Source: Flavobacterium panacagri (GTDB lineage: Bacteria > Bacteroidota > Bacteroidia > Flavobacteriales > Flavobacteriaceae). From it: a stretch of DNA of 64,000 nucleotides. Made by a program: the position numbers and the translations under genes. Under the pieces are notes generated by a model, which worked only from the letters and a program-made list of their open reading frames with translations, ran no database searches and was not told where the DNA came from. Each line of letters opens with the position of its first letter. Position 1 is the first letter of the stretch. The stretch is from the NCBI RefSeq assembly GCF_030378165.1, contig NZ_CP119766.1:4030001-4094000 (forward strand). Direction: 5' to 3'. Positions 1-64,000 of the stretch are shown here, piece by piece.

Positions 1-777
1 AAAGAAAGTCAATTAGATTATAATCAACCGCTTAAAACGGAACTAGATCAATGGATTGACACTAATTATTTGGTTCCTTACAATATCAATGCACAATACA
101 AGTGGAACCAAAATACTGTAGATAATACGAGATTCTTATTTCCTCCTACTTTAGATAAAGTAAAGCCGGCGTTGGAAATTGTACAGCAAATTTGGCTTAA
201 AAGTTATGCAACAATCGGAGGAGCTGATTTTGTTAAAAAAATTGCACCTAGAGAAATTGTTTTAGTTGGTGGTGTTAATTCGAACTCAAACGGTACAAGA
301 ACATTAGGTATTGCCGAAGGTGGACAAAGAATTACGCTTTTTGAGGTGGATAATTTAAATAGAAAGAATCGTGCAATTGTTGCAGAATTTATCCATACCA
401 TTCAGCACGAATATATTCATATTTTAAATCAGACAAAACCTTTTGATGAACAAGCATGGGGGAAAATAACTCCTTCAGGATATACTGCAACTTGGCATCT
501 TGAAACAACACCAGCTTCTAGAGAACTTGGATTTATTACAAACTATGCAAGATCAAATGTCGTCGAAGATTTTGCAGAAACAGCGTCGATTATTTTGATT
601 AGTACAAAAGCAGAATATGCAGCAATATTGGCGAGTATATCAAGTGCAAAAGCAAGAGCAGATATTCAAAGAAAAGAAGCTATTGTAGTTCAATATTTCA
701 AAGATACCTTTAATATGGACTTCTACGCTTTAAGAGATGAGGCAGAAAAGAATACAACTAATGTGATCAATAATTAA
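1..777 (+). CDS. Substrate import-associated zinc metallohydrolase lipoprotein (5' truncated by window)
   Basis: The reading frame is open from base 1, so the start and the expected lipoprotein signal lie outside the window; no internal start is needed. The visible part carries HEYIH (bases about 409-423), the HExxH zinc site of a metallopeptidase-like domain, followed by a conserved-looking region containing DEQAWG and a later VVEDFAE segment that could give a third ligand. This matches the family of putative zinc metallohydrolase lipoproteins found beside SusC/SusD outer-membrane import systems in Bacteroidetes (Peptidase_Mx1-like). The DUF4302 gene 32 bases downstream is a usual companion of such loci. 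Probable role is cell-surface processing of an imported substrate; the substrate is unknown. The family call is fairly confident, the role inferred. Confidence 0.8.
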   Translation, partial: KESQLDYNQPLKTELDQWIDTNYLVPYNINAQYKWNQNTVDNTRFLFPPTLDKVKPALEIVQQIWLKSYATIGGADFVKKIAPREIVLVGGVNSNSNGTRTLGIAEGGQRITLFEVDNLNRKNRAIVAEFIHTIQHEYIHILNQTKPFDEQAWGKITPSGYTATWHLETTPASRELGFITNYARSNVVEDFAETASIILISTKAEYAAILASISSAKARADIQRKEAIVVQYFKDTFNMDFYALRDEAEKNTTNVINN

Positions 778-809
778 TTAGAAATTCTAAAAACTTTAAA
801 AGAAGTATT

Positions 810-2177
810 ATGAAAATAAAATATATATTCAAGCATTTAGTTGTTGCTTCAGTTATGCTTCAACTAACAGCTTGTACGGAGACAGAGGTTGAGCAAAAGT
901 TTGATAAAACCCCAACAGAACGTTTGAATGCTCAAAAAAGTGAGTTGCAAGAAGTTTTGCTAACTTCACCTGATGGCTGGAGAGCTGTTTATTTTACTGA
1001 TGATAAACAATTAGGAGGATTTACACATTTGTTTAAATTTACAGCAGATGGAAAAGTTGAAATGGCATCGGATTTTAATACCGCATCAACTACAAAATTC
1101 ACTAGTGATTATAACATTCAATTAGGAAGTACTGTCAGCTTAGTATTTACTACTAAAAATAGAATTCATTTATTGTCAGATTCAAGCCCAACAGCTTCTC
1201 CAACAACAGCTTTAAGAGGTAAAGGATATTTAGGAGATTTCCAATTTTTGTATTACGGACAAGATAATGGCGAGCTTATTTTTAAAGCTAATAGAACTGC
1301 TGGTGATACTAATTCTTCAGAAATACGTTTTGTAAAAGCAACGGCTCAAGATTGGGATGATTTGCCTAAGAATTTCTTAATGATTCCAAATGTAATTGGC
1401 AGTAATGTCTTCGGTGCAAATAGAGGTGTAGAAATTTTCGATGGTACAACTAAGAAAACGTATGATTTTTATCCTTATACCACAATAACACGCTTTACAA
1501 ACTATAATGATCCTAATAGTACTAATGGTATAGGTATTGGATATACACCAAATGGTATTGTTATTAGCCCAGCAATTAAAGTTGGAGAGCAAAAACTAAG
1601 TAATTTTATTTATAATAGCGCCGATGGAAGTTTTACAGCAACTGGAACTAATGGTGTAAGTGCTTCAATTAAGTATTCTAATATTCCGTTTGTAATCACT
1701 ACAGATTATAAACCAATGTTAAAAAGTCCATCTACTGCTTATGGATATATAGCAGCAAATTTAGCTACAGCGCCTTCAAATTCGGTTTTATGCAATGCAT
1801 TATTAAACGAAATAAACAGTAATTTACCTTCTACGCAGAAAGTCAATAGAGTACAGTTTACCTTTAATGACGCAAATGGAGACAGCTATATAGCGTATAC
1901 TTTTACAGGAGGAAAAACTACCATATTTCATAATATAACTGTAAAAGAAGATGCAGCTAACAAGACTTTACAATTGATTTCAGGGACCTGGGAGAATAAT
2001 TTAGGAGCAACTATTCCTCAACCAGATTTATTAGCAAAGATAGATGCTGAATTAACAAACTCTAAAGGATTATATGTAAAAAAAGAAACGTTTGTATTTA
2101 ATGCATCTAATAAATTATTCACATTCGCCAATGCAAATAACAATGGCTTCAGACTGAGTACTTATGCATTTCAGTAA
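810..2177 (+). CDS. DUF4302 family surface lipoprotein
   Basis: The 455-residue product starts with a lipoprotein signal (MKIKYIFKHLVVASVMLQLTAC, lipobox LTAC at residues 19-22). It continues with the typical DUF4302 opening in which a short helix precedes SPDGWRAVYF and a G-G-F-THLFKF stretch. The rest is rich in short beta strands, Ser/Thr and Asn, as in surface-exposed Bacteroidetes lipoproteins. It follows the metallohydrolase by 32 bases and is probably the last gene of the same Sus-like operon, since a terminator lies just downstream. DUF4302 has no established biochemical role; a part in substrate binding at the outer membrane is inferred from context. Confidence 0.8.
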   Translation: MKIKYIFKHLVVASVMLQLTACTETEVEQKFDKTPTERLNAQKSELQEVLLTSPDGWRAVYFTDDKQLGGFTHLFKFTADGKVEMASDFNTASTTKFTSDYNIQLGSTVSLVFTTKNRIHLLSDSSPTASPTTALRGKGYLGDFQFLYYGQDNGELIFKANRTAGDTNSSEIRFVKATAQDWDDLPKNFLMIPNVIGSNVFGANRGVEIFDGTTKKTYDFYPYTTITRFTNYNDPNSTNGIGIGYTPNGIVISPAIKVGEQKLSNFIYNSADGSFTATGTNGVSASIKYSNIPFVITTDYKPMLKSPSTAYGYIAANLATAPSNSVLCNALLNEINSNLPSTQKVNRVQFTFNDANGDSYIAYTFTGGKTTIFHNITVKEDAANKTLQLISGTWENNLGATIPQPDLLAKIDAELTNSKGLYVKKETFVFNASNKLFTFANANNNGFRLSTYAFQ

Positions 2178-2227
2178 ACATTCTACAAGAGATTAATTTT
2201 TAGTTTCGTTTTAAATTTTGGAAGAAA

Positions 2228-2257
2228 AGCAGTTCCAGTTAACTGGACTGCTTTTTT
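2228..2257 (+). terminator. Rho-independent terminator after DUF4302 gene
   Basis: AGCAG-T-TCCAGT / ACTGGA-CTGCT forms an 11-bp stem with one bulged T and a two-base apex, directly followed by six T. It lies 50 bases after the stop and ends the Sus-type operon. Confidence 0.85.
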
Positions 2258-2322
2258 GTAAATAATATTCAGTGAACTTATTAAAGCTGTAAAGACTGTT
2301 TCAGCATTCAAGAACTTATACA

Positions 2323-2595
2323 ATGAAAAAATATTTTACGCCAATAAACACCGCATTCATTTTGTGGAGTATTTTACTAATCACCATAGCAACATTTTTC
2401 AGAGATAATATGAGGCTTTTTCTTTATTTGTCAATTACAGTTTTTATCCCATTTGTGATTTGGGATATTCTTAAACAAAGCAAAAAGTTTAAAACAGAAG
2501 GAACAAAAGATATTTACAACTCAATCAACAGAATGGTGATTATTGCTGTAGTTCTTGTAATAATTTTTGCAATGGCAGAGCAAAATTATCTATAG
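2323..2595 (+). CDS. Small hypothetical inner-membrane protein
   Basis: A 90-residue protein with three probable membrane segments (about residues 9-25, 31-49 and 69-84) separated by short charged loops such as KQSKKFKTEGTK. No family is recognised. It sits alone between two terminator-like hairpins, so it is probably monocistronic. The length, hydrophobic pattern and ATG start support a real gene, but function cannot be stated. Confidence 0.6.
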   Translation: MKKYFTPINTAFILWSILLITIATFFRDNMRLFLYLSITVFIPFVIWDILKQSKKFKTEGTKDIYNSINRMVIIAVVLVIIFAMAEQNYL

Positions 2596-2624
2596 GAGTT
2601 TTAGTTTTATTTTTTTATTTTGGG

Positions 2625-2655
2625 AAAGCAGCTTATTTATTGAGCTGTTTTTTTT
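2625..2655 (+). terminator. Probable terminator after small membrane protein gene
   Basis: CAGCT / AGCTG stem (2629-2633 and 2643-2647), flanked by AAA upstream and eight T downstream. The stem is short but the position, 30 bases after the stop, and the long T run fit intrinsic termination. Confidence 0.55.
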
Positions 2656-2723
2656 GTTTTATAAATGAATAAAATTATAAGCCATTTTTTATATGACAAA
2701 TTTTATTAAACGCCCAAATACTC

Positions 2724-2731
2724 TATATTTG
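2724..2731 (+). promoter_or_regulatory. Bacteroidetes -7 element TATATTTG upstream of fabG
   Basis: TATATTTG matches the TAnnTTTG -7 consensus of Bacteroidetes sigma-A promoters and lies 32 bases before the fabG start. The -33 region is only T-rich, without a clear TTG. Confidence 0.5.
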
Positions 2732-2762
2732 TATTTCAAAAAATAAAAACGAATACCTTAAT

Positions 2763-3509
2763 ATGAAATTACTAGAAGGAAAAGTTGCAATTATTACTGG
2801 TGCAAGCCGTGGAATCGGAAAAGGAATTGCTGAAGTTTTTGCTAAACATGGAGCTAACGTGGCTTTTACATACAGTTCATCTGCTGCTTCTGCAGAAGCT
2901 TTAGAAGCAGAATTAAATGCTTTAGGAGTTAAAGCAAAAGGTTATCAGTCAAACGCAGCAGATTTTAACGAAGCGCAAACTTTCGTAGATGCTGTTTTAG
3001 CCGATTTTGGAACTGTAGATATTTTAATCAACAATGCTGGAATCACAAAAGACAATTTGTTAATGCGTATGTCTGAGGCAGATTTCGACCAAGTAATAGA
3101 TGTAAACTTGAAATCGGTTTTTAATATGACAAAAGCGATTCAAAAAACATTCTTAAAACAAAGAGCAGGATCAATCATTAATATTAGCTCTGTAGTAGGA
3201 GTTTCTGGAAATGCTGGTCAAACAAATTATGCCGCTTCTAAAGCGGGTGCAATAGGATTTACAAAATCTGTAGCATTAGAGTTAGGTTCTCGTAACATTC
3301 GTTGCAACGCAATCGCTCCAGGTTTTATTGAAACTGAAATGACTGCAAAATTATCAGAAGATGTAGTGAAAGGATGGAGAGAAGGTATTCCATTGAAACG
3401 CGGTGGAACTACAGAAGATGTTGCAAATGCTTGTCTTTTCTTGGCTTCTGACATGAGCGCTTACATTACTGGTCAAGTACTTAATGTTTGCGGAGGAATG
3501 CTTACTTAA
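2763..3509 (+). CDS. fabG: 3-oxoacyl-[acyl-carrier-protein] reductase FabG
   Basis: This 248-residue short-chain dehydrogenase reduces 3-oxoacyl-ACP with NADPH in the fatty-acid elongation cycle in the cytoplasm. The Rossmann motif TGASRGIG (residues 12-19), the NNAG motif (90-93), the Ser at about 143, and YAASK (Tyr156, Lys160) form the complete SDR active site. The ending with ASDMSAYITGQVLNVCGGM is typical of FabG rather than a general SDR. Length equals the usual 245-250 residues. It is followed after 130 bases by a von Willebrand-type membrane protein gene, a neighbour pair also seen in other flavobacteria. Another SDR specificity is possible but less likely. Confidence 0.9.
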   Translation: MKLLEGKVAIITGASRGIGKGIAEVFAKHGANVAFTYSSSAASAEALEAELNALGVKAKGYQSNAADFNEAQTFVDAVLADFGTVDILINNAGITKDNLLMRMSEADFDQVIDVNLKSVFNMTKAIQKTFLKQRAGSIINISSVVGVSGNAGQTNYAASKAGAIGFTKSVALELGSRNIRCNAIAPGFIETEMTAKLSEDVVKGWREGIPLKRGGTTEDVANACLFLASDMSAYITGQVLNVCGGMLT

Positions 3510-3639
3510 TAGTTTTCAGTGTTCAGATTTTAGTATTCAGTTTTTCTTTAATTCTTGAATAACTGAACACTTTAACAGTCGTAGTCACGGCTTTTTGAAT
3601 CTGATCACTAAAAAACTGATTACTGAATACTAAACAAAT

Positions 3640-5667
3640 ATGACGACAAACACGATTCTTTTATTATTGCTTTCTTTAGTAATTGCTGGTGGTTTATCGT
3701 ATTTTCAATATTTTTTCAAAGCCAAAAGTAAATCCAATGTGATTATACTTTTGGCTTTTTTACGTTTTCTAGCTATTTTCGGATTATTGGTTTTGCTAAT
3801 TAATCCAATAATTTCTAAGAATTCGCTCGAAATTACTAAAACACCTTTAGCAATTGTTGTTGATAATTCAAGTTCTATTACCGCTTTGAAATCGGATAAA
3901 AAAGCAATTGAATTATATCAAAAATTGGTTTCGAATCCAGCTTTAAAGGAAAAATTCGAAATTCAATCCTATCAATTTGACAACGATTTTAAAACTTCAG
4001 ATAAATTTGATTTTAAAGGAAATCAAACCAATTTAGATGAAGTAGCTAAAAATTTAAAAAGCATCAACAAAAACCTGATTTTTCCAACTGTTATAATTAC
4101 AGACGGAAATCAGACTACAGGAAACGACTACGTCTATAGATTCGATCCTGTCAATAAAGTTTATCCCTTGGTTGTGGGAGATACAACCACTTTTTTCGAT
4201 TTAAAAATCAATCAGCTTAACGTAAACAAATACGCTTTTCATAAAAATAAATTTCCAGTAGAAGTTTTTCTTCAGTATGCAGGTACAAAAGCTGTAAATG
4301 CTGATTTTATAATTACGCAGGGAAATTCTATTGTTGCTAAAGAAAAGGTCTCTTTTTCACCTTCAAAAAAAACAGCTTCTCTCAATTTGCTTTTGCCAGC
4401 TGATAAAGTTGGATTACAAATTTATAAAGCAAGTATTCAATCTGTTGCAAAAGAAAAAAACAGCTATAACAATATTAAAAATTTTGCAGTTGAAATAATT
4501 GATCAAAAGTCGACTATTGCTATTGTTTCGGCTATAAATCATCCAGATATTGCCGCTTTAAAACGTTCTATTGAAGTTAATGCACAACGTAAAGTAATAT
4601 TGGTTAAGCCAAATCAAATTAATGATTTACAAGATGTTTCTGTTTTGGTTTTGTATCAGCCAACAACTGCTTTTAAAGCAATTTTTGATTCTAATAAATT
4701 AGCTGGAAGAAATACTTTTATTATAACTGGAAATAATACCGATTTTAATTTTCTGAATCAGCAGCAAAATAATCTGATTTTTAAAATGAGCAATCAACGA
4801 GAAGATTTTCTTAGCGAATTTCATTCTGATTTTAATCTTTTTGCAATTGATAATATAGGTTTTGAAAATTTGCCGCCTTTGCAGAATCCTTTCGGAAATA
4901 TAACTACAGACGGAAATGTATCTGTTTTGCTTTCATCAAAAATTAGAAATGTTGCTACAAATGCCCCATTATTGGCTTTCGCCGAAAATCAAGGTAAAAG
5001 AACTGCTTTTCTCTTAGGAGAAAACAGCTGGAAATGGCGTTTACAAAGTCATGTAGACAATCAGTCTTTTGAAAAGTATGATGTTTTTATTGATAAAATT
5101 ATTCAATATTTAGCTTCAGCAAGTTCAAAAAAATCTTTAGTAGTTACGCATGAAAGTTTTTATAATTCTGGTGAAGAAATCATTATCAATGCTCAATATT
5201 TTAATAAAAACTATGAGTTTGATGAGAAAGCCAGACTTACAATTAGTGTTGTAAATGCCGAAACAAAGCAAACTAAAAATTACGATTTACTAAAAGGAAG
5301 CAATTCGTTTTCAGCCAATTTAGAAGGACTTCCAGCGGGAAAATATAATTTTACTGTAAAAGAATTAAATTCAAATACTTCATACGCAAGTCATTTTGAA
5401 ATTTTAGATTTTGATATTGAAAAACAATTTGTAAATCCGGATGTTTTAAAATTACAACAATTGGCTTTGCAAACAAATGGAAAAGCTTTCTTTGAAGATC
5501 AAGCTGATAATTTGACCAACACACTTTTAGAAAACAAAGAATACAAATCGATTGAAAAGAATATTTCAACTAAAACTCCAATTATTGATTGGGTTTGGCT
5601 GTTGATTTTGATAGCTGTTTTATTGACTACAGAATGGTTTGTTAGAAAGTATAATGGGTTGTTGTAG
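3640..5667 (+). CDS. Large membrane-anchored protein with von Willebrand factor A-like region
   Basis: The product has 675 residues. It has two N-terminal membrane segments (about 5-22 and 34-59), a large extracytoplasmic-type region, and a final membrane helix (about 650-668) ending with a short basic tail. IVVDNSSSI (about residues 73-81) resembles the DxSxS metal-binding start of a vWA domain, and VIITDGNQTTG lies farther on, as in BatA/BatB-like proteins. The later half is rich in beta strands and could form Ig-like folds. Flavobacterial homologues are usually annotated as vWA domain-containing proteins. A role in envelope integrity is plausible but not shown. The preceding 130 bases contain inverted copies of a TTCAGT-type repeat. 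Confidence 0.7.
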   Translation: MTTNTILLLLLSLVIAGGLSYFQYFFKAKSKSNVIILLAFLRFLAIFGLLVLLINPIISKNSLEITKTPLAIVVDNSSSITALKSDKKAIELYQKLVSNPALKEKFEIQSYQFDNDFKTSDKFDFKGNQTNLDEVAKNLKSINKNLIFPTVIITDGNQTTGNDYVYRFDPVNKVYPLVVGDTTTFFDLKINQLNVNKYAFHKNKFPVEVFLQYAGTKAVNADFIITQGNSIVAKEKVSFSPSKKTASLNLLLPADKVGLQIYKASIQSVAKEKNSYNNIKNFAVEIIDQKSTIAIVSAINHPDIAALKRSIEVNAQRKVILVKPNQINDLQDVSVLVLYQPTTAFKAIFDSNKLAGRNTFIITGNNTDFNFLNQQQNNLIFKMSNQREDFLSEFHSDFNLFAIDNIGFENLPPLQNPFGNITTDGNVSVLLSSKIRNVATNAPLLAFAENQGKRTAFLLGENSWKWRLQSHVDNQSFEKYDVFIDKIIQYLASASSKKSLVVTHESFYNSGEEIIINAQYFNKNYEFDEKARLTISVVNAETKQTKNYDLLKGSNSFSANLEGLPAGKYNFTVKELNSNTSYASHFEILDFDIEKQFVNPDVLKLQQLALQTNGKAFFEDQADNLTNTLLENKEYKSIEKNISTKTPIIDWVWLLILIAVLLTTEWFVRKYNGLL

Positions 5668-5724
5668 TTAGTTTCAAAGTTACAAAGAGACAAAGGTTTT
5701 CAAGTTAAGTTAAGTCATCGTGTC

Positions 5725-6126
5725 ATGAATGATATTCAAAATATTTTAGATAGTACATTTCCTTTTGTAGAGAGTTTATTAAAAGAATATGGTGAATTTT
5801 ATCCATTAGCTTCTGCGATAAATAGTGATGGTAAAGTAGAGCAGATTTTATTGGAAGAAGATGAAGAAATCGATTTTCCCGAATCAGTTTCTGTTTTAGG
5901 TGAATTAAAGAAAGAACTACGCTGGAGAAAAAATGATTTTAAAGCTGTTGCAATTTTTTATGATGTTAATTTGAAAGAGAATAACACTTCCGCAATAGCT
6001 GTTTCTGTTGAACATGAAAGAGAAAAAGAAGCTTTTATATTTTATTATCCATACCAATTAATTGATGGTAATTTGGTTTATGGAGAATCATGGAAAGTAG
6101 TAGCAGAAATGCAGATTTTTTGGTAA
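5725..6126 (+). CDS. Hypothetical acidic cytoplasmic protein, immunity-protein-like
   Basis: A 133-residue acidic protein without signal peptide or membrane segment. It has EFYPLASAINSDGKVEQ and a later ISVEHEREKEAFIFYYPY-like beta region. Small proteins of this style occur among immunity genes and orphan immunity families in Bacteroidetes, but I do not recognise a named family and no toxin gene is adjacent. The start follows a T-rich spacer after the vWA gene and precedes a DUF1444-like gene on the same strand. Confidence 0.6.
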   Translation: MNDIQNILDSTFPFVESLLKEYGEFYPLASAINSDGKVEQILLEEDEEIDFPESVSVLGELKKELRWRKNDFKAVAIFYDVNLKENNTSAIAVSVEHEREKEAFIFYYPYQLIDGNLVYGESWKVVAEMQIFW

Positions 6127-6229
6127 CTAGTTTAAAAAAATTACTGAATGATTGTTGGAAAATTAAGATAGCATACTCTATAATTTCTGTATACCTTATT
6201 TTAATTTCTAAAACCTAAGATTATTGAAT

Positions 6230-7015
6230 ATGTACAATCCTTTTAAAAAGAATAAGAAAGAAGACGTTGTTTTAAATAAGTTTAAAAAGCAACTAGAAAG
6301 TAAAGGTTTATTTATTGATTCTATTGATGAAGAAGGATTGATTCATATAAATGCAGAGGAATCCGATTTAAAAGTTAGTCTAGAAAATGTCAAACGAAAT
6401 TATGAGAGGGACTCTGATGATAGCCATATTACTGATTTAGTTGATGTAATCATTTCACATTTATCAAAGAAAGAAGATTGGAAAAATATCAACGATAAAG
6501 TAATTATTCAATTTTTTCCGAATGATTTTGAGTTTGATAATATAGTGCATGAAAAAGTTACTAATGAATTCAGTAAGGTTTTTGCATTAAATCTCAATAA
6601 TGGTTTTTCATTCATAACTACAGATGATTTGTCAGACTGGAAAATAAATTTTGAAGAATTAAAAAAGCAAGCTGACGTCAATTTAGAAATCCTTCTGGAT
6701 AAAGCAAAGATTGAATTTGAAGATATTGACAATCATAAATTGGGTATGATTAATATTGAAGAAATAGCGCTTAAAAGTTCATGTCTTTTTTCTCTGAAAA
6801 TTAAAAATCTAGTTCAAAATACTATTGGTTTTCCCTTTTATGCGGTAATTCCAGTAAGAGACTTTTGTTATATTTTTGCTGAAGAAGATTTTGAATTTTT
6901 CTCTCAACGTTTAGGTCCTGTTGTTCTTGATGAATATAATAATTCTGGATATCCTATTACAACTGAGATATTAAGATTTTCGAATACTGGGATTGAAGCA
7001 ATAGGTAAATACTAG
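6230..7015 (+). CDS. DUF1444-like protein
   Basis: About 261 residues from the ATG at 6230; a TTG two codons earlier is less likely. The C-terminal third contains FYAVIPVRDFCYIFAEED, which resembles the conserved end of the DUF1444 (Bacillus YtpQ) family, and the middle region has alternating helices. No signal peptide. The function of this family is unknown. The upstream gene is also a small soluble protein on the same strand, and no clear promoter was seen between them. The family assignment is tentative. Confidence 0.6.
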   Translation: MYNPFKKNKKEDVVLNKFKKQLESKGLFIDSIDEEGLIHINAEESDLKVSLENVKRNYERDSDDSHITDLVDVIISHLSKKEDWKNINDKVIIQFFPNDFEFDNIVHEKVTNEFSKVFALNLNNGFSFITTDDLSDWKINFEELKKQADVNLEILLDKAKIEFEDIDNHKLGMINIEEIALKSSCLFSLKIKNLVQNTIGFPFYAVIPVRDFCYIFAEEDFEFFSQRLGPVVLDEYNNSGYPITTEILRFSNTGIEAIGKY

Positions 7016-7131
7016 ATAATCAAGGGATTTAGAATTTGTTAGAAAATACAACGGATTGTTGTAATGAAATATAATCGAATTCCATCTGGATTTTTGTAAT
7101 CTTTTGATTGTCAATTAAAAAAATATAAATT

Positions 7132-7965
7132 ATGAGAGTTAAATTCTTGTTTAGTGTAGCAATTTTGACGGTAATTTTTTGTTTTTTTTCATTTTCAAAG
7201 GCAAATAATACGACCAATAATAATCTTTTGGGAAATACAATTCAACAACGTTTTGAACCACCTCAGGGATTTGTGAGAGAAGAGGAATCTAAAACTTCGT
7301 TTGGATCTTTTTTACGAAATCTTCCATTAAAGAACTCAGGTTCAAATGTTTTATATTTTGACGGAACTGTAAAAACAAATCGAAACGTTTACGAGGCAGT
7401 TGTGGACTTACCCATTGGGAAACAGGATTTGCATCAATGTGCTGATGCCGTGATGCGTTTACGAGCGGATTATTTTTATAACCAAAAACAGTACGATAAA
7501 ATACATTTTAATTTTACAAATGGTTTTCGAGCTGATTTTAGTAAATGGGCAGCAGGTTACAGAATTGCAGTTAAAGGCAACAAAACAAGTTGGGTTAAAA
7601 CTGCAAAAGCATCTGAAAGTTATGAAACTTATTGGAAATACTTAGAGACGGTTTTTATGTATGCAGGAACGGCTTCGTTAGAAAAAGAACTAAAACCAAT
7701 TAATGTTTCAGACATAAAAATAGGGGATGTTTTTATAAAAGGAGGCTTTCCAGGCCATGCTGTTATTGTAGTTGATATGGCTGTGAATCCAAAAAATAAT
7801 CAAAAAATTATGCTTTTAGCACAAAGTTATATGCCAGCACAGGAAATTCAAATATTGAAAAATCCCAATAACAGTTCTTTGAGTCCTTGGTACGCTGTCG
7901 ATTTTGGAACTTCCCTAAAAACCCCCGAATGGACTTTTAATTCCTCACAATTAAAACGTTTTTAA
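7132..7965 (+). CDS. DUF4846 family secreted protein
   Basis: 277 residues with an N-terminal signal peptide (hydrophobic residues 5-20, ending near FSKAN). It then has the DUF4846 signature: an FDGTVK strand, VYEAVVDLP, LHQCADAVMRLRADYFY, and a later FIKGGFPGHAVIVVDMA segment. The last resembles NlpC/P60-like folds where a Cys/His catalytic pair might sit; here GHA is visible. It directly abuts an M15 peptidase gene (no spacing), so the two are almost certainly cotranscribed. A cell-wall related role is inferred from the partner and fold hint. Confidence 0.75.
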   Translation: MRVKFLFSVAILTVIFCFFSFSKANNTTNNNLLGNTIQQRFEPPQGFVREEESKTSFGSFLRNLPLKNSGSNVLYFDGTVKTNRNVYEAVVDLPIGKQDLHQCADAVMRLRADYFYNQKQYDKIHFNFTNGFRADFSKWAAGYRIAVKGNKTSWVKTAKASESYETYWKYLETVFMYAGTASLEKELKPINVSDIKIGDVFIKGGFPGHAVIVVDMAVNPKNNQKIMLLAQSYMPAQEIQILKNPNNSSLSPWYAVDFGTSLKTPEWTFNSSQLKRF

Positions 7966-8712
7966 ATGAAACGATTCTTTTTCTTAGTCCTTATATTTCA
8001 AAATGCTTTTTCTCAAGAAGTTCCATTGAATGTTCAAAAATTAATTAAAGCATATCCAGATCAAATTGTTGGTTATAAGGGTAATAAGATTATTTTTAGT
8101 GATAAAACAACTTTAATTTATGATGATTTTAAAAATAAAACGAATCAAGAATTATTAGATAATCCTGATATTGAAGATCAATTTAAGTTTGTTTATAATA
8201 GAGCAGATAAGAATGTAATTCCAAAGGAAGATCCAGGAAGAATTCGAAATGAAGCTTTTTTTAAGAAAATTTACGGTAATTCAAAATCAGAAGTTGAATC
8301 AAAAATGACTGAAATTATTTGGTGTCCAAAATTAATCAATCAGAAAATAAAAGTAACAACTGTAAATGGAATTGATAAAATAGTAAAAAAACTCTCGGCA
8401 GAATTAGATAATAAACCAGAATATAAAAAATACATTACTGATATTGGGGGGACATTTAATTGGAGAAAAATTTCAGGAACAAACCGATTGAGTATGCATA
8501 GTTATGGAATGACAATAGATATTAATGTCAAAAACTCTAATTATTGGCAATGGGATTGTAAATGTAAAAATGAAGAAGCTGCTCTTTCGTATAGAAATCA
8601 AATTCCTCTCAAGCTAGTTTCAATTTTTGAAAAATATGGTTTTGTTTGGGGAGGAAATTGGAAACATTATGACACCATGCATTTTGAGTATCGACCTGAG
8701 CTTTTGTTATAA
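7966..8712 (+). CDS. M15 family zinc D-Ala-D-Ala carboxypeptidase-like protein
   Basis: 248 residues starting at the base after the previous stop. A short signal peptide (residues 1-17, ending FSQ) directs it out of the cytoplasm. The C-terminal domain has SMHSYGMTIDIN (His178, Asp185) and HYDTMHFEY (His239), the zinc ligands and flanking residues of peptidase family M15 (VanY/LAS type). These enzymes hydrolyse peptide bonds in peptidoglycan stems. Tight linkage with the DUF4846 gene suggests one envelope function. The extra 150-residue N-terminal part is not recognised. Confidence 0.8.
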   Translation: MKRFFFLVLIFQNAFSQEVPLNVQKLIKAYPDQIVGYKGNKIIFSDKTTLIYDDFKNKTNQELLDNPDIEDQFKFVYNRADKNVIPKEDPGRIRNEAFFKKIYGNSKSEVESKMTEIIWCPKLINQKIKVTTVNGIDKIVKKLSAELDNKPEYKKYITDIGGTFNWRKISGTNRLSMHSYGMTIDINVKNSNYWQWDCKCKNEEAALSYRNQIPLKLVSIFEKYGFVWGGNWKHYDTMHFEYRPELLL

Positions 8713-8781
8713 ATTTTTAAATTGTTTTATTGTAAAAAGTATTACGGAGTAAGGTAGATTAAGAATTAAAAATTTATGATT

Positions 8782-9678
8782 ATGGATTTTAGGCTAAAAG
8801 TATTTTACACCGTTGCGCTCCGCCTTAATTTTACTAAAGCGGCGACAGAATTGTATATTACACAGCCGGCAGTTTCCAAACATATTCAGGAACTCGAAGA
8901 AACTTATAAAACCAAACTTTTTGAACGTAACGGTTCTAAAATTGCTTTAACTCCTGCTGGGAAGATTCTATTAAAATATACTAAGAGTATTTTTGATATT
9001 TACCGCGAAATAGATTTTGAAATGAGTTCTTTCAACAAAGAACGCCAAGGTTTATTAAGGTTAGGAGCAAGCACAACTATTTCGCAATATATTATTTCTC
9101 CAGTTCTAGCCAGTTTTCATCAGAAGCAAAAAGACATAAAAGTCAATTTGCTGAATGGAAACACTGAACAAATTGAAAATGCCCTAATCAATAAAGAAAT
9201 CGAAATTGGAATTGTAGAGGGGCAGTCAAAAAATCAATCCATAAAATACATTCCGTTTTTAAAAGACGAGTTAGTTTTGGTTTGCAACAGCAACAATTCT
9301 TTTGTAAAACAAAATGAAATTTCATTAAACGATTTAAAATCAATGAAATTCATAACTCGAGAGCGCGGTTCTGGAACACTTGAAGTTATAGAATTTGCAT
9401 TAAAAAAAGTAGGTTTGAAATTCTCCGATTTACAAATTGAAATGCAGTTAGGAAGTACGGAAAGTATTAAATCTTATTTACTAAATTCAGATTGTTTTGC
9501 CTTTATGTCTATTCATGCTGTAAGTAAAGAATTGAGAAATAAAGAATTAATTGTTTTAGATGTGGAGAAATTATCGATTGAAAGATTCTTTTATATCATT
9601 ACTTTAGTCGGGAAATCAGATTCATTATCAGAATTGTTTATTCAAAATTTAGCTTCTCATTATAACTTGAAGTTATAG
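8782..9678 (+). CDS. LysR family transcriptional regulator
   Basis: 298 residues from the ATG at 8782 (an ATG two codons earlier is possible). The N-terminal winged helix-turn-helix is clear: FTKAATELYITQPAVSKHIQEL (split here at FTKAATELYI, then TQPAVSKHIQEL). A LysR substrate-binding domain follows, with LRLGASTTISQYI and LVLVCNSNN. It lies 74 bases upstream of a YeiH-type exporter gene on the same strand. This regulator-exporter pairing is common for CysB/YeiE-like regulators that respond to sulfur or anions. The effector is not visible. Confidence 0.9.
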   Translation: MDFRLKVFYTVALRLNFTKAATELYITQPAVSKHIQELEETYKTKLFERNGSKIALTPAGKILLKYTKSIFDIYREIDFEMSSFNKERQGLLRLGASTTISQYIISPVLASFHQKQKDIKVNLLNGNTEQIENALINKEIEIGIVEGQSKNQSIKYIPFLKDELVLVCNSNNSFVKQNEISLNDLKSMKFITRERGSGTLEVIEFALKKVGLKFSDLQIEMQLGSTESIKSYLLNSDCFAFMSIHAVSKELRNKELIVLDVEKLSIERFFYIITLVGKSDSLSELFIQNLASHYNLKL

Positions 9679-9752
9679 TCGATTGTAATTTACGATTGGT
9701 ATTTTTCGTTTAATCAACGGAACTTTGCAGGGTAATTATCAATTATCCTATT

Positions 9753-10718
9753 TTGAAAACAAAACAACAAACATCGACGCATTTACTTGAAATTAACCAT
9801 TCATTACAGCAGGTACTTTTTACTATAGTAATTCTTTTGTGTTTGTTTTCGATTATTTCGCCTCCAATAGCTTTATTGTTAGGAGTTTTGCTAGTAAACA
9901 TTTTCGGAAATCCATTTGTAGAATTCAATCATAAAGCAATAACATTTCTATTACAATTTTCAGTTGTTGGTTTAGGATTTGGAATGAATGCTTATAGTGC
10001 TGTTTCGGCAGGAAAAGAAGGTTTTGCACTTACTATTCTTTCAATTTTTAGTACTTTAATTTTTGGTTTTCTTCTTGGGAAATGGCTGCAGACAGAAAAA
10101 AAGACTTCCCATTTAATTTCTTGTGGTACTGCTATTTGTGGCGGAAGTGCCATTGCAGCTATTGCACCTGTAATTAAATCAAACGAAAATCAGACTTCAA
10201 TTGCTTTGGGAGTCATTTTCATATTGAATTCTATAGCTTTGTTTGTATTTCCGTTTATCGGACATCAATTAGATCTCTCTCAAAAAGATTTTGGTTTATG
10301 GTGCGCTATTGCTATTCATGATACCAGTTCTGTTGTCGGAGCTGCAAATAAATACGGAGCAGAAGCTTTACAAGTGGCTACAACAGTGAAATTGGCAAGG
10401 GCTTTATGGATTATTCCAATATCTCTACTGACAGCTTTTGTCTTTAAAAACAAGAATTCTAAAATTAAAACCCCGTATTTTATAGGCTTATTTATTGTTG
10501 CAATGCTTTTAAATACTTATGTTCCTTCAATTAATGTTTTTGCTTCACATATTGTCGGAATTGCTAAAATTGGTTTAACAATTACATTATTTCTAATTGG
10601 TGCAACCTTAAATTTCGCAACTTTAAAAGCGGTAGGAGTAAAGCCTTTGTTACAGGGTGTCTTTTTATGGATATTTATTGCTGTTTTGGCTTTAGGATCG
10701 ATTCTTTATTTGAGTTAA
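9753..10718 (+). CDS. YeiH/UPF0324 family putative sulfate exporter (TTG start)
   Basis: 321 residues with about ten membrane helices. The family hallmark SCGTAICGGSAIAAIAPVI lies near residues 123-141, with HDTSSVVGAA downstream, both typical of PF03601 transporters. The start is a TTG (MKTKQQTSTHLL). There is no in-frame ATG upstream before the preceding gene, and the next internal ATG would remove the first helices. It is probably cotranscribed with or controlled by the LysR regulator before it. The sulfate/sulfite export role is a family annotation, not proven here. Confidence 0.85.
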   Translation: MKTKQQTSTHLLEINHSLQQVLFTIVILLCLFSIISPPIALLLGVLLVNIFGNPFVEFNHKAITFLLQFSVVGLGFGMNAYSAVSAGKEGFALTILSIFSTLIFGFLLGKWLQTEKKTSHLISCGTAICGGSAIAAIAPVIKSNENQTSIALGVIFILNSIALFVFPFIGHQLDLSQKDFGLWCAIAIHDTSSVVGAANKYGAEALQVATTVKLARALWIIPISLLTAFVFKNKNSKIKTPYFIGLFIVAMLLNTYVPSINVFASHIVGIAKIGLTITLFLIGATLNFATLKAVGVKPLLQGVFLWIFIAVLALGSILYLS

Positions 10719-10719
10719 A

Positions 10720-11670
10720 CTATTTTAAATTTGTGAATTTCACAACAGGTTTTCCTATCATCTGATAGGACTTACCTTTAAAAGAATAACGTCTTTCTAT
10801 TTCAAAATCAAATTTAGTTTTGGTTTTAGCCATTGCAGCAATTTCTTGCGGAATTGAAGCTTCAAATTCATCTTCTGCTTTTGCATCTTTATTAAAAGTG
10901 CCATTAGTGGTGACAATAATATCTCTAAAATGTTTTTTTGCGCCATCATCTAAAACTTTATAAGAACCTGACCAATTTATACTGGCGACATTAGTTAAGT
11001 GATAAGCAGGAACTTCCATAATAATCTGATATTTACCGTCAAAACCAGCTACAAGATAGAGATAACCCTCATAAGGACCACCTGCGCCACCATTGATATG
11101 CGATAACGTAAAAGCAAACTGATCTTCTCCAATTTCTACAATTTTAGGTGTAGGACATTGTGCAAATGCACCAAACGCGGCAACAGCGGGCTGAAAAGAC
11201 CTCATTTCCCAGATTTTTCCATTTTTAGCAAATTTAGCGATCCCCAGCAATCCACCAGAAAAGCGTCCCGTTTGTAAACCATCTTCGTCGTGAACAGAAT
11301 GGTTAAAAGCAATAATTTTAAACTTATTATCTTTAGAATCTGAATAATCAATATTAGCAAGAAGCCTTGTTGCTACACCATCAGTATAAGGAAACATTTG
11401 ATCGCCTTCTACACCATTAACATCTAAAAAAGGAGCGGGTTTGCATGTTTTACAAATCCAGCTTACAAAAGTATTTTTATTTGCAAGATGATATAATTTG
11501 CCTGGAAATAATTTCTGCATGATCCTTTCTTCATTAAAAGGATCAGAAAACCTAAGTGTTCTTTTTGTATTTAGAATAGTATCACTGATATTTTTAGGTT
11601 TTATATCATTTTCCTGAGCAAAACAAATAGCTGATAAAAAGAAGATTACATTTAGAAAAGTAAAACGCAT
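10720..11670 (-). CDS. Hypothetical secreted protein
   Basis: 316 residues with a signal peptide (MRFTFLNVIFFLSAICFAQ, cleavage after FAQ). The mature part is beta-rich and contains a WICKTCKP pair of cysteines near residues 70-77, plus GGAGGPYEGYLYLVAGFDGKY. No family recognised. It is convergent with the exporter gene, one base apart, so no terminator fits between the stops. Probably periplasmic or secreted. Confidence 0.65.
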   Translation of the reverse strand: MRFTFLNVIFFLSAICFAQENDIKPKNISDTILNTKRTLRFSDPFNEERIMQKLFPGKLYHLANKNTFVSWICKTCKPAPFLDVNGVEGDQMFPYTDGVATRLLANIDYSDSKDNKFKIIAFNHSVHDEDGLQTGRFSGGLLGIAKFAKNGKIWEMRSFQPAVAAFGAFAQCPTPKIVEIGEDQFAFTLSHINGGAGGPYEGYLYLVAGFDGKYQIIMEVPAYHLTNVASINWSGSYKVLDDGAKKHFRDIIVTTNGTFNKDAKAEDEFEASIPQEIAAMAKTKTKFDFEIERRYSFKGKSYQMIGKPVVKFTNLK

Positions 11671-11846
11671 GTTTGCAAGATTTAGTCCATTAACAAACTT
11701 ACGAAAGAAAAATCTTTTTTGAGATGAATTTATGTTACTTAAATGGTTCTAAAATTTCAAAAAAAATAATTTTAATAATCTTGAATGGTTATTGTTTGAA
11801 TTATCCATAAATAAGGTAAATTTGCCCCTCTAATACAAAAACAAAA

Positions 11847-12845
11847 ATGAAAAACTTCAAATCTAATCCAAAACTAATTGCTATTTGTGCTTTAATTGTT
11901 GGATTTTTTACTTTATCCTGGGGAATTGTTGGTCATGAAAGAATTAATAAAGCTGCTGTAATGGCACTGCCATATCCACTTCAGGAATTCTTTTATAATC
12001 ATATCGATTTTATTACGCAAGAAGCTTCAGTACCTGATATTCGTAAATATGCTTTAAGTTATAAAGAGGAAGGTCCAAGACATTATTTTGATATGGAAAA
12101 CTTTGGTTCTGCTGATACTTATCCACAAAATTTAGAAGAGGCTAAGAAAAAATATGATGCTAAGTTCTTAAGTGATAACGGTATTTTGCCTTGGTATATT
12201 GAAGATATGATGGCAAAGTTAACTAAAGCTTTTAAAGATAAAAATAGAGCAGAAATCTTGTTTCTTGCTGCAGATTTAGGTCATTATATTGGTGATGCGC
12301 ACATGCCGTTACATACTTCTGCTAATCATGATGGACAATTGACGGATCAAAAAGGAATCCATTCTCTTTGGGAGAGTAGACTTCCTGAGTTATTTGCTAA
12401 AAATTATAAATTAAATGTTCCTTATGCTCATTATTATGAAGATGTTCATAAAGCAATTTGGGATATGATTAATGATACGCATAGTTTAGCACAGCCTTTA
12501 TTAGATATCGATAAAAAATTAAGAACTGCTACTCCAGAAAATCAAGTTTTTAAAATGGATGCCGACGGGAAAGTCATGAAAAGTAAATATAATACTGCTC
12601 TTTTTTCTGATGAATACGCTAAAAAACTTCACGAGCAACTAAACGGAATGGTTGAAAGCCAAATGAAAAAAGCAATCACTGCAACGGCAAGTTTTTGGTA
12701 TACGGCATGGGTAAATGCAGGAAAACCAGATTTGAGTGGTTTAGATTCGCCTGAAGTAACAAAAAGAAATGCTAAAGCTTTAAAAGAAGATTGGGAACTT
12801 TTTCAAAAAGGTGATTTATTCGGAATGAAAAATCAGAATGATTAA
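11847..12845 (+). CDS. Zinc-dependent phospholipase C / S1-P1 nuclease superfamily protein
   Basis: 332 residues. A signal peptide (about 1-24) is followed by a mature start WGIVGHERINKAA, where the Trp and His act as zinc ligands in this fold. Further ligands are visible in VPDIRKYA, RHYFDMENF, LGHYIGDAHMPLH and GIHSLWE. The HSLWE ending (His and Glu) resembles bacterial phospholipase C, while the WG..GH start resembles S1/P1 nucleases. Substrate (phospholipid or nucleic acid) is therefore uncertain. Secreted or periplasmic. It is followed by a strong bidirectional terminator shared with the convergent sulfatase gene. Confidence 0.8.
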   Translation: MKNFKSNPKLIAICALIVGFFTLSWGIVGHERINKAAVMALPYPLQEFFYNHIDFITQEASVPDIRKYALSYKEEGPRHYFDMENFGSADTYPQNLEEAKKKYDAKFLSDNGILPWYIEDMMAKLTKAFKDKNRAEILFLAADLGHYIGDAHMPLHTSANHDGQLTDQKGIHSLWESRLPELFAKNYKLNVPYAHYYEDVHKAIWDMINDTHSLAQPLLDIDKKLRTATPENQVFKMDADGKVMKSKYNTALFSDEYAKKLHEQLNGMVESQMKKAITATASFWYTAWVNAGKPDLSGLDSPEVTKRNAKALKEDWELFQKGDLFGMKNQND

Positions 12846-12884
12846 TTTTTGTTTCAAGTTTAAAGTTTCAGGTTTACTGGAACT

Positions 12885-12920
12885 AAAAAAGCCTCAAGTG
12901 ATTGAACTTGAGGCTTTTTT
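12885..12920. terminator. Bidirectional terminator between convergent genes
   Basis: GCCTCAAGT (12891-12899) pairs with ACTTGAGGC (12906-12914) around a six-base loop, flanked by six A and six T. It serves both the phospholipase-like gene and the oppositely directed sulfatase gene. Confidence 0.9.
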
Positions 12921-12921
12921 A

Positions 12922-15063
12922 TTAGCGATTTTTTGCGTATAACTTGGCATTCTTTGCGGTTAAACTTAAATCTTTAAACTGGTATTCCTTTTTCTTTAGT
13001 ACATAAGAAGCAGATTGATAAAAAGCAATCGTTTCATCGACTAAATTTTTGTTTTCTGATTTTAAAGGAATTTGATCGTAATAGATTTGAAATTCCGGCA
13101 AAACTCCATCTTTTTTATTAAGCTTTAATTGAAATTGTTTAATCTGCTGTTTTGGAGATAAGATAGTCAAAACATTGTCTTTAATTAATCCTAAATCCTG
13201 ATAAGTCGCAATAAGAGCTCTTGGCTGATAATCGGGTTTAAAAACGTCTTGGCCAAAAAATTTACTATCATAATCAAAATTCAGCAATCCGAATAAAGTT
13301 GGCATAATATCAATCTGCGACATTAATTGGTTATATTTTTCAGGTTTAATATCTGAAGAATAGATTAGAGCAGGAATTCGATATTTATCCAACGGAAGTT
13401 CTGTTTTTCCAGCGCTTGAAGCGCAGTGATCTGCCACAATTACAAAAACAGTATTTTTAAACCAAGGCTGTTTTTGGGCTTTAGCGAAAAACTGTTTAAG
13501 AGCGTAATCAGTATATTTTACACCACCGTCACGAGATTTGATGTTTCCTGGTATATCAATTTTATTGTTCGGATAAGTAAAAGGTCTGTGATTGCTAACT
13601 GTCATAATATGATTGAAGAAAGGCTTATTTTGCTTTGCTTCAGAATTCATGATTTTTATTGCTTTATTATACATGTCTTCATCACAAACACCCCACACAT
13701 TTGAGAAAGTAATTTCTTTAGGCTCAAAACTCGATTTATCAATAATCTGATATCCGTTTCCAGAATAAAAATCCTGCATATTGTCAAAGAAAGCATCTCC
13801 ACCGTACATAAATTTTACATTATATCCCTTTTTACGGAAAACAGATCCTGTCGAAAATTTATTTTTGTTATCTTCTCTTTTGACAACACTTTCTCCAGCA
13901 GTAGGAGGCAAGCACAAAGTAACAGCTTCAAGACCGCGTACAGTTCTGTTTCCTGCCGCATATACATTGGTAAACAAAAGACTTTTTTGAGCTAAACTAT
14001 CTAAAAAAGGTGTTATGTTTTGTTGGTTTCCGTACATCTTCATGAAATCAGCACTTAGACTTTCGACTGTTATTAAAACAACATTTTTACGTTTTTCCAA
14101 AGAATCATTATTTACTTTTTGCAATGTGTTTTGTCCTGAAATTGCTGGAATTTGCTGTTTTAAAAGGGCAAAAGCTTTTTGATCTGGAATAGTTTTATAG
14201 AACTTGAAATAATCTAATTTGTTGTTCTGAAAGGCGAGATAGAACTTGTAGATTCCGTTAGACTGCAATTCGTTAACAAAAATATTTTTAGAGTTTTCTG
14301 TTTTGGCTAGACTAGGAATTGCAAATAAAGAGAAAACAAATAAGGTGCAGTAAACAGCCGAAATTTTTAGTTTTTCGGAAATGTTTGGAATTTGATCGAT
14401 ATAGTTTCGTGAATACTTAATAATGAAATAAGTAATCGTTCCAGTAATAATAAACAATACAGAAAATATTGGCAAAACAGGATAAGACTGCATAATGTTT
14501 CCTATAACTTCATTTGTGTATATTAAGTAATTAACTGCAATGAAATTGTATTTTACACCAAATTCATTCCAAAAGAAAAACTCGCTAATTGCATTTTGTA
14601 AAATCAATAAAACATACAAAAAGATCACAAAAGCAAAAAGCCAGAACCTAATTTTAGTTCTCTGTTTTGGTAAAAAAAGAAATAATGAAAACAAAAACGT
14701 TTTAATCGAAACAAAAATTAATACGATTTTAGGTAAAGCGCCACCATATTCATCAAAAATACTTTTTCCAGACGCGATATAAATTAAAAGTGTAATAAAG
14801 CCTCCAAGAATAATATACCCGTATGGCTTATTGTACTTAGAATTGGAAATAAGAATAAGATAAAGCCACAGGAATGACGAAGCTAAAACAAATACAAAAA
14901 AATCTGAAATCAAACCTAAACTAAAGATTTTCAAGCTTTCAGAAAATGTAAATGAACTTTGAGTAATAGGATGAAAAAGAAGTACTATTCTCAATACGAA
15001 ACTCACAATAAAGTACAATAGGGCCAGATTGTAAAAAGGCGAAAGTTTTTTGTAAAAAGTCAT
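12922..15063 (-). CDS. LTA synthase-like membrane sulfatase / phosphoglycerol transferase
   Basis: About 713 residues from the ATG at 15063. The first 250 residues hold five or six membrane helices. A periplasmic alkaline-phosphatase-fold domain follows: ITVESLSADFM (metal), RTVRGLEA with the nucleophilic Thr, MYGGDAFFDNM, WGVCDED, and FVIVADHCASS with the last metal ligands. This is the layout of LtaS and related enzymes that transfer a phosphoglycerol or similar head group. Flavobacteria have no classical lipoteichoic acid, so the acceptor is unknown. It is divergent from a two-component system 200 bases away. Confidence 0.85.
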   Translation of the reverse strand: MTFYKKLSPFYNLALLYFIVSFVLRIVLLFHPITQSSFTFSESLKIFSLGLISDFFVFVLASSFLWLYLILISNSKYNKPYGYIILGGFITLLIYIASGKSIFDEYGGALPKIVLIFVSIKTFLFSLFLFLPKQRTKIRFWLFAFVIFLYVLLILQNAISEFFFWNEFGVKYNFIAVNYLIYTNEVIGNIMQSYPVLPIFSVLFIITGTITYFIIKYSRNYIDQIPNISEKLKISAVYCTLFVFSLFAIPSLAKTENSKNIFVNELQSNGIYKFYLAFQNNKLDYFKFYKTIPDQKAFALLKQQIPAISGQNTLQKVNNDSLEKRKNVVLITVESLSADFMKMYGNQQNITPFLDSLAQKSLLFTNVYAAGNRTVRGLEAVTLCLPPTAGESVVKREDNKNKFSTGSVFRKKGYNVKFMYGGDAFFDNMQDFYSGNGYQIIDKSSFEPKEITFSNVWGVCDEDMYNKAIKIMNSEAKQNKPFFNHIMTVSNHRPFTYPNNKIDIPGNIKSRDGGVKYTDYALKQFFAKAQKQPWFKNTVFVIVADHCASSAGKTELPLDKYRIPALIYSSDIKPEKYNQLMSQIDIMPTLFGLLNFDYDSKFFGQDVFKPDYQPRALIATYQDLGLIKDNVLTILSPKQQIKQFQLKLNKKDGVLPEFQIYYDQIPLKSENKNLVDETIAFYQSASYVLKKKEYQFKDLSLTAKNAKLYAKNR

Positions 15064-15263
15064 TATCAATATTTTTTTACAAAATTAGTTTCGATTCATT
15101 AACGTGAGATTAAGTTCGACTTTAACCTTACTTAGCATTAACTTAAAGTTTGCTTAAGATATTGGTTTTCTTTATATCTTTAAGTTAACAGTTTAGCTGT
15201 GATTTTTAAATAATATATCTTTGGTACAGAAAAATTAATGCGAATCTTAATAAAATACGATAC

Positions 15264-15926
15264 ATGCATATTTTAATAGTTGAAGACGAACTAGGAATTG
15301 TTCAGTTTCTTAAACAGGGTTTACAGGAAGAAGGTTATCAGGTAACCACAGCAAATGATGGTTCTAAAGGCTTTGAGGTGGTTCAGGAACAAAAATTTGA
15401 TTTGATTCTGTTGGATTGGATGCTTCCAAAAATTAATGGACTAGATCTTTGTAAAGCCATTAGGGTCAAAGATCAAACCACTCCAATTATTTTTCTAACC
15501 GCTAAAGATACCGTTCAGGAGACAATTGAAGGCTTAAAAGCCGGAGCAAATGATTATATCAAAAAACCGTTTAGTTTTGAGGAACTGGTAGAACGTATAA
15601 AAGTTCATTTCAGAAACAAAAAACAAACCGAAATCTTAACGCTTGGAACAATTACGATTGATTTATCAAAGCATATTGTTTTAAAAGGAGAAGAAGAAAT
15701 TTCACTTACTCAGAGAGAATTCGAATTGTTGACCTATTTGATTCAGCATAAAGGAAAAGTCTGTACTAGAAACCAGATTTTAAGGGATGTTTGGGAGATA
15801 AACTTCGAATATGATACTGGTGTAATTGATGTTTTTATGAATGCTATTCGTAAAAAACTGAACCTTAAAATCGAGGAAGATTATATTAAAACCATCCGTG
15901 GCATTGGATATATTGCCAATGATTAA
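15264..15926 (+). CDS. OmpR/PhoB family response regulator
   Basis: 220 residues. Receiver domain with acidic pair VEDE (residues 6-9), phospho-acceptor Asp51 in LILLDWMLP, FLTAKD with the conserved Lys, and KPFSFEEL. The winged-helix DNA-binding domain begins near residue 125 and includes LTQREFELLTYL and the final IKTIRGIGYI. The sensor kinase gene starts two bases after the stop, so the pair is cotranscribed. Signal and targets are unknown; the overall form is like CusR/ArlR-type regulators. Confidence 0.93.
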   Translation: MHILIVEDELGIVQFLKQGLQEEGYQVTTANDGSKGFEVVQEQKFDLILLDWMLPKINGLDLCKAIRVKDQTTPIIFLTAKDTVQETIEGLKAGANDYIKKPFSFEELVERIKVHFRNKKQTEILTLGTITIDLSKHIVLKGEEEISLTQREFELLTYLIQHKGKVCTRNQILRDVWEINFEYDTGVIDVFMNAIRKKLNLKIEEDYIKTIRGIGYIAND

Positions 15927-15928
15927 AA

Positions 15929-17329
15929 ATGACTTCATTATCTTTTAAAAACAGAATTGCCTTAAATTATATTTTAACCACGGGACTTTTGGTTTTGGTG
16001 GTTTTTTCGGCTATTTATTTTATTGTAAAACTGACGGTTTACAATCATATTGATGAGAATTTAAATATTGAAATTCAGGATCATTTGAAGGAAATCAGGA
16101 TGGAAAACAAAAAAGTAATCTTTATGGATGTTGAAGAATGGGAGGAGCGGGAACATAATTCTGTTGATGTAAATCCTGTTTTTGTCCAGTTTTTGGATTT
16201 GAATAAAAAGATCATTGAAAAGTCGCCTAATTTAAAGAATGAAAAACTGATTTTTCATGAAAACAAAGAACATTTTCAGCTTTTTGATACCAAATTATTA
16301 GGAAGTAAAATTCGTCAGATTCAAGTTCCGCTTCATTTAAAGGAAAAGAAAATTGGGTATTTGATCATTGCAATGTCATTATCAGATTCTTCAAAAGTTT
16401 TAGAGAATTTACTGGATACATTAATGATTGCGTTTCCAATTATTTTATTGTTGCTGTTTTTTCTGGCTCGTTTCTTTGCTGGACGAAGTATAAAGCCGAT
16501 AAATGAGATCATAAATACCTCAAAAATTATTACAAAAGATAATTTAAAAACAAGGATTCCACTTCCAAAAACAAGGGATGAATTGTTTACACTTTCTAAA
16601 ACAATCAATAATTTATTAAACCGAATTGAAGATGCAATAGAACGTGAAAAACAATTCACTTCAGACGCTTCTCATGAGTTGCGAACACCTTTAACTGTAA
16701 TTAAAGGAACACTTGAAGTACTGATACGTAAACCTAGAGATAGTAAGGAATATGAAGAAAAAATAAATTATTGTATTAATGAAGTGGATCATCTAAATTC
16801 TTTGGTCGATCAACTATTAATGATGGCTCGTTTTGAAAATCAAAAACAGAATATTCGTCAGGAGAATGTTTATTTGAATGCGATCGTTTTAGATGTGTTG
16901 ACTTTAAACTCAGAGAAGATAAAAACTAAAAAACTAAATGTCATTTTAGATGCTACAGAAGAATTTAATATTTATTCTGACAATTATTTGATTGTTACTA
17001 TTCTTCGAAATATTATTTCAAATGCAATAAAATATTCAAAAGACCATACTGAAGTTAAGATTTCATTATCTAGAGAGAACAATAAAATTAATTGTGTTGT
17101 TTTAGATCAAGGAATTGGGATTGCAAAAGAGGATTTAGAATCTATTTTGAATCCGTTTTTCAGGTCAGATTCCTTAAATCATTCCGAAATAAAAGGAACA
17201 GGACTTGGATTGTTTATTGTAAAACGAATGACAGACCTGCTTCAGGTTAAATTTAAAATAGAAAGCGAGATAGGCACAGGAACCAAAGTTTTACTGATTT
17301 TTAATGAGTTTGATAATTCGTTAAAGTAA
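15929..17329 (+). CDS. Sensor histidine kinase, HAMP type
   Basis: 466 residues. Membrane helices at about 13-34 and 163-181 enclose a 125-residue sensor region. A HAMP linker (RSIKPINEI) precedes the phospho-acceptor helix with FTSDASHELRTPLTVIKG (His249). The catalytic domain shows N-box NIISNAIKYS, DQGIGI and GTGLGLFIV. It forms an operon with the OmpR-type regulator upstream (two-base gap). The sensed signal cannot be deduced from sequence. Ends shortly before the his leader region. Confidence 0.93.
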   Translation: MTSLSFKNRIALNYILTTGLLVLVVFSAIYFIVKLTVYNHIDENLNIEIQDHLKEIRMENKKVIFMDVEEWEEREHNSVDVNPVFVQFLDLNKKIIEKSPNLKNEKLIFHENKEHFQLFDTKLLGSKIRQIQVPLHLKEKKIGYLIIAMSLSDSSKVLENLLDTLMIAFPIILLLLFFLARFFAGRSIKPINEIINTSKIITKDNLKTRIPLPKTRDELFTLSKTINNLLNRIEDAIEREKQFTSDASHELRTPLTVIKGTLEVLIRKPRDSKEYEEKINYCINEVDHLNSLVDQLLMMARFENQKQNIRQENVYLNAIVLDVLTLNSEKIKTKKLNVILDATEEFNIYSDNYLIVTILRNIISNAIKYSKDHTEVKISLSRENNKINCVVLDQGIGIAKEDLESILNPFFRSDSLNHSEIKGTGLGLFIVKRMTDLLQVKFKIESEIGTGTKVLLIFNEFDNSLK

Positions 17330-17402
17330 TTTAAAAATTAGTAAGCATAAAGCAGTCTGAAATGTTTTTTAACAATAAACTATCGTTAAGTTAAAATAAA
17401 AA

Positions 17403-17434
17403 TTGCTTTTTAATGAATTTATCTATTATATTTG
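17403..17434 (+). promoter_or_regulatory. Putative his operon promoter
   Basis: TTG at 17403-17405 and TATATTTG at 17427-17434 match the Bacteroidetes -33 TTG / -7 TAnnTTTG pattern with a 21-base gap. The leader peptide starts 36 bases downstream. Confidence 0.65.
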
Positions 17435-17469
17435 CAACCGAATCAAAGAAGTAAAAAACAAAACAAATC

Positions 17470-17529
17470 ATGATTTCAATTCAATTACATCAGCATCATC
17501 TACATTATTGCTCTCAAGCGATGTGTTAA
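17470..17529 (+). CDS. Histidine operon leader peptide
   Basis: An ATG-initiated 19-codon ORF, MISIQLHQHHLHYCSQAMC, with four His in six residues (positions 7-12). It lies between a good promoter and a strong intrinsic terminator just before hisG. This is the arrangement of a ribosome-mediated attenuator: with little charged tRNA-His the ribosome stalls on the His codons and the terminator does not form. Too short for ordinary gene finders. The codon cluster and position are seen directly; the mechanism is inferred from enterobacterial his attenuation. Confidence 0.85.
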   Translation: MISIQLHQHHLHYCSQAMC

Positions 17530-17556
17530 TGATATGCGTGTAAATCATCATATTTT

Positions 17557-17589
17557 AAAACCCGTTTGAGTACATCAAACGGGTTTTTT
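17557..17589 (+). terminator. his attenuator terminator
   Basis: CCCGTTTGA (17561-17569) pairs with TCAAACGGG (17575-17583) around GTACA, extended by AAAA/TTTT and followed by a T run. It lies 28 bases after the His-rich leader stop and 50 bases before hisG, so it can only act inside the leader transcript. Confidence 0.9.
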
Positions 17590-17638
17590 AATTCTAACTC
17601 TTTGTACTCAAACTCTAAACCAACAAACAACTAAAAAA

Positions 17639-18496
17639 ATGAGTACTTTAAAAATTGCAATTCAAAAATCTGGACGTTTAAACGAAGACAGCATTCAAAT
17701 CTTAAAAGACTGCGGCATCTCAATCAACAACGGAATTGACCAGTTAAAAGCTGAAGCTTCCAATTTTCCTCTTGAAGTTTTATATTTAAGAAATTCAGAT
17801 ATTCCGCAATATTTGATTGACGGAGTAGTAGATTTAGCTATTGTTGGCGACAATCTTTTAGTAGAAAAAGGAAAAGGAATTGAAGTAATTCAAAAACTGG
17901 GTTTTTCTAAATGTAAGGTTTCAGTAGCAGTTCCTAAAACATTCGAATACAATTCTGTACAAGATTTAGCAGGTTTAAGAATTGCAACATCTTATCCGAA
18001 TACAGTTAACGAATATTTTAGTAAATTCGGTTTAACTGTAGATATTCACCAAATTTCAGGTTCTGTGGAAATTGCACCAAATATTGGTCTTGCAGACGCG
18101 ATTGTAGATATTGTTTCAAGTGGCAGTACTTTGTTTAAAAACAATTTAAAAGAAGTTGAAGTTATCTTAAAAAGTGAAGCGGTTTTAGCTGTTTCTCCAA
18201 AAGTTTCTCCGGAAATCCAAAAACACATTGATACTTTGAAATTCAGAATTCAGGCGGTTTTAAGAGCAAGAAATTCTAAATATATTTTGATGAACGTTCC
18301 TAATGATAAAATCGATGCAGTTGGAAAAATTCTTCCGGTTTTAAGAAGTTTAACGGTTCTTCCTTTGGCACAAGAAGGTTGGAGCAGTGTTCACTCTGTA
18401 ATCGATAAAGATACCTTTTGGGATGTAATAGATCAATTGAAAGAAGTAGGAGCAGAAGGAATTTTAGTTTGTCCAATTGAGAAAATGGTACTATAA
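17639..18496 (+). CDS. hisG: ATP phosphoribosyltransferase HisG (long form)
   Basis: 285 residues. Catalyses the first step of histidine synthesis, joining ATP and PRPP. Visible family features are LKIAIQKSGRLNEDS at the N-terminus, the GVVDLAIVGDNLL stretch, and IVSSGSTLFKNNL (PRPP-loop region). The C-terminal ACT-like regulatory domain is present (ending EGILVCPIEKMVL), so this is the long, HisZ-independent, feedback-regulated form. It is the first structural gene of the operon behind the leader/attenuator. Confidence 0.95.
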   Translation: MSTLKIAIQKSGRLNEDSIQILKDCGISINNGIDQLKAEASNFPLEVLYLRNSDIPQYLIDGVVDLAIVGDNLLVEKGKGIEVIQKLGFSKCKVSVAVPKTFEYNSVQDLAGLRIATSYPNTVNEYFSKFGLTVDIHQISGSVEIAPNIGLADAIVDIVSSGSTLFKNNLKEVEVILKSEAVLAVSPKVSPEIQKHIDTLKFRIQAVLRARNSKYILMNVPNDKIDAVGKILPVLRSLTVLPLAQEGWSSVHSVIDKDTFWDVIDQLKEVGAEGILVCPIEKMVL

Positions 18497-18640
18497 AAAA
18501 AGGAAAATATACAATTTCAAAAAGCTAAATTTCAATACTTAATTTTAGAGAACAGCTTTACGAACTTTTTTTAGACAAAGAAAATAAAAAACCTTGTGCA
18601 CTTTGCGGTAAAAAAGTTGCGAGGGTAAAAACACAAAAGC

Positions 18641-19939
18641 ATGAACAAGATAAATAATCCAAAACCAGAAACCTGGTCAGATATATTAAAAAGACCAACT
18701 CAAACCATTGACGATATTGAGATTACGGTAAAAGAAATCTTCAGGGAAGTTCAGAAAAAAGGAGATGAAGCTGTTGCAAAATATACTTCGATTTTTGACG
18801 GAATCTCATTAGAGAATTACGAAGTAACTTCAGAAGAAATTTCAGAAGCAGTTAATTTGATTCCAAGTGAATTAAAAGAAGCGATTGAATTAGCAAAAAA
18901 TAACATTTATAAATTTCACAAAGCTCAGAAAACCGATAGAGTTGAAGTTGAAACTATCGAAGGCGTAAATTGCTGGCAGGAAAAAAGACCAATTCAAAAA
19001 ATTGGTTTATACATTCCAGGCGGAACTGCACCTTTGTTTTCAACAGTTTTAATGTTGGCTGTTCCGGCTGAAATTGCAGGTTGTAAAGAAATCGTATTGT
19101 GTTCTCCTCCTGATAAAAAAGGAAAAATAAATCCAGCTATTTTATACGCAGCAAATTTATGCGGTGTTACTAAAATCCTAAAAGTAGGCGGAATTCAGGC
19201 AATTGCAGGAATGACATTTGGAACACAGTCAATTCCTAAAGTATATAAAATATTTGGGCCAGGAAATCAGTTTGTAACGGTAGCAAAACAATTAGCGACT
19301 CAGTTTGGTGTTGCAATAGATATGCCGGCTGGACCATCAGAATTATTAATTGTTGCTGATGATACTGCAGTTCCTGCTTTTGTAGCTTCGGATTTATTAT
19401 CTCAGGCAGAACACGGAACAGATAGTCAGGTAATTTTGGTTTCAACTTCAAAAAAACTGATTGACGAAGTAGAAAAAGAAGTTCAATCACAATTAGAAGT
19501 ATTGCCTAGGAAAGCTATTGCAGAAAAAGCGATTGAAAACTCGAAATTGATTTATGTTGAAAATGATCAGACAGCTTTAGATTTAATCAACGAATACGGG
19601 CCAGAACACTTTATTATCTGCTCTGAATACGATGATTTCTACTGTAACGGAATCGTAAATGCAGGTTCTGTATTTATTGGAAATTACACGCCGGAAAGTG
19701 CTGGAGATTACGCTTCAGGAACCAATCATACATTGCCTACAAATGGTTATGCCAAAAACTACAGCGGTGTAAACCTGGATAGCTTTATGAAATCAATGAC
19801 ATTTCAGAAAATATCTGAAAAAGGAATTCAGAATATTGGAAAAGCAATAGAATTGATGGCTGAAGCCGAAGGATTACAGGCACATAAAAACGCGGTAACT
19901 TTACGTCTGCAGTCCTGTGAGGTTTCCAAAACCTCGTAG
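18641..19939 (+). CDS. hisD: Histidinol dehydrogenase HisD
   Basis: 432 residues. Oxidises L-histidinol to histidine with NAD and zinc. Family blocks are clear: GLYIPGGTAPLFSTVLMLA, KIFGPGNQFVTVAKQ, AGPSELLIVAD, and the zinc-ligand region SQAEHGTDSQ, followed by YTPESAGDYASGTNHTLPT. The final eleven residues (LQSCEVSKTS and preceding) are encoded by one arm of a palindromic intergenic repeat, so the stop lies inside the repeat. 145 bases separate it from hisG and 82 from hisC. Confidence 0.95.
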   Translation: MNKINNPKPETWSDILKRPTQTIDDIEITVKEIFREVQKKGDEAVAKYTSIFDGISLENYEVTSEEISEAVNLIPSELKEAIELAKNNIYKFHKAQKTDRVEVETIEGVNCWQEKRPIQKIGLYIPGGTAPLFSTVLMLAVPAEIAGCKEIVLCSPPDKKGKINPAILYAANLCGVTKILKVGGIQAIAGMTFGTQSIPKVYKIFGPGNQFVTVAKQLATQFGVAIDMPAGPSELLIVADDTAVPAFVASDLLSQAEHGTDSQVILVSTSKKLIDEVEKEVQSQLEVLPRKAIAEKAIENSKLIYVENDQTALDLINEYGPEHFIICSEYDDFYCNGIVNAGSVFIGNYTPESAGDYASGTNHTLPTNGYAKNYSGVNLDSFMKSMTFQKISEKGIQNIGKAIELMAEAEGLQAHKNAVTLRLQSCEVSKTS

Positions 19940-20007
19940 GTCTAAATAGATTTACGATTTAGAAGCTTAATAAATAATACCTACAAGGTTTTGAAAACCT
20001 TGCAGGA
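19913..20007. repeat. Inverted pair of 29-bp palindromic repeats overlapping hisD 3' end
   Basis: The arms at 19913-19941 and 19979-20007 are inverted copies agreeing at 25 of 29 positions. Each arm is itself a hairpin (GAGGTTT/AAACCTC in one, AAGGTTTT/AAAACCTT in the other), and the differences keep the inner stems paired. The left arm contains the hisD stop codon. A related sequence lies near 29350. Confidence 0.75.
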
Positions 20008-20021
20008 ATAAAGAAATTAGA

Positions 20022-21071
20022 ATGAATACTTTCGATATAAATACAATTACACGTGAAAACGTAAAATCGTTAAAACCCTATTCTTCTGCAAGAGATGAGT
20101 TTGAAGATTTTGATACAGCCGAAATGATTTTTTTGGATGCCAATGAAAATCCGTATCAAAATGGCGTAAATAGATATCCCGACCCACAACAAAATTCAGT
20201 TAAAGCGATTTTAGCAAAAAATAATTTGACAAAACAAAGTCAGATTTTATTAGGAAACGGAAGCGATGAAGTGCTTGATTTGCTTTTCAGGGCTTTCTGC
20301 GAACCTAATAAGGACAATATTATTTCACTGCCTCCAACTTACGGAATGTACGGCGTTTTGGCTAATATTAATGCAGTTGAAAACAGGGAAGTTTTACTTA
20401 CAATAGATTTTCAGCCACAAGTTGAGAAGATTTTAGAAGCAGTTGATCACAATACAAAAATCATCTTTTTGTGCTCTCCAAATAATCCGACAGGAAATTC
20501 ATTTTCAGATGAAAGTGTAGTGAAATTGCTTCAAAACTTTAAAGGTTTGGTGGTTATAGATGAAGCTTACATCGACTTTTCGGAAAAAGAAAGCTGGTTG
20601 GTAGAAATTGATGCTTATCCGAATTTAGTAATTACACAAACGCTATCAAAAGCGTATGGTCTGGCTGGAATTCGTTTAGGAATTTGTTATGCTTCTGAAG
20701 CTGTAATCTCAATTTTAAATAAGATCAAACCGCCTTACAACGTAAACGAATTAACACAGCAAAGAGCAATTGAACGTTTAAAAGATTCAGAAAAAATAAA
20801 ACAAGAAATTGCTTCTATTATTGAACAAAGAGAAGAATTACTTAAAGTTTTGCTTGAAGTGAATTTTGTAGAAAAAGTGTATCCAACAGAAGCCAATTTT
20901 ATCTTAGCAAAAGTAGATGATGCCAATAAAAGATACGATCAATTAATTGAAAAAGGAATTGTAATTCGTAACAGAACCACACAACCTTTATGCGAAAATT
21001 GTCTCCGTTTTACCATTGGAACAAAAGAAGAAAATGCGGTTGTAATTAGAGAATTGAAGTTGCTGAACTAG
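20022..21071 (+). CDS. hisC: Histidinol-phosphate aminotransferase HisC
   Basis: 349 residues, class I/II PLP aminotransferase. Seen motifs: LDANENPYQNGVNRYPDP near the start, GNGSDEVLDL, CSPNNPTGN, VIDEAYIDF, and TLSKAYGLAGIRLG with the PLP lysine. It converts imidazole acetol phosphate to histidinol phosphate using glutamate. Length is typical. Third gene of the his operon. Confidence 0.95.
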   Translation: MNTFDINTITRENVKSLKPYSSARDEFEDFDTAEMIFLDANENPYQNGVNRYPDPQQNSVKAILAKNNLTKQSQILLGNGSDEVLDLLFRAFCEPNKDNIISLPPTYGMYGVLANINAVENREVLLTIDFQPQVEKILEAVDHNTKIIFLCSPNNPTGNSFSDESVVKLLQNFKGLVVIDEAYIDFSEKESWLVEIDAYPNLVITQTLSKAYGLAGIRLGICYASEAVISILNKIKPPYNVNELTQQRAIERLKDSEKIKQEIASIIEQREELLKVLLEVNFVEKVYPTEANFILAKVDDANKRYDQLIEKGIVIRNRTTQPLCENCLRFTIGTKEENAVVIRELKLLN

Positions 21072-21180
21072 GTTTTATTTAACCGCAAAGTTCGCAAAGA
21101 ATTACGCAAAGAACACAAAGTTATTTCGTCAATGAAATTTAGTATAATTCGTGAATTCGTGGCAGAAAAAAATATAAATT

Positions 21181-22317
21181 ATGAAAAAAGTACTTTTTAT
21201 CGATCGTGACGGAACGATTGTTTTAGAACCTGAAAATTATCAATTAGACAGCTTGGATAAACTAGAATTTTATCCAAAAGCTTTTCAATATTTGGCAAAA
21301 ATTGCCAATGAACTAGATTACGAACTAGCAATGGTAACCAATCAGGACGGATTAGGAACCGATAGTTTTCCTGAAGACACATTCTGGCCAACGCAGAATT
21401 TTATTTTAAGAGCCTTTGAAAACGAAGGTGTTTTATTTGATGAAATTTTTGTTGATCGATCTTTTCCAGAAGAAAACGCGCCAACTCGCAAACCTAGAAC
21501 CGGAATGCTGACTAAATATTTAAATAATCCAGAATATGATTTAGCTAATTCTTTTGTTTTAGGCGATCGTTTAACCGATGTAGAATTGGCTAAAAACCTT
21601 GGAGCAAAAGCCATTTTTATGAACGATACGGATGGAGCTGGTAGCAACGAAATTGCAGCAAAACGTGAAGAATTAGACGAAACAATTGTTTTACAGTCAA
21701 TGGATTGGAAAACGATTTATGAGTTTTTAAAATTAGAAGCACGTTCAGCATCCATTACAAGAAAAACAAATGAAACTGATATTTACATCAATCTGAATCT
21801 TGACGGAACTGGAAAAAGCAAAATCGACACTGGAATTGCCTTTTTTGACCACATGTTGGATCAAATCTCGCGTCACGGACAAATGGACTTGGAAATCCTT
21901 GTAAAAGGCGATTTAGAAGTTGATGAGCACCACACAATAGAAGATACAGCAATTGCTTTAGGAGAGGTTTTCGCTAAAGCTTTAGGAAATAAACTAGGGA
22001 TTGAGCGTTACGGATTCTGTCTTCCAATGGATGATTGTTTAGCGCAGGCTGCAATTGACTTCGGAGGAAGAAACTGGCTAATTTGGGAAACGGAATTCAA
22101 ACGCGAAATGGTAGGTAAAATGCCAACAGAAATGTTTTATCATTTCTTTAAATCGTTTACAGATGGAGCAAAAGCCAATTTAAATATCAAAGCAGAAGGA
22201 ATCAACGAACATCACAAAATCGAAGCCATTTTTAAAGCTTTTGCAAAAGCCATAAAAGTAGCCGTAAAAAGAGATACAGAAAAAATGATTTTGCCTTCGA
22301 CGAAAGGGATGCTTTAA
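21181..22317 (+). CDS. hisB: Bifunctional histidinol-phosphatase / imidazoleglycerol-phosphate dehydratase HisB
   Basis: 378 residues, the fused form. The N-terminal HAD phosphatase has FIDRDGT (Asp8, Asp10), VTNQDGLG and [12 protein letters not shown]. The C-terminal dehydratase begins near residue 185 with [13 protein letters not shown] and shows [12 protein letters not shown] and [15 protein letters not shown], the manganese-binding His-rich blocks. It carries out two steps of histidine synthesis, as in enteric bacteria. The 110-base spacer before it contains a CGCAAAG-type dispersed repeat. Confidence 0.95.
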
Positions 22318-22375
22318 TAAAATTTGTTTCAAGTTTAAAGTTTCAAGTTTCTGGTTGTCTAAAATGTATTTTTTT

Positions 22376-22774
22376 ATGGATTTATTTAATTATACAATAT
22401 CTATTTGGAATGAAGCAGGTATAAAATTACAATCTGCTGCTTCAGAGGAATTAATTTTAGAATTTGAAAAGAAAATAAATTTTAAATTTCCAAAAGACTT
22501 TAAATCTTTTTATTTGAAAGTAAACGGATTTGTAGATTTTGAATGGAATAAAAATATGATTTCATTGTGGTCTTTAGAAAGAATATATGAAGACTATAAA
22601 TTAGAACAGAATCTTGATTACATTGCTTTTTGCGATTATTTAATAAATTCTCATTCTATGGGTTATATGAAGAGCAAAAATGGAATTTTCATGAATACCA
22701 CAAACGAAAAAGTATGTGAAACATTTGAAGAATTTATAGGTTTGTTAAATACGAATTCAGATAAATTATATTAA
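22376..22774 (+). CDS. SMI1/KNR4 (SUKH) family protein inside the his operon
   Basis: About 132 residues from the ATG at 22376; ATG at 22364 and a TTG at 22355 are alternative starts. The SUKH signature is visible: ELILEFEKKINFKFPKDFKSFYLKVNGF followed by an aromatic/acidic strand (here split as ELILEFEKKINF and KFPKDFKSFYLKVNG). SUKH proteins are commonly immunity proteins of polymorphic toxins, but no toxin gene is adjacent. It stands between hisB and hisH on the same strand with repeat-like spacers on both sides, so it looks like a later insertion into the operon. Function in histidine synthesis is not expected. Confidence 0.8.
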   Translation: MDLFNYTISIWNEAGIKLQSAASEELILEFEKKINFKFPKDFKSFYLKVNGFVDFEWNKNMISLWSLERIYEDYKLEQNLDYIAFCDYLINSHSMGYMKSKNGIFMNTTNEKVCETFEEFIGLLNTNSDKLY

Positions 22775-22857
22775 ACAACATCAAATTTTGTTTTCAGATT
22801 AAAGTTTCAGGTTTTGTTGAATAACCTGAAATCTGAAACAAAACAAACAAAAATTAA

Positions 22858-23439
22858 ATGAAAATAGTAATTATAAATTACGGAGCAGGAAATATTCAGA
22901 GCATTATGTTTGCCATTGAAAGATTGGGGTTTAAAGCTGTTCTGAGTAATGATCCTGAAGAAATAAAATCAGCTGAGAAAGTGATTTTTCCTGGTGTGGG
23001 CGAGGCGAGTTCAGCGATGACTAAACTTCGTGAAAGTGGTTTAGACAGTTTAATTCCAGAATTGAAACAACCCGTTTTAGGAATCTGTCTCGGAATGCAG
23101 TTAATGTGTAATAAAACCGAAGAAGGAAATACAGAAGGTTTGGGAATTTTTGATGTTGATGTTTTAAAATTCTCCAACAAAGTAAAAGCTCCGCAAATGG
23201 GCTGGAATCAGATTTATGATTTGAAATCGGATTTGTTCAAAGATATTTCAGAAAATGAATTTATGTATTTGGTTCATAGTTTTTATGCGCCAAATTGCGA
23301 AGAATCTATTGCTACAACAAATTACGATGTTGAATATGCATCTGCATTACAAAAAGATAATTTTTACGGAACTCAATTTCATCCAGAGAAAAGTGGTGAT
23401 GTTGGGGAGAAAATATTAGGCAATTTCCTTAAAATCTAA
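22858..23439 (+). CDS. hisH: Imidazole glycerol phosphate synthase glutaminase subunit HisH
   Basis: 193 residues, class I glutamine amidotransferase. Catalytic triad: the Cys in GICLGMQLM, and His/Glu in TQFHPEKSG. The N-terminus IVIINYGAGNIQSI and the VGEASSA and PQMGWNQ motifs are typical of HisH. It supplies ammonia to HisF. Separated from hisB by the SUKH gene but on the same strand. Confidence 0.95.
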   Translation: MKIVIINYGAGNIQSIMFAIERLGFKAVLSNDPEEIKSAEKVIFPGVGEASSAMTKLRESGLDSLIPELKQPVLGICLGMQLMCNKTEEGNTEGLGIFDVDVLKFSNKVKAPQMGWNQIYDLKSDLFKDISENEFMYLVHSFYAPNCEESIATTNYDVEYASALQKDNFYGTQFHPEKSGDVGEKILGNFLKI

Positions 23440-23475
23440 TTTAAAGATCAAAAATCAATTTCAATCAAAATATCC

Positions 23476-23493
23476 TCCCGATAGCTATCGGGA
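23476..23493. repeat. 18-bp perfect palindrome in hisH-hisA spacer
   Basis: TCCCGATAGCTATCGGGA is self-complementary over all 18 bases. It is one of several palindromic spacer sequences in this operon; not followed by a T run, so not a terminator. Confidence 0.7.
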
Positions 23494-23529
23494 CTAAAAT
23501 CTGAACTCTAAAATCTAAAATATCAAAAA

Positions 23530-24255
23530 ATGAGAATAATACCAGCCATAGATATAATTGACGGAAAATGTGTTCGTTTGTCCAAAGGCGATTATGATAC
23601 CAAAATAATTTACAATGAAAACCCGCTTGAAGTGGCGAAATCATTTGAAGCTCACGGAATTGAATATCTTCATTTAGTAGATTTAGATGGTGCTAAATCA
23701 AGTAAAATTGTCAACTATAGAATCTTAGAGCAAATTGCCACACAAACCAGTTTAAAAATTGATTTTGGAGGTGGCTTAAAATCGGATGATGATTTGAGAA
23801 TTGCTTTTGAAAGCGGTGCAAACCAAATTACAGGTGGAAGTATTGCAGTAAAAAACAGAGCAATTTTCGAAAAATGGATTTCAGAATACGGCTCAGATAA
23901 AATAATTTTAGGCGCTGATGCTAAAGACGAAAAAATTGCGGTTTCTGGCTGGTTAGAAGAATCAAACGAAGATTTAGTGCCATTTATTCAAGACTATCAG
24001 TCAAAAGGAATTCAGTACGTTATATGTACTGATATTGCTAAAGACGGAATGCTTCAAGGCCCAAGTTTTGATTTATACAGTAAAATTTTAGCAGAAGCTA
24101 AGGGAGTAAAATTAATCGCTTCAGGAGGAATTTCAACTTTTGAAGAATTGCCGAAATTAGCTGAATTAGGTTGTGAAGGAACGATAATCGGAAAAGCGAT
24201 TTACGAAGGAAGAATCAGCTTGAAACAATTAGAGAACTATATAATTGGTTTATAG
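23530..24255 (+). CDS. hisA: Phosphoribosylformimino-AICAR ribotide isomerase HisA
   Basis: 241 residues, TIM barrel. N-terminal [20 protein letters not shown] holds the catalytic Asp, [14 protein letters not shown] and [10 protein letters not shown] follow, and the second half has [17 protein letters not shown] with the second catalytic Asp and SGGIST. It isomerises ProFAR to PRFAR. HisF, its evolutionary sister, follows after 69 bases. Confidence 0.95.
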
Positions 24256-24324
24256 TTTATTGTTTTTGGTTTATATTTACGATACGAACCAAAAACAATA
24301 AACAACCAACAATAAACATTAAAC

Positions 24325-25080
24325 ATGTTAGCAAAAAGAATTATACCTTGCTTAGATATAAAAAACGGAAGAACTGTAAAAGGCGTTAATTTCGTTGATT
24401 TGCGTGATGCTGGAGATCCGGTAGAATTGGCTGAAATTTACTCGGGTGAAGGTGCGGACGAATTGGTTTTTCTGGATATTTCAGCAACTGAAGAACGACG
24501 CAAAACACTGGTAAATATGGTGCGAAGCGTTGCAGAGAAAATCAATATTCCGTTTACGGTTGGAGGTGGAATTTCATCTGTTGAAGACGTCGATATTCTG
24601 CTGAATAATGGAGCTGATAAAGTTTCGATTAATTCATCGGCAGTAAAAAATCCGCAGTTGATAAACGATTTAGCACAGAAATTTGGAAGTCAGTGTGTTG
24701 TTGTAGCAATTGATGCTAAACAAATTGACGGACAATGGATAGTACATTTAGTTGGAGGAAAAGTGCCTACGGAATTAAATTTATTCGATTGGGCTGTTGA
24801 AGTAGCAGAACGTGGTGCGGGAGAAATCCTGTTTACATCAATGGATAACGACGGAACTAAAAATGGTTTTGCAAATGAAGCTTTGGCTAAACTTTCAGAA
24901 TTAGTTAATATTCCAATAATTGCTTCTGGAGGAGCAGGAAACATACAACATTTTGTAGATTCTTTTAAAGAAGGAAAAGCAGATGCCGCTTTAGCAGCAA
25001 GTGTTTTTCATTTTAAAGAAATTGAAATTAAAGTTTTGAAACAGGAACTTAAGAATAATGGAATTGAAGTAAGGTTATAA
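24325..25080 (+). CDS. hisF: Imidazole glycerol phosphate synthase cyclase subunit HisF
   Basis: 251 residues, TIM barrel. Visible: [19 protein letters not shown] with catalytic Asp, [33 protein letters not shown] and [14 protein letters not shown] with the second catalytic Asp. With HisH it forms IGP synthase. Length and motifs are standard. Confidence 0.95.
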
Positions 25081-25142
25081 AAAAACAAATTTTCAATCTC
25101 AAATTCCAAATTCCAAAAAATCTAAAAATAACATGATTTTGG

Positions 25143-25170
25143 AAATCTAAAATCTAAAATCTAAAATCTA
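25143..25170. repeat. Tandem 7-bp repeat before hisIE
   Basis: Four perfect copies of AAATCTA in a row directly upstream of the hisIE start. It is preceded by a looser spread of AAATTCC/AAATCTA-like words. Simple-sequence expansion; no regulatory role is evident. Confidence 0.75.
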
Positions 25171-25177
25171 ATATTAA

Positions 25178-25774
25178 ATGGAAATTGATATCAAAAGCGC
25201 ACACGGATTAATTCCAGCGATAATTCAGGATTCAGAAACAAAAAATGTTTTGATGCTGGGTTATATGAACGAAGAATCGCTTCAAAAAACAATAGAAACG
25301 CAGAAAGTAACTTTCTTCAGCCGTTCCAAACAAAGACTTTGGACGAAAGGCGAGGAGAGTGGCAATTTTTTGAATTTGGTTAGCATCAAAAATGACTGCG
25401 ATGGCGATACGCTTTTGATTCAGGCAAAACCTGTAGGCCCAACATGTCACACAGGTGCCGATACTTGCTGGCAGGAACCAAATGATGTAAATTATGGTTT
25501 TATTTCTCATTTAGAAAACACAATCAAAATTAGAAGAGAAAATGCTGATTCGGAGAAAAGTTATGTCGCTTCTCTATTTGAAAAAGGAATTAATAAAATC
25601 GCGCAGAAAGTTGGTGAAGAAGCAGTCGAAGTCGTAATTGAAGCAAAAGATAATAATGATGATTTATTCCTTAGCGAAAGCGCCGATTTGCTATTTCATT
25701 ATTTAATTTTATTGCAAGCAAAAGGATATCAATTGAATGATGTTGTTGAAGTTTTGAAGAAGCGTCAAAAGTAA
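25178..25774 (+). CDS. hisIE: Bifunctional phosphoribosyl-AMP cyclohydrolase / phosphoribosyl-ATP pyrophosphatase HisIE
   Basis: 198 residues, fused. The cyclohydrolase part has MLGYMNEESLQKT, FFSRSKQRLWTKGE and the zinc-binding cysteines in CDGDTLL and PTCHTGADTCW. The pyrophosphohydrolase part starts near residue 112 and shows SYVASLFEKGINKIAQKVGEEAVEV with the MazG-like Glu cluster. It performs steps two and three of the pathway and closes the operon, followed by a hairpin repeat. Confidence 0.95.
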   Translation: MEIDIKSAHGLIPAIIQDSETKNVLMLGYMNEESLQKTIETQKVTFFSRSKQRLWTKGEESGNFLNLVSIKNDCDGDTLLIQAKPVGPTCHTGADTCWQEPNDVNYGFISHLENTIKIRRENADSEKSYVASLFEKGINKIAQKVGEEAVEVVIEAKDNNDDLFLSESADLLFHYLILLQAKGYQLNDVVEVLKKRQK

Positions 25775-25794
25775 TATTTAGAACAAGTCTTGTC

Positions 25795-25890
25795 ATTTCG
25801 ACCGAAGGGAGAAATCGCACTAGAAACTCCGCAAAGTATATCTCCAATCTTTGTCGATTAACTGATGTGATTTCTCCCTTCGGTCGAAAT
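25795..25890. repeat. 96-bp hairpin repeat, copy 1
   Basis: Perfect 22-bp inverted arms (25795-25816 and 25869-25890, core GACCGAAGGGAGAAATC) enclose 52 bases. A second 96-bp copy lies at 29399-29494 with arm changes compensated on the other side. Placed between convergent hisIE and the CBM9-like gene, it may also act as a transcriptional barrier. Confidence 0.8.
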
Positions 25891-25913
25891 TACAAGCTAG
25901 ACGATTAAACTAA

Positions 25914-26612
25914 CTATTCCAAAAACTCAAAAACAGCAAATTCTTCCGGCTGATGAAAACCAAATTTTAAGCTCTTATAAGGTTGTAATGCTTGGTATTC
26001 AATCATTTTTCCATAATCAATTCTAAAAACATTTGCTTTCCATTTTGTACCTGTTTTTGGTTTAGAAAAATTAGCATTTTTAATTTTTTCTAAACTTGCA
26101 AAAGGAATTTTAATTTCAACGGTATAACCTTCTGGATTTATATTGCTGACTGTTTCCATTCCTTTAATGTTAAAGCCTGTTTCTGTTTTCCATCCTCCGC
26201 ATTCAGGCGAAATACATCTCAAAAGTAGATCATAATTGGTTGAAAAAGCATTTACACCTATTTCTACATAATTTTGTCCATCTCCATCCGGATCTAGAAA
26301 AATTTCCACTAAATCATCAGTGTAAAAGATTTGTGCGTCTTTGGTTTGTGGTTTTCCAATGATATCTGAATCGGTGCAATTGTATGCGATATACAGATTT
26401 TCATCATTCCATAAAAAAGAAACATAAGTATTTTGCAAAGCCTTTTCTCCAGAATTATGAATAACAAAAGGCCCTAAAAAAGGTTTATCCCAATCGGATA
26501 AATTTCCATCAATTCTTATTGGATTATTGGTTTTATATACAGGAATATTTTGTGAATAGGCGACTATGGAAAACATTATTATTAAAAAGAAAACTAGTGT
26601 CTTTAATCTCAT
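25914..26612 (-). CDS. Secreted carbohydrate-binding family 9-like protein
   Basis: About 232 residues from the ATG at 26612, which gives a proper signal peptide (MRLKTLVFFLIIMFSIVAYS); the longer frame from 26642 would bury it. The mature region shows IRIDGNLSDWDKP, ENLYIAYNCTDSD, DDLVEIFLDPDGDGQNY and the later VEIKIPFASL, the pattern of CBM9-like sugar-binding domains. Single-domain version; ligand unknown. Convergent with hisIE across the hairpin repeat. Confidence 0.8.
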   Translation of the reverse strand: MRLKTLVFFLIIMFSIVAYSQNIPVYKTNNPIRIDGNLSDWDKPFLGPFVIHNSGEKALQNTYVSFLWNDENLYIAYNCTDSDIIGKPQTKDAQIFYTDDLVEIFLDPDGDGQNYVEIGVNAFSTNYDLLLRCISPECGGWKTETGFNIKGMETVSNINPEGYTVEIKIPFASLEKIKNANFSKPKTGTKWKANVFRIDYGKMIEYQALQPYKSLKFGFHQPEEFAVFEFLE

Positions 26613-26781
26613 ACTTATGAAATCTAAAATTTTTAAAAGCACTAAAATAAAGAAGAATAATGAATTTAAACGTTGTTAGTTACTATTGAAAGTATAATTT
26701 TCTAAAAAACTTGATTCGAATGTTTACATTTGTTGAAGATTAAGCTGGTTTAATTGCCTTATTATTTCAAATTTATAAATA

Positions 26782-28437
26782 ATGAAAAAATACTTTGGTG
26801 GCGTAGTTTTCGCCTTTTTGGTTGGTTTTAGTGCCAATGCTCAGGGACTTTTGAATAAGTCAGAAACGGTTTTTACACATCAGGACACTTTGCGCGGAAG
26901 CATTACAAAAGAAAGAGCTTGGTGGGATTTAAAATATTATCATTTGAATGTAAAAGTAAATCCTTCTGAAAAATCAATTTCCGGTTCTAATACAGTTCGT
27001 TATACTGTTTTAACAGAAAATAACAGAATGCAGATTGATTTGCAACAACCAATGAACATTACAAAAGTAACTCAGAACGGAAAAGAGCTAAAGTTTGAAA
27101 GAGACGGTAATGCTTTCTTCATTACTTTGAATGAAAAACAGAAAGTGGGCGACACTAAAGAAATTATAATTTCATATAGTGGAAAACCAAAAGAAGCGGT
27201 TAAGGCACCATGGGATGGGGGATTTTCTTGGAAAAAAGATAAAAATGGAAAAGATTTTATCGCAACATCTTGTCAGGGTTTAGGCGCAAGTGTTTGGTGG
27301 CCGTGCAAGGATCATATGTATGATGAAGTAGAAAACATGTTAATCAGTGTGAATGTTCCCGGAGATTTGACAGAAGTTTCAAATGGAAGATTGCAAAGTG
27401 TAAAAAAGGAAAAAGACGGAACTAAAACCTTCAATTGGTATGTTTCAAACCCAATTAATAATTATGGCGTAAATATCAACATTGGAGATTATGTGAATTT
27501 CTCTGAAGTATTTAAGGGAGAAAAAGGCAACTTGGATTGTAATTATTATGTATTGAGAGATAATTTAGCTTTAGCTAAAGAACATTTTAAAGATGCTCCA
27601 AAGATGCTGAAAGCTTTTGAAAGTTGGTTTGGGCCATATCCGTTTTATGAAGACAGTTATAAATTGGTGGAAGTACCTTATTTAGGTATGGAACACCAAA
27701 GTTCTGTTACTTACGGAAATCAGTATAAACAAGGTTACCTAGGAAAAGATTTAAGTGGAACCGGTTGGGGATTGAAATTTGATTTTATAATTATTCATGA
27801 GTCTGGTCACGAATGGTTTGCTAACAATATCACGTACAAAGATATTGCTGATATGTGGATTCATGAGAGTTTCACTAATTATTCTGAAAGCCTTTTTCTG
27901 GAATATTATTACGGAAAAGAAGCCGGAGCTGAATATGTTATAGGATGTAGACAAAATATCGAAAATGACAAGCCAATTATTGGTCATTATGATGTAAATA
28001 ATGAAGGATCTGGAGATATGTATCCAAAAGGAGCCAATATGTTGCATACAATACGTCAGATAATTAATGATGATGCAAAATGGAAATCGATCTTAAGAGG
28101 TTTAAATAAAACTTTTTACCATCAAACCGTTACTTCAAAACAGATTCAGGATTATATCAATGAACAATCAGGAATTAACTTCAACAGAGTTTATGCACAA
28201 TATTTGACAACAACCAAAATTCCTGTTTTTGAATATATGTTTAAAAACGGAACTTTAGGTTACCACTGGACAAACTGCGTTTCTAAGTTTGATATGCCTG
28301 TAAAAGTTAAAATTAACGGAGTTGAAACTGTACTGAAACCAACTACAGAATGGCAGTCTGTCAAAACAGATAATGAAGACAGAAAATTGGAAGTAGATAA
28401 AAACTTCTATGTAACAACTTCTAATATCATAGAATAG
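26782..28437 (+). CDS. M1 family metallopeptidase (aminopeptidase N-like), secreted
   Basis: 551 residues with a signal peptide ending near SANA. The zinc site HESGHEWF (His339, Glu340, His343) with the third ligand Glu at about 362 (WIHESFTNY) is complete. YLGMEHQSS at about 300-307 stands where GAMEN is in classic M1 enzymes. N-terminal beta domain with ISGSNTVRYTV precedes it. It would remove N-terminal residues from peptides outside the cytoplasm. Shorter than E. coli PepN because the C-terminal helical domain is absent, as in many flavobacterial M1 enzymes. A beta-lactamase gene follows after 28 bases. Confidence 0.9.
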   Translation: MKKYFGGVVFAFLVGFSANAQGLLNKSETVFTHQDTLRGSITKERAWWDLKYYHLNVKVNPSEKSISGSNTVRYTVLTENNRMQIDLQQPMNITKVTQNGKELKFERDGNAFFITLNEKQKVGDTKEIIISYSGKPKEAVKAPWDGGFSWKKDKNGKDFIATSCQGLGASVWWPCKDHMYDEVENMLISVNVPGDLTEVSNGRLQSVKKEKDGTKTFNWYVSNPINNYGVNINIGDYVNFSEVFKGEKGNLDCNYYVLRDNLALAKEHFKDAPKMLKAFESWFGPYPFYEDSYKLVEVPYLGMEHQSSVTYGNQYKQGYLGKDLSGTGWGLKFDFIIIHESGHEWFANNITYKDIADMWIHESFTNYSESLFLEYYYGKEAGAEYVIGCRQNIENDKPIIGHYDVNNEGSGDMYPKGANMLHTIRQIINDDAKWKSILRGLNKTFYHQTVTSKQIQDYINEQSGINFNRVYAQYLTTTKIPVFEYMFKNGTLGYHWTNCVSKFDMPVKVKINGVETVLKPTTEWQSVKTDNEDRKLEVDKNFYVTTSNIIE

Positions 28438-28465
28438 ATTTTAATTTTTTAAAAAGTTCTGACGA

Positions 28466-29323
28466 ATGATTCGCAAATTATTTGTAGTATTAATAAGCAC
28501 AATTTTAATTTCTTGTATCTCAAATACAAAAAAGACAAATGATGTTTTACTAGAGAAGAAAGATTCAGTTGTTGTTCGTCAGGATTTTAAAAAATATTTT
28601 GACTCTTGTGGAGTTACAGGTTCAATTGTTATTTATGATAATGTAAAGCATAAATGGATTTTGTCTGATACCGTTGATACGAATGTTCAGACATTGCCAG
28701 CTTCTACTTTTAAAATTGCGAATCTTCTCATTGCGCTTGAAACAAAAACAATCAGCAGTGAAAATGATGTCGTAAAATGGGTAGGAACAACAGATACTGT
28801 GAAATACGGTTACAGGCCTGAAATTTACCATGATATGACAATAAAAGAAGCTTTTGAAGTTTCCGCTGGCTGGGTATTTATAGAATTGGCGAAGAAAATT
28901 GGGAGAAAAAATTACGAAAAGTACCTAAAGTTATGTCGATACGGAAATGTTAATCTTTCTCAAAAAGATAGCGACTTTTGGAACTTTGGTGATTTTGCCA
29001 TTTCGCCTGTCAATCAGATTGAATTTGTAAAAAAGTTATATGAGGAAAAGTTACTTTTTTCAAAGAGAAATATGCAGATTGTAAAAAATGTAATGCTAAG
29101 TGAAACAGGTTCTGGTTATAAAGTTTATTCCAAAACCGGATGGACTCGCGAAAAGGGCTTTAATATTGGCTGGTGGGTAGGTTATATTGAAAAAGAAAAT
29201 GGAACTTATTTCTTCGCTACCAGAATTTTGCAAAATCGAAACAGTAATCTATCTGATTTCGGAAGTTGTCGAAAGGATATTACCAAAAAAGTGTTTAAGG
29301 AATTGAAAATTAAGAGTTTTTAA
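28466..29323 (+). CDS. Class D (OXA-type) beta-lactamase lipoprotein
   Basis: 285 residues, lipoprotein signal with lipobox ILISC (Cys17). Class D motifs are present in order: Ser80-Thr-Phe-Lys83 (nucleophile and carbamylated Lys), SAG at 133-135 where S-x-V is usual, YGN at 159-161, FWNFGDFAISP with the omega-loop Trp, and KTG at 223-225 followed by WWVGY. Substitution of Val by Gly in the second motif is unusual and might affect Lys carbamylation. Chromosomal setting beside an M1 peptidase and no mobile gene nearby suggest an intrinsic gene. Beta-lactam hydrolysis is likely but spectrum cannot be read. Confidence 0.87.
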   Translation: MIRKLFVVLISTILISCISNTKKTNDVLLEKKDSVVVRQDFKKYFDSCGVTGSIVIYDNVKHKWILSDTVDTNVQTLPASTFKIANLLIALETKTISSENDVVKWVGTTDTVKYGYRPEIYHDMTIKEAFEVSAGWVFIELAKKIGRKNYEKYLKLCRYGNVNLSQKDSDFWNFGDFAISPVNQIEFVKKLYEEKLLFSKRNMQIVKNVMLSETGSGYKVYSKTGWTREKGFNIGWWVGYIEKENGTYFFATRILQNRNSNLSDFGSCRKDITKKVFKELKIKSF

Positions 29324-29398
29324 GAAATTGTTTTTTAAGATATTAAACCCAACAGGTTTTAAAACTTGTCAGGTTTATTTTTTTTTACATAGTTTGTC

Positions 29399-29494
29399 AT
29401 TTCGACTGAAAGGAGAAATCACACTCGAAACTCTACAAAGATTGGCGATTATCTTTGCGGAAATGTTAGTTTGATTTCTCCTTTCAGTCGAAAT
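29399..29494. repeat. 96-bp hairpin repeat, copy 2
   Basis: Same length and layout as 25795-25890: perfect 22-bp inverted arms (29399-29420, 29473-29494; core GACTGAAAGGAGAAATC). Relative to copy 1 the arms differ at two positions, and both changes are matched in the opposite arm. Confidence 0.8.
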
Positions 29495-29500
29495 AAAAAA

Positions 29501-29536
29501 AAGGTTTTAAAAACTATTGTTTTTAAAACCTTTTTT
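29501..29536. terminator. Bidirectional terminator between convergent genes
   Basis: AAGGTTTTAAAAA (29501-29513) pairs with TTTTTAAAACCTT (29520-29532), loop CTATTG, with A and T runs on the two sides. Serves the beta-lactamase gene and the opposing helical-protein gene. Confidence 0.85.
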
Positions 29537-29573
29537 ATTGGAATTTGGAATTTTAAAAAATTGGAATTTAAAC

Positions 29574-31118
29574 CTATCGATTGTTCAACTTCGCTTTTTC
29601 CTTTATAATATCAGCGATTTTTCGGTTTTCAATTTTGCTTTCCAGCCACGAAATGATATCTAAATATAAAAAAGCTCTTTTTTCGTAAGTATTCTTTTCA
29701 AGCTCAACAAAACGAGCGTGCATTTTTTTGAATTCTTTCTTAATGTCGGCAGGATAAAAGTTGTTTAAATTTCTAAGGAATTTGATGATTTCTTTCTGGA
29801 CTTCATGTAAATCATTCATTTTCAGTAAGAATTTGTAGGTGCTTTTCAGATGATTCTCTAAGTAATAATCTTTTCCAAGTTCATAATGTGCAATTAAAGA
29901 TAACAATCTCGCAAAACACATTAAATCTTCACGCATTGTTAAATTCTTGTTATTGATGATTTTATCTAAATAATTGATGCATTCGTTGTATTTTTCGACA
30001 CCAAAATAAATAGAAGCAATTTTATAGAAGAATACCATTTCGTGATGCTCATCAAGATGTTCACTATGAATCTTAAGCTTACTTAAAATCTCAGGAATTA
30101 AATATTCGCTTTCTGCGAAAGTACCTGCTAAAATATGCAGATTTAATTTGTTGTTGTAGACATATAGGAAAGATAGTGATGCAAGATTGTCATTTGTTGG
30201 AAATTTAGGATCTGCAATCGTTTCTTCCAGAAGATTAAGGTATTTCTTGAAATTAGATTTATATTTTAGCATATAAAGGGATTCTAAGAAATAATGATTT
30301 CCTTTTAAAAAGAATACAGGATTCAAATAAATCATGTTCGGATTATCATAGAATAATTGTACCCATTTATAAGCATATTTATAACTAGCCAAGAAATCTT
30401 GAACTAGAAAACTTCGCCATAAATTAGCATTGTAAAACCAATATTTTTCGCGGAAACCAAATTTACTTTCATCCAGTTTTGCAATATGTCTGTTGAAATA
30501 ATCGTCTATATATTTGTATTCGGCATCACTTTTTACATAGCCGGTCTTTAACATGATTCCATATAACTGAAGCGATAAATTTGATAATTTACTGGAAATC
30601 GTATTTCGATAGTTTAATTCTTTGGCCTGAACCACCAATTCGTCAGCACGTCCCTGAATACTTCGGGTAATATATTGGGATTCGATTAACTTTTCAAACT
30701 CAACAATTTCATACGCCATATATTTTTCATCATTTTCAAGCGCCTGTTGTTTGGTTTTGTCTAAAATTTTCAAACTCTGTTTGTATAATCCTTTGTTATA
30801 AAGAATAACAGCAAAATCCATCTGTTCGCGAAGTTGGTAACGAATATTCTGGCTGGGAATATTCAATCTTATACTAACCAAAATTTGCTTGTATAAGTAT
30901 GATTTTAAGTTAGATAACTGTACTTTCTGAATGACACCACTTTTTAGAATGAGTTTTTCATCATAAACTTCAGATTTATCGAGAATATTGAATAATTCGA
31001 TAAATTTTGTGTTTGAACTCGTCTCTAATCGGCTTGCAAAAATTTTAAACTGTCTTTTTTCTGATTTCGAAAGTGATTTGATTAAAACAAATAAGAAATC
31101 TTTTTGATGGTTAGCCAT
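29574..31118 (-). CDS. Hypothetical alpha-helical (TPR-like) protein
   Basis: 514 residues, no signal peptide or membrane segment, almost entirely helical with repeated pairs such as LYNKGLYKQSLKILDKTKQQA and VEKYNECINYLDKIIN that resemble TPR units. Flavobacterial homologues are generally conserved hypothetical proteins. It diverges from leuA with a 149-base spacer. A protein-protein interaction role is likely; no specific function can be given. Confidence 0.7.
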   Translation of the reverse strand: MANHQKDFLFVLIKSLSKSEKRQFKIFASRLETSSNTKFIELFNILDKSEVYDEKLILKSGVIQKVQLSNLKSYLYKQILVSIRLNIPSQNIRYQLREQMDFAVILYNKGLYKQSLKILDKTKQQALENDEKYMAYEIVEFEKLIESQYITRSIQGRADELVVQAKELNYRNTISSKLSNLSLQLYGIMLKTGYVKSDAEYKYIDDYFNRHIAKLDESKFGFREKYWFYNANLWRSFLVQDFLASYKYAYKWVQLFYDNPNMIYLNPVFFLKGNHYFLESLYMLKYKSNFKKYLNLLEETIADPKFPTNDNLASLSFLYVYNNKLNLHILAGTFAESEYLIPEILSKLKIHSEHLDEHHEMVFFYKIASIYFGVEKYNECINYLDKIINNKNLTMREDLMCFARLLSLIAHYELGKDYYLENHLKSTYKFLLKMNDLHEVQKEIIKFLRNLNNFYPADIKKEFKKMHARFVELEKNTYEKRAFLYLDIISWLESKIENRKIADIIKEKAKLNNR

Positions 31119-31230
31119 TGTAAAAAATAATAATGTAACTTATTGAAAATAAATTAGTTAATTAGATATAAAACGTTTTATGAGCAGTATAATTTCATGA
31201 AAACGAATTTCGTACTGCGATAGTACAATA

Positions 31231-31238
31231 TATATTTG
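31231..31238 (+). promoter_or_regulatory. Putative leuA -7 element
   Basis: TATATTTG, a match to TAnnTTTG, ends 29 bases before the leuA start. No leader peptide or terminator lies between them, unlike the ilv genes downstream. Confidence 0.5.
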
Positions 31239-31252
31239 TTATCAAGATGTGA

Positions 31253-32449
<1,197 letters not shown>

Positions 32450-32503
32450 TTATACAGAAATAGGAACAATATTAGGATTTAAATACATAAAGAACGAGAC
32501 GTT

Positions 32504-33622
32504 ATGAATTTGAAAATTGCAGTTTTGCCGGGAGACGGAATTGGACCTGAGGTTATTTTACAAGCAAAAAAAGCTTTATATGCTATTGCTGAAGTTTACA
32601 ATCATGAATTTGTTTTTGAAGATGCACTCATGGGAGCAGTTGCAATTGATAAAACAGGAAACCCATTGCCAGAACAGACACTTAATCTGTGTTTAAATAC
32701 AGATGCAGTTTTGCTTGGCGCTATTGGTGATCCAAAATATGATAACAATCCAAATGCCAAGGTTCGTCCGGAGCAAGGATTATTAAAGCTTCGTAAAGAA
32801 TTGGGGCTGTTTGCTAACATTCGTCCAATTAAACCTTACAAAGCGTTAATTGAAGCTTCTCCTTTAAAAAGAGAAATTATCGAGGGAGCTGATTTTACAA
32901 TTTTCAGAGAATTAACAGGTGGTGCTTATTTTGGTGCAAAAACACTGAATGAAGAAGGAACACACGCCTCAGATTTATGTGAATATACAGAAGAAGAAAT
33001 TACTAGAATTACACATTTGGCTTTTAAATCGGCACAAAAACGACGTAAGAAGCTGACAATGGTCGATAAAGCAAATGTTTTGGAAACTTCAAGATTGTGG
33101 AGAAAAGTAGTTCAGAAAGTGAGCGAAGAGTACTCGGATGTTAAACTTGATTTCTTATTTGTTGACAATGCAGCAATGCAGTTGATTTTGAATCCGAAAC
33201 AGTTTGATGTGATTTTGACTGAAAATTTGTTCGGAGATATTTTATCTGATGAAGCTAGTGTAATTACAGGATCTATTGGTTTATTGCCATCAGTATCTTT
33301 AGGAGAAAAAAATGCTTTGTTTGAACCAATTCACGGATCATATCCGCAGGCAAAAGGAAAAAATATCGCCAATCCGATTGCTTCTATTTTGGCTGCAGCA
33401 CTTTTGTTAGAGCATTTTGGATTAACTAAAGAGGCTAATGTAATCTACAAAGCGGTAGAAAAGGCAATTGAATACAAGGTAGTTACAGTTGATTTAAAAC
33501 CAGACTCTAAATTCGGTACAAACGAAGTTGGGGAGTTTGTTTCTAATTTTATATTCAGTAAAGATGATTTACTGTATTTTAATAATGACAATGTTAGTAT
33601 TGGACAATCTACAATTGTTTAA
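32504..33622 (+). CDS. leuB: 3-isopropylmalate dehydrogenase LeuB
   Basis: 372 residues, isocitrate/isopropylmalate dehydrogenase family. LKIAVLPGDGIGPEV at the N-terminus, RPEQGLLKLRKEL, FTIFRELTGGAYFG, DKANVLETSRLWR, and FGDILSDEASVITGS fit LeuB, as does GSYPQAKGKNIANP for NAD binding. Oxidatively decarboxylates 3-isopropylmalate. leuC and leuD, which act between LeuA and LeuB, are not in this cluster. Confidence 0.93.
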   Translation: MNLKIAVLPGDGIGPEVILQAKKALYAIAEVYNHEFVFEDALMGAVAIDKTGNPLPEQTLNLCLNTDAVLLGAIGDPKYDNNPNAKVRPEQGLLKLRKELGLFANIRPIKPYKALIEASPLKREIIEGADFTIFRELTGGAYFGAKTLNEEGTHASDLCEYTEEEITRITHLAFKSAQKRRKKLTMVDKANVLETSRLWRKVVQKVSEEYSDVKLDFLFVDNAAMQLILNPKQFDVILTENLFGDILSDEASVITGSIGLLPSVSLGEKNALFEPIHGSYPQAKGKNIANPIASILAAALLLEHFGLTKEANVIYKAVEKAIEYKVVTVDLKPDSKFGTNEVGEFVSNFIFSKDDLLYFNNDNVSIGQSTIV

Positions 33623-33704
33623 TATTTTTTGTTAAAAAGTGAAGATAATCACAAGAAGTATTTGAAATGTTGAGATTATATTTTTTTAGTTCCTTAAGTT
33701 TATT

Positions 33705-33712
33705 TACTTTTG
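33705..33712 (+). promoter_or_regulatory. Putative ilv leader promoter (-7 element)
   Basis: TACTTTTG fits TAnnTTTG and ends 16 bases before the leader ATG. Upstream is T-rich without a clear -33 TTG, so this is a weaker call than the his promoter. Confidence 0.45.
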
Positions 33713-33728
33713 TGTCACTAAAAAAGAA

Positions 33729-33806
33729 ATGATGCAAATCTCAATTATTATTACTTCTGTCGTTGTTGTCAATGTGATTCACACATCTGCATCGGGAATG
33801 TTATAA
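33729..33806 (+). CDS. Branched-chain amino-acid operon leader peptide
   Basis: A 25-codon ORF, MMQISIIITSVVVVNVIHTS plus a short tail ending in Leu, containing Ile-Ile-Ile and Val-Val-Val-Val runs. It precedes an intrinsic terminator and then ilvD. The enrichment in exactly the products of the operon indicates ribosome-mediated attenuation. The codon runs and layout are direct observations; the mechanism is inferred from known ilv leaders. Confidence 0.85.
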   Translation: MMQISIIITSVVVVNVIHTSASGML

Positions 33807-33830
33807 ATATAATTGAAAAACTATATTACA

Positions 33831-33860
33831 AACCTTCCAAATACTGGAAGGTTTTTTTTT
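33831..33860 (+). terminator. ilv attenuator terminator
   Basis: AACCTTCCA (33831-33839) and TGGAAGGTT (33845-33853) with loop AATAC and a run of nine T. It is located between the Ile/Val leader and ilvD, 32 bases before the ilvD start. Confidence 0.9.
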
Positions 33861-33892
33861 GAACAAAAAATTAAAAAAAAAATAAAACTATA

Positions 33893-35566
33893 ATGGAATT
33901 AAATAAGTACAGCAAGACCATCACTCAAGATCAAACACAGCCTGCGGCGCAAGCGATGTTGTACGGAATTGGTTTAACTGAAGAAGATTTGAAAAAAGCA
34001 CAAGTAGGTATTGTGAGTATGGGTTACGATGGTAACACTTGCAACATGCACTTGAACGATTTAGCAAAAGATGTTAAAAAAGGTGTTTGGGATGCAGATC
34101 TTGTCGGACTTATTTTTAATACCATTGGAGTTAGTGATGGAATTTCAAACGGAACAGAAGGAATGCGTTATTCTTTAGTTTCTCGTGATGTAATTGCAGA
34201 TTCTATTGAAACAGTTGCAGGAGCACAATGGTACGATGGTATTATTGCAATTCCTGGTTGTGATAAAAATATGCCTGGAGCATTAATTGCAATGGGTAGA
34301 TTAAACCGTCCATCAATGATGGTTTATGGAGGATCTATTCATTCAGGTAAGTGGAAAGGAGAATCTTTAAATATCGTTTCTGCTTTTGAAGCTTTAGGAA
34401 AAAAAGTTAAAGGCGAAATTACTCCAGAAGATTTTAAAGGTGTTATTCAAAATGCTTGCCCAGGAGCTGGAGCTTGTGGTGGTATGTATACAGCAAACAC
34501 GATGTCTTCTGCAATTGAAGCATTAGGTATGAGTATGCCATATAGTTCTTCAAATCCTGCTTTAAGTCAGGAAAAAAGAGATGAATGTGTTGCTGCTGGA
34601 GCTGCAATGAGAGTTTTATTAGAAAAAGATATCAAGCCAAGAGACATTATGACTCGCAAAGCTTTCGAAAATGCTATTACGATTGTAGCAGTATTAGGAG
34701 GTTCTACAAATGCCGTTATGCATTTAATCGCAATGGCTCACTCAGTTGGTATCACAATCACTTTGGATGATTTTCAAGCAATTAATGACAGAACTCCTGT
34801 TCTTGCTGATATGAAACCAAGTGGTAAATATATGATGGAAGATATTCATGAAGTGGGAGGTATTCCTTCAGTTATGAAATATTTATTAAAAGTGGGACTT
34901 ATCCACGGTGACTGTTTGACTGTGACAGGAAAAACAGTTGCTGAAAACTTAGCTTCTACTCCAGATCTACAAGATGGACAAGAAGTAATTCACGAAATTC
35001 AAAAAGCATTAAAACCAACAGGGAATATTCAAGTATTATACGGAAACCTTGCTTCTGAAGGAGCTGTTGCAAAAATCAGTGGAAAAGAAGGAGAGTATTT
35101 CGAAGGCCCTGCTGTAGTATTTGAAGGTGAGTTTGAAGTAATTCCAGGTCTTCAGGCCGGTAAAATTAAACCAGGTAATGTAGTCGTCATCAGGTATTGC
35201 GGACCAAAAGGTGGTCCAGGGATGCCTGAAATGCTGAAGCCTACATCTGCGATTATTGGTGCTGGATTAGGAAGCAGCTGTGCTCTAATTACAGACGGTA
35301 GGTTCTCTGGAGGTTCGCATGGCTTTGTCGTAGGACACGTTACACCGGAGGCTTATGATGGTGGTGGTATTGCATTAGTGAAAGATGGGGATATAATCGC
35401 TATCGATGCTATAAAAAATACGATTGACCTGAAAATATCTGAAGAAGAATTTGCAGCAAGAAAAGCAAGCTGGGTTCAGCCGCCTTTAAAAGTGCAAAGA
35501 GGAGTTTTACTTAAATATGCAAGATCGGTTTCTAGTGCTTCAACTGGCTGTGTAACCGATAATTAA
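33893..35566 (+). CDS. ilvD: Dihydroxy-acid dehydratase IlvD
   Basis: 557 residues. The iron-sulfur cysteines lie in [13 protein letters not shown] and [26 protein letters not shown] and the C-terminal [18 protein letters not shown] complete the family pattern. Dehydrates dihydroxy acids to 2-oxo acids in isoleucine/valine synthesis. First structural gene after the attenuator. The spacer to ilvB contains an imperfect inverted repeat. Confidence 0.95.
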
Positions 35567-35669
35567 TTTTAAAATAACAATATCAAAAAGCAAATTTCAA
35601 CATCAATTAAAATTTAAAATTGATTTTTGACATTGAAATTGAAGTTTGATTTTTGAAAAACTATATACT

Positions 35670-37358
35670 ATGAAAATATCAGGGGCAGAAGCCGTTATAA
35701 GATGTTTGTTAGAAGAAGGTGTAGATTTGATTTATGGTTATCCAGGTGGTGCCATAATGCCGGTTTACGATGAATTATATAAATTTCAAGATCAGTTACA
35801 CCACGTTTTAGTGCGTCACGAACAAGGTGCAACACATGCTGCTCAAGGTTATGCCAGAGCTACAGGAAAAGTAGGGGTGGCGATTGCTACTTCAGGACCA
35901 GGAGCAACTAATTTAGTTACAGGTATTGCTGATGCGCAAATCGACTCAACTCCAATGGTTTGTATTACAGGACAAGTTGGAAGACATTTATTAGGTTCTG
36001 ATGCATTTCAGGAAACGGATATTATCGGAATTTCAACACCAGTAACAAAATGGAATTTCCAAGTAACTGAAGCTTCTCAGATTCCAGAAATTATGGCGAA
36101 AGCCTTTTATATTGCTCGTTCTGGCCGTCCAGGTCCAGTATTGGTAGATATTACTAAAAATGCTCAGTTTGATGAGTTTGAATTTAGTTATGAAAAATGT
36201 ACTGGAATCAGAAGTTATACTCCAGTTCCAAAATTAAATTTAGATAAAGTTGCCGAAGCCGCAGCTTTAATTAACAGTGCTAAAAAACCGCTTATTGTTT
36301 TTGGACAGGGAATTATTTTAGGTCAAGCTGAAGCTGAATTCAAAGCTTTGGTTGAAAAATCTGGAATTCCTGCAGCATGGACCATTTTAGGTTTATCTGC
36401 TTTACCGACAGATCATCCATTAAATGTTGGTATGCTTGGAATGCATGGGAATTATGCACCAAACTTATTAACTAATGAATGCGATGTTTTAATCGCTTTC
36501 GGAATGCGTTTTGACGACCGTGTTACGGGGAATCTTAATACTTATGCAAAACAGGCAAAGGTGGTTCATTTCGAAATTGATCCAGCTGAAATCGATAAAA
36601 ACGTTAAAACAGAAATCGCTGTTTTAGGTGATGTAAAAGAATCTCTAGCAGCTTTATTGCCATTAATTGATGCTAAGTCACATGAATTATGGCATAATGA
36701 ATTCAAAGCATTAAAAGAGGTTGAGTTTAATTCTGTTATTAAAGAAGAATTGAATCCATCAAATGGTAAAGGAATTTCGATGGGAGAAACTGTCGAAATG
36801 ATTAACAAGCACTCAAAAGGTGATGCAATTATTGTTACTGATGTAGGTCAGCATCAAATGTTTGCCTGTCGTTATGCAAAATTCAATTCAACCAAAAGTA
36901 ATATCACTTCTGGTGGATTAGGAACAATGGGATTTGCTTTACCAGCTGCAATTGGAGCAAAAATGGGTAAACCAGAACGCGAAGTAGTAGCGATTATTGG
37001 TGATGGAGGCTTCCAAATGACAATTCAGGAACTGGGTACGATTTTCCAAACTCAGGTTCCAGTGAAGATTGTTATTTTAAATAATGAATTTTTAGGAATG
37101 GTACGTCAATGGCAGGAATTGTTCTTTGACAACCGATATGCTTCAACAAAAATGATCAATCCAAATTTTGTTGCGATAGCAGAAGGATACCATATTAAAT
37201 CTAAAAAAGTAACACAACGTGAAGATTTAGACGAAGCAGTTGCAGAAATGCTCGCTTCAAAAGATTCTTACTTCTTAGAAGTCATGGTAGAAAAGGAAAA
37301 CAATGTTTTCCCTATGATTCCAACAGGAGCATGTGTTTCAGAAATTAGATTAAGCTAA
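35670..37358 (+). CDS. ilvB: Acetolactate synthase large subunit IlvB
   Basis: About 562 residues from the ATG at 35670; an upstream TTG at 35646 would add eight residues and is less likely. ThDP enzyme: YGYPGGAIMPVYDEL and HEQGATHAAQGYARA with the catalytic Glu, the FAD-binding middle domain, and the GDGGFQMTIQEL...LNNEFLGMVRQWQ ThDP/magnesium motif. Condenses pyruvate or pyruvate with 2-oxobutyrate. Paired with the ilvN subunit gene 75 bases downstream. Confidence 0.95.
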   Translation: MKISGAEAVIRCLLEEGVDLIYGYPGGAIMPVYDELYKFQDQLHHVLVRHEQGATHAAQGYARATGKVGVAIATSGPGATNLVTGIADAQIDSTPMVCITGQVGRHLLGSDAFQETDIIGISTPVTKWNFQVTEASQIPEIMAKAFYIARSGRPGPVLVDITKNAQFDEFEFSYEKCTGIRSYTPVPKLNLDKVAEAAALINSAKKPLIVFGQGIILGQAEAEFKALVEKSGIPAAWTILGLSALPTDHPLNVGMLGMHGNYAPNLLTNECDVLIAFGMRFDDRVTGNLNTYAKQAKVVHFEIDPAEIDKNVKTEIAVLGDVKESLAALLPLIDAKSHELWHNEFKALKEVEFNSVIKEELNPSNGKGISMGETVEMINKHSKGDAIIVTDVGQHQMFACRYAKFNSTKSNITSGGLGTMGFALPAAIGAKMGKPEREVVAIIGDGGFQMTIQELGTIFQTQVPVKIVILNNEFLGMVRQWQELFFDNRYASTKMINPNFVAIAEGYHIKSKKVTQREDLDEAVAEMLASKDSYFLEVMVEKENNVFPMIPTGACVSEIRLS

Positions 37359-37433
37359 AGAAAAAAGTTTCAGGTTTCAGGTTAAAAGTTTCAAGCTAAA
37401 CCTGAAACAGAAAAAACTTTAAACAAAAATTAC

Positions 37434-37955
37434 ATGGAAGATAAAACATTTACCATATCGGTATACTCAGAAAATAACGTGGGATTGTTGAACAGAATAT
37501 CTGGAATATTCTTAAAGCGTCACATTAACATATTAAGTCTAAATGTTTCTGAATCAGAAATTGAGAATGTTTCTAGATTTATCATTGTAGTGAATACTAC
37601 TGAGAAATGGGTTCAGAATATTGTGGGACAGATTGAAAAACAAATTGAAGTAATAAAAGCATTTTATCATACAGATGAAGAAACTATTTTCTTAGAAAAT
37701 GCTTTATTTAAAATTGCTTCAAGTTTGTTGTTTGACGAGAAACAAATTCAGAATATCATTAAAGAAAGTCAGGCGACAATTGTAACGGTTTCTCGTGATT
37801 TCTTTGTGATTTCAAAATCAGGAAGACGTTCTGAAATTGAAGAACTATATGCAAAATTCAAACCATACGGAATTATGCAGTTTGTACGTTCAGGAAGAAT
37901 TTCGGTTTCTAAACAAAAAATGGAAATTTCAAGTTTGTTAGAATCGTTCAAATAA
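37434..37955 (+). CDS. ilvN: Acetolactate synthase small (regulatory) subunit IlvN
   Basis: 173 residues with an N-terminal ACT domain: FTISVYSENNVGLLNRISGIFLKR, INILSLNVSES (split here after the Arg) and a second ACT-like half with FVISKSGRRSEIEEL and GRISVSKQ. It binds valine and activates/inhibits IlvB. The preceding spacer holds inverted GTTTCAGGTTT-type repeats. Confidence 0.93.
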   Translation: MEDKTFTISVYSENNVGLLNRISGIFLKRHINILSLNVSESEIENVSRFIIVVNTTEKWVQNIVGQIEKQIEVIKAFYHTDEETIFLENALFKIASSLLFDEKQIQNIIKESQATIVTVSRDFFVISKSGRRSEIEELYAKFKPYGIMQFVRSGRISVSKQKMEISSLLESFK

Positions 37956-38018
37956 AATTATTATTAGCTATAAATTAATCAATTATAAAATTTCATTTCA
38001 TTAAATATTAAAACAAAA

Positions 38019-39488
38019 ATGGCAAATTATTTCAATACATTACCACTTAGATTACAATTAGAACAATTAGGGGTTTGCGAATTTATGGAGCAATCAGAAT
38101 TTGCAGACGGAATTGCAGCATTAGCTGGAAAAAAAGTTGTAATTGTGGGTTGTGGAGCACAAGGTTTGAATCAAGGATTAAACATGAGAGATTCTGGTTT
38201 AGATATTTCTTATGCATTACGTGCAGATGCAATTGCTGAAAAAAGAGCTTCTTTTAAAAATGCTTCTGAAAATGGTTTCACTGTAGGAACTTACGAAGAA
38301 TTGATTCCAACTGCAGACTTAGTTTGTAATCTTACACCAGACAAACAGCATACAGCTGTGGTAACTGCTATTATGCCATTAATGAAAAAAGATTCTACTT
38401 TGGCTTATTCTCACGGATTCAACATTGTAGAAGAAGGAATGCAGATTCGTAAAGACATCACTGTAATTATGTGTGCGCCTAAATGTCCAGGTTCTGAGGT
38501 ACGTGAAGAATACAAAAGAGGTTTTGGAGTTCCAACTCTTATTGCTGTTCACCCAGAAAATGATCCAAACGGATTTGGTTTAGACCAGGCAAAAGCTTAC
38601 GCAGTAGCAACTGGAGGGCACAGAGCAGGAGTTTTAAGATCATCTTTCGTAGCTGAAGTAAAATCAGATTTAATGGGAGAGCAGACTATTCTTTGTGGTC
38701 TACTTCAAACAGGATCTATCTTATGTTTCGATAAAATGATTGAAAAAGGAATCGATGCTGCTTATGCTTCAAAATTAATTCAGTACGGATGGGAAACTAT
38801 CACTGAAGCTTTGAAACACGGAGGTATTACAAACATGATGGATCGTTTAAATAATCCTTCAAAGATTGAGGCTTATGAATTAGCTGAAGAATTAAAAGAT
38901 ATCATGCGTCCATTATTCCAAAAACACCAAGACGATATCATTTCTGGAGAGTTCTCTAGAACTATGATGATTGACTGGGCTAATGACGATGTTAACTTAT
39001 TAAAATGGAGAGCTGCAACAGGAGAAACTAACTTCGAAAAAACAGCTCCACAAGAAGCTCCAATTTCTGAACAAGAATATTTTGATAATGGAGTATTGAT
39101 GATTGCTATGGTAAAAGCTGGTGTTGAATTAGCTTTCGAAACTATGACAGAAGCTGGTATCATCGAAGAATCTGCTTACTATGAGTCATTACACGAATTA
39201 CCATTAATTGCAAATACAATTGCGAGAAAGAAATTGTTCGAAATGAACCGTGTAATTTCTGATACTGCAGAATACGGATGTTATTTATTTGATCATGCAT
39301 GTAAGCCATTATTGACTGAATTCATGAAAAAAGTAGAAACTAACATCATAGGAAAACCATTTTCAACTTCAAATGGAGTAGATAATGCTGTTTTAATTGC
39401 TGTAAATAGAGAAATTCGTCAGCATCCTATTGAAGAAGTAGGAGCGTGGTTGAGAGAATCTATGACTGCGATGAAAAAAATTGGATAA
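38019..39488 (+). CDS. ilvC: Ketol-acid reductoisomerase IlvC (class II, long form)
   Basis: 489 residues, the long class II enzyme as in E. coli rather than the 330-residue form. NADPH-binding [41 protein letters not shown], and the magnesium ligands in the duplicated C-terminal helical domain ([31 protein letters not shown]) are clear. Last gene of the ilv operon. Confidence 0.95.
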
Positions 39489-39608
39489 TTAAGAGTTAGG
39501 GAATTCCTAAGGAATTTAATTCCACAGGATTTGCACTGTATCAATGATTTATAATATTTTGAATTAGTAAGCACTTATTAAAGAGAATGGATATAGATGC
39601 ATATTGCA

Positions 39609-39642
39609 TTCACTTAACTTCTTCTGAAGTAAGTTAAGTGAA
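39609..39642. repeat. 12-bp perfect inverted repeat
   Basis: TTCACTTAACTT (39609-39620) and AAGTTAAGTGAA (39631-39642) with a ten-base spacer. No T run follows, so it is not the main ilv terminator; it may stabilise the 3' end or be an old repeat. Confidence 0.65.
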
Positions 39643-39795
39643 GCTAATCCCTTATTATTGGGGTATATTTGGCAGAATATACTTGTTGAAATTTCTGTTT
39701 TAATTAATAATGATGCTGCTATTTTCAAAGTAGAGAAAAGTATTGTAAAGCAGTTTACAAGATTAATTGTTATTGAAATTTGTTAAATTAAAAAA

Positions 39796-39826
39796 GGCGT
39801 AATATCTATTTATTATGCCTTTTTTT
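39796..39826 (+). terminator. ilv operon terminator
   Basis: GGCGTAATA pairs with TATTATGCC (one G-T pair) around TCTATT, preceded by A-rich and followed by T-rich sequence. Confidence 0.8.
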
Positions 39827-39985
39827 GCCTTTCTATTTTGGTTTAAAAAATAAAATTTTAATTCAAATGCAAATAATTGTCATATTTTATTAAAGAAATG
39901 TTTTTTTTTGGTAAAATTTATGAATTAAATTGTTTTAAGAATACATTCAGATTTAATACATTTATAAAAAAAATCAACAACAAAG

Positions 39986-41893
39986 ATGAGCTATTACAAA
40001 ATTGAAAATTTAGAACAATATTTCAAGCATTACAATAAGTCAATAAGAGAGCCAAGAAAATTTTGGGGAAAAATAGCTGAAGAAAATTTCACATGGTATC
40101 AACAATGGGAAAAAGTAGTTGATTTTAATATGGCTGAGGCTGAAGTAAAGTGGTTTACAGAAGCTAAAGTTAACATTACCAAAAACTGTATTGACAGACA
40201 TTTAAGCAAAAGAGGAGATAAAACGGCAATTATTTTTGAACCTAATGATCCTTCTGAAGAAGCTTTACATATAACATACAACGAACTATACGAGAGAGTA
40301 TCAAAAATGGCCAATGTTCTTCGCGAACAAGGAGTTCGTAAAGGAGATAGAGTTTGTATTTATCTGCCAATGATTCCTGAATTAGCTGTTTCTGTATTAG
40401 CTTGTGCTAGAATTGGAGCTATACATTCTGTTGTTTTTGCTGGATTTTCTGCTTCTGCCGTTTCTGCCAGAATTAATGACTGTGAATGTAAAATGGTTAT
40501 TACATCTGACGGAGGTTACAGAGGAAATAAAACAATTGACTTAAAAGGAATTGTGGATGAAGCTCTTGAAACTTGTCCGTCAGTAACAAAAGTATTAGTT
40601 GCTAAAAGAACGAATACTGATGTAAAAATGAAAGAAGGCCGTGACATTTGGTTACAGCCATTATTAGACGCCGCTCTTGATAACAGTGTTGCTGAAATTA
40701 TGGATGCCGAAGATCCTTTGTTTATTCTATATACATCAGGATCAACAGGGAAACCAAAAGGAATGGTGCACACTACAGCTGGTTACATGGTATACACAGC
40801 CTATACTTTTAAAAATGTTTTCAGTTACGAAGAAAATGATATTTTCTGGTGTACAGCAGATATCGGATGGATTACAGGACATTCTTATATATTGTATGGA
40901 CCATTGTTAAATGGTGCGACTACTGTAATTTTTGAAGGAGTTCCATCTTATCCAGATTTCAGCCGTTTCTGGGATATTATCGAAAAACATAAAATTACAC
41001 AATTTTATACAGCACCAACGGCAATTCGTTCTTTAGCAAAAGAGAGTTTAGATTATATTCAAAAATATCCACTGAAATCGCTTAAAGTGATCGGATCTGT
41101 TGGAGAGCCAATCAACGAAGAAGCTTGGCACTGGTTTAATGACCACGTTGGAGATAAACGATGCCCTGTTGTAGATACTTGGTGGCAGACTGAAACAGGA
41201 GGAATTATGATTTCTCCAATTGCTTTTGTTACGCCAACAAAACCAACTTACGCTACATTACCATTACCTGGAATTCAGCCAGTTTTGATGGATGAAAAAC
41301 GCAATGAAATTGAGGGGAACCAAGTAGTGGGAAGTTTATGTGTTAAATTTCCTTGGCCTGGAATTGCTAGGACAATTTGGGGTAATCACGATCGTTACAA
41401 AGAAACTTATTTCTCTGCTTTTCCTGGAAAATATTTTACAGGTGACGGAGCTTTAAGAGATGAAGTTGGTTACTATAGAATTACAGGTAGAGTAGATGAC
41501 GTTGTAATTGTTTCTGGACACAATCTAGGAACTGCTCCAATTGAAGATGCTATCAACGAACATCCAGCTGTAGCTGAATCAGCAATTGTTGGATTCCCTC
41601 ATGACATTAAAGGAAATGCTCTTTACGGATACGTTATTTTGAAAGAAACAGGAGAAGTTAGAAATAAAGAAAACTTATCTAAAGAGATCAATCAATATAT
41701 TGCTGATCACATTGGACCAATCGCAAAATTGGATAAAATTCAGTTCGTTTCAGGATTGCCAAAAACACGTTCAGGTAAAATTATGCGTAGAATTTTGCGC
41801 AAAATAGCAGAAGGAGATTTTTCTAATTTTGGAGATACTTCAACTTTATTAAATCCAGAAGTTGTGGAACAAATTATGAAAGAAAGAGTTTAA
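39986..41893 (+). CDS. acs: Acetyl-CoA synthetase Acs
   Basis: 635 residues. AMP-forming adenylate enzyme: YTSGSTGKPKGMVHTTAGYM is the AMP/P-loop motif (residues about 246-265), WWQTETGG the acetate/AMP site, and TGDGA plus KTRSGKIMRR near the end, with the Lys that is the usual acetylation site. Activates acetate to acetyl-CoA. It lies next to a DUF294/CBS gene and exonuclease, an arrangement also seen near acs in other bacteria. Confidence 0.95.
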   Translation: MSYYKIENLEQYFKHYNKSIREPRKFWGKIAEENFTWYQQWEKVVDFNMAEAEVKWFTEAKVNITKNCIDRHLSKRGDKTAIIFEPNDPSEEALHITYNELYERVSKMANVLREQGVRKGDRVCIYLPMIPELAVSVLACARIGAIHSVVFAGFSASAVSARINDCECKMVITSDGGYRGNKTIDLKGIVDEALETCPSVTKVLVAKRTNTDVKMKEGRDIWLQPLLDAALDNSVAEIMDAEDPLFILYTSGSTGKPKGMVHTTAGYMVYTAYTFKNVFSYEENDIFWCTADIGWITGHSYILYGPLLNGATTVIFEGVPSYPDFSRFWDIIEKHKITQFYTAPTAIRSLAKESLDYIQKYPLKSLKVIGSVGEPINEEAWHWFNDHVGDKRCPVVDTWWQTETGGIMISPIAFVTPTKPTYATLPLPGIQPVLMDEKRNEIEGNQVVGSLCVKFPWPGIARTIWGNHDRYKETYFSAFPGKYFTGDGALRDEVGYYRITGRVDDVVIVSGHNLGTAPIEDAINEHPAVAESAIVGFPHDIKGNALYGYVILKETGEVRNKENLSKEINQYIADHIGPIAKLDKIQFVSGLPKTRSGKIMRRILRKIAEGDFSNFGDTSTLLNPEVVEQIMKERV

Positions 41894-41917
41894 CAACTCA
41901 GATTGATAAATAAAAAG

Positions 41918-41947
41918 ATGCCTCTTAAATTTTAAGAGGCATTTTTT
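41918..41947 (+). terminator. acs terminator
   Basis: ATGCCTCTTAAA (41918-41929) and TTTAAGAGGCAT (41931-41942) form a long stem followed by T residues. It also lies beyond the end of the opposing secreted-protein gene. Confidence 0.88.
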
Positions 41948-41974
41948 ATTTACGGTTCTAAATTCAAATACTTT

Positions 41975-42367
41975 TTATTGTATTGTTTTTGAATTTTCAT
42001 CGTTTACAAAAAGAAGCGTTTGCATGTTGTTTAGGTTTGTAAGTGATAGAATACCATTTTTATTCTCATTTATTCCGTTTATTCTGAAACAGAATTCATC
42101 TCCATCTTTATCTCTTAAGGTTATAAATTCGGCAGTATTATCTGAATAGTTTTGACAACTGTGTGAGATACTATACTTGTACATCACTTTCATGATGTTA
42201 TTAACGTAATTGTAAACTTTTCCATCCTGAGTGAAAAACCATTTTGTAGTTCGATTTGTGTTAGAATACCAGTTTCCTACAATACGCTGAGATGAAGGCT
42301 CTTGATTTTGTGCAAAAACTCCTGAAGCTAAAAATAGTAATGGTAATATAAGTAAAAACTTTTTCAT
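41975..42367 (-). CDS. Small hypothetical secreted protein
   Basis: 130 residues with signal peptide (MKKFLLILPLLFLASGVFAQ). Mature part begins with IVGNWYSNTNRTTKWFFTQDGKVY, the beta pattern of lipocalin-like 'W-Y' extracellular proteins. It has two cysteines (in SHSCQNY and EFCFRI). No family is assigned. Faces acs across its terminator. Confidence 0.65.
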   Translation of the reverse strand: MKKFLLILPLLFLASGVFAQNQEPSSQRIVGNWYSNTNRTTKWFFTQDGKVYNYVNNIMKVMYKYSISHSCQNYSDNTAEFITLRDKDGDEFCFRINGINENKNGILSLTNLNNMQTLLFVNDENSKTIQ

Positions 42368-42564
42368 AAATTTTGACTTTAAAAATGGTTTATGTTTGCA
42401 TACTAATTTTAGTTATTTAGATCATGTATGATTCATCAAATTTATGCAGAAAAGAAGAGAAAAAGATTCCTTATAAGATAAAAAATGATAGAATACGTTT
42501 TTCTGCAATTAAATTTGATGAAGAAAATGTATTTTGTCTAAAAAGAGTTTTTGTTTTTCATACT

Positions 42565-42600
42565 AAAAAGCCTCTTAAGGTGATTAAGAGGCTTTTTTTT
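42565..42600 (-). terminator. Terminator of the exonuclease/DUF294 operon
   Basis: AAAAAGCCTCTTAA (42565-42578) pairs with TTAAGAGGCTTTTT (42584-42597), loop GGTGA. It lies after the minus-strand exonuclease stop; the symmetrical A/T flanks allow use on either strand. Confidence 0.8.
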
Positions 42601-42631
42601 GATTGTAATAATTATGAAATTAATAGTCTTC

Positions 42632-43228
42632 TTATTTAATTCCCAATCTTGATTTTAATTTTAAAAATAATAGACCAATTCGATACGCATCCTCAGAAGA
42701 AGAGTTTCTGTCGCTTTTTGGAATTTTATAAATTTCACATAAATCATCTAGAGAAAACTGTTTGTCATTTATATCGGTAAGTTTTCTATACATCACATCG
42801 ACATCTAATGCTTCATTTTTCAAACGACCGCAATCTAGTCTTTCTAAAGCGGCATTCAGCATTTCAACATCAAAATTAATATGATGACCAACTAGAATTG
42901 AATTTCCAATAAAATTCACCAAAGCTTCTAAAGCATCTGGCTCTGGCATTTTCATCATTTTACTTTCAATGATAAATTCGTTAGAAAGTCCGTTATCTTG
43001 AAGATATTTGTATTGAAGTAATACAGTTTCAAAACTTTCTTTTATAACGATACTGTTATCAATCACAGAAAACGCGCCAAGTGATAAAATAACATCTTTA
43101 TCCGGATTTAAACCAGAAGTTTCTGTTGATAAAACAACAAACTTATTTGGTTTACTTTCGAATTTAGTTAAATAATCCTTCCAGAATTCTGGATAGTCTT
43201 TATTTATATTTTTAAGCCAGTCTAGCAT
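42632..43228 (-). CDS. DEDDh-type 3'-5' exonuclease-like protein with altered active site
   Basis: 198 residues with the DnaQ/PolC-type exonuclease fold. Exo I reads VVLSTETSGL (Ser34-Thr-Glu36) where D-x-E is expected. Exo II GHHINFDVEML keeps Asp120. Exo III RNSSSEDAYRIG keeps Asp180 but has Asn175 where the general-base His is normal. Thus two of the five DEDDh residues are replaced and nuclease activity is doubtful. It starts three bases after the DUF294/CBS gene stop and is its operon partner, a pairing also known near acs in proteobacteria. Confidence 0.82.
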   Translation of the reverse strand: MLDWLKNINKDYPEFWKDYLTKFESKPNKFVVLSTETSGLNPDKDVILSLGAFSVIDNSIVIKESFETVLLQYKYLQDNGLSNEFIIESKMMKMPEPDALEALVNFIGNSILVGHHINFDVEMLNAALERLDCGRLKNEALDVDVMYRKLTDINDKQFSLDDLCEIYKIPKSDRNSSSEDAYRIGLLFLKLKSRLGIK

Positions 43229-43231
43229 ATT

Positions 43232-45145
43232 TTATGAGAATTGTGTCAATTGAAATTTACTCTTAATTAGTTCCTCGAGGTCTTTCATTGGGGCTAAAGC
43301 ATTTTTTAGTTTCTCCTTATCTGTTTTAGACATTTCTCTTAAATTAATATATTGACCAGAGTCGTCATTTTTTAATCCCTCAACAGTTCTAAATTTAGAA
43401 AGTGTTAGAAAAGCCTCAGCACAGCTTAAATAAATTTCAGCATTTTTAGAATCTGTTATTGCTAACTGCTTGAATCTTAAATAGGTGTTTTGTATTCCTT
43501 TAATGTTTGCATTCAAAATTAATAAACGTGCGCCATCTATCAAAGGCATTAGCGCGCGAGTTTTTATATCAAATTTTCCTTTGTGCGGCCCTTCTTCTTC
43601 GATAATGAATTTTTTAAAGAAGCTTAAAGGAGAGTTTCTCTTTAAAGCATCATTTCCCAAAAAGTCAAAGAATAAAGTATTGTTAACAGCATTTTTGAAA
43701 ATTACATTTTCGATTGCTTCTTCGATTTTTGCTTCACCAAAAACAATTTCATAATCAAAGAAAATACTGCTTAGATCGTTGCTGTTTTCACCTGGAGTAT
43801 TCATCCAGCTGTTGTATTGCTTTGTCCAGTCACTCAATGATTTGCACCAGAGCATATTACTTCCCATATGGCCGTTTGGACAATATTCGTAGCCTACTTT
43901 TTCTAAGATAGAAGTAGTTCTTTTAGCTAATCTTAAGAAATAATCTTTTACTTCTCTATATTTTTCAGGTGTAACATCTTCAAAAATCAAAATACTATCC
44001 TGATCTGTTAATAAAAGTTGTTCTTTACGCCCTTGACTACCAATACTTAACCATGCAAAGCGTGCAGGAGGGGAGCCTAAATCCAAAATTGAAAGCTCTA
44101 CGGCACGTTTGATAATAGCTAGGTTGATTTCGCTTGCAATATTACTAACATGCGAAATCGGGATATTTTTTTGAATTGAATTCTGAATCAAATCTGACAA
44201 ACGATCACGAATCTGTTTTAAATCTTTTGGAAGCTGAGAACGCTTGATTTCTTTAATTAAAACACCTGGATTACTAGCCTGAGCTACAATAAGATCGTGT
44301 TCAGAAATGATTCCTTTTACTACAGATTTACTTGTACCGTCTTTTGTAACACATAAGTGGGTTACATTATGTTTTAACATTAACAATTGAGCCTCTGCTA
44401 AAGAAACATTTTCAAGGACAGTTACAACTGGGGAAGACATGATTTTGTCAATAGTCTCGGTAATAGGATAGCGTCCCGTTGCAATCTTTGAAGACAAATC
44501 AGCATTGGTTACAATACCAATTGGATGATTTTTTTCGCAGATTATAATATTATCCACCATAGATTCGGTCATCAAAATAGCAACATCTTTTACAATATGG
44601 CTAGCCTGAGTTGTTAACGGAGAATTATTATAGTTAAGTGATTGAATGTATTGCATTTCTGATTGCTGATCAATATAATCTACATCAGAAATTAGTTTAC
44701 CATTAGAATTTACGCTGTCTTTTGTATGACGTGAATTTACAGCAAAACTCTCTAATAAGAAGTTTAAAACATCTGAATTATTAGCGACAAAAGGTCTAAA
44801 TACAGCGATTGGAATAGCATAAATAATACTTTCTTCGCGTGCTTTAGCTGTCATCATATAATTATTTTTGGCAAAAAACGGGCGCAAACCAAAAATATCA
44901 CCTTCATGGCATTTGTTTATAATAGTTTCCTCAGCGTCAGCAATGGTTGTAAGATTGATTACACCAGAAGCTACTACATAAAAACTATCATGAAGCGGAT
45001 CATTATTTTGAAATAAGACCGCATGTTTTTCTAAGTTAATAACACGGATATTGGTAGCAATATCCGATAATTCCTGAAAAGTTAAATTATCAAAAGGTTT
45101 GTATTCCTTCAAAAAATCAGCAATATGCTCAGCAACTGTATTCAT
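43232..45145 (-). CDS. cNMP-binding, CBS and DUF294 nucleotidyltransferase-like signal protein
   Basis: 637 residues, cytoplasmic. An N-terminal cyclic-nucleotide-binding fold (about 1-140, with FYVVASGVINL and GDIFGLRPF) is followed by two CBS motifs (about 185-300, with MSSPVVTVLE and GIISEHDLI). DUF294 then has a nucleotidyltransferase-like SIGSQGRKEQLLLTDQDSILIFED motif, and a helical C-terminal DUF294_C domain completes it. Similar proteins regulate acetate/adenylate-linked functions beside acs. Both the ligand and target are unknown. Cotranscribed with the exonuclease-like gene. Confidence 0.88.
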   Translation of the reverse strand: MNTVAEHIADFLKEYKPFDNLTFQELSDIATNIRVINLEKHAVLFQNNDPLHDSFYVVASGVINLTTIADAEETIINKCHEGDIFGLRPFFAKNNYMMTAKAREESIIYAIPIAVFRPFVANNSDVLNFLLESFAVNSRHTKDSVNSNGKLISDVDYIDQQSEMQYIQSLNYNNSPLTTQASHIVKDVAILMTESMVDNIIICEKNHPIGIVTNADLSSKIATGRYPITETIDKIMSSPVVTVLENVSLAEAQLLMLKHNVTHLCVTKDGTSKSVVKGIISEHDLIVAQASNPGVLIKEIKRSQLPKDLKQIRDRLSDLIQNSIQKNIPISHVSNIASEINLAIIKRAVELSILDLGSPPARFAWLSIGSQGRKEQLLLTDQDSILIFEDVTPEKYREVKDYFLRLAKRTTSILEKVGYEYCPNGHMGSNMLWCKSLSDWTKQYNSWMNTPGENSNDLSSIFFDYEIVFGEAKIEEAIENVIFKNAVNNTLFFDFLGNDALKRNSPLSFFKKFIIEEEGPHKGKFDIKTRALMPLIDGARLLILNANIKGIQNTYLRFKQLAITDSKNAEIYLSCAEAFLTLSKFRTVEGLKNDDSGQYINLREMSKTDKEKLKNALAPMKDLEELIKSKFQLTQFS

Positions 45146-45342
45146 ACGTTTTTGATAAAATTTTAAAGTATCTAATGTAAAAATACTAAAATAAACTCTT
45201 ACAATGAAAGCATCTTGATGAGAATCTAGTATATTTTAAAGAAATGTTAAGAATTACTGATAATAAGGCGTTAAAAGGTTTTTTTTGGATTAGAAAACTT
45301 CCAATCTTTTGCATTAAAATATATTCAAAGAATACGATTTAT

Positions 45343-45684
45343 GAGAATTGAATAAAATAGAATTTATTCTATTTTTTTTCAAATATGCTATTCTGAATAA
45401 TTGATTTAATAGTTCTCAAGTAAATTCTAGAAACCAAATTTCTCAGAATTTCTTAAAATCATTTTTTATCTGAATATTAATAAAACTGCTTAAAAAAATC
45501 AAATCCCTGAGAATCGCTTAAAAACGAATTTATTTTAATTTTTCTGAAATATTGAATTCTCCTAGATGCGTTAAATTTTTGTTTTAAAATTATCTAGACA
45601 ATCTGCCAACTAAGCTGAATCGAGATTTTCTGAGAATGTTCTAAAATGAAATTTTTAAATCCAATTTTCAAATATTGAATTCTC
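45343..45684. repeat. Degenerate 52-53 bp repeats in a 690-base gene-free region
   Basis: The gap 45146-45835 has no supported gene. It contains three related units, 45343-45394, 45509-45561 and 45632-45684. Each begins GAGAAT, continues with TAAAA then GAATTT/GAAATT, and ends AAATAT..ATTCT(C), so the ends are inverted (GAGAAT/ATTCTC). A partial fourth unit starts at 45444 (CAGAAT, TTAAAA). Spacing is irregular. They border the phage-like element on its left and may be chromosomal or terminus-related repeats. Confidence 0.6.
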
Positions 45685-45779
45685 ATGAATTGAATTTGTA
45701 GGACATAGAAGGTAGAGTGATTAGATAGTTGAATATTAAAATATAGTGATGTGACGAGTATAAAAAACTTAAATTTTCT

Positions 45780-45807
45780 ATTTTACATAATATAAATTAT
45801 AGTTCAT
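45780..45807. other. Candidate left attachment site, XerCD dif-like
   Basis: ATTTTACATAA, TATAAA, TTATAGTTCAT: an 11-6-11 layout with inner CATAA and TTAT as in E. coli dif. A second copy agreeing at 19 of 21 core positions lies at 53699-53726. It is 28 bases before the first gene of the element. Function is inferred. Confidence 0.5.
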
Positions 45808-45835
45808 TTGTGATGTAACTAATTAACATTAACCA

Positions 45836-46144
45836 ATGGCTTTAAAACGTTCCTCTTTAGAGAATTACACGCTATTACTTGTAGAATTAAACAAGATGCG
45901 TCACACAAATTTCAATGCAAAAACATTTTTGAAAAAAATGCGTCCATTTTGCAAAACCTCACATTTAAAGTTCAAAACATTATTCCTAAGAATCCGTGGT
46001 TCAAATATAGGAATTACAATTCGAGTTTGTACGGATTGCTTTATAGTAACTCAATCTTTTTGTGTTCACGAATTTATTTTTTACTGCAATTCTCAGAAAA
46101 CGCTGATTTCAAAACTTCTTAAACATAATCTTCTAATACCTTAA
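45836..46144 (+). CDS. Element ORF 1, hypothetical basic protein
   Basis: 102 residues, basic, no signal. N-terminus MALKRSSLENYTLLLVELNK is helical and could be DNA-binding; the rest has several Cys and aromatic residues. Not recognised. The stop is three bases before ORF 2, and the start lies 28 bases after the dif-like site, so it would be the first gene of the element. Could be an early regulator, but that is only position-based. Confidence 0.5.
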   Translation: MALKRSSLENYTLLLVELNKMRHTNFNAKTFLKKMRPFCKTSHLKFKTLFLRIRGSNIGITIRVCTDCFIVTQSFCVHEFIFYCNSQKTLISKLLKHNLLIP

Positions 46145-46147
46145 TAT

Positions 46148-46474
46148 ATGTCAACAATTTTACTTTTAATCCAAAAACGAGAAAATTTGCTTTTGGAATT
46201 AGCTGGATTAAATCATGATTTAAATGAATATTCAAAAAATCCTGTAGAGACTGTCGATTTACTTGGCTTAAAACATCAGCATGATTTTACGATTAGAGAA
46301 ATTAAACAAATTGGTCAGCAGATTAATGTTTTTTTTAATTCTCAGATTTCAAATTATAAGCAGAAATTTTTTGAAGTTGAAAAGAAAATAACTGAAGCAA
46401 TCTCAAAGAAAGAATTTACGATAAATGATTTACCAAAAAATCATTATTCACTTTGGCAAGATTCGGAAAATTAA
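46148..46474 (+). CDS. Element ORF 2, hypothetical helical protein
   Basis: 108 residues, predicted long helices with heptad-like hydrophobics (RENLLLELAGLNHDLNEY and FFEVEKKITEAI), so a coiled coil is likely. No known family. Located between ORF 1 and the rep hairpin, same strand. May act with the replication protein, by position only. Confidence 0.55.
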   Translation: MSTILLLIQKRENLLLELAGLNHDLNEYSKNPVETVDLLGLKHQHDFTIREIKQIGQQINVFFNSQISNYKQKFFEVEKKITEAISKKEFTINDLPKNHYSLWQDSEN

Positions 46475-46506
46475 TTTTTTGCTACTCCCCTTTCGATTTT
46501 TCAATA

Positions 46507-46530
46507 GTTGCCGTAGGGTATAACGGCAAC
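46507..46530 (+). promoter_or_regulatory. Perfect hairpin upstream of rep, candidate replication origin
   Basis: GTTGCCGT / ACGGCAAC, 8-bp G+C-rich stem around the loop AGGGTATA, 27 bases before the rep start. No T run follows, so it is not a terminator. Rolling-circle initiators nick in or beside such hairpins. Confidence 0.5.
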
Positions 46531-46557
46531 TAACTCACTCAAAACCTACTAAAAACA

Positions 46558-47751
46558 ATGATTTCATATAAAGAAAGGCATCAAGCCCAAACTAAATTCA
46601 AAAACAATAATTTAAAACCTACTCTTATAAATATAGACTACTTAATTATCAATTTAGAGGGTCAACCGTTTGGAGAATTTCCCGAACATTCAAAGTTTCG
46701 CTTAAAACCCTACGAATATGGAACTAAGATTTTTGAGCTAAGAGCAGACTTGTATTATGAGAATTTAAAAATCGGTATTTATACAGCAAGACCACGTTCA
46801 GCAATTATGAGCGAACAATTTGCTCAGCTTCAATTTGAAAACAATCTATTTTACACATTATCTAACGACGCTTTGAAAGGTGTCATAAATGCTTTTTGCG
46901 ATGAAACGAACTACTTATTTAAGTCTATTAATAGACTGGATATATGCCTTGATAAGTCTGATATCAACAATTCTTACCGTAATTTATATAGTAATGTGGT
47001 TGCAGGTAACTACCTTATTTCGGGGCGTCCAAAAAATTTACAAAGCTATTTTGAAACCTACAAAGGAAAATCAATACTTAACGGCTTCCAAATTGGGAAA
47101 AGAACATCTGATAAAATAATACGATGCTATAACAAAACGCTGTCTTTACAGCTTACCGAAAAGCCATACATAAATGAATATTATGCAAATAATGGTTTGA
47201 AAAACGACAATGTTTGGCGTTTTGAATATCAGTTAAACTCAGCGTTTTTTAGAGGTCTTAACGAACATTCAAAAGGAAATGTAAATATCAGTCAGGCAAT
47301 GACTTGGGGTGTTTTTGATAAAGCAAATCTTTATGAGTTATTGAAAATCGCAAATAAAGGTTTTTTTGAACTGCGTGAGAATACTGGCAAAAGTCAAATC
47401 AATAAAGAAAAGCTTATTACTCTTTTTGATTTTGATTTTTTACAGTCCCAAATTACCAAATTCAATCCTATAATCAAGCGTTTAAAAAAGGTTGTTCTTT
47501 CTTCGACAACAATTAAAAAACGTCTTGCAAAATCACTATTTAGAGAATATTACGCAAACAATCAGGATATATCTTATATCGTCGCTCTAAATCTTTTACT
47601 TCAAGATATGGACATGACTACTGAAAACCAACTTTTAGTTTGGTTTCAAAACAAATTACATTTCTATCTGCACGAATTTAGAACAAAGGAAAAATTAGTA
47701 AATGATTTTGATTCTGAATTATTCCACGAACATCAACTTTTATTTTTATAA
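46558..47751 (+). CDS. rep: Rolling-circle replication initiator, Rep_trans-like
   Basis: 397 residues. It carries motifs of the Rep_trans family (PF02486, pT181/RstA type): RLDICLD at 126-132, IGKRTSDKIIRCYNK at 179-193 with Tyr191 as candidate nicking residue, and WRFEYQL at 220-226. The C-terminal 150 residues are helical. Such proteins nick one strand at the origin and start rolling-circle synthesis of plasmids and ssDNA phages. The gene follows a perfect hairpin, is followed four bases later by a small HTH-like gene, and precedes the structural operon. It lacks the HUH two-His motif, so it is not a Microviridae-type initiator. Confidence 0.8.
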   Translation: MISYKERHQAQTKFKNNNLKPTLINIDYLIINLEGQPFGEFPEHSKFRLKPYEYGTKIFELRADLYYENLKIGIYTARPRSAIMSEQFAQLQFENNLFYTLSNDALKGVINAFCDETNYLFKSINRLDICLDKSDINNSYRNLYSNVVAGNYLISGRPKNLQSYFETYKGKSILNGFQIGKRTSDKIIRCYNKTLSLQLTEKPYINEYYANNGLKNDNVWRFEYQLNSAFFRGLNEHSKGNVNISQAMTWGVFDKANLYELLKIANKGFFELRENTGKSQINKEKLITLFDFDFLQSQITKFNPIIKRLKKVVLSSTTIKKRLAKSLFREYYANNQDISYIVALNLLLQDMDMTTENQLLVWFQNKLHFYLHEFRTKEKLVNDFDSELFHEHQLLFL

Positions 47752-47754
47752 GCC

Positions 47755-47922
47755 ATGAAAACACAGAATACAAGCCAAAAAGTAACTAAAACCCAGTTAA
47801 TGCATATTCTTGAATTAAGTTATAAAACTGCTTGCAAAGAGTATCAAGTTATACTCGATTCCTTAGAATTAAAAAGGAGTTATTTAACTGTACAAGACCT
47901 AATTAAGTACGGCATATTATAG
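47755..47922 (+). CDS. Small putative DNA-binding protein (55 aa)
   Basis: MKTQNTSQKVTKTQLMHILE is followed by LSYKTACKEYQVILDSLELK and an end with LTVQDLIKYGIL. The LELSYKTACKEY part looks like the recognition helix of a helix-turn-helix, with a winged or excisionase-like tail. It starts four bases after rep and its stop overlaps the first unit of a 10-bp repeat array, which would be a natural binding site. Role as copy-control or late-promoter regulator is inferred. Confidence 0.6.
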   Translation: MKTQNTSQKVTKTQLMHILELSYKTACKEYQVILDSLELKRSYLTVQDLIKYGIL

Positions 47923-47970
47923 GGAAAATTAGGGAAAATTGTGGAATTATAGGGAATTTTAGGGAACGTC
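47921..47970 (+). repeat. Five helically phased 10-bp direct repeats
   Basis: AGGGAAAATT, AGGGAAAATT, GTGGAATTAT, AGGGAATTTT, AGGGAACGTC stand end to end with an exact 10-base period. They lie between the small HTH-like gene and the structural operon (58 bases before the coat gene). This looks like an operator or iteron array. A TAACCTTTG sequence near 47985 may be a promoter -7 element, though it has one base too many. Confidence 0.7.
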
Positions 47971-48028
47971 AAATAATAGTTGCAATAACCTTTGTGAAAG
48001 AAATTTAAACAAATAAAATTTATAACAA

Positions 48029-48748
48029 ATGAAAATTGCAACTATTACAGGCGTTACAAAATCGCCAGAACTTCAAGTAACAAAAGCAATCGGTGCTTTA
48101 ATTCTTTCAAGTGATCTGCCATTATCAGGCTTAACTACTGAAAAAATTAGTATTTACATTGAACGTGGAAACGGCTCGAATGTCATTTTAGCAAATAAAG
48201 TTTTGCTTAAAGATTTCATTTTAGCAAGTACCTACGGAACTGAAAATACACAGTCTGATGAAGATAATGCTTTGATTGCATTGTGTGAATTAGCAGACGA
48301 AGGTTCAATTTATCTTGCAGATAAAGAGAGTATTAAAATTACTCTTGAAGATTTAATTGCAGGTAAACGCTACGATTTACACGGAATCGAAGAGCCACAG
48401 CAAACAAATAATTTATTCTTTTTTGAACAAAAATCTGTTGCTTCTGAGGAGTTCAACAAAAAAATTGATGTTCAGGGATTTGATTTGGCTGTTATGACTG
48501 TTGACGATTCAGTAAGCGATTTGTCTTATCAGTACTCAAATGGTCAGGTAGTTAAATACCTTCCTTTTGAACTTCAAACATTAAGCCGTGATATTGACCC
48601 TATCCAAGCTGTTCTTGCAGATGGAAAAGTTTTACAAGGCTTAACGGATAGATTAACCTTGCCTTTAGTGGCGGTGGTTGGTATTGAAATCAATAAGTCG
48701 CAAGGCTCAATTATTAATTTCGTCGTAAGATGTTTAAAAACTGTGTAA
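48029..48748 (+). CDS. Predicted major coat protein, double-jelly-roll type
   Basis: 239 residues, almost wholly beta, no signal. The segment LSGLTTEKISIYIERG and KVLLKDFILAS (about 32-67) resembles in order and spacing the N-terminal jelly-roll of PM2 coat protein P2 (SGVT..I..VRVELDG..TLNDLILEN). Two similar halves with a helix break near 130-160 fit a double barrel. It is the first gene of the structural block after the repeat array. The comparison is from memory of one family member, so the call needs structural confirmation; tail or spike protein is the alternative. Confidence 0.55.
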   Translation: MKIATITGVTKSPELQVTKAIGALILSSDLPLSGLTTEKISIYIERGNGSNVILANKVLLKDFILASTYGTENTQSDEDNALIALCELADEGSIYLADKESIKITLEDLIAGKRYDLHGIEEPQQTNNLFFFEQKSVASEEFNKKIDVQGFDLAVMTVDDSVSDLSYQYSNGQVVKYLPFELQTLSRDIDPIQAVLADGKVLQGLTDRLTLPLVAVVGIEINKSQGSIINFVVRCLKTV

Positions 48749-48751
48749 GCT

Positions 48752-49228
48752 ATGGGATTTTTCAAAAAAATTGGAACAGCGATTAAGAAAAACGTTTCGT
48801 TCAAAAATTTGGTAAAGGTCGCTACTCCTATTATGGGTGCTATTCCTTTCGTTGGTGGAACTGTTCAAAATATATCGCAGAATTTGCAAGATGCTCACGA
48901 AGCAAAAAAAGCAAATAAACAGGCTGAGGAAGAATACAACAAACAAATGGCTTTAAATACCGCAAGTCAAGCGGTTGGTGCTGTAGCAAATGCAGGTTCT
49001 CAGATTTTCGCAAAAGCCGTAACAACTGGAATTAATGACGGTTTAAGTACTGGTTTTGTTCAGGGTTCGGGTCAGGTTGGTGCTACTGTCGTAAGTTCAA
49101 CTATTAAGGTTTGGTTTCAAAGAAACTGGAAAATTGTTTTAGGTGCTGTCGCTGGTCTTATTGCATTGATTTGGTTTTTAAGACGTGACCGCAATAATTC
49201 AGGAAGAAGAGTTGCTAGAAAAAGATAG
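48752..49228 (+). CDS. Small virion membrane protein candidate
   Basis: 158 residues. N-terminus MGFFKKIGTAIKKNVSFKNL is amphipathic, a glycine/alanine-rich hydrophobic middle follows with EAKKANKQAEEEYNKQM coiled region, and a C-terminal membrane helix (about 128-143, IVLGAVAGLIALIWFL) ends in a strongly basic tail RRDRNNSGRRVARKR. A membrane protein of this size directly behind the coat gene fits the inner-membrane proteins of PM2/FLiP-like virions. The basic tail could contact the genome. No homologue recognised. Confidence 0.65.
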   Translation: MGFFKKIGTAIKKNVSFKNLVKVATPIMGAIPFVGGTVQNISQNLQDAHEAKKANKQAEEEYNKQMALNTASQAVGAVANAGSQIFAKAVTTGINDGLSTGFVQGSGQVGATVVSSTIKVWFQRNWKIVLGAVAGLIALIWFLRRDRNNSGRRVARKR

Positions 49229-49239
49229 CAAGCCGAAAA

Positions 49240-49288
49240 ATTACTATCGAATCTATCTTATTGTATTTCTGATAGATTCGGCAGTAAT
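49240..49288 (+). promoter_or_regulatory. Large intergenic hairpin in structural operon
   Basis: CGAATCTATC (49248-49257) pairs perfectly with GATAGATTCG (49271-49280). ATTACT and AGTAAT extend the stem outside a 2-base mismatch to about 18 pairs; the loop is 13 bases. There is no T run. Candidate single-strand origin, packaging signal or transcript processing element. Confidence 0.5.
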
Positions 49289-49342
49289 CATAGTAAAAAA
49301 ACTGGCTGAAATCATATTATTAATTAAACACATTATAAAGTA

Positions 49343-49741
49343 ATGGCACAAAATAGAAAAAATTCTAATAATCAGAATTACAACAATAATAACAATAACC
49401 AACAAAAGGTAAAGCATTCAGGTGCAAAGTACACTACTTACATGCCTGTTACGGGGCCTAATAAAGGTGTTGAACAGCATTTAACAACTGGTTGGAGATT
49501 GTCTAAAGGAGAATTGATTGCAATTAAATGTGTGACTACCAATAAATCAAATCTTTCTGAAAAAGGTTGGTTTGGTTCTGTTGCATGCACTTTTACAAAC
49601 ACTAAAACTGGTGTTCAATCATTTCACTGGGGTACAATGCAGAAAAACGGCGGTAAAGTCGTAATTGACAGTATGGCGTTTGTAATTAATCCACGTGCGA
49701 AAAACGGAGGTTATGCAGGTACATTTATTCGCTCGAACTAA
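49343..49741 (+). CDS. Hypothetical beta-rich structural protein with Asn-rich N-terminus
   Basis: 132 residues. The first 20 are nearly all Asn/Gln (SNNQNYNNNNNNQQ), flexible, followed by a compact beta domain with KHSGAKYTTYMPVTGPNKG and TTGWRLSKGEL, and WFGSVACTFTNTKTG. No signal or membrane segment. A small structural or nucleic-acid binding protein is possible; the N-terminal low-complexity tail resembles disordered linkers of minor capsid proteins. Not recognised. Confidence 0.6.
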   Translation: MAQNRKNSNNQNYNNNNNNQQKVKHSGAKYTTYMPVTGPNKGVEQHLTTGWRLSKGELIAIKCVTTNKSNLSEKGWFGSVACTFTNTKTGVQSFHWGTMQKNGGKVVIDSMAFVINPRAKNGGYAGTFIRSN

Positions 49742-49844
49742 TGTTTAGGTTCATATTAAAGTTCCTCCCTCTTATACTTCACGAGGGGGTCGATTTACTC
49801 AAAGAGCATTTAGAAAAAAGAAAACAATTAAAACAAAATAAGTC

Positions 49845-50021
49845 ATGAAAAATTTGAAAGGAATTGTTTCGATAATTGGTATTATCGTAAAATATGGTGC
49901 GGTTGTTACTGCTATTTTAAAAGGTATTCAGGTTGTATCTGATGAATTAAGCAAGCTTGATTTCGGAAAAGATGAACCTCAAGCGCCTGCCAAACCTTTA
50001 ACTATCGAAGAAAATGAGTAG
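49845..50021 (+). CDS. 58-residue one-helix membrane protein
   Basis: MKNLKGIVSIIGIIVKYGAV is followed by VTAILKGIQVV, so residues 6-31 are hydrophobic; an acidic, Pro-rich tail ends EENE. The stop overlaps the next start by eight bases, showing translational coupling with the lytic enzyme. Holin-like or virion membrane role is possible by position next to the lysin. Too small for standard gene calling but the overlap supports it. Confidence 0.6.
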   Translation: MKNLKGIVSIIGIIVKYGAVVTAILKGIQVVSDELSKLDFGKDEPQAPAKPLTIEENE

Positions 50022-50559
50022 TTATTTAGGTAGAAAAGAATTAACACGAGGTATTCGAAATAACAATCCGGGTAACTTGGTTTTGACAAATATAGCATGG
50101 CAGGGAAAAATACCAAATGCTCAAAATACAGATAAACATTTTGAACAGTTTACAGAAGTAAAATATGGTATTCGTGCCATGTTGCGAGATTTGACAAATG
50201 ATATTGATAAAGGTAAAAATACCGTAAGAAAGCTTATAACTGAATATGCCCCGCCATTTGAAAATGATACGCAAAAGTATATTGAGGTTATCTCTAAAGC
50301 TGTCGGTTTAGACCCTGACCAAACAATTAAAATTGTTGATGCAAAATTTTACTTAGTTATTGCACGTGCGATTATTAAACATGAATGCGCACCCGATCAC
50401 AATTTAATTTACGATTCAGACATTCAAGATGCGATTGACATTATGGGAGATTACAATCTTGCAAGCGTTACCGTAACGGCTAAGAAGAAATTCAAGTTCA
50501 ATTATTTGATTATTCCCGTACTACTTTTTTTTTATACTGTTTACAGCGTTACAGTCTAA
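50014..50559 (+). CDS. Membrane-anchored peptidoglycan-cleaving enzyme (P5-like)
   Basis: 181 residues. GIRNNNPGNL at 13-22 followed by FEQFTEVKYGIRAMLRDL and an ITEYAPPFENDTQKYIE segment is the lysozyme-like fold of 'structural protein P5' / phage-type lytic enzymes. Residues about 163-179 form a hydrophobic helix at the C-terminus, so the enzyme is tied to a membrane. In membrane-containing phages such enzymes open the cell wall on entry or exit. Starts inside the preceding small gene. The lytic-family call is good; bond specificity unknown. Confidence 0.78.
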   Translation: MSSYLGRKELTRGIRNNNPGNLVLTNIAWQGKIPNAQNTDKHFEQFTEVKYGIRAMLRDLTNDIDKGKNTVRKLITEYAPPFENDTQKYIEVISKAVGLDPDQTIKIVDAKFYLVIARAIIKHECAPDHNLIYDSDIQDAIDIMGDYNLASVTVTAKKKFKFNYLIIPVLLFFYTVYSVTV

Positions 50560-50606
50560 ACAAACGCCCAAAACGATAAAAATTATTAATTCAAAATTTA
50601 AACAAG

Positions 50607-50714
50607 ATGTTAGATAAAATCAAACTTTTTTACGCAAACAATAAAACTATTGCAAATGTTGTATTAGTGGCTTTAGCGGGATTCTTAGCTTATAAATTAT
50701 TTAAGAAAAAATAA
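50607..50714 (+). CDS. 35-residue one-helix membrane protein
   Basis: MLDKIKLFYANNKTIANVVL, then VALAGFLAYKLFKKK: one short membrane helix with a lysine-rich end. It stops two bases before the next start. Such tiny membrane proteins are common in PRD1/PM2/FLiP-like virions. Real gene by tight spacing and start position; function unknown. Confidence 0.6.
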   Translation: MLDKIKLFYANNKTIANVVLVALAGFLAYKLFKKK

Positions 50715-50716
50715 TT

Positions 50717-51238
50717 ATGGCTCAAAGAGAGATAATGAATAGAACGAAGAGCCAAGCCAATACTGTTTGGCTCTTTGATTTTCTGCAAAAATACTGGCTT
50801 TTGGTTGTTGGTATCATTGTGTGTTATCCATTATTAAAAAAATGGTATGCTAAATTCACGCAAGATGCTGAGGAAAAAGCTTTGGAAGATGCGGAAAAAG
50901 ATTTAAGAATTGCAGTTTCTAACCCAATGACAAAAGAAATTGAATTGAACAAAATTACACCTCGTAAAGAAGTTCATGACATAGCAGAATCTTTGGCGGT
51001 ATGGTTAGGAACAAATAAGCAAACGAAAGATTCTCCTTGGTATACTTGGATAACTGAACCAATGTCTAATTTCGAAAATGAAAGAGAGACTATTAACGAG
51101 TTATTGAAAGTGAAGCAAGTTACAACTGTTCCTTTAGTAATTGGCTGTTATTATGTTGTTACACGCCGTGATTTAAAGGCTGATTTAAAAAAATATTTAT
51201 CAACCTCGGACTTAAAAAAAGTTCCTTTATTCAATTAA
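50717..51238 (+). CDS. Hypothetical membrane-anchored protein with hairpin in its 5' coding part
   Basis: 173 residues with a membrane helix at about 23-42 (FLQKYWLLVVGIIVCYPLLK) and a soluble region with an acidic helix (AEEKALEDAEKDL). ATG at 50735 is an alternative start. Bases 50747-50775 in the gene form a perfect 9-bp stem. No family found. Position among virion-type genes suggests a minor structural or assembly protein. Confidence 0.65.
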   Translation: MAQREIMNRTKSQANTVWLFDFLQKYWLLVVGIIVCYPLLKKWYAKFTQDAEEKALEDAEKDLRIAVSNPMTKEIELNKITPRKEVHDIAESLAVWLGTNKQTKDSPWYTWITEPMSNFENERETINELLKVKQVTTVPLVIGCYYVVTRRDLKADLKKYLSTSDLKKVPLFN

Positions 51239-51244
51239 AACGAC

Positions 51245-52096
51245 ATGAATTATATACAATATATTGATGATACATACGCGGTAAAAGTAAAGGAAATTCC
51301 GTATTATGATGAACAGGGTTACGCTGTAAAAGATATTCAAACACCGTTTTTCATATTGTCGCTTTTTATTGACAATAAACGTGTAAACGGCGTATATTTT
51401 AATAATTACGATAGTTTGGCTATGTTGTCAGTTATTAATGATTTAGGTAACGTCGATTTAAATGTTATTCCCGAAAATCATTTTGCAACTGCTTTTACAG
51501 AAATATTTCTTGGAGTTCCTTACTCTACTGGTTCGAGTGTGCAGATTTCAAATTTTAGTGATTTTCAAAAGAAGCCATTAAGATATTTAAAAGAGTATAA
51601 ATTACCTCAATTTCGCTTAGATGGTAGATTTTCTCAGGGTTCAGGTTATGCTTACGATACTAGGGTTTATTCTTTGCTAAAACTTGGTACAATTCAATCG
51701 GATAATAAATTCTATACGGCATTTTATGATACTTATAGAAATGGTACTCATATCGATAACTTAGAATTTCAGGGTGAAAATCCAAACTATATTAGAAGTG
51801 GTTATGATTTAGTTACGTCTTTTCCAGTTCAGAACAATGGTAGTATTGTTCAGTTTGGAGATTATTATGTAAAAATGACAACAACTAAACCTTATCCTTA
51901 TGGTCTTAGCGTTTTTATATTTACAGATATTAGAACTAATGAATTTTGGTTTTATGTGAATTATATCGAAGTTGGCACGAGTATTATTAAAAAAGGAGAA
52001 TTCGATATCTCAACATTTGTTTGTGTGAACGGAGGTTTTAAAATTAAAAATCTCATGCATGAAGTAGAGATACAAATCACAAATATTTATGGCTAA
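51245..52096 (+). CDS. Hypothetical beta-rich protein, possible spike or receptor-binding protein
   Basis: 283 residues, no signal or membrane helix, beta-rich with many Tyr/Asn/Gly and short turns (e.g. FILSLFIDNKRVNGVYFNN and FIFTDIRTNEFWFYVNY). It is the second-largest protein of the element after Rep, near the end of the operon, where vertex or receptor-binding proteins often lie. It might alternatively be the major coat protein if the 239-residue protein is not. No homologue recognised. Confidence 0.6.
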   Translation: MNYIQYIDDTYAVKVKEIPYYDEQGYAVKDIQTPFFILSLFIDNKRVNGVYFNNYDSLAMLSVINDLGNVDLNVIPENHFATAFTEIFLGVPYSTGSSVQISNFSDFQKKPLRYLKEYKLPQFRLDGRFSQGSGYAYDTRVYSLLKLGTIQSDNKFYTAFYDTYRNGTHIDNLEFQGENPNYIRSGYDLVTSFPVQNNGSIVQFGDYYVKMTTTKPYPYGLSVFIFTDIRTNEFWFYVNYIEVGTSIIKKGEFDISTFVCVNGGFKIKNLMHEVEIQITNIYG

Positions 52097-52313
52097 TACT
52101 ACTCCAACGCCTTACAGCTGTACAATCTTTAATAAAGATAAAAGTATAAGACCTATAAAAGTTGAGTTTTGCAAATCAATATATTATCTACATAACTGGT
52201 GTAAAAATGTCGGATTTGATTATCACTACATTAATATTTACAATCGAAAAACTGGTAATTATATTTCTCGACAATATTCTAATGATTATATAATAGATAA
52301 GCCTTTGTATTAA
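52089..52313 (+). CDS. Last gene of structural operon, 74-residue hypothetical protein
   Basis: Overlaps the preceding gene by eight bases (ATGGCTAA). It has two cysteines (SCTIF and NWCKN) and many Tyr, small and beta-rich. The stop codon lies inside the terminator hairpin. May act with the 283-residue protein; not recognised. Confidence 0.6.
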   Translation: MANTTPTPYSCTIFNKDKSIRPIKVEFCKSIYYLHNWCKNVGFDYHYINIYNRKTGNYISRQYSNDYIIDKPLY

Positions 52314-52332
52314 TTTACAAAGGCTTTTTTTT
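52299..52332 (+). terminator. Terminator of the phage-like operon
   Basis: AAGCCTTTGTA (52299-52309) pairs with TACAAAGGCTT (52316-52326), loop six bases, followed by eight T. The stop codon of the last plus-strand gene lies in its loop region. Confidence 0.9.
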
Positions 52333-52969
52333 AGTCTAATATTGTTATGGTTTTTACTTTTACAACTTCTACATATAAAAACCCTCCTTTTTCAGATGTA
52401 TTTCTTTCATCTTTGAAATAATAATTATTGTCTACTCCTCTTAAATATTCGACAATCCTTTGCATTTTTGTATATGCTTCAAATCTATCTTTTACTTGGA
52501 TATAAATGTCTGTTTTTTTAGTGAATTCATTTGTTGGGACTAAATTTATTTTTCTTTCGTTTATTATACTTGAAACAAATGTGAATTTTAATTCTGTTTT
52601 GAAAAGATTTGATAAATTATTTTTTTCAAGATAGTCATCGTCTTCATAAAGCATATTAATGTTTAGAAATCCCAATGGTTTTATATTGACTAATTGTATG
52701 TGAAAATTTGACTTGTAATGATCCTTATACTTTTTATTGTCTTTTAAATGATATTTGTTATCTATATATGCACAATAATCTCTAACTGTTCCCATTATTA
52801 TAGATGCATCATATGGAGTGTTAACGCTAACGTAATTATCGTCTAAATCATCGTAGTTGTCCGATAATGTAAATCTTAATTCTTCATCATCTTGTAAAAA
52901 ATTCTCTCTAAATTTTTTATGATAGTTAACAATTTGAATTAAAACTTGCTCTTCTTCACTTAAAGCCAT
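52331..52969 (-). CDS. Hypothetical minus-strand protein at the end of the element
   Basis: 212 residues, acidic, cytoplasmic, starting MALSEEEQVLIQIVNYHKKF. It contains YVSVNTPYDASIIMGTVRDY and ends VEVVKVKTITILD. No family recognised. It is convergent with the phage operon and the only minus-strand gene of the segment, which is where cargo such as superinfection exclusion or immunity is often placed. Whether it belongs to the element depends on the right boundary. Confidence 0.55.
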   Translation of the reverse strand: MALSEEEQVLIQIVNYHKKFRENFLQDDEELRFTLSDNYDDLDDNYVSVNTPYDASIIMGTVRDYCAYIDNKYHLKDNKKYKDHYKSNFHIQLVNIKPLGFLNINMLYEDDDYLEKNNLSNLFKTELKFTFVSSIINERKINLVPTNEFTKKTDIYIQVKDRFEAYTKMQRIVEYLRGVDNNYYFKDERNTSEKGGFLYVEVVKVKTITILD

Positions 52970-53115
52970 ATTTTTTAGTTTAAATTAATTTGTGTCTATA
53001 AATTTTTTAAAGGTATAATTATTTATTCTTTTATAGCAATTGACAAAGTGAAATTAAAATTATTGGCATTATATTTGAAAATCTTTAGTAATTATAAACT
53101 CACAAATAAAACCAC

Positions 53116-53559
53116 ATGAAAAAAATTACTTTATTACTTTTTATTATACTTTCTATTCCTGTTTTTGCTCAAGATTCAGATATGAAAATTTTTTTAGAGA
53201 AAAAAGAATCTATTAATATCGACCAATACGATTTGATAAAACAAGTAAATATATTTTATCCTGACATTCTAATTTCTAAAGAAGTTAAAGCCAATTATAA
53301 GAATAATTTGAAAGTTAACGAATTTCTATCTGCTGAATTAATTTATCCGAATAGCGGTAAGTTTAAACTTTACAATGTTACAATCATGGATAAAAGACAT
53401 TTAACTTATACCTTTTTATCAAATGATGATATTTTGACTTATGGTGATGTTCGAATATTTGATGGTAAGACGGTTCGAACCTTGTATCGTTTGTCAGGTG
53501 CAAATTCTTTAATGCAATATTTTGTCGATGGTAAATTGATAAATGAAGTAAAAGGATAA
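53116..53559 (+). CDS. Small secreted protein, paralogue of gene at 54219
   Basis: 147 residues with signal peptide (MKKITLLLFIILSIPVFAQ). It shares with the protein at 54219-54635 the sequences QYDLIKQVNIFYPDILISK (vs QYELLKKVNQYYPDITLSK) and GDVRIFDGKTVRTLY (vs GDVTIFNGNALRTTF), so the two are paralogues of one unnamed family. The two copies stand on opposite strands on either side of the candidate right attachment site. Secreted or periplasmic; function unknown. Confidence 0.65.
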   Translation: MKKITLLLFIILSIPVFAQDSDMKIFLEKKESINIDQYDLIKQVNIFYPDILISKEVKANYKNNLKVNEFLSAELIYPNSGKFKLYNVTIMDKRHLTYTFLSNDDILTYGDVRIFDGKTVRTLYRLSGANSLMQYFVDGKLINEVKG

Positions 53560-53582
53560 TTTTACAACTTCAATCAATAAAT

Positions 53583-53609
53583 AAGCCCCAATAAAACGGG
53601 GCTTTTTTT
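53583..53609 (+). terminator. Terminator of small secreted protein gene
   Basis: AAGCCCC (53583-53589) and GGGGCTT (53598-53604) with an eight-base loop and T run, 23 bases after the stop. Confidence 0.82.
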
Positions 53610-53698
53610 ATGTTCCGAATTTTTATATATTAGATTTCTTCAAAAATAGGGGTTAAAAATGCTGTTAATAAAGTTGTTAACATCTTCTTGGACATACT

Positions 53699-53726
53699 GC
53701 AAATCATACTATAAATTATAGGTCAA
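53699..53726. other. Candidate right attachment site, XerCD dif-like
   Basis: GCAAATCATAC, TATAAA, TTATAGGTCAA, with the same centre and nearly the same right arm as 45780-45807. Core CATAnTATAAATTATAGnTCA is shared (19 of 21). The left arm is more divergent, as expected if one arm comes from chromosome and the other from the phage. Confidence 0.45.
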
Positions 53727-53733
53727 AAATAAT

Positions 53734-53751
53734 ACGTCTAAATTTAGACGT
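53734..53751 (-). terminator. 18-bp palindrome, probable terminator of the minus-strand gene
   Basis: ACGTCTAAATTTAGACGT is perfectly self-complementary and stands two bases after the stop of the minus-strand gene at 53754. On the minus strand it is followed by ATTATTTTT. It is seven bases from the right dif-like site. Confidence 0.5.
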
Positions 53752-53753
53752 TG

Positions 53754-54131
53754 TTAGTATAATTTGGTTAAAATCATTTCATTAGGAACTAAATCACCGC
53801 CACCACGTTTTGTGAATTGCAATACTCCTTCATTTGTTAGTAAAACTGCACTTGAAGAAATTCCATCTTTATCTTTTAGTTTTATTTGAGCTTTATCGCC
53901 GTGCGGATACACATATCCAGAAATTTCAAGAATTCCCGAGTTCAATTCTTTATGTTCGCTTGTAACTTCGGCAGTTCCAAAAATCTTATAATTAGATTGC
54001 GCAACTGTAATTGTAAAAAAATATTCTTTTTTACAGTCTTTACATTTTTGGTTTGTCCAGGTTCCAGAAAATCGATCTTGAGAAAAAGATTTTAGAGACA
54101 TTAAAAATGCGATAAAAAGAAATTTTTTCAT
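53754..54131 (-). CDS. Small hypothetical secreted protein
   Basis: 125 residues with a signal peptide (MKKFLFIAFLMSLKSFSQ). The mature part starts FSGTWTNQKCKDCKKEYFFT (Cys-x-x-Cys) and is beta-rich, lipocalin-like in style. No family assigned. It stands between the two paralogous secreted-protein genes. Confidence 0.6.
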   Translation of the reverse strand: MKKFLFIAFLMSLKSFSQDRFSGTWTNQKCKDCKKEYFFTITVAQSNYKIFGTAEVTSEHKELNSGILEISGYVYPHGDKAQIKLKDKDGISSSAVLLTNEGVLQFTKRGGGDLVPNEMILTKLY

Positions 54132-54171
54132 TGTAAATGGTTTTATTAAAAATTTGGCTCAAATATAAACC

Positions 54172-54203
54172 AAAAAAGCATCACTATATTGTGATGCTTT
54201 TTT
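54172..54203 (-). terminator. Terminator between minus-strand secreted-protein genes
   Basis: AAAAAAGCATCAC (54172-54184) and GTGATGCTTTTTT (54191-54203), loop six bases. Ends the 54219-54635 transcript. Confidence 0.85.
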
Positions 54204-54218
54204 GGAAGTTGAACAAAA

Positions 54219-54635
54219 TTATAATTTTTTCAAATAAACTGATTTCCCATTTAAGGAAACATCGATCTGATTTGTTTTTTCGTTAAAAGTTGTTCTCAAC
54301 GCATTTCCGTTAAATATGGTAACGTCACCATGTACATGACCGGTTTCATTTGATACATAATCAAATTTAACTTTTTTGTTGTCCGGTTCGATGCCTAATT
54401 TATAGCTTGAAAATTTAGTTCCCCTTAAATCAAAGTCTTGTTGTGAATCGATAATGTTTCCGTCGGCGTAAAAATTAGTAACAGATTTACTCAATGTAAT
54501 ATCAGGATAATACTGATTTACTTTTTTTAAGAGTTCGTACTGGGCCGTACTTGCATCTTCTTGCTTAGATGTAATGGTTTGGGCAAATGAAATTGATGTG
54601 CATAAAACTGCTACTAGTAAAAGGTACTTTCTCAT
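54219..54635 (-). CDS. Small secreted protein, paralogue of gene at 53116
   Basis: 138 residues, signal peptide ending ISFAQ. Conserved blocks shared with the 53116 protein: QYELLKKVNQYYPDITLSK and GHVHGDVTIFNGNALRTTF. No named family. Function unknown. Located next to a divergent efflux-pump gene. Confidence 0.65.
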   Translation of the reverse strand: MRKYLLLVAVLCTSISFAQTITSKQEDASTAQYELLKKVNQYYPDITLSKSVTNFYADGNIIDSQQDFDLRGTKFSSYKLGIEPDNKKVKFDYVSNETGHVHGDVTIFNGNALRTTFNEKTNQIDVSLNGKSVYLKKL

Positions 54636-54779
54636 AGTTTTTAATTTAAAGATTAATAAGTTGTTATACCAAATTATAATGGTAATGACTTTAATTTATT
54701 GTTATAAACTCCGGGAAGTTATATAACAAGGTACGAAATCTTTACCTTTGCAGAAAATTAAAAGCCCTTTTTTAAGAAA

Positions 54780-56009
54780 ATGACAACAAAAAAATATATT
54801 AAACTGATCCTTATTTTAGGTTCTTTAACCGCTCTTGGTCCTTTTTCAATTGATATGTATCTGCCTGGTTTCTCAGGAATTGCAAAAGATTTAAACACAA
54901 CTGTAGCAAAAGTTTCTATGAGTTTATCTAGTTATTTTATCGGAATTTCTGCCGGACAGTTGCTTTATGGACCTTTATTAGACCGTTTTGGACGTAAAAA
55001 ACCTTTGTTTATTGGATTATTGGTTTATATTTTAGCGTCCTTGGGCTGTATTTATGTTGCTGATATTGATGCCTTCATATTACTTCGTTTTATTCAAGCT
55101 ATTGGAAGTTGTGCAGCAACTGTGGCTTCAGTCGCAATGGTTCGTGATTTATTTCCTGTAAAAGATATACCGAAAGTTTTTTCTCTTTTAATGCTTGTAG
55201 TCGGGCTTTCGCCAATGCTGGCGCCAACAATTGGTGGTTATGTTACTGAGGATTTAGGTTGGCACGCAGTCTTCTTTATTTTGATGTGTATGGGAATTGT
55301 GATTTTAGCTGCGTCACAAATTGGACTTCCTAACACTTACAAACCAGATACTACGATTTCATTAAAACCAAAACCGATTATTGCTAATTTTCTTTCAGTT
55401 ATAAGAGAGCCTCAATTTTATACATACGCTTTTACGGGAGCAATCGCATTTTCGGGATTGTTTTCTTATGTAGCGGCTTCTCCGATTGTTTTTATGGATA
55501 TTTATAAAGTGGATGCTAAAACTTATGGATGGATTTTTGCCTTAATGTCGGTTAGTTTTATTGGTTCCAGTCAATTGAATTCTATGTTGTTGAAGAGATT
55601 TTCTAGTGAACAGATGATTTTTGGTGCTTTGATTTCACAATCAGTTATCAGTATAATATTTTTAATTTTATCATTAAATAATCTTTTAGGATTGTATGAA
55701 ACTATTGGAATGTTGTTTTTGTTCTTAGCTTGTTTAGGAATTTCAAATCCGAATACTGCAGGATTAACACTTGCTCCTTTTGCTAAAAATACGGGAAGTG
55801 CTTCAGCATTAATGGGGGCTATTCAGTTAGGATTAGGAGCTTTGGCTTCGTTTGCAATTGGAGTTTTTGTGAAAGATTCTGTTGCGCCAATGGTTGCCAT
55901 TATGACGACTACAACCATTACAGCATTTATTGTCCTTAATATTGGAAAACGTTTTATCAAAAATAAAGTAATACTTTCTGATAGTGATGATGTTATGATT
56001 GCTCATTAA
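54780..56009 (+). CDS. Bcr/CflA-type multidrug efflux MFS transporter
   Basis: 409 residues, 12 membrane helices. The N-terminal PFSIDMYLPGF and the MFS loop LLYGPLLDRFGRKKP are typical of the Bcr/CflA drug-resistance subfamily of 12-helix transporters. It would export drugs by proton antiport at the inner membrane. Divergent from the small secreted-protein gene; terminator follows. Confidence 0.88.
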   Translation: MTTKKYIKLILILGSLTALGPFSIDMYLPGFSGIAKDLNTTVAKVSMSLSSYFIGISAGQLLYGPLLDRFGRKKPLFIGLLVYILASLGCIYVADIDAFILLRFIQAIGSCAATVASVAMVRDLFPVKDIPKVFSLLMLVVGLSPMLAPTIGGYVTEDLGWHAVFFILMCMGIVILAASQIGLPNTYKPDTTISLKPKPIIANFLSVIREPQFYTYAFTGAIAFSGLFSYVAASPIVFMDIYKVDAKTYGWIFALMSVSFIGSSQLNSMLLKRFSSEQMIFGALISQSVISIIFLILSLNNLLGLYETIGMLFLFLACLGISNPNTAGLTLAPFAKNTGSASALMGAIQLGLGALASFAIGVFVKDSVAPMVAIMTTTTITAFIVLNIGKRFIKNKVILSDSDDVMIAH

Positions 56010-56076
56010 AAGTAGAAATTCCAATTTTTTAAATTCCAAAAACTTTAAATCAAATAAGCTTTGCAATAAGCAAGAA

Positions 56077-56104
56077 AGCCGAAATCAAATAATTTCGGCT
56101 TTTG
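56077..56104 (+). terminator. Terminator after MFS gene
   Basis: AGCCGAAAT (56077-56085) pairs with ATTTCGGCT (56092-56100), loop six bases, followed by TTTTG. Lies between convergent genes. Confidence 0.8.
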
Positions 56105-56136
56105 TTTTCATTACAATTCTTTGGAATCTTATTCTT

Positions 56137-57402
56137 TTAGTTCTGAGTTTTTTTATCTGGTCTAATGATCATTCTAAGAGATTGATCTTTTGCAAAATAA
56201 GCCACCATCCAATTCCAGAAAGTATTTAATCTGTTTCTATAAGTGATCAAGGAAATTAAGTGAATAAACAACCAAATAATCCAAGCAAAGAAACCTTTAA
56301 AGTGCCATTTTGGACTTGGCAAATCCACAACAGCTTTTGCTTTTCCGATAATTGCCATTGATCCTTTATCGTTGTAAGCAAATGGTTTAAGTGGTTTGTT
56401 CGTAACCATTGCTTTAAAGTTTTTAGCCAGATTTAATCCCTGTTGGATTGCAACTTGCGCAACCTGCGGATGTCCGTCAGGGAAATTTTTATCTCCGGCT
56501 GTAATGGCAGTATCTCCAATTGCATAAATGTGATCCACGCCATTTACTTTGTTAAATTCATCTGTTGCCATACGTCTTCCGCGGCCATAACTTTCTTTTG
56601 GAATTCCTTCGAAAATTTTAGCCGAAACTCCCGCCGCCCAAATTAAGTTTTTGGTTTTGATGGTTTCTCCGTTTTCAAACATTACAGTATCATCAACATA
56701 ATCAACTACCTTGGTATTTAATTTTACAACAACTCCTAATTTAGTTAAGGCTTCCAAAGTATCTTTTTGAGATTCTTTGCTCATTGGTGCTAATAAAGCA
56801 TCGCCACCATCAACTAAATAAACGTTGCTTGCAGAAGTATCTAATTCAGGATATTCTTTTAAAAGGATGTTTTTTCGCATTTCGGCAAACATACCGGAAA
56901 CCTCCACACCTGTCGGCCCCCCTCCTGCTACTACAATTGTAAGTAATTTACGTCTTTTGCGCATGTCTTTACAAATGGCAGCTTTTTCAAGGTTCTTAAG
57001 CAGCGTATTACGCATTACGATGGCATCATTTAAGGTTTTCATCGGAATGGCATTTTTCATAACGTTTTCCATACCAAAATAACTCGTTTCTGCTCCAGTG
57101 GCAAAAACAAGATAATCGTATTCCAATTCTCCGTTGCTTAAAGTGATTTTCTTTTCAGCGGGAGAAACAGATAATAATTCGCCTAAACGAAAACTTAGAT
57201 TCTTTTTTCCTGCGAAAAATTTTCTAAATGGATAACTGATGCTGGAAGGCTCTAAAAATGCCGTAGCAACTTGATATATAAGTGGTGGGAAAAAGTTATA
57301 ATTATTTTTGTCTACAAGGGTTACTTGTATTTGAGGCTGATTTACAAGCTCTTTTGCTAGATTGATTCCTGCAAATCCGCCTCCAATAATGACTATTTTC
57401 AT
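56137..57402 (-). CDS. ndh: Type II NADH:quinone oxidoreductase
   Basis: 421 residues. FAD-binding GGGFAGINLAKEL at the N-terminus, NADH-binding VVAGGGPTGVEVSGMFAEM in the middle, and YAIGDTA for FAD near the end. The last 60 residues (FFAWIIWLFIHLISLITYRN) are hydrophobic or amphipathic and attach it to the inner membrane. It passes electrons from NADH to menaquinone without pumping protons. The gene symbol is by family resemblance. Confidence 0.88.
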   Translation of the reverse strand: MKIVIIGGGFAGINLAKELVNQPQIQVTLVDKNNYNFFPPLIYQVATAFLEPSSISYPFRKFFAGKKNLSFRLGELLSVSPAEKKITLSNGELEYDYLVFATGAETSYFGMENVMKNAIPMKTLNDAIVMRNTLLKNLEKAAICKDMRKRRKLLTIVVAGGGPTGVEVSGMFAEMRKNILLKEYPELDTSASNVYLVDGGDALLAPMSKESQKDTLEALTKLGVVVKLNTKVVDYVDDTVMFENGETIKTKNLIWAAGVSAKIFEGIPKESYGRGRRMATDEFNKVNGVDHIYAIGDTAITAGDKNFPDGHPQVAQVAIQQGLNLAKNFKAMVTNKPLKPFAYNDKGSMAIIGKAKAVVDLPSPKWHFKGFFAWIIWLFIHLISLITYRNRLNTFWNWMVAYFAKDQSLRMIIRPDKKTQN

Positions 57403-57482
57403 ATAGGTTGTAATTAATAGGATTATAGAATAATTCCTTATAAAAGTACAACTTTAATAAACAATGACAAAAGTCATATTAT

Positions 57483-58817
57483 TTACTTTTTGAATTTTTT
57501 AACTGTTTTATCAACTATATCGATTTTGTTCTGTAAGACATAACTCGCCATTAATTTTTCGATTAGTTCTTCTTTCGTTAAATGATGAAAAACGGTTTTC
57601 ACTTTTGTTTTTAAATCGGCAGAAAGATCATGATTTGGTTTTGTTTTGAAGATTTGTTTTGCCCATAAAAGCATATTATTTTCTTCAAGACTAGCGGCGG
57701 TTGGTTTTTTAAACTCAGAAAATTTAATTCCCAATTCTCTTTCAAAATCAGCAATTTCGAAAACTTCTTCTTGTTGTAATACAGTTAACGAAAGTCCTTT
57801 TGCCCCTGCCCTTGCGGTTCTTCCGCTTCGATGTACATAATTTTCGTAAGTGTCAGGTAAGTGGTAGTTAATTACATACGAAATCTCCTTTACATCTATT
57901 CCTCTTGCTGCTAAATCGGTTGCAACCAAAATATTAATATGTCCTTCACGAAACTGTTCCATTATTCTATCGCGAATTCCCTGTGTCAAACTTCCATGAA
58001 GTGCTCCAGACGAAAATTTATTGATTGCCAGATTCTTAGCCAGTTTATTTACGGCAGCTTTCGTTTTACAGAAAATAATTCCTCTTTCTCCATCTCTTGA
58101 ATTTAAGAAATGCATTAAGACTTCTAATTTTTCAATTGGGTCAACCACAATATATTCATGATCTATTCCTTCGTTTCCAACAGTTTCCATATTGGCGCTT
58201 AGCTGCACTACATTTTTATTCAAATAATTCTGAATCAATTGTTTGATAGCGCCTGGAAGTGTTGCTGAAAATAAAAGCGTGCGACGTTTTTTAGGAAGTT
58301 CGGCAACAATCTCGTCCAAACCTTCTTTTAGAATGGCAATCATTTCGTCTGCTTCGTCTAAAACCAAATATTCAGTAGTTTTTAAATCAATTGCTTTGCG
58401 CTGAATCAAATCTATTAAACGTCCTGGAGTTGCTACCACAATCTGAGCTCCTTCTTTTAATCTTTCGATTTGCGGTTTTATTGGAGTTCCTCCACAAATG
58501 GAAGCAATTGATATACTTGGAATATATTTTGAAAAACCTTCTAAGTTTCTAACAATCTGCTGTCCTAGTTCTCTTGTTGGTACTAAAATCACTGCTTGAA
58601 CTGCTGTTGATTCTGCATTAACTAATTCTAGTAATGGAAGTCCAAAAGCAGCTGTTTTTCCTGTTCCGGTTTTTGCTAAACCTACAATATCATGATTTTC
58701 AGATAGTAAAAGCGGAATTGTTTTTTGTTGAATTTCAGTGGGTTCAACGATATTTAATTCGCCTAAAGCTTTTAGAATTGGCGCTGAAAGTCCTAATGTT
58801 GAGAATTGTTTAGACAT
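57483..58817 (-). CDS. DEAD-box RNA helicase
   Basis: About 444 residues from the ATG at 58817; the longer frame to 58850 adds MKPETLNKLKN in repeat-like DNA and is less likely. Motifs: FSTLGLSAPILKALGELNI (Q motif region), AKTGTGKTAAFGLP, DEAD in VLDEADEM, SAT, and HRSGRTARAG. Unwinds RNA, in ribosome assembly or cold adaptation. The upstream spacer contains large inverted repeats. RhlE/DbpA-like type cannot be told apart. Confidence 0.9.
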   Translation of the reverse strand: MSKQFSTLGLSAPILKALGELNIVEPTEIQQKTIPLLLSENHDIVGLAKTGTGKTAAFGLPLLELVNAESTAVQAVILVPTRELGQQIVRNLEGFSKYIPSISIASICGGTPIKPQIERLKEGAQIVVATPGRLIDLIQRKAIDLKTTEYLVLDEADEMIAILKEGLDEIVAELPKKRRTLLFSATLPGAIKQLIQNYLNKNVVQLSANMETVGNEGIDHEYIVVDPIEKLEVLMHFLNSRDGERGIIFCKTKAAVNKLAKNLAINKFSSGALHGSLTQGIRDRIMEQFREGHINILVATDLAARGIDVKEISYVINYHLPDTYENYVHRSGRTARAGAKGLSLTVLQQEEVFEIADFERELGIKFSEFKKPTAASLEENNMLLWAKQIFKTKPNHDLSADLKTKVKTVFHHLTKEELIEKLMASYVLQNKIDIVDKTVKKFKK

Positions 58818-58835
58818 GTTCTTTAATTTGTTTAA

Positions 58836-58972
58836 AGTTTCAGGTTTCAAGTTACACCAAAAACTTAATAAGTTGAAAGGAGAAATTACATTTGCTTTGA
58901 AATGCTATTTCTCCTTTTATAATTATGATAATATTTTAGATTCCAATAACTTGAAACATGAAACCTGAAACA
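58836..58972. repeat. Inverted-repeat spacer between two helicase genes
   Basis: An outer pair resembling GTTTCAGGTTTCAAGTTA and its inverse near 58943-58972 encloses an inner stem AAAGGAGAAAT (58876-58886) / ATTTCTCCTTT (58907-58917). The core resembles the 96-bp hairpin repeats elsewhere in the window. No T run on the minus strand. Confidence 0.55.
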
Positions 58973-58989
58973 ATTAAACTTTTAAATTA

Positions 58990-60528
58990 TCAATCTGGCT
59001 CATTCATGATTTTCTCACGATACTTTTTACCAATTAATAAAGTTAATCTTTGTTTGTAATCATCAACCAGCCATTCACGGTAGTTTTTACTGCATTGGCT
59101 TAAACATTTTGAATAACGTTTGATACGATCTTCAATATCATCATCCAGTTCTTTTGCCAGCATTTTAGCTTCCTGAAGTGTTTCTGTGTTATCAACGCAC
59201 ATTCCGGCATGCTGGTCTAAAGATTTATCTAAAACAACTTTAGAACGAAGATTTTGCTTGATGATTAATTTGTGCTCTTCATCAACATCAAAACTCACAT
59301 CGGCCGTTTTGCTGAATTTAGCACGTAACTCAGCTGGCATGCTGTATTTGAAAAACATCTCAATTTCTTGGTCATCACGAAGGTTTTCCAAATAAAACTC
59401 CGGCGATTTAAAAATATGCTGCCAGTTTACAGGATCGCTCCATAAACCAAAACGTGCAGCATTGTTTCCTAAATCGATTACTGTAAATTCATCTTTTCCA
59501 GGTAATTTACGAGAACCACGACCGATCATTTGGAAATATAAAGTCAACGATTTTGTTGCTCTATTTAAGATGATGGTTTCTACTGTAGGTTCATCAAAAC
59601 CAGTTGTCAAAATTCCGACAGAAGTCAAAATTGCGTCAGGAGTCTTTTTAAACCATTGTAATATATCTTTACGTTCTTCAGAACTACTTGTATTATCAAG
59701 GTGTCGAATATCGTAACCTGCTTCTCTAAAGGTTTCATAAACGTATAAAGAAGTATGGATACCGTTGTTGAAAATCAACGTTTTCTTACCTAAAGATCGT
59801 TCAGTATAAGCATGAAGCAATTTTTCCTGCATTAAAGTATTGGTATACAAATCATCAGATGATTTTACTGTATAATCACCGTTGATCCCAACCTTTAATG
59901 AAGTTAATCCAACGTCATAACTATACGTTGTTGCTTTTGCCAAAAATCCTTTATCAATCAATGATCCAATAGTGTCTCCTACAATAAGTTCATTGTAGCT
60001 TTGGTGCATTGGCAGCTTTATATTAGAGCTCAAAGGTGTTGCAGTTACCCCAAGAATAAAAGCATTTTTGAATGAGTTTAATAATTTTCTAAAGGAATTG
60101 TAATGCGCCTCATCAATAATAACCAAACCGATATTGTCTAAATGAAGTTTTTCATCATTAATACGGTTTTTCAAAGTTTCGACCATCGCCACAAAACAAG
60201 AAAAATCATTTTGGTCTGGCAGTTCTTTTACTTTACTATTGATTATTTTGTTTGTAACGCCAAAACCAGTCAACATTTTTGAAGTCTGTTTACATAATTC
60301 GATACGATGCGTTAAAACCACCACTTTTTTATCATTGTGTGACAGATAGCGGCGAACGATTTCAGAAAATATTACTGTTTTTCCTCCTCCTGTTGGAAGC
60401 TGATACAGTAAATGATGTTTCGGAGGAGCATTGTCTAAACGATCAAAAATAGCATCAATATCGCCTTTTTGGTATGCGTAAAGTTCTTTTTTATCTTCTC
60501 TTTGTATTTCTAATGTGTTTTGAGACAT
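58990..60528 (-). CDS. DEAD/DEAH-type superfamily 2 helicase
   Basis: 512 residues. QLPTGGGKTVIFSEIVRRY (Walker A), VVVLTHRIEL, VIIDEAHYNS (DEAH), GVTATPL and QMIGRGSRKLPGKD (motif VI) are the SSL2-like/type III restriction-like helicase set. No nuclease or other domain is fused; the C-terminal 130 residues are helical. Likely DNA or RNA remodelling; exact role unknown. Start agrees with a T-rich leader. Confidence 0.85.
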   Translation of the reverse strand: MSQNTLEIQREDKKELYAYQKGDIDAIFDRLDNAPPKHHLLYQLPTGGGKTVIFSEIVRRYLSHNDKKVVVLTHRIELCKQTSKMLTGFGVTNKIINSKVKELPDQNDFSCFVAMVETLKNRINDEKLHLDNIGLVIIDEAHYNSFRKLLNSFKNAFILGVTATPLSSNIKLPMHQSYNELIVGDTIGSLIDKGFLAKATTYSYDVGLTSLKVGINGDYTVKSSDDLYTNTLMQEKLLHAYTERSLGKKTLIFNNGIHTSLYVYETFREAGYDIRHLDNTSSSEERKDILQWFKKTPDAILTSVGILTTGFDEPTVETIILNRATKSLTLYFQMIGRGSRKLPGKDEFTVIDLGNNAARFGLWSDPVNWQHIFKSPEFYLENLRDDQEIEMFFKYSMPAELRAKFSKTADVSFDVDEEHKLIIKQNLRSKVVLDKSLDQHAGMCVDNTETLQEAKMLAKELDDDIEDRIKRYSKCLSQCSKNYREWLVDDYKQRLTLLIGKKYREKIMNEPD

Positions 60529-60637
60529 TGTTTATTTTTGGATTTTTGCAAAAATACATCGAAAAAACAGTTATTCATCTTTTTTTAACCTAAAATAAAT
60601 GTTTTTTTTAAACTAAGATTTTTTATGAGAAGGGCGT

Positions 60638-61171
60638 TTAGTAGTCGATTTTCTCTAAAATTGCCTCAAAATCGTACTTATTTTTCCATTTTTGGTTTAC
60701 AGTTTCTTCCAAAATACCATTAATTCGCAATTTAAAATCGTTAAAAATTCCATTTGCAACAATAAAATTAACAGCTTGTTCAAAAGAATTAAAGATACTT
60801 TTGTAGAATAATTCCTGCTTGATGAAATTTTGAGAAGAATAGGTTTGGGCAATTTCGATATTGTACAACATAATATCAGCCAAAACAAAAGAATCGACTC
60901 CAAGCGTCATAAAATGTTTGATCAATTTCTGAGCAACCGATCTTCGCATTTTGGCTTTTGGGCGCCATTTTGCTCCTGGTTTTTTAATCGGGAAATATTC
61001 GTGCGAGATTTTGACTTTTGCTTCTTGAAGTAATTTGTCTTCCTTCGGATTGAAAACAAAATCATAATAGGTTTTTACAGGAGCAAATTTTTCATATAAT
61101 TCAATTAGTTGTTCTTCTAATTGTTCCTTAGTTAATTCTCCTAAATATTTTTTTAAATCTCTTTTACTCAT
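60638..61171 (-). CDS. DUF6155-like protein
   Basis: About 177 residues from MSKRDLKKYLGELTKEQLEE; an ATG two codons upstream is possible. Basic C-terminal half with GAKWRPKAKMRRSVAQKLI and two further helices. The pattern matches the DUF6155 group (function unknown). The helicase gene follows on the same strand after 110 bases. Confidence 0.65.
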   Translation of the reverse strand: MSKRDLKKYLGELTKEQLEEQLIELYEKFAPVKTYYDFVFNPKEDKLLQEAKVKISHEYFPIKKPGAKWRPKAKMRRSVAQKLIKHFMTLGVDSFVLADIMLYNIEIAQTYSSQNFIKQELFYKSIFNSFEQAVNFIVANGIFNDFKLRINGILEETVNQKWKNKYDFEAILEKIDY

Positions 61172-61274
61172 TATCAAAACTTAAGATTACAAAAGTAAAT
61201 TACTTTCTTAACAAATACCTCAAAAACCAACGATATTACTTAATTTTGCGCGCATAAACTTAAAAAATATATAC

Positions 61275-61568
61275 ATGCTCAAGATTTTCAAAGTTACCGC
61301 AATTTTAGAGGGAATCTCTTATTTAGTATTATTTGCTAATATGTTGATTATCAAAAATAATAATCCTGAACTTTATCATACATTATTACGTCCTTTAGGA
61401 ATGACACATGGAGTGTTATTTATTGGCTATATCCTTCTGGCTTTTTTATTGAAAAAATCAATGAATTGGGATTTAAAAACTTTCGCCATTATTCTGGTTG
61501 CTTCACTTATTCCTTTTGGAACTTTTTATATTGAGAAAAAGTATTTAGAAACTAAAGCAAATGCATAA
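61275..61568 (+). CDS. DUF3817 family membrane protein
   Basis: 97 residues with three membrane helices; FKVTAILEGISYLVLFANML is the DUF3817 opening and GMTHGVLFIGYI the second helix. Stop overlaps the MscS gene start by eight bases, so the two are translationally coupled. Function unknown; related to the YdhI/YqhR-type integral membrane proteins. Confidence 0.85.
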   Translation: MLKIFKVTAILEGISYLVLFANMLIIKNNNPELYHTLLRPLGMTHGVLFIGYILLAFLLKKSMNWDLKTFAIILVASLIPFGTFYIEKKYLETKANA

Positions 61569-62817
61569 GCTTTTGGATAAAATATTTAATTTTTTATACC
61601 CCGTTTTCAGAGATTGGGGAATGAGTCGTAATGTTGCGTCTTATACCAGTTTAATCTTTAATATTGCTATTTTAATAGCTCTGGCCTATATAATTTATTA
61701 TGCGGCCAAATTTATATTAGTCACTTTGACGGCCGTTTTTGCACAGCGTACCAAAACAAAGTTTGACGATTATTTAATTCAAAACAAAACAACCAGATAT
61801 ACAGCTTATCTAATTCCGTTTTTCTTTATTTACAAAGCAGTTCCCGTCATTTTAGATAAATATGAATATTGGGAACTGATTTTTGGAAAAATTGTCGGTG
61901 TATATATCGTTTTGCTAGGATTATGGATTGTTCGAACTGTTTTTAATTCGCTGCGAGATTATTTAAAACAAAAACCAGAATACAGCGATAAACCAATTGA
62001 CAGTTTCGTTCAGGTTATTATGATTGTGCTCTGGATTTTTGGAGTTGCGATGATTATTTCGACTTTATTCGGAATCAAAAAAGGTGAATTATTAACCATT
62101 CTTGGAACGCTTTCAGCTATTATCATCTTGATTTTTAGGGATACTATTTTAGGATTTGTTTCGAGTGTCCAGGTTGCCATAAACGATATGGTTCGTATTG
62201 GAGACTGGATTACAATGGATAAGTTTGGTGCCGATGGAGATGTTATCGAAATCAATTTGACAACAGTAAAAGTTCGAAATTTTGATAATACCATTACCAC
62301 TATTCCAACTTACGCTTTAAGTTCAGATTCTTTTCAGAATTGGCGTGGCATGCAAAAATCTGATGGGAGACGTATTAAAAGACATGTCTTAATCAAAAGC
62401 AGTACCATTCGTTTTTTAAATGACGAAGATTTACAGCAATTAAGAAAAGTCCAGTTGATTACATCTTATATTGACAGCCGACAAACTGAAATTGATCGAT
62501 ACAATGATTTGAGAGGTGTTGATAAAACGCTTTCGCTGAATGGACGAAATATGACCAATTTAGGTTTGTTTCGAAAATATATCATGCAGTATTTAGTCAA
62601 TCATCCGGGATTGAACAAAGACATGCATATCATGTGCAGGCAATTGCAGTCTACAGCGCACGGAGTTCCGTTAGAAATTTATGTTTTCTCAAGTGATAAA
62701 CGGTGGGCAAACTACGAATATATCATGGCGGATATTTTCGATCACGTAATGGCTTCTGTAAAATATTTTGATTTGGAAATATTTGAACTTCCTTCTACAA
62801 TAGGGAAATTTGAATAG
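61561..62817 (+). CDS. Mechanosensitive ion channel, MscS family
   Basis: 418 residues. Several N-terminal helices precede the pore-lining helix (about 170-200, LLTILGTLSAIIILIFRDTI) and the MscS beta domain with FVSSVQVAINDMVRIGDWIT and VRNFDNTITTIPTY. The C-terminal domain extends to residue 418. Releases solutes on hypo-osmotic shock. Coupled to the DUF3817 gene by overlap, suggesting a joint membrane role. Confidence 0.9.
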   Translation: MHKLLDKIFNFLYPVFRDWGMSRNVASYTSLIFNIAILIALAYIIYYAAKFILVTLTAVFAQRTKTKFDDYLIQNKTTRYTAYLIPFFFIYKAVPVILDKYEYWELIFGKIVGVYIVLLGLWIVRTVFNSLRDYLKQKPEYSDKPIDSFVQVIMIVLWIFGVAMIISTLFGIKKGELLTILGTLSAIIILIFRDTILGFVSSVQVAINDMVRIGDWITMDKFGADGDVIEINLTTVKVRNFDNTITTIPTYALSSDSFQNWRGMQKSDGRRIKRHVLIKSSTIRFLNDEDLQQLRKVQLITSYIDSRQTEIDRYNDLRGVDKTLSLNGRNMTNLGLFRKYIMQYLVNHPGLNKDMHIMCRQLQSTAHGVPLEIYVFSSDKRWANYEYIMADIFDHVMASVKYFDLEIFELPSTIGKFE

Positions 62818-62827
62818 GTTCTTTTAA

Positions 62828-62948
62828 TTTAACCGCAAAGAACGCAAGTTTTTTATATACTGAACTTGAAAAAAACGTAAAGTTCGCAAAGCTTTGTGTA
62901 AAAAACTTTGCGAACCTTGCGTAAATCTTTGCGTTCTTCGCGGTTAAA
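62828..62948. repeat. Compound inverted repeat of CGCAAAG type
   Basis: TTTAACCGCAAAGAACGCAA (start at 62828) is answered by GCGTTCTTCGCGGTTAAA ending at 62948; inside, ACGTAAAGTTCGCAAAG pairs with CTTTGCGAACCTTGCGT. A nested hairpin of about 120 bases between convergent genes. Related unpaired copies occur at 21071-21120 and near 18590. Confidence 0.7.
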
Positions 62949-62963
62949 CTTTTAAATCTGAGA

Positions 62964-63380
62964 CTACTCAGTCACTTCTTCAAAAACAAATTCGGCATTA
63001 TTATATTCAATTGGAACTCCTGGAACAAAGCACGGAAGATTAAAATAAGTGCCTATTACTCCTTTTCCTAAAAAGAGTTTGTTGTCTTTCTTTAAAAGAG
63101 CAAGAGGAACTCTTTTCCAGCTGCCACCGAAAGAAATATAATGATAATCACCGCGAAGGGTGTCGCCTCTTAAATCGCCTCTAACATCTCCAGAATCTTT
63201 TCCAAATCCATAATGAAAGATTTCGTATCGACCGTAAAAACGTTTGTTGTTGATATGTATATCCAAAACGGCTGTATCTTTATTGTTTACAGCACGATAG
63301 AATTTATGATTGTATTTTTCTTTATTTTCTTTCGAATTACAAGAAACTATTAATAGACAGAGAAATAGAGCTAATCGCAT
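62964..63380 (-). CDS. Small hypothetical lipoprotein
   Basis: 138 residues, lipoprotein signal MRLALFLCLLIVSCNSKENK (Cys14). The mature part is beta-rich with repeated GDVRGDLRGDTLRGDYHY, a G-D-x-R/L repetition giving a regular beta arrangement. No family recognised. Envelope location predicted. Confidence 0.65.
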   Translation of the reverse strand: MRLALFLCLLIVSCNSKENKEKYNHKFYRAVNNKDTAVLDIHINNKRFYGRYEIFHYGFGKDSGDVRGDLRGDTLRGDYHYISFGGSWKRVPLALLKKDNKLFLGKGVIGTYFNLPCFVPGVPIEYNNAEFVFEEVTE

Positions 63381-63462
63381 ATTTTATTTTTATAAAAAAA
63401 CAAAAATAGGTTTTACCATGGGATTATTTCTTTAACTTTAAGAAAAACTTTAAACAAATACC

Positions 63463-63870
63463 ATGGAAGATAGAGACACTTTTTTAAAAGAATTCAGAGG
63501 CGAAACTTTAGGAACCGTAAGTGCTCAATCTTCTGCAGATGAGATCTTTCAAAATCAGACGATAAGGCCTATTTTAAAATTGCAGAATGATTTATTTATA
63601 GCCGTTTTTATTAATTACGTAAACAAAAATAAACCTGATTTTTATTCGTATTCGGTCGAAAAGAAATTGCAGACAATTGAAAATTCTATTCAAAAAGATA
63701 TCAAATTCAGAAATTCATTAAAAGGAATCGTTATGGCGCTCTTTACAGTTGATGAATACAATACCTATATTCAGAATTCTTCTGACTTAAATAAGCGAAT
63801 GATGAATTTACTAATTGACCGATTGAAAAATCAGGTGCAGTTGTTTGAAGTGGAATCGGATTCGAAGTAA
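63463..63870 (+). CDS. Hypothetical cytoplasmic helical protein
   Basis: 135 residues, no signal; N-terminus MEDRDTFLKEFRGETLGTVS, then mostly helices (e.g. LFIAVFINYVNKNKP and MMNLLIDRLKNQVQLFE). Widely conserved-looking flavobacterial protein of unknown function. Next gene (lipoprotein) begins 20 bases later on the same strand. Confidence 0.65.
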   Translation: MEDRDTFLKEFRGETLGTVSAQSSADEIFQNQTIRPILKLQNDLFIAVFINYVNKNKPDFYSYSVEKKLQTIENSIQKDIKFRNSLKGIVMALFTVDEYNTYIQNSSDLNKRMMNLLIDRLKNQVQLFEVESDSK

Positions 63871-63890
63871 AATCTTAAGTCGAGAAAGTA

Positions 63891-64000
63891 ATGAATAAAA
63901 TTTTATACTTTTTCTTTCTAATTTTTATTATCTCCTGCAACATAAAGGATAAGGAAAGATGGGATGATGAAAAAGAATATTGGTCTCCGCTTATGGAGGC
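63891..64000 (+). CDS. Putative lipoprotein, 3' truncated by window
   Basis: Only the first 36 codons are visible. They encode MNKILYFFFLIFIISCNIKD, a lipoprotein signal with the Cys at residue 16 (ISC), followed by a charged start of the mature part (KERWDDEKEYWSPLME). The rest is outside the window. Confidence 0.6.
   Translation, partial: MNKILYFFFLIFIISCNIKDKERWDDEKEYWSPLME

Follow-up and report, generated by a model that had tools for sequence, protein, structure and literature searches.

Flavobacterium phage phiCjT23 (ON067806) has been described as a temperate, infectious, lipid-containing ssDNA phage, and its structure has been solved by cryo-EM (PMC9719478). In the same account, 57 phiCjT23-like prophages with dif flanks were reported in 2022, and the phage was proposed as a model for the common ancestor of the ssDNA and dsDNA double-jelly-roll viruses (PMC9719478). 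The Flavobacterium phage FLiP is likewise an ssDNA phage with an internal membrane and a pseudo T=21 double-jelly-roll shell (PMC7654751). The same shell architecture has been reported for phiCjT23, FLiP and PM2 (PMC9719478; PMC7654751). For a further family, the Obscuriviridae, the ICTV borders are described as drawn with nucleotide, protein and core-protein methods (PMC12451628).

An Integrated Sibling of phiCjT23

The window is the whole 64,000-nucleotide stretch of Flavobacterium DNA analysed here. Its positions 45780-53726 very probably (about 96%) represent an integrated sibling of phiCjT23, a complete-looking virus genome placed at the chromosomal dif. The element belongs to an already known kind; it is a close sibling of a described phage and not a novel type. 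An earlier note on this DNA had proposed an integrated, perhaps new, phage with a FLiP/PM2-type capsid. The ORFs that it named are all present (a Rep_trans-type initiator, a coat candidate, a lytic enzyme and small proteins of 158, 58, 35 and 173 aa), and its ends, 45780 and 53726, are the exact outer ends of two dif-type sites, which agrees with integration. The suggestion of novelty did not hold, since phiCjT23 DNA is 88.4% identical across 72% of a 9301-base query and such prophages had been reported in 2022. The spike gene, a 74-aa gene, a minus-strand gene at 52331-52969, a gene at 53116-53559 and the dif sites were absent from that note.

The DNA match to phiCjT23 consists of four pieces that span the record from base 1 to 7642. 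Protein comparison showed that gp1 to gp13 of phiCjT23 are all represented in the element, in conserved order including Rep followed by the major capsid protein (MCP), and that all 13 genes are open. Ten of the 13 are 91-100% identical to their counterparts; the most diverged are gp6 (64%), gp10 (70%) and the spike, gp13 (74%). MCP, Rep, spike, minor proteins, lytic enzyme, gene order and dif-type ends are thus held in common, whereas the genome sizes are 7642 nt for phiCjT23 and about 7.92 kb for the element, and the cargo slots differ. Genes for 212 and 147 aa occupy the slot here and gp14 (60 aa) and gp15 (186 aa) in phiCjT23, with no similarity between them. By analogy with phiCjT23 as described, the genome of this copy would be circular ssDNA and its virion would have an internal membrane (PMC9719478); by homology, the copy may also be active. 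Both a tRNA scan and an Rfam scan of the window were empty, and none of 35 pattern matches in a viral_contigs search was confirmed as a relative of the element MCP.

A search of other Flavobacterium genomes for the block had been suggested, and the MCP was found in 44 of 398 genomes of the genus, its own included. The locus comparison covered 43 loci besides the element in the window. These phiCjT23-like prophages share dif-type ends, a related MCP and, by profile, the 74-aa gene; they differ in their cargo genes, and no Rep_trans relative was found in 15 of the 44 loci. Relatives at the same dif site carry other Rep types, one of them related to the FLiP Rep. The comparison shows spike, Rep and cargo varying independently of the coat.

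Attachment Sites

The left site, attL (45780..45807, plus strand), consists of the chromosomal XerC-side arm ATTTTACATAA, the central TATAAA and a phage-borne XerD-side arm. The right site, attR (53699..53726, plus strand), consists of the phage-borne XerC-side arm GCAAATCATAC, TATAAA and the chromosomal XerD-side arm. The arm names are assumed from the layout of E. coli dif. While attL is a complete dif, the XerC-side arm of attR is divergent and attR is an imperfect one; the complete dif retained at attL means that the host presumably keeps a working site. The phiCjT23 record starts with TATAAATTATAGTTCAT / TATAAATTATAG and ends with GCAAATCATAC, the same kind of site as the element ends. 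When up to three mismatches were allowed, the dif core had two matches in the 5.98-Mb genome, attL and attR with one mismatch each, against one match for a backwards-read control. No integrase was recognised among the element ORFs, and recombination is therefore attributed to host XerC/XerD; integration would accordingly be Xer-dependent.

With at most one mismatch, the left-site pattern was present in 163 of 199 genomes of the genus and had no match in the other 36. The rows of this search held no match to the backwards control and, as read from them, the pattern occurred exactly once in each of the 163 genomes except G064 and G109. Three genomes (G006, G008 and G015) have the flanking genes on both sides of a single dif, an empty site, and have no MCP match. 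In 40 of the 44 loci a dif-type site lies at either end of the element; of 42 right ends, 36 have an XerC-side arm that ends in CATAC. The attachment site is documented, both as host dif and in its element-free state, by a close phiCjT23 relative integrated in a single-contig genome and by the 43 further loci. At two loci (L053 and L058) the element is inverted relative to its flanks; recombination at dif in a single orientation would not be expected to give this, except at a reversed site.

GC skew was positive in 10 of 10 bins to the left of the element and in 4 of 10 to the right. Over the 400 kb examined, cumulative skew had its maximum in the bin ending at 4,140,000, some 56 kb to the right of the element. 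The dnaA gene lies at contig base 415, far from the point opposite the site, so that a near-terminus placement of the site rests on coarse GC-skew samples.

Core Genes and Putative Replication Origin

The shared genes all lie on the plus strand. Homologues of gp1 (45836..46144, 102 aa, 101/102 identical) and gp2 (46148..46474, 108 aa, 101/108) precede the Rep_trans-type rolling-circle replication initiator (46558..47751, 397 aa), which is identical to phiCjT23 gp3 at 378/397 positions (95.2%, full length). This protein matched Pfam Rep_trans at E=1.9e-5 with 24.8 bits, under the Pfam cut-off of 29.6, and the PHROG replication initiation protein at E=2.9e-47. A gp4 homologue (47755..47922, 55 aa, 50/55) is followed by the double-jelly-roll MCP (48029..48748, 239 aa). 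The latter is 95.8% identical to the phiCjT23 MCP over its full length and matched Major capsid protein P5 of PDB 7zzz at E=1.2e-144; the FLiP/PM2-type capsid of the earlier note thus finds its counterpart in a solved double-jelly-roll coat at 96% identity.

Membrane helices were judged by eye throughout. The gp6 homologue (48752..49228, 158 aa, one helix, 107/168 aligned columns identical) is possibly a minor membrane protein; the match of phiCjT23 ORF6 to PM2 P3 was described as statistically insignificant (PMC9719478). Homologues of gp7 (49343..49741, 132 aa, 123/132), gp8 (49741..49848, 35 aa, 35/35) and gp9 (49845..50021, 58 aa, 55/58) follow. The gp10 homologue (50014..50559, 181 aa, 128/184 aligned columns) is a peptidoglycan-degrading enzyme with a C-terminal membrane anchor and matched PHROG endolysin at E=1.3e-38. 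Beyond it lie the gp11 homologue, a 35-aa membrane peptide (50607..50714, 35/35), the gp12 homologue (50717..51238, 173 aa, one helix, 163/173) and the spike protein P13 (51245..52096, 283 aa, 210/285 aligned columns), which has an N-terminal penton domain and an external part. By sequence, the N-terminal 93 aa of the spike matched 7zzz_P at E=4e-38, which corresponds to a single-protein spike with a small-beta-barrel penton domain.

A hairpin upstream of rep, TAGTTGCCGT-AGGGTATA-ACGGCAACTA (46505..46532, plus strand), is likely the replication origin, a candidate double-strand origin with its nick loop, on the grounds of conservation, fold and covariation. Of the 30 elements with a Rep_trans relative, 27 carry it in one of four versions. 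Its DNA fold is -10.5 kcal/mol (z -3.2; 2 of 200 shuffles equally good), and its stem was paired in 36 of 36 cells, with compensatory changes on both sides in three of six pairs. An AGGGAA-rich repeated stretch at 47916-47966 was considered as a set of candidate Rep-binding sites. Two terminator-like hairpins, scored on both strands, were found at 52299..52326, where the plus-strand operon closes, and at 53583..53604.

A Conserved 74-aa Gene

The gene at 52089..52313 (plus strand) encodes a 74-aa protein that is 91.9% identical to its phiCjT23 counterpart, located at 6332-6556 of that record where no CDS is annotated. A profile matched 45 of 45 elements, 44 of which had been used to make it; direct tblastn with the window protein found 31 of the 45. 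Fifteen divergent elements, with proteins 15-32% identical to that of the window, entered the family by single-linkage BLASTP (E<=1e-4) and then a profile that included them. Differences by codon position (65/60/231) fall mostly at the third. Taken together, these comparisons point to a conserved core gene overlooked in the phiCjT23 type genome. The protein model had a pLDDT of 90.5, and its best Foldseek matches, at E 1.4 in PDB and 0.018 among viral models, are given with no function claimed.

A Variable Cargo Slot

Between the spike/74-aa gene and attR, related elements have a hypervariable slot of roughly 0.7-1.5 kb. In the window it holds an orphan gene of 212 aa (52331..52969, minus strand) and a gene of 147 aa (53116..53559, plus strand). 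The 212-aa protein was found in one of 398 genomes, its own, and in one of 45 elements, with nothing usable in Pfam or PADLOC. The 147-aa protein combines a signal-like helix at its N-terminus with antiparallel beta strands; Pfam, NCBIfam and PADLOC searches gave nothing usable, and a likeness to fatty-acid-binding proteins was set aside with no function claimed (Foldseek best E 0.07, TM near 0.25). Its family is otherwise found mostly beside chromosomal dif, as with a distant homologue (31% identical) of 138 aa at 54219..54635 (minus strand), which adjoins dif outside the element. That gene had been considered as a phage remnant; it falls in a chromosomal group of 41 and is therefore treated as a host gene.

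Of 10 cargo proteins compared with PADLOC, nine had no match, and the weak match of the other, phiCjT23 gp15 to ZorA (E=0.029), was treated as chance. Of 10 cargo proteins compared with Pfam, one exceeded a cut-off (the 61-aa protein of locus L039, FlbD, 26.4 bits). The short reversed cargo proteins found in different elements may be distantly related without being joined by BLASTP. Three relatives have phage-type cargo genes immediately beyond attR, one of them with two stop codons, and these look like scars of earlier elements.

The passenger genes, one reversed and one apparently secreted, are best read as genes that the lysogen expresses, where they would perhaps exclude other phages. That the slot is a hotspot of defence or superinfection-exclusion genes is a tentative reading, and the odds lean somewhat against it. 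It would fit a reversed gene that is near-unique to each element despite a backbone about 90% identical, and a secreted partner often drawn from the dif-side family, as if a gene had passed between phage and chromosome, in either direction, at the phage attachment site.

Proposed Life Cycle and Alternatives

A circular, very probably single-stranded genome of ~7.9 kb would enter the cell, where host enzymes would add its second strand. The one dif-like site that it carries (CATAC-TATAAA-TTATAGTTCAT) would recombine with chromosomal dif through host XerC/XerD, with a full dif as the left junction and an imperfect dif as the right one. On leaving lysogeny, Rep would nick, most likely in the loop AGGGTATA of the hairpin before rep, and so drive rolling-circle replication. 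The coat is predicted to build a shell around a membrane of host origin, which small one-helix proteins would hold; the five-fold spike would bind the host and the anchored lytic enzyme would open the wall. The end between spike and attR would serve as a slot for interchangeable passenger genes.

Could this copy instead be a defective remnant, a phiCjT23 homologue that has lost the ability to excise or to make virions? The divergent XerC-side arm of attR could make excision poor, and the scar-like cargo genes of three relatives point the same way. The idea is nevertheless unlikely, as every gene shared with phiCjT23 is open and most are nearly unchanged, changes in the 74-aa gene are concentrated at third codon positions, and the ends of phiCjT23 form the same kind of site, yet that phage is described as temperate and infectious (PMC9719478). 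A plasmid-like island that integrates through borrowed Xer and forms no virions would agree with the missing packaging ATPase motif. Rep_trans initiators also occur as plasmid proteins. We nonetheless give such an island almost no credence, because an isolated phage has a closely similar coat, spike and lytic enzyme and megablast against 72,556 plasmid records gave no match to the element.

Placement in the Finnlakeviridae (FLiP proper) or the Corticoviridae (PM2), and not with phiCjT23, could draw on the common shell architecture but is equally far-fetched. A direct sequence link between the MCPs failed, as an hhalign comparison of the MCP alignment (33 rows) and the FLiP MCP gave E=0.55, no detectable similarity. 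As the earlier note had expected, the Rep families differ, with Rep_trans here and Phage_CRI/G2P in FLiP (Phage_CRI at 8e-8). FLiP CDS also all have one orientation (PMC7654751), whereas the element has one reversed ORF. PM2-group genomes are described as conserving a packaging ATPase (PMC5894146); in agreement with the note, a motif search for the Walker-A pattern (GxxxxGK[ST]) found none in 18 ORF products, 16 of them from the element.

The phiCjT23-type prophage remains the preferred reading, and relative to the phiCjT23 paper it adds the 74-aa core gene, the pre-rep hairpin, the hypervariable cargo slot and other Rep types at the same site. The hairpin offers a testable candidate for the replication origin, and the cargo genes form a small set of candidates for phage exclusion in the lysogen.

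Comparison with Known Systems

Among other phage groups, the Obscuriviridae (Cellulophaga phi12:2 and Omtje) share with the element homologous MCP (34-36% identical) and Rep (32-34%) over >90% of their length, as well as a GTATAACGG hairpin near the rep start. They differ in size (about 6.5 kb), in having all annotated genes on one strand, in a lytic enzyme annotated as another type and in the 74-aa profile, which had no match in phi12:2 or Omtje_1 at E up to 10.

FLiP would resemble the element in the ssDNA, membrane and shell reported for it in the literature, features expected of the element by homology to phiCjT23. Its penton and spike are described as separate proteins (PMC9719478), whereas the element has one spike protein with a penton domain, and it is described as not integrating (PMC13269007), whereas the element is integrated. 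Xer-using integrative phages such as CTXphi are among those cited with phiCjT23 (PMC9719478).

The likeness to CTXphi would lie in an ssDNA phage placed at dif by host XerCD, if the element indeed has such a genome and uses Xer. CTXphi is a filamentous ssDNA phage that integrates at dif via host XerCD, whereas the element is of an icosahedral membrane phage type.

Identity of the element

The integrated phage at 45780-53726 is real and was well read in the earlier note: the ORFs described there were found in the window sequence, in that order and on those strands. The element is a further member of the published phiCjT23 kind. When 50,697 phage records were searched by tblastn, the coat (MCP, 48029-48748, 239 aa) and the Rep_trans-type initiator (Rep, 46558-47751) each matched 12 records, namely Flavobacterium phage phiCjT23 (95.8% and 95.2% identical, respectively) and 11 Cellulophaga phage records (coat/Rep 32-36% identical). 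By megablast, phiCjT23 was the single phage record matched by window 45000-54300, in four pieces that run from the record's first to last base (88.4% identity, 72% of the query). In a gene-by-gene comparison, gp1 to gp13 of phiCjT23 were each paired with a window ORF in the same order; 10 of the 13 pairs are 91-100% identical and gp6, gp10 and gp13 are 64-74% identical, and the ORFs of 74, 212 and 147 aa had no annotated partner. The coat aligned across all 239 residues with the 'Major capsid protein P5' of PDB 7zzz, and residues 1-93 of the 283-aa spike protein (51245-52096) matched the spike's inner domain in the same entry.

phiCjT23 has been described as a temperate lipid-containing ssDNA phage, and the text describing it lists 57 putative Flavobacterium prophages of 6021-8407 bp with dif sites at their ends, for which XerC/XerD integration was inferred (PMC9719478). 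Because these dif-ended prophages of phiCjT23 type are in print there, this kind of finding is already published and the relative cannot be called "perhaps new", as had been suggested. The additions made here are modest, yet testable. The search of other Flavobacterium genomes that had been proposed detected the coat gene in 44 of 398 genomes sampled, the window genome included.

Attachment at dif

The ends assigned to the element, 45780 and 53726, proved to be the outer limits of two 28-nt sites, ATTTTACATAATATAAATTATAGTTCAT on the left (45780-45807) and GCAAATCATACTATAAATTATAGGTCAA on the right (53699-53726). With up to three mismatches allowed, the site core occurs at only two places in the 5.98-Mb genome, both with one mismatch, and the backwards-read control pattern has one match. 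Dif-type sites flank both sides of the element in 40 of 44 loci. Of the other four, L056 and L057 lie on contigs that break off close to the element, and in L053 and L058 the element is inverted relative to the flanking genes; in the latter two, a full chromosomal dif was seen at the right end of the inverted element. The arm ATTTTACATAA is at the left end in all 40 two-sided loci in a scan requiring the inner 10 bases only; a second tally chose loci by that arm, so its 40/40 is no test. CATAC ends the phage-borne right arm in 36 of 42 right ends. Judged by sequence, the phage site departs from dif beside the central bases, and a full dif is regained on the left in these 40 loci.

Of 199 genus genomes, 163 carried the left-site pattern with at most one mismatch and 36 lacked it; rows read by eye placed it exactly once in each of the 163, with two exceptions. 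Its backwards control had no match in the rows for the 199 genomes. Three Flavobacterium genomes (G006, G008, G015) have the gene order of the window, with a cNMP/CBS-protein gene, one dif, 125-aa and 138-aa genes and an MFS gene, and no coat match. This arrangement, with one dif between the flanking genes, represents the empty site. All 10 bins to the left of the site have positive GC skew, compared with 4 of 10 on the right; the cumulative maximum lies ~56 kb to the right (within the 400 kb examined), and 17 samples across the chromosome were noisy. The site is thus near the skew switch, not demonstrably at it.

A hairpin before rep

Directly before rep lies a hairpin (46505-46532) that is taken to be the likely replication origin. 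Where a Rep_trans relative is present (30 elements), one of four 24-nt hairpin forms was found in 27, a count that takes one element (L050) from motif search alone and excludes the shorter variant of L058; no hairpin was found in L056 and L057, both of which are truncated by a contig end near rep. The pattern GTCCCCAT(A/T)CAGTATAACGGGGAC occurs near the rep start in two Cellulophaga phages. Among these six distinct hairpin sequences, which are few and related, 36 of 36 pair cells are standard and three of six pairs are changed on both sides; slid controls gave zero pairs with two-sided changes. The observed pairing or covariation score was reached by 0 of 500 shuffles, while 33 of 500 reached the three two-sided pairs and 417 of 500 the number of pair types. 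A folding energy of -10.5 kcal/mol was computed for the strand, and 2 of 200 shuffles fold equally well. The main text of PMC9719478 makes no mention of hairpin, stem-loop, nick or origin of replication.

Before the coat gene, repeated ATTATAGGGAA..TTAGGGAA motifs were seen at 47916-47966, and these are possibly binding sites.

Other initiators at the same site

A Rep_trans relative was not found in 15 of the 44 loci (L061-L075), which are dif-integrated with coats 33-45% identical and have a different longest ORF at the rep position. Pfam searches of eight of these gave Rep_1 in three (L061, L063, L070) and no significant family in five. An HPHLH motif is common to these three and to L064 and L071, which were outside the Pfam set and are grouped by motif only. 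The other ten initiators align as one family, which is related by profile to the Rep of phage FLiP: the comparison gave E=3e-6 and 88% probability over 106 columns, and one member (L073, E=7.5e-4) matches the same PHROG as FLiP Rep. Recurrent replacement of replication genes has been described in text on double-jelly-roll phages (PMC5894146).

The spike and cargo region

The ORF for the 74-aa protein (52089-52313) has an unannotated counterpart in phiCjT23 at 6332-6556. It was detected in 45 of 45 elements by a profile made from 44 of them, and in 31 of 45 by direct tblastn. Differences between near copies fall at codon positions 1/2/3 as 65/60/231. The AlphaFold model is a small alpha-beta fold (pLDDT 90.5, confident) with no significant match in structure searches.

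Variation was compared among 18 elements with coats more than 94% identical: the window's own element, phiCjT23 and 16 further prophages. Relative to the window, the median DNA identity of gp1-gp12 is 86.9-95.4%; it is 76.0% and 78.5% for the spike's two parts, 92.6% for the 74-aa gene, 24.6% for the 212-aa gene (52331-52969, minus strand) and 66.7% for the 147-aa gene (53116-53559, plus strand). Reversed ORFs of at least 55 aa lie between spike and attR in 13 of the 18; three element pairs share one and the rest are singletons (BLASTP E<=1e-4). Across the 398 genomes, the 212-aa protein was found solely in the window genome. Three families, present in 16, 7 and 7 of 45 elements, account for the plus-strand cargo gene. 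Several reversed cargo proteins of ~60 aa, in L039 (4000-4182), L042 (10313-10492) and L004 (6587-6766), are similar by eye, and one of them scored above the Pfam FlbD cut-off. The main text of PMC9719478 has no mention of moron, accessory, cargo, superinfection, ORF14 or ATPase.

In three elements (L044, L047, L048) the coat is 94-96% identical to that of the window and the best spike match only 31-45%, spanning only ~110 residues in two of them. On sequence grounds, these are read as spike exchange on a near-constant backbone.

A cargo family beside chromosomal dif

The 16-member plus-strand cargo family has a chromosomal counterpart. A 17-row profile of the family, in which the window's chromosomal copy is one row, was run on 199 genomes; after removal of weaker matches (E 1.8e-5 and above, mostly over the first 30-100 positions only), 53 strong ones with E no higher than 2.9e-12 were left. 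On the same contig, 47 of the 53 lie within 11 kb of dif and one is 172 kb off; five are on contigs without dif among the dif matches listed. Five of the 47 are cargo copies within elements (G000, G080, G191, G202, G210), and therefore 42 of the 48 other copies are near dif. A 61-row tree, for which the program warns of long branches, contains a branch with support 98/97 that separates 41 chromosomal copies from 16 phage copies plus four copies outside elements. This split indicates that exchange between the phages and the dif neighbourhood is old. Three of the four outside copies are phage-type genes within ~0.7 kb beyond an attR, one with stop codons: L046 (~11.3-11.8 kb), L063 (~10.5-11.0 kb) and L049 (~11.2-11.7 kb), in coordinates turned to put the coat gene on the plus strand. 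They are likely scars left by prophages that were integrated earlier at the same dif. The fourth (L153, genome G036), 7.7 kb from dif, has no coat gene in its vicinity.

Comparison with Obscuriviridae

The lineage of Obscuriviridae phage records is still given as Microviridae. A passage of the ICTV 2025 summary places the family without a realm (PMC12451628), a 2025 preprint counts it in Varidnaviria in passing (PMC12324425), and a passage of a 2025 paper names a different gene, gp08 of phi18:4, as coat. The Obscuriviridae coat (1666-2391 in L127 and 4157-4882 in L129, two of these records) is homologous to the solved double jelly roll of phiCjT23; between the coats of Obscuriviridae phage phi12:2 and phiCjT23, 80 of 225 residues are identical.
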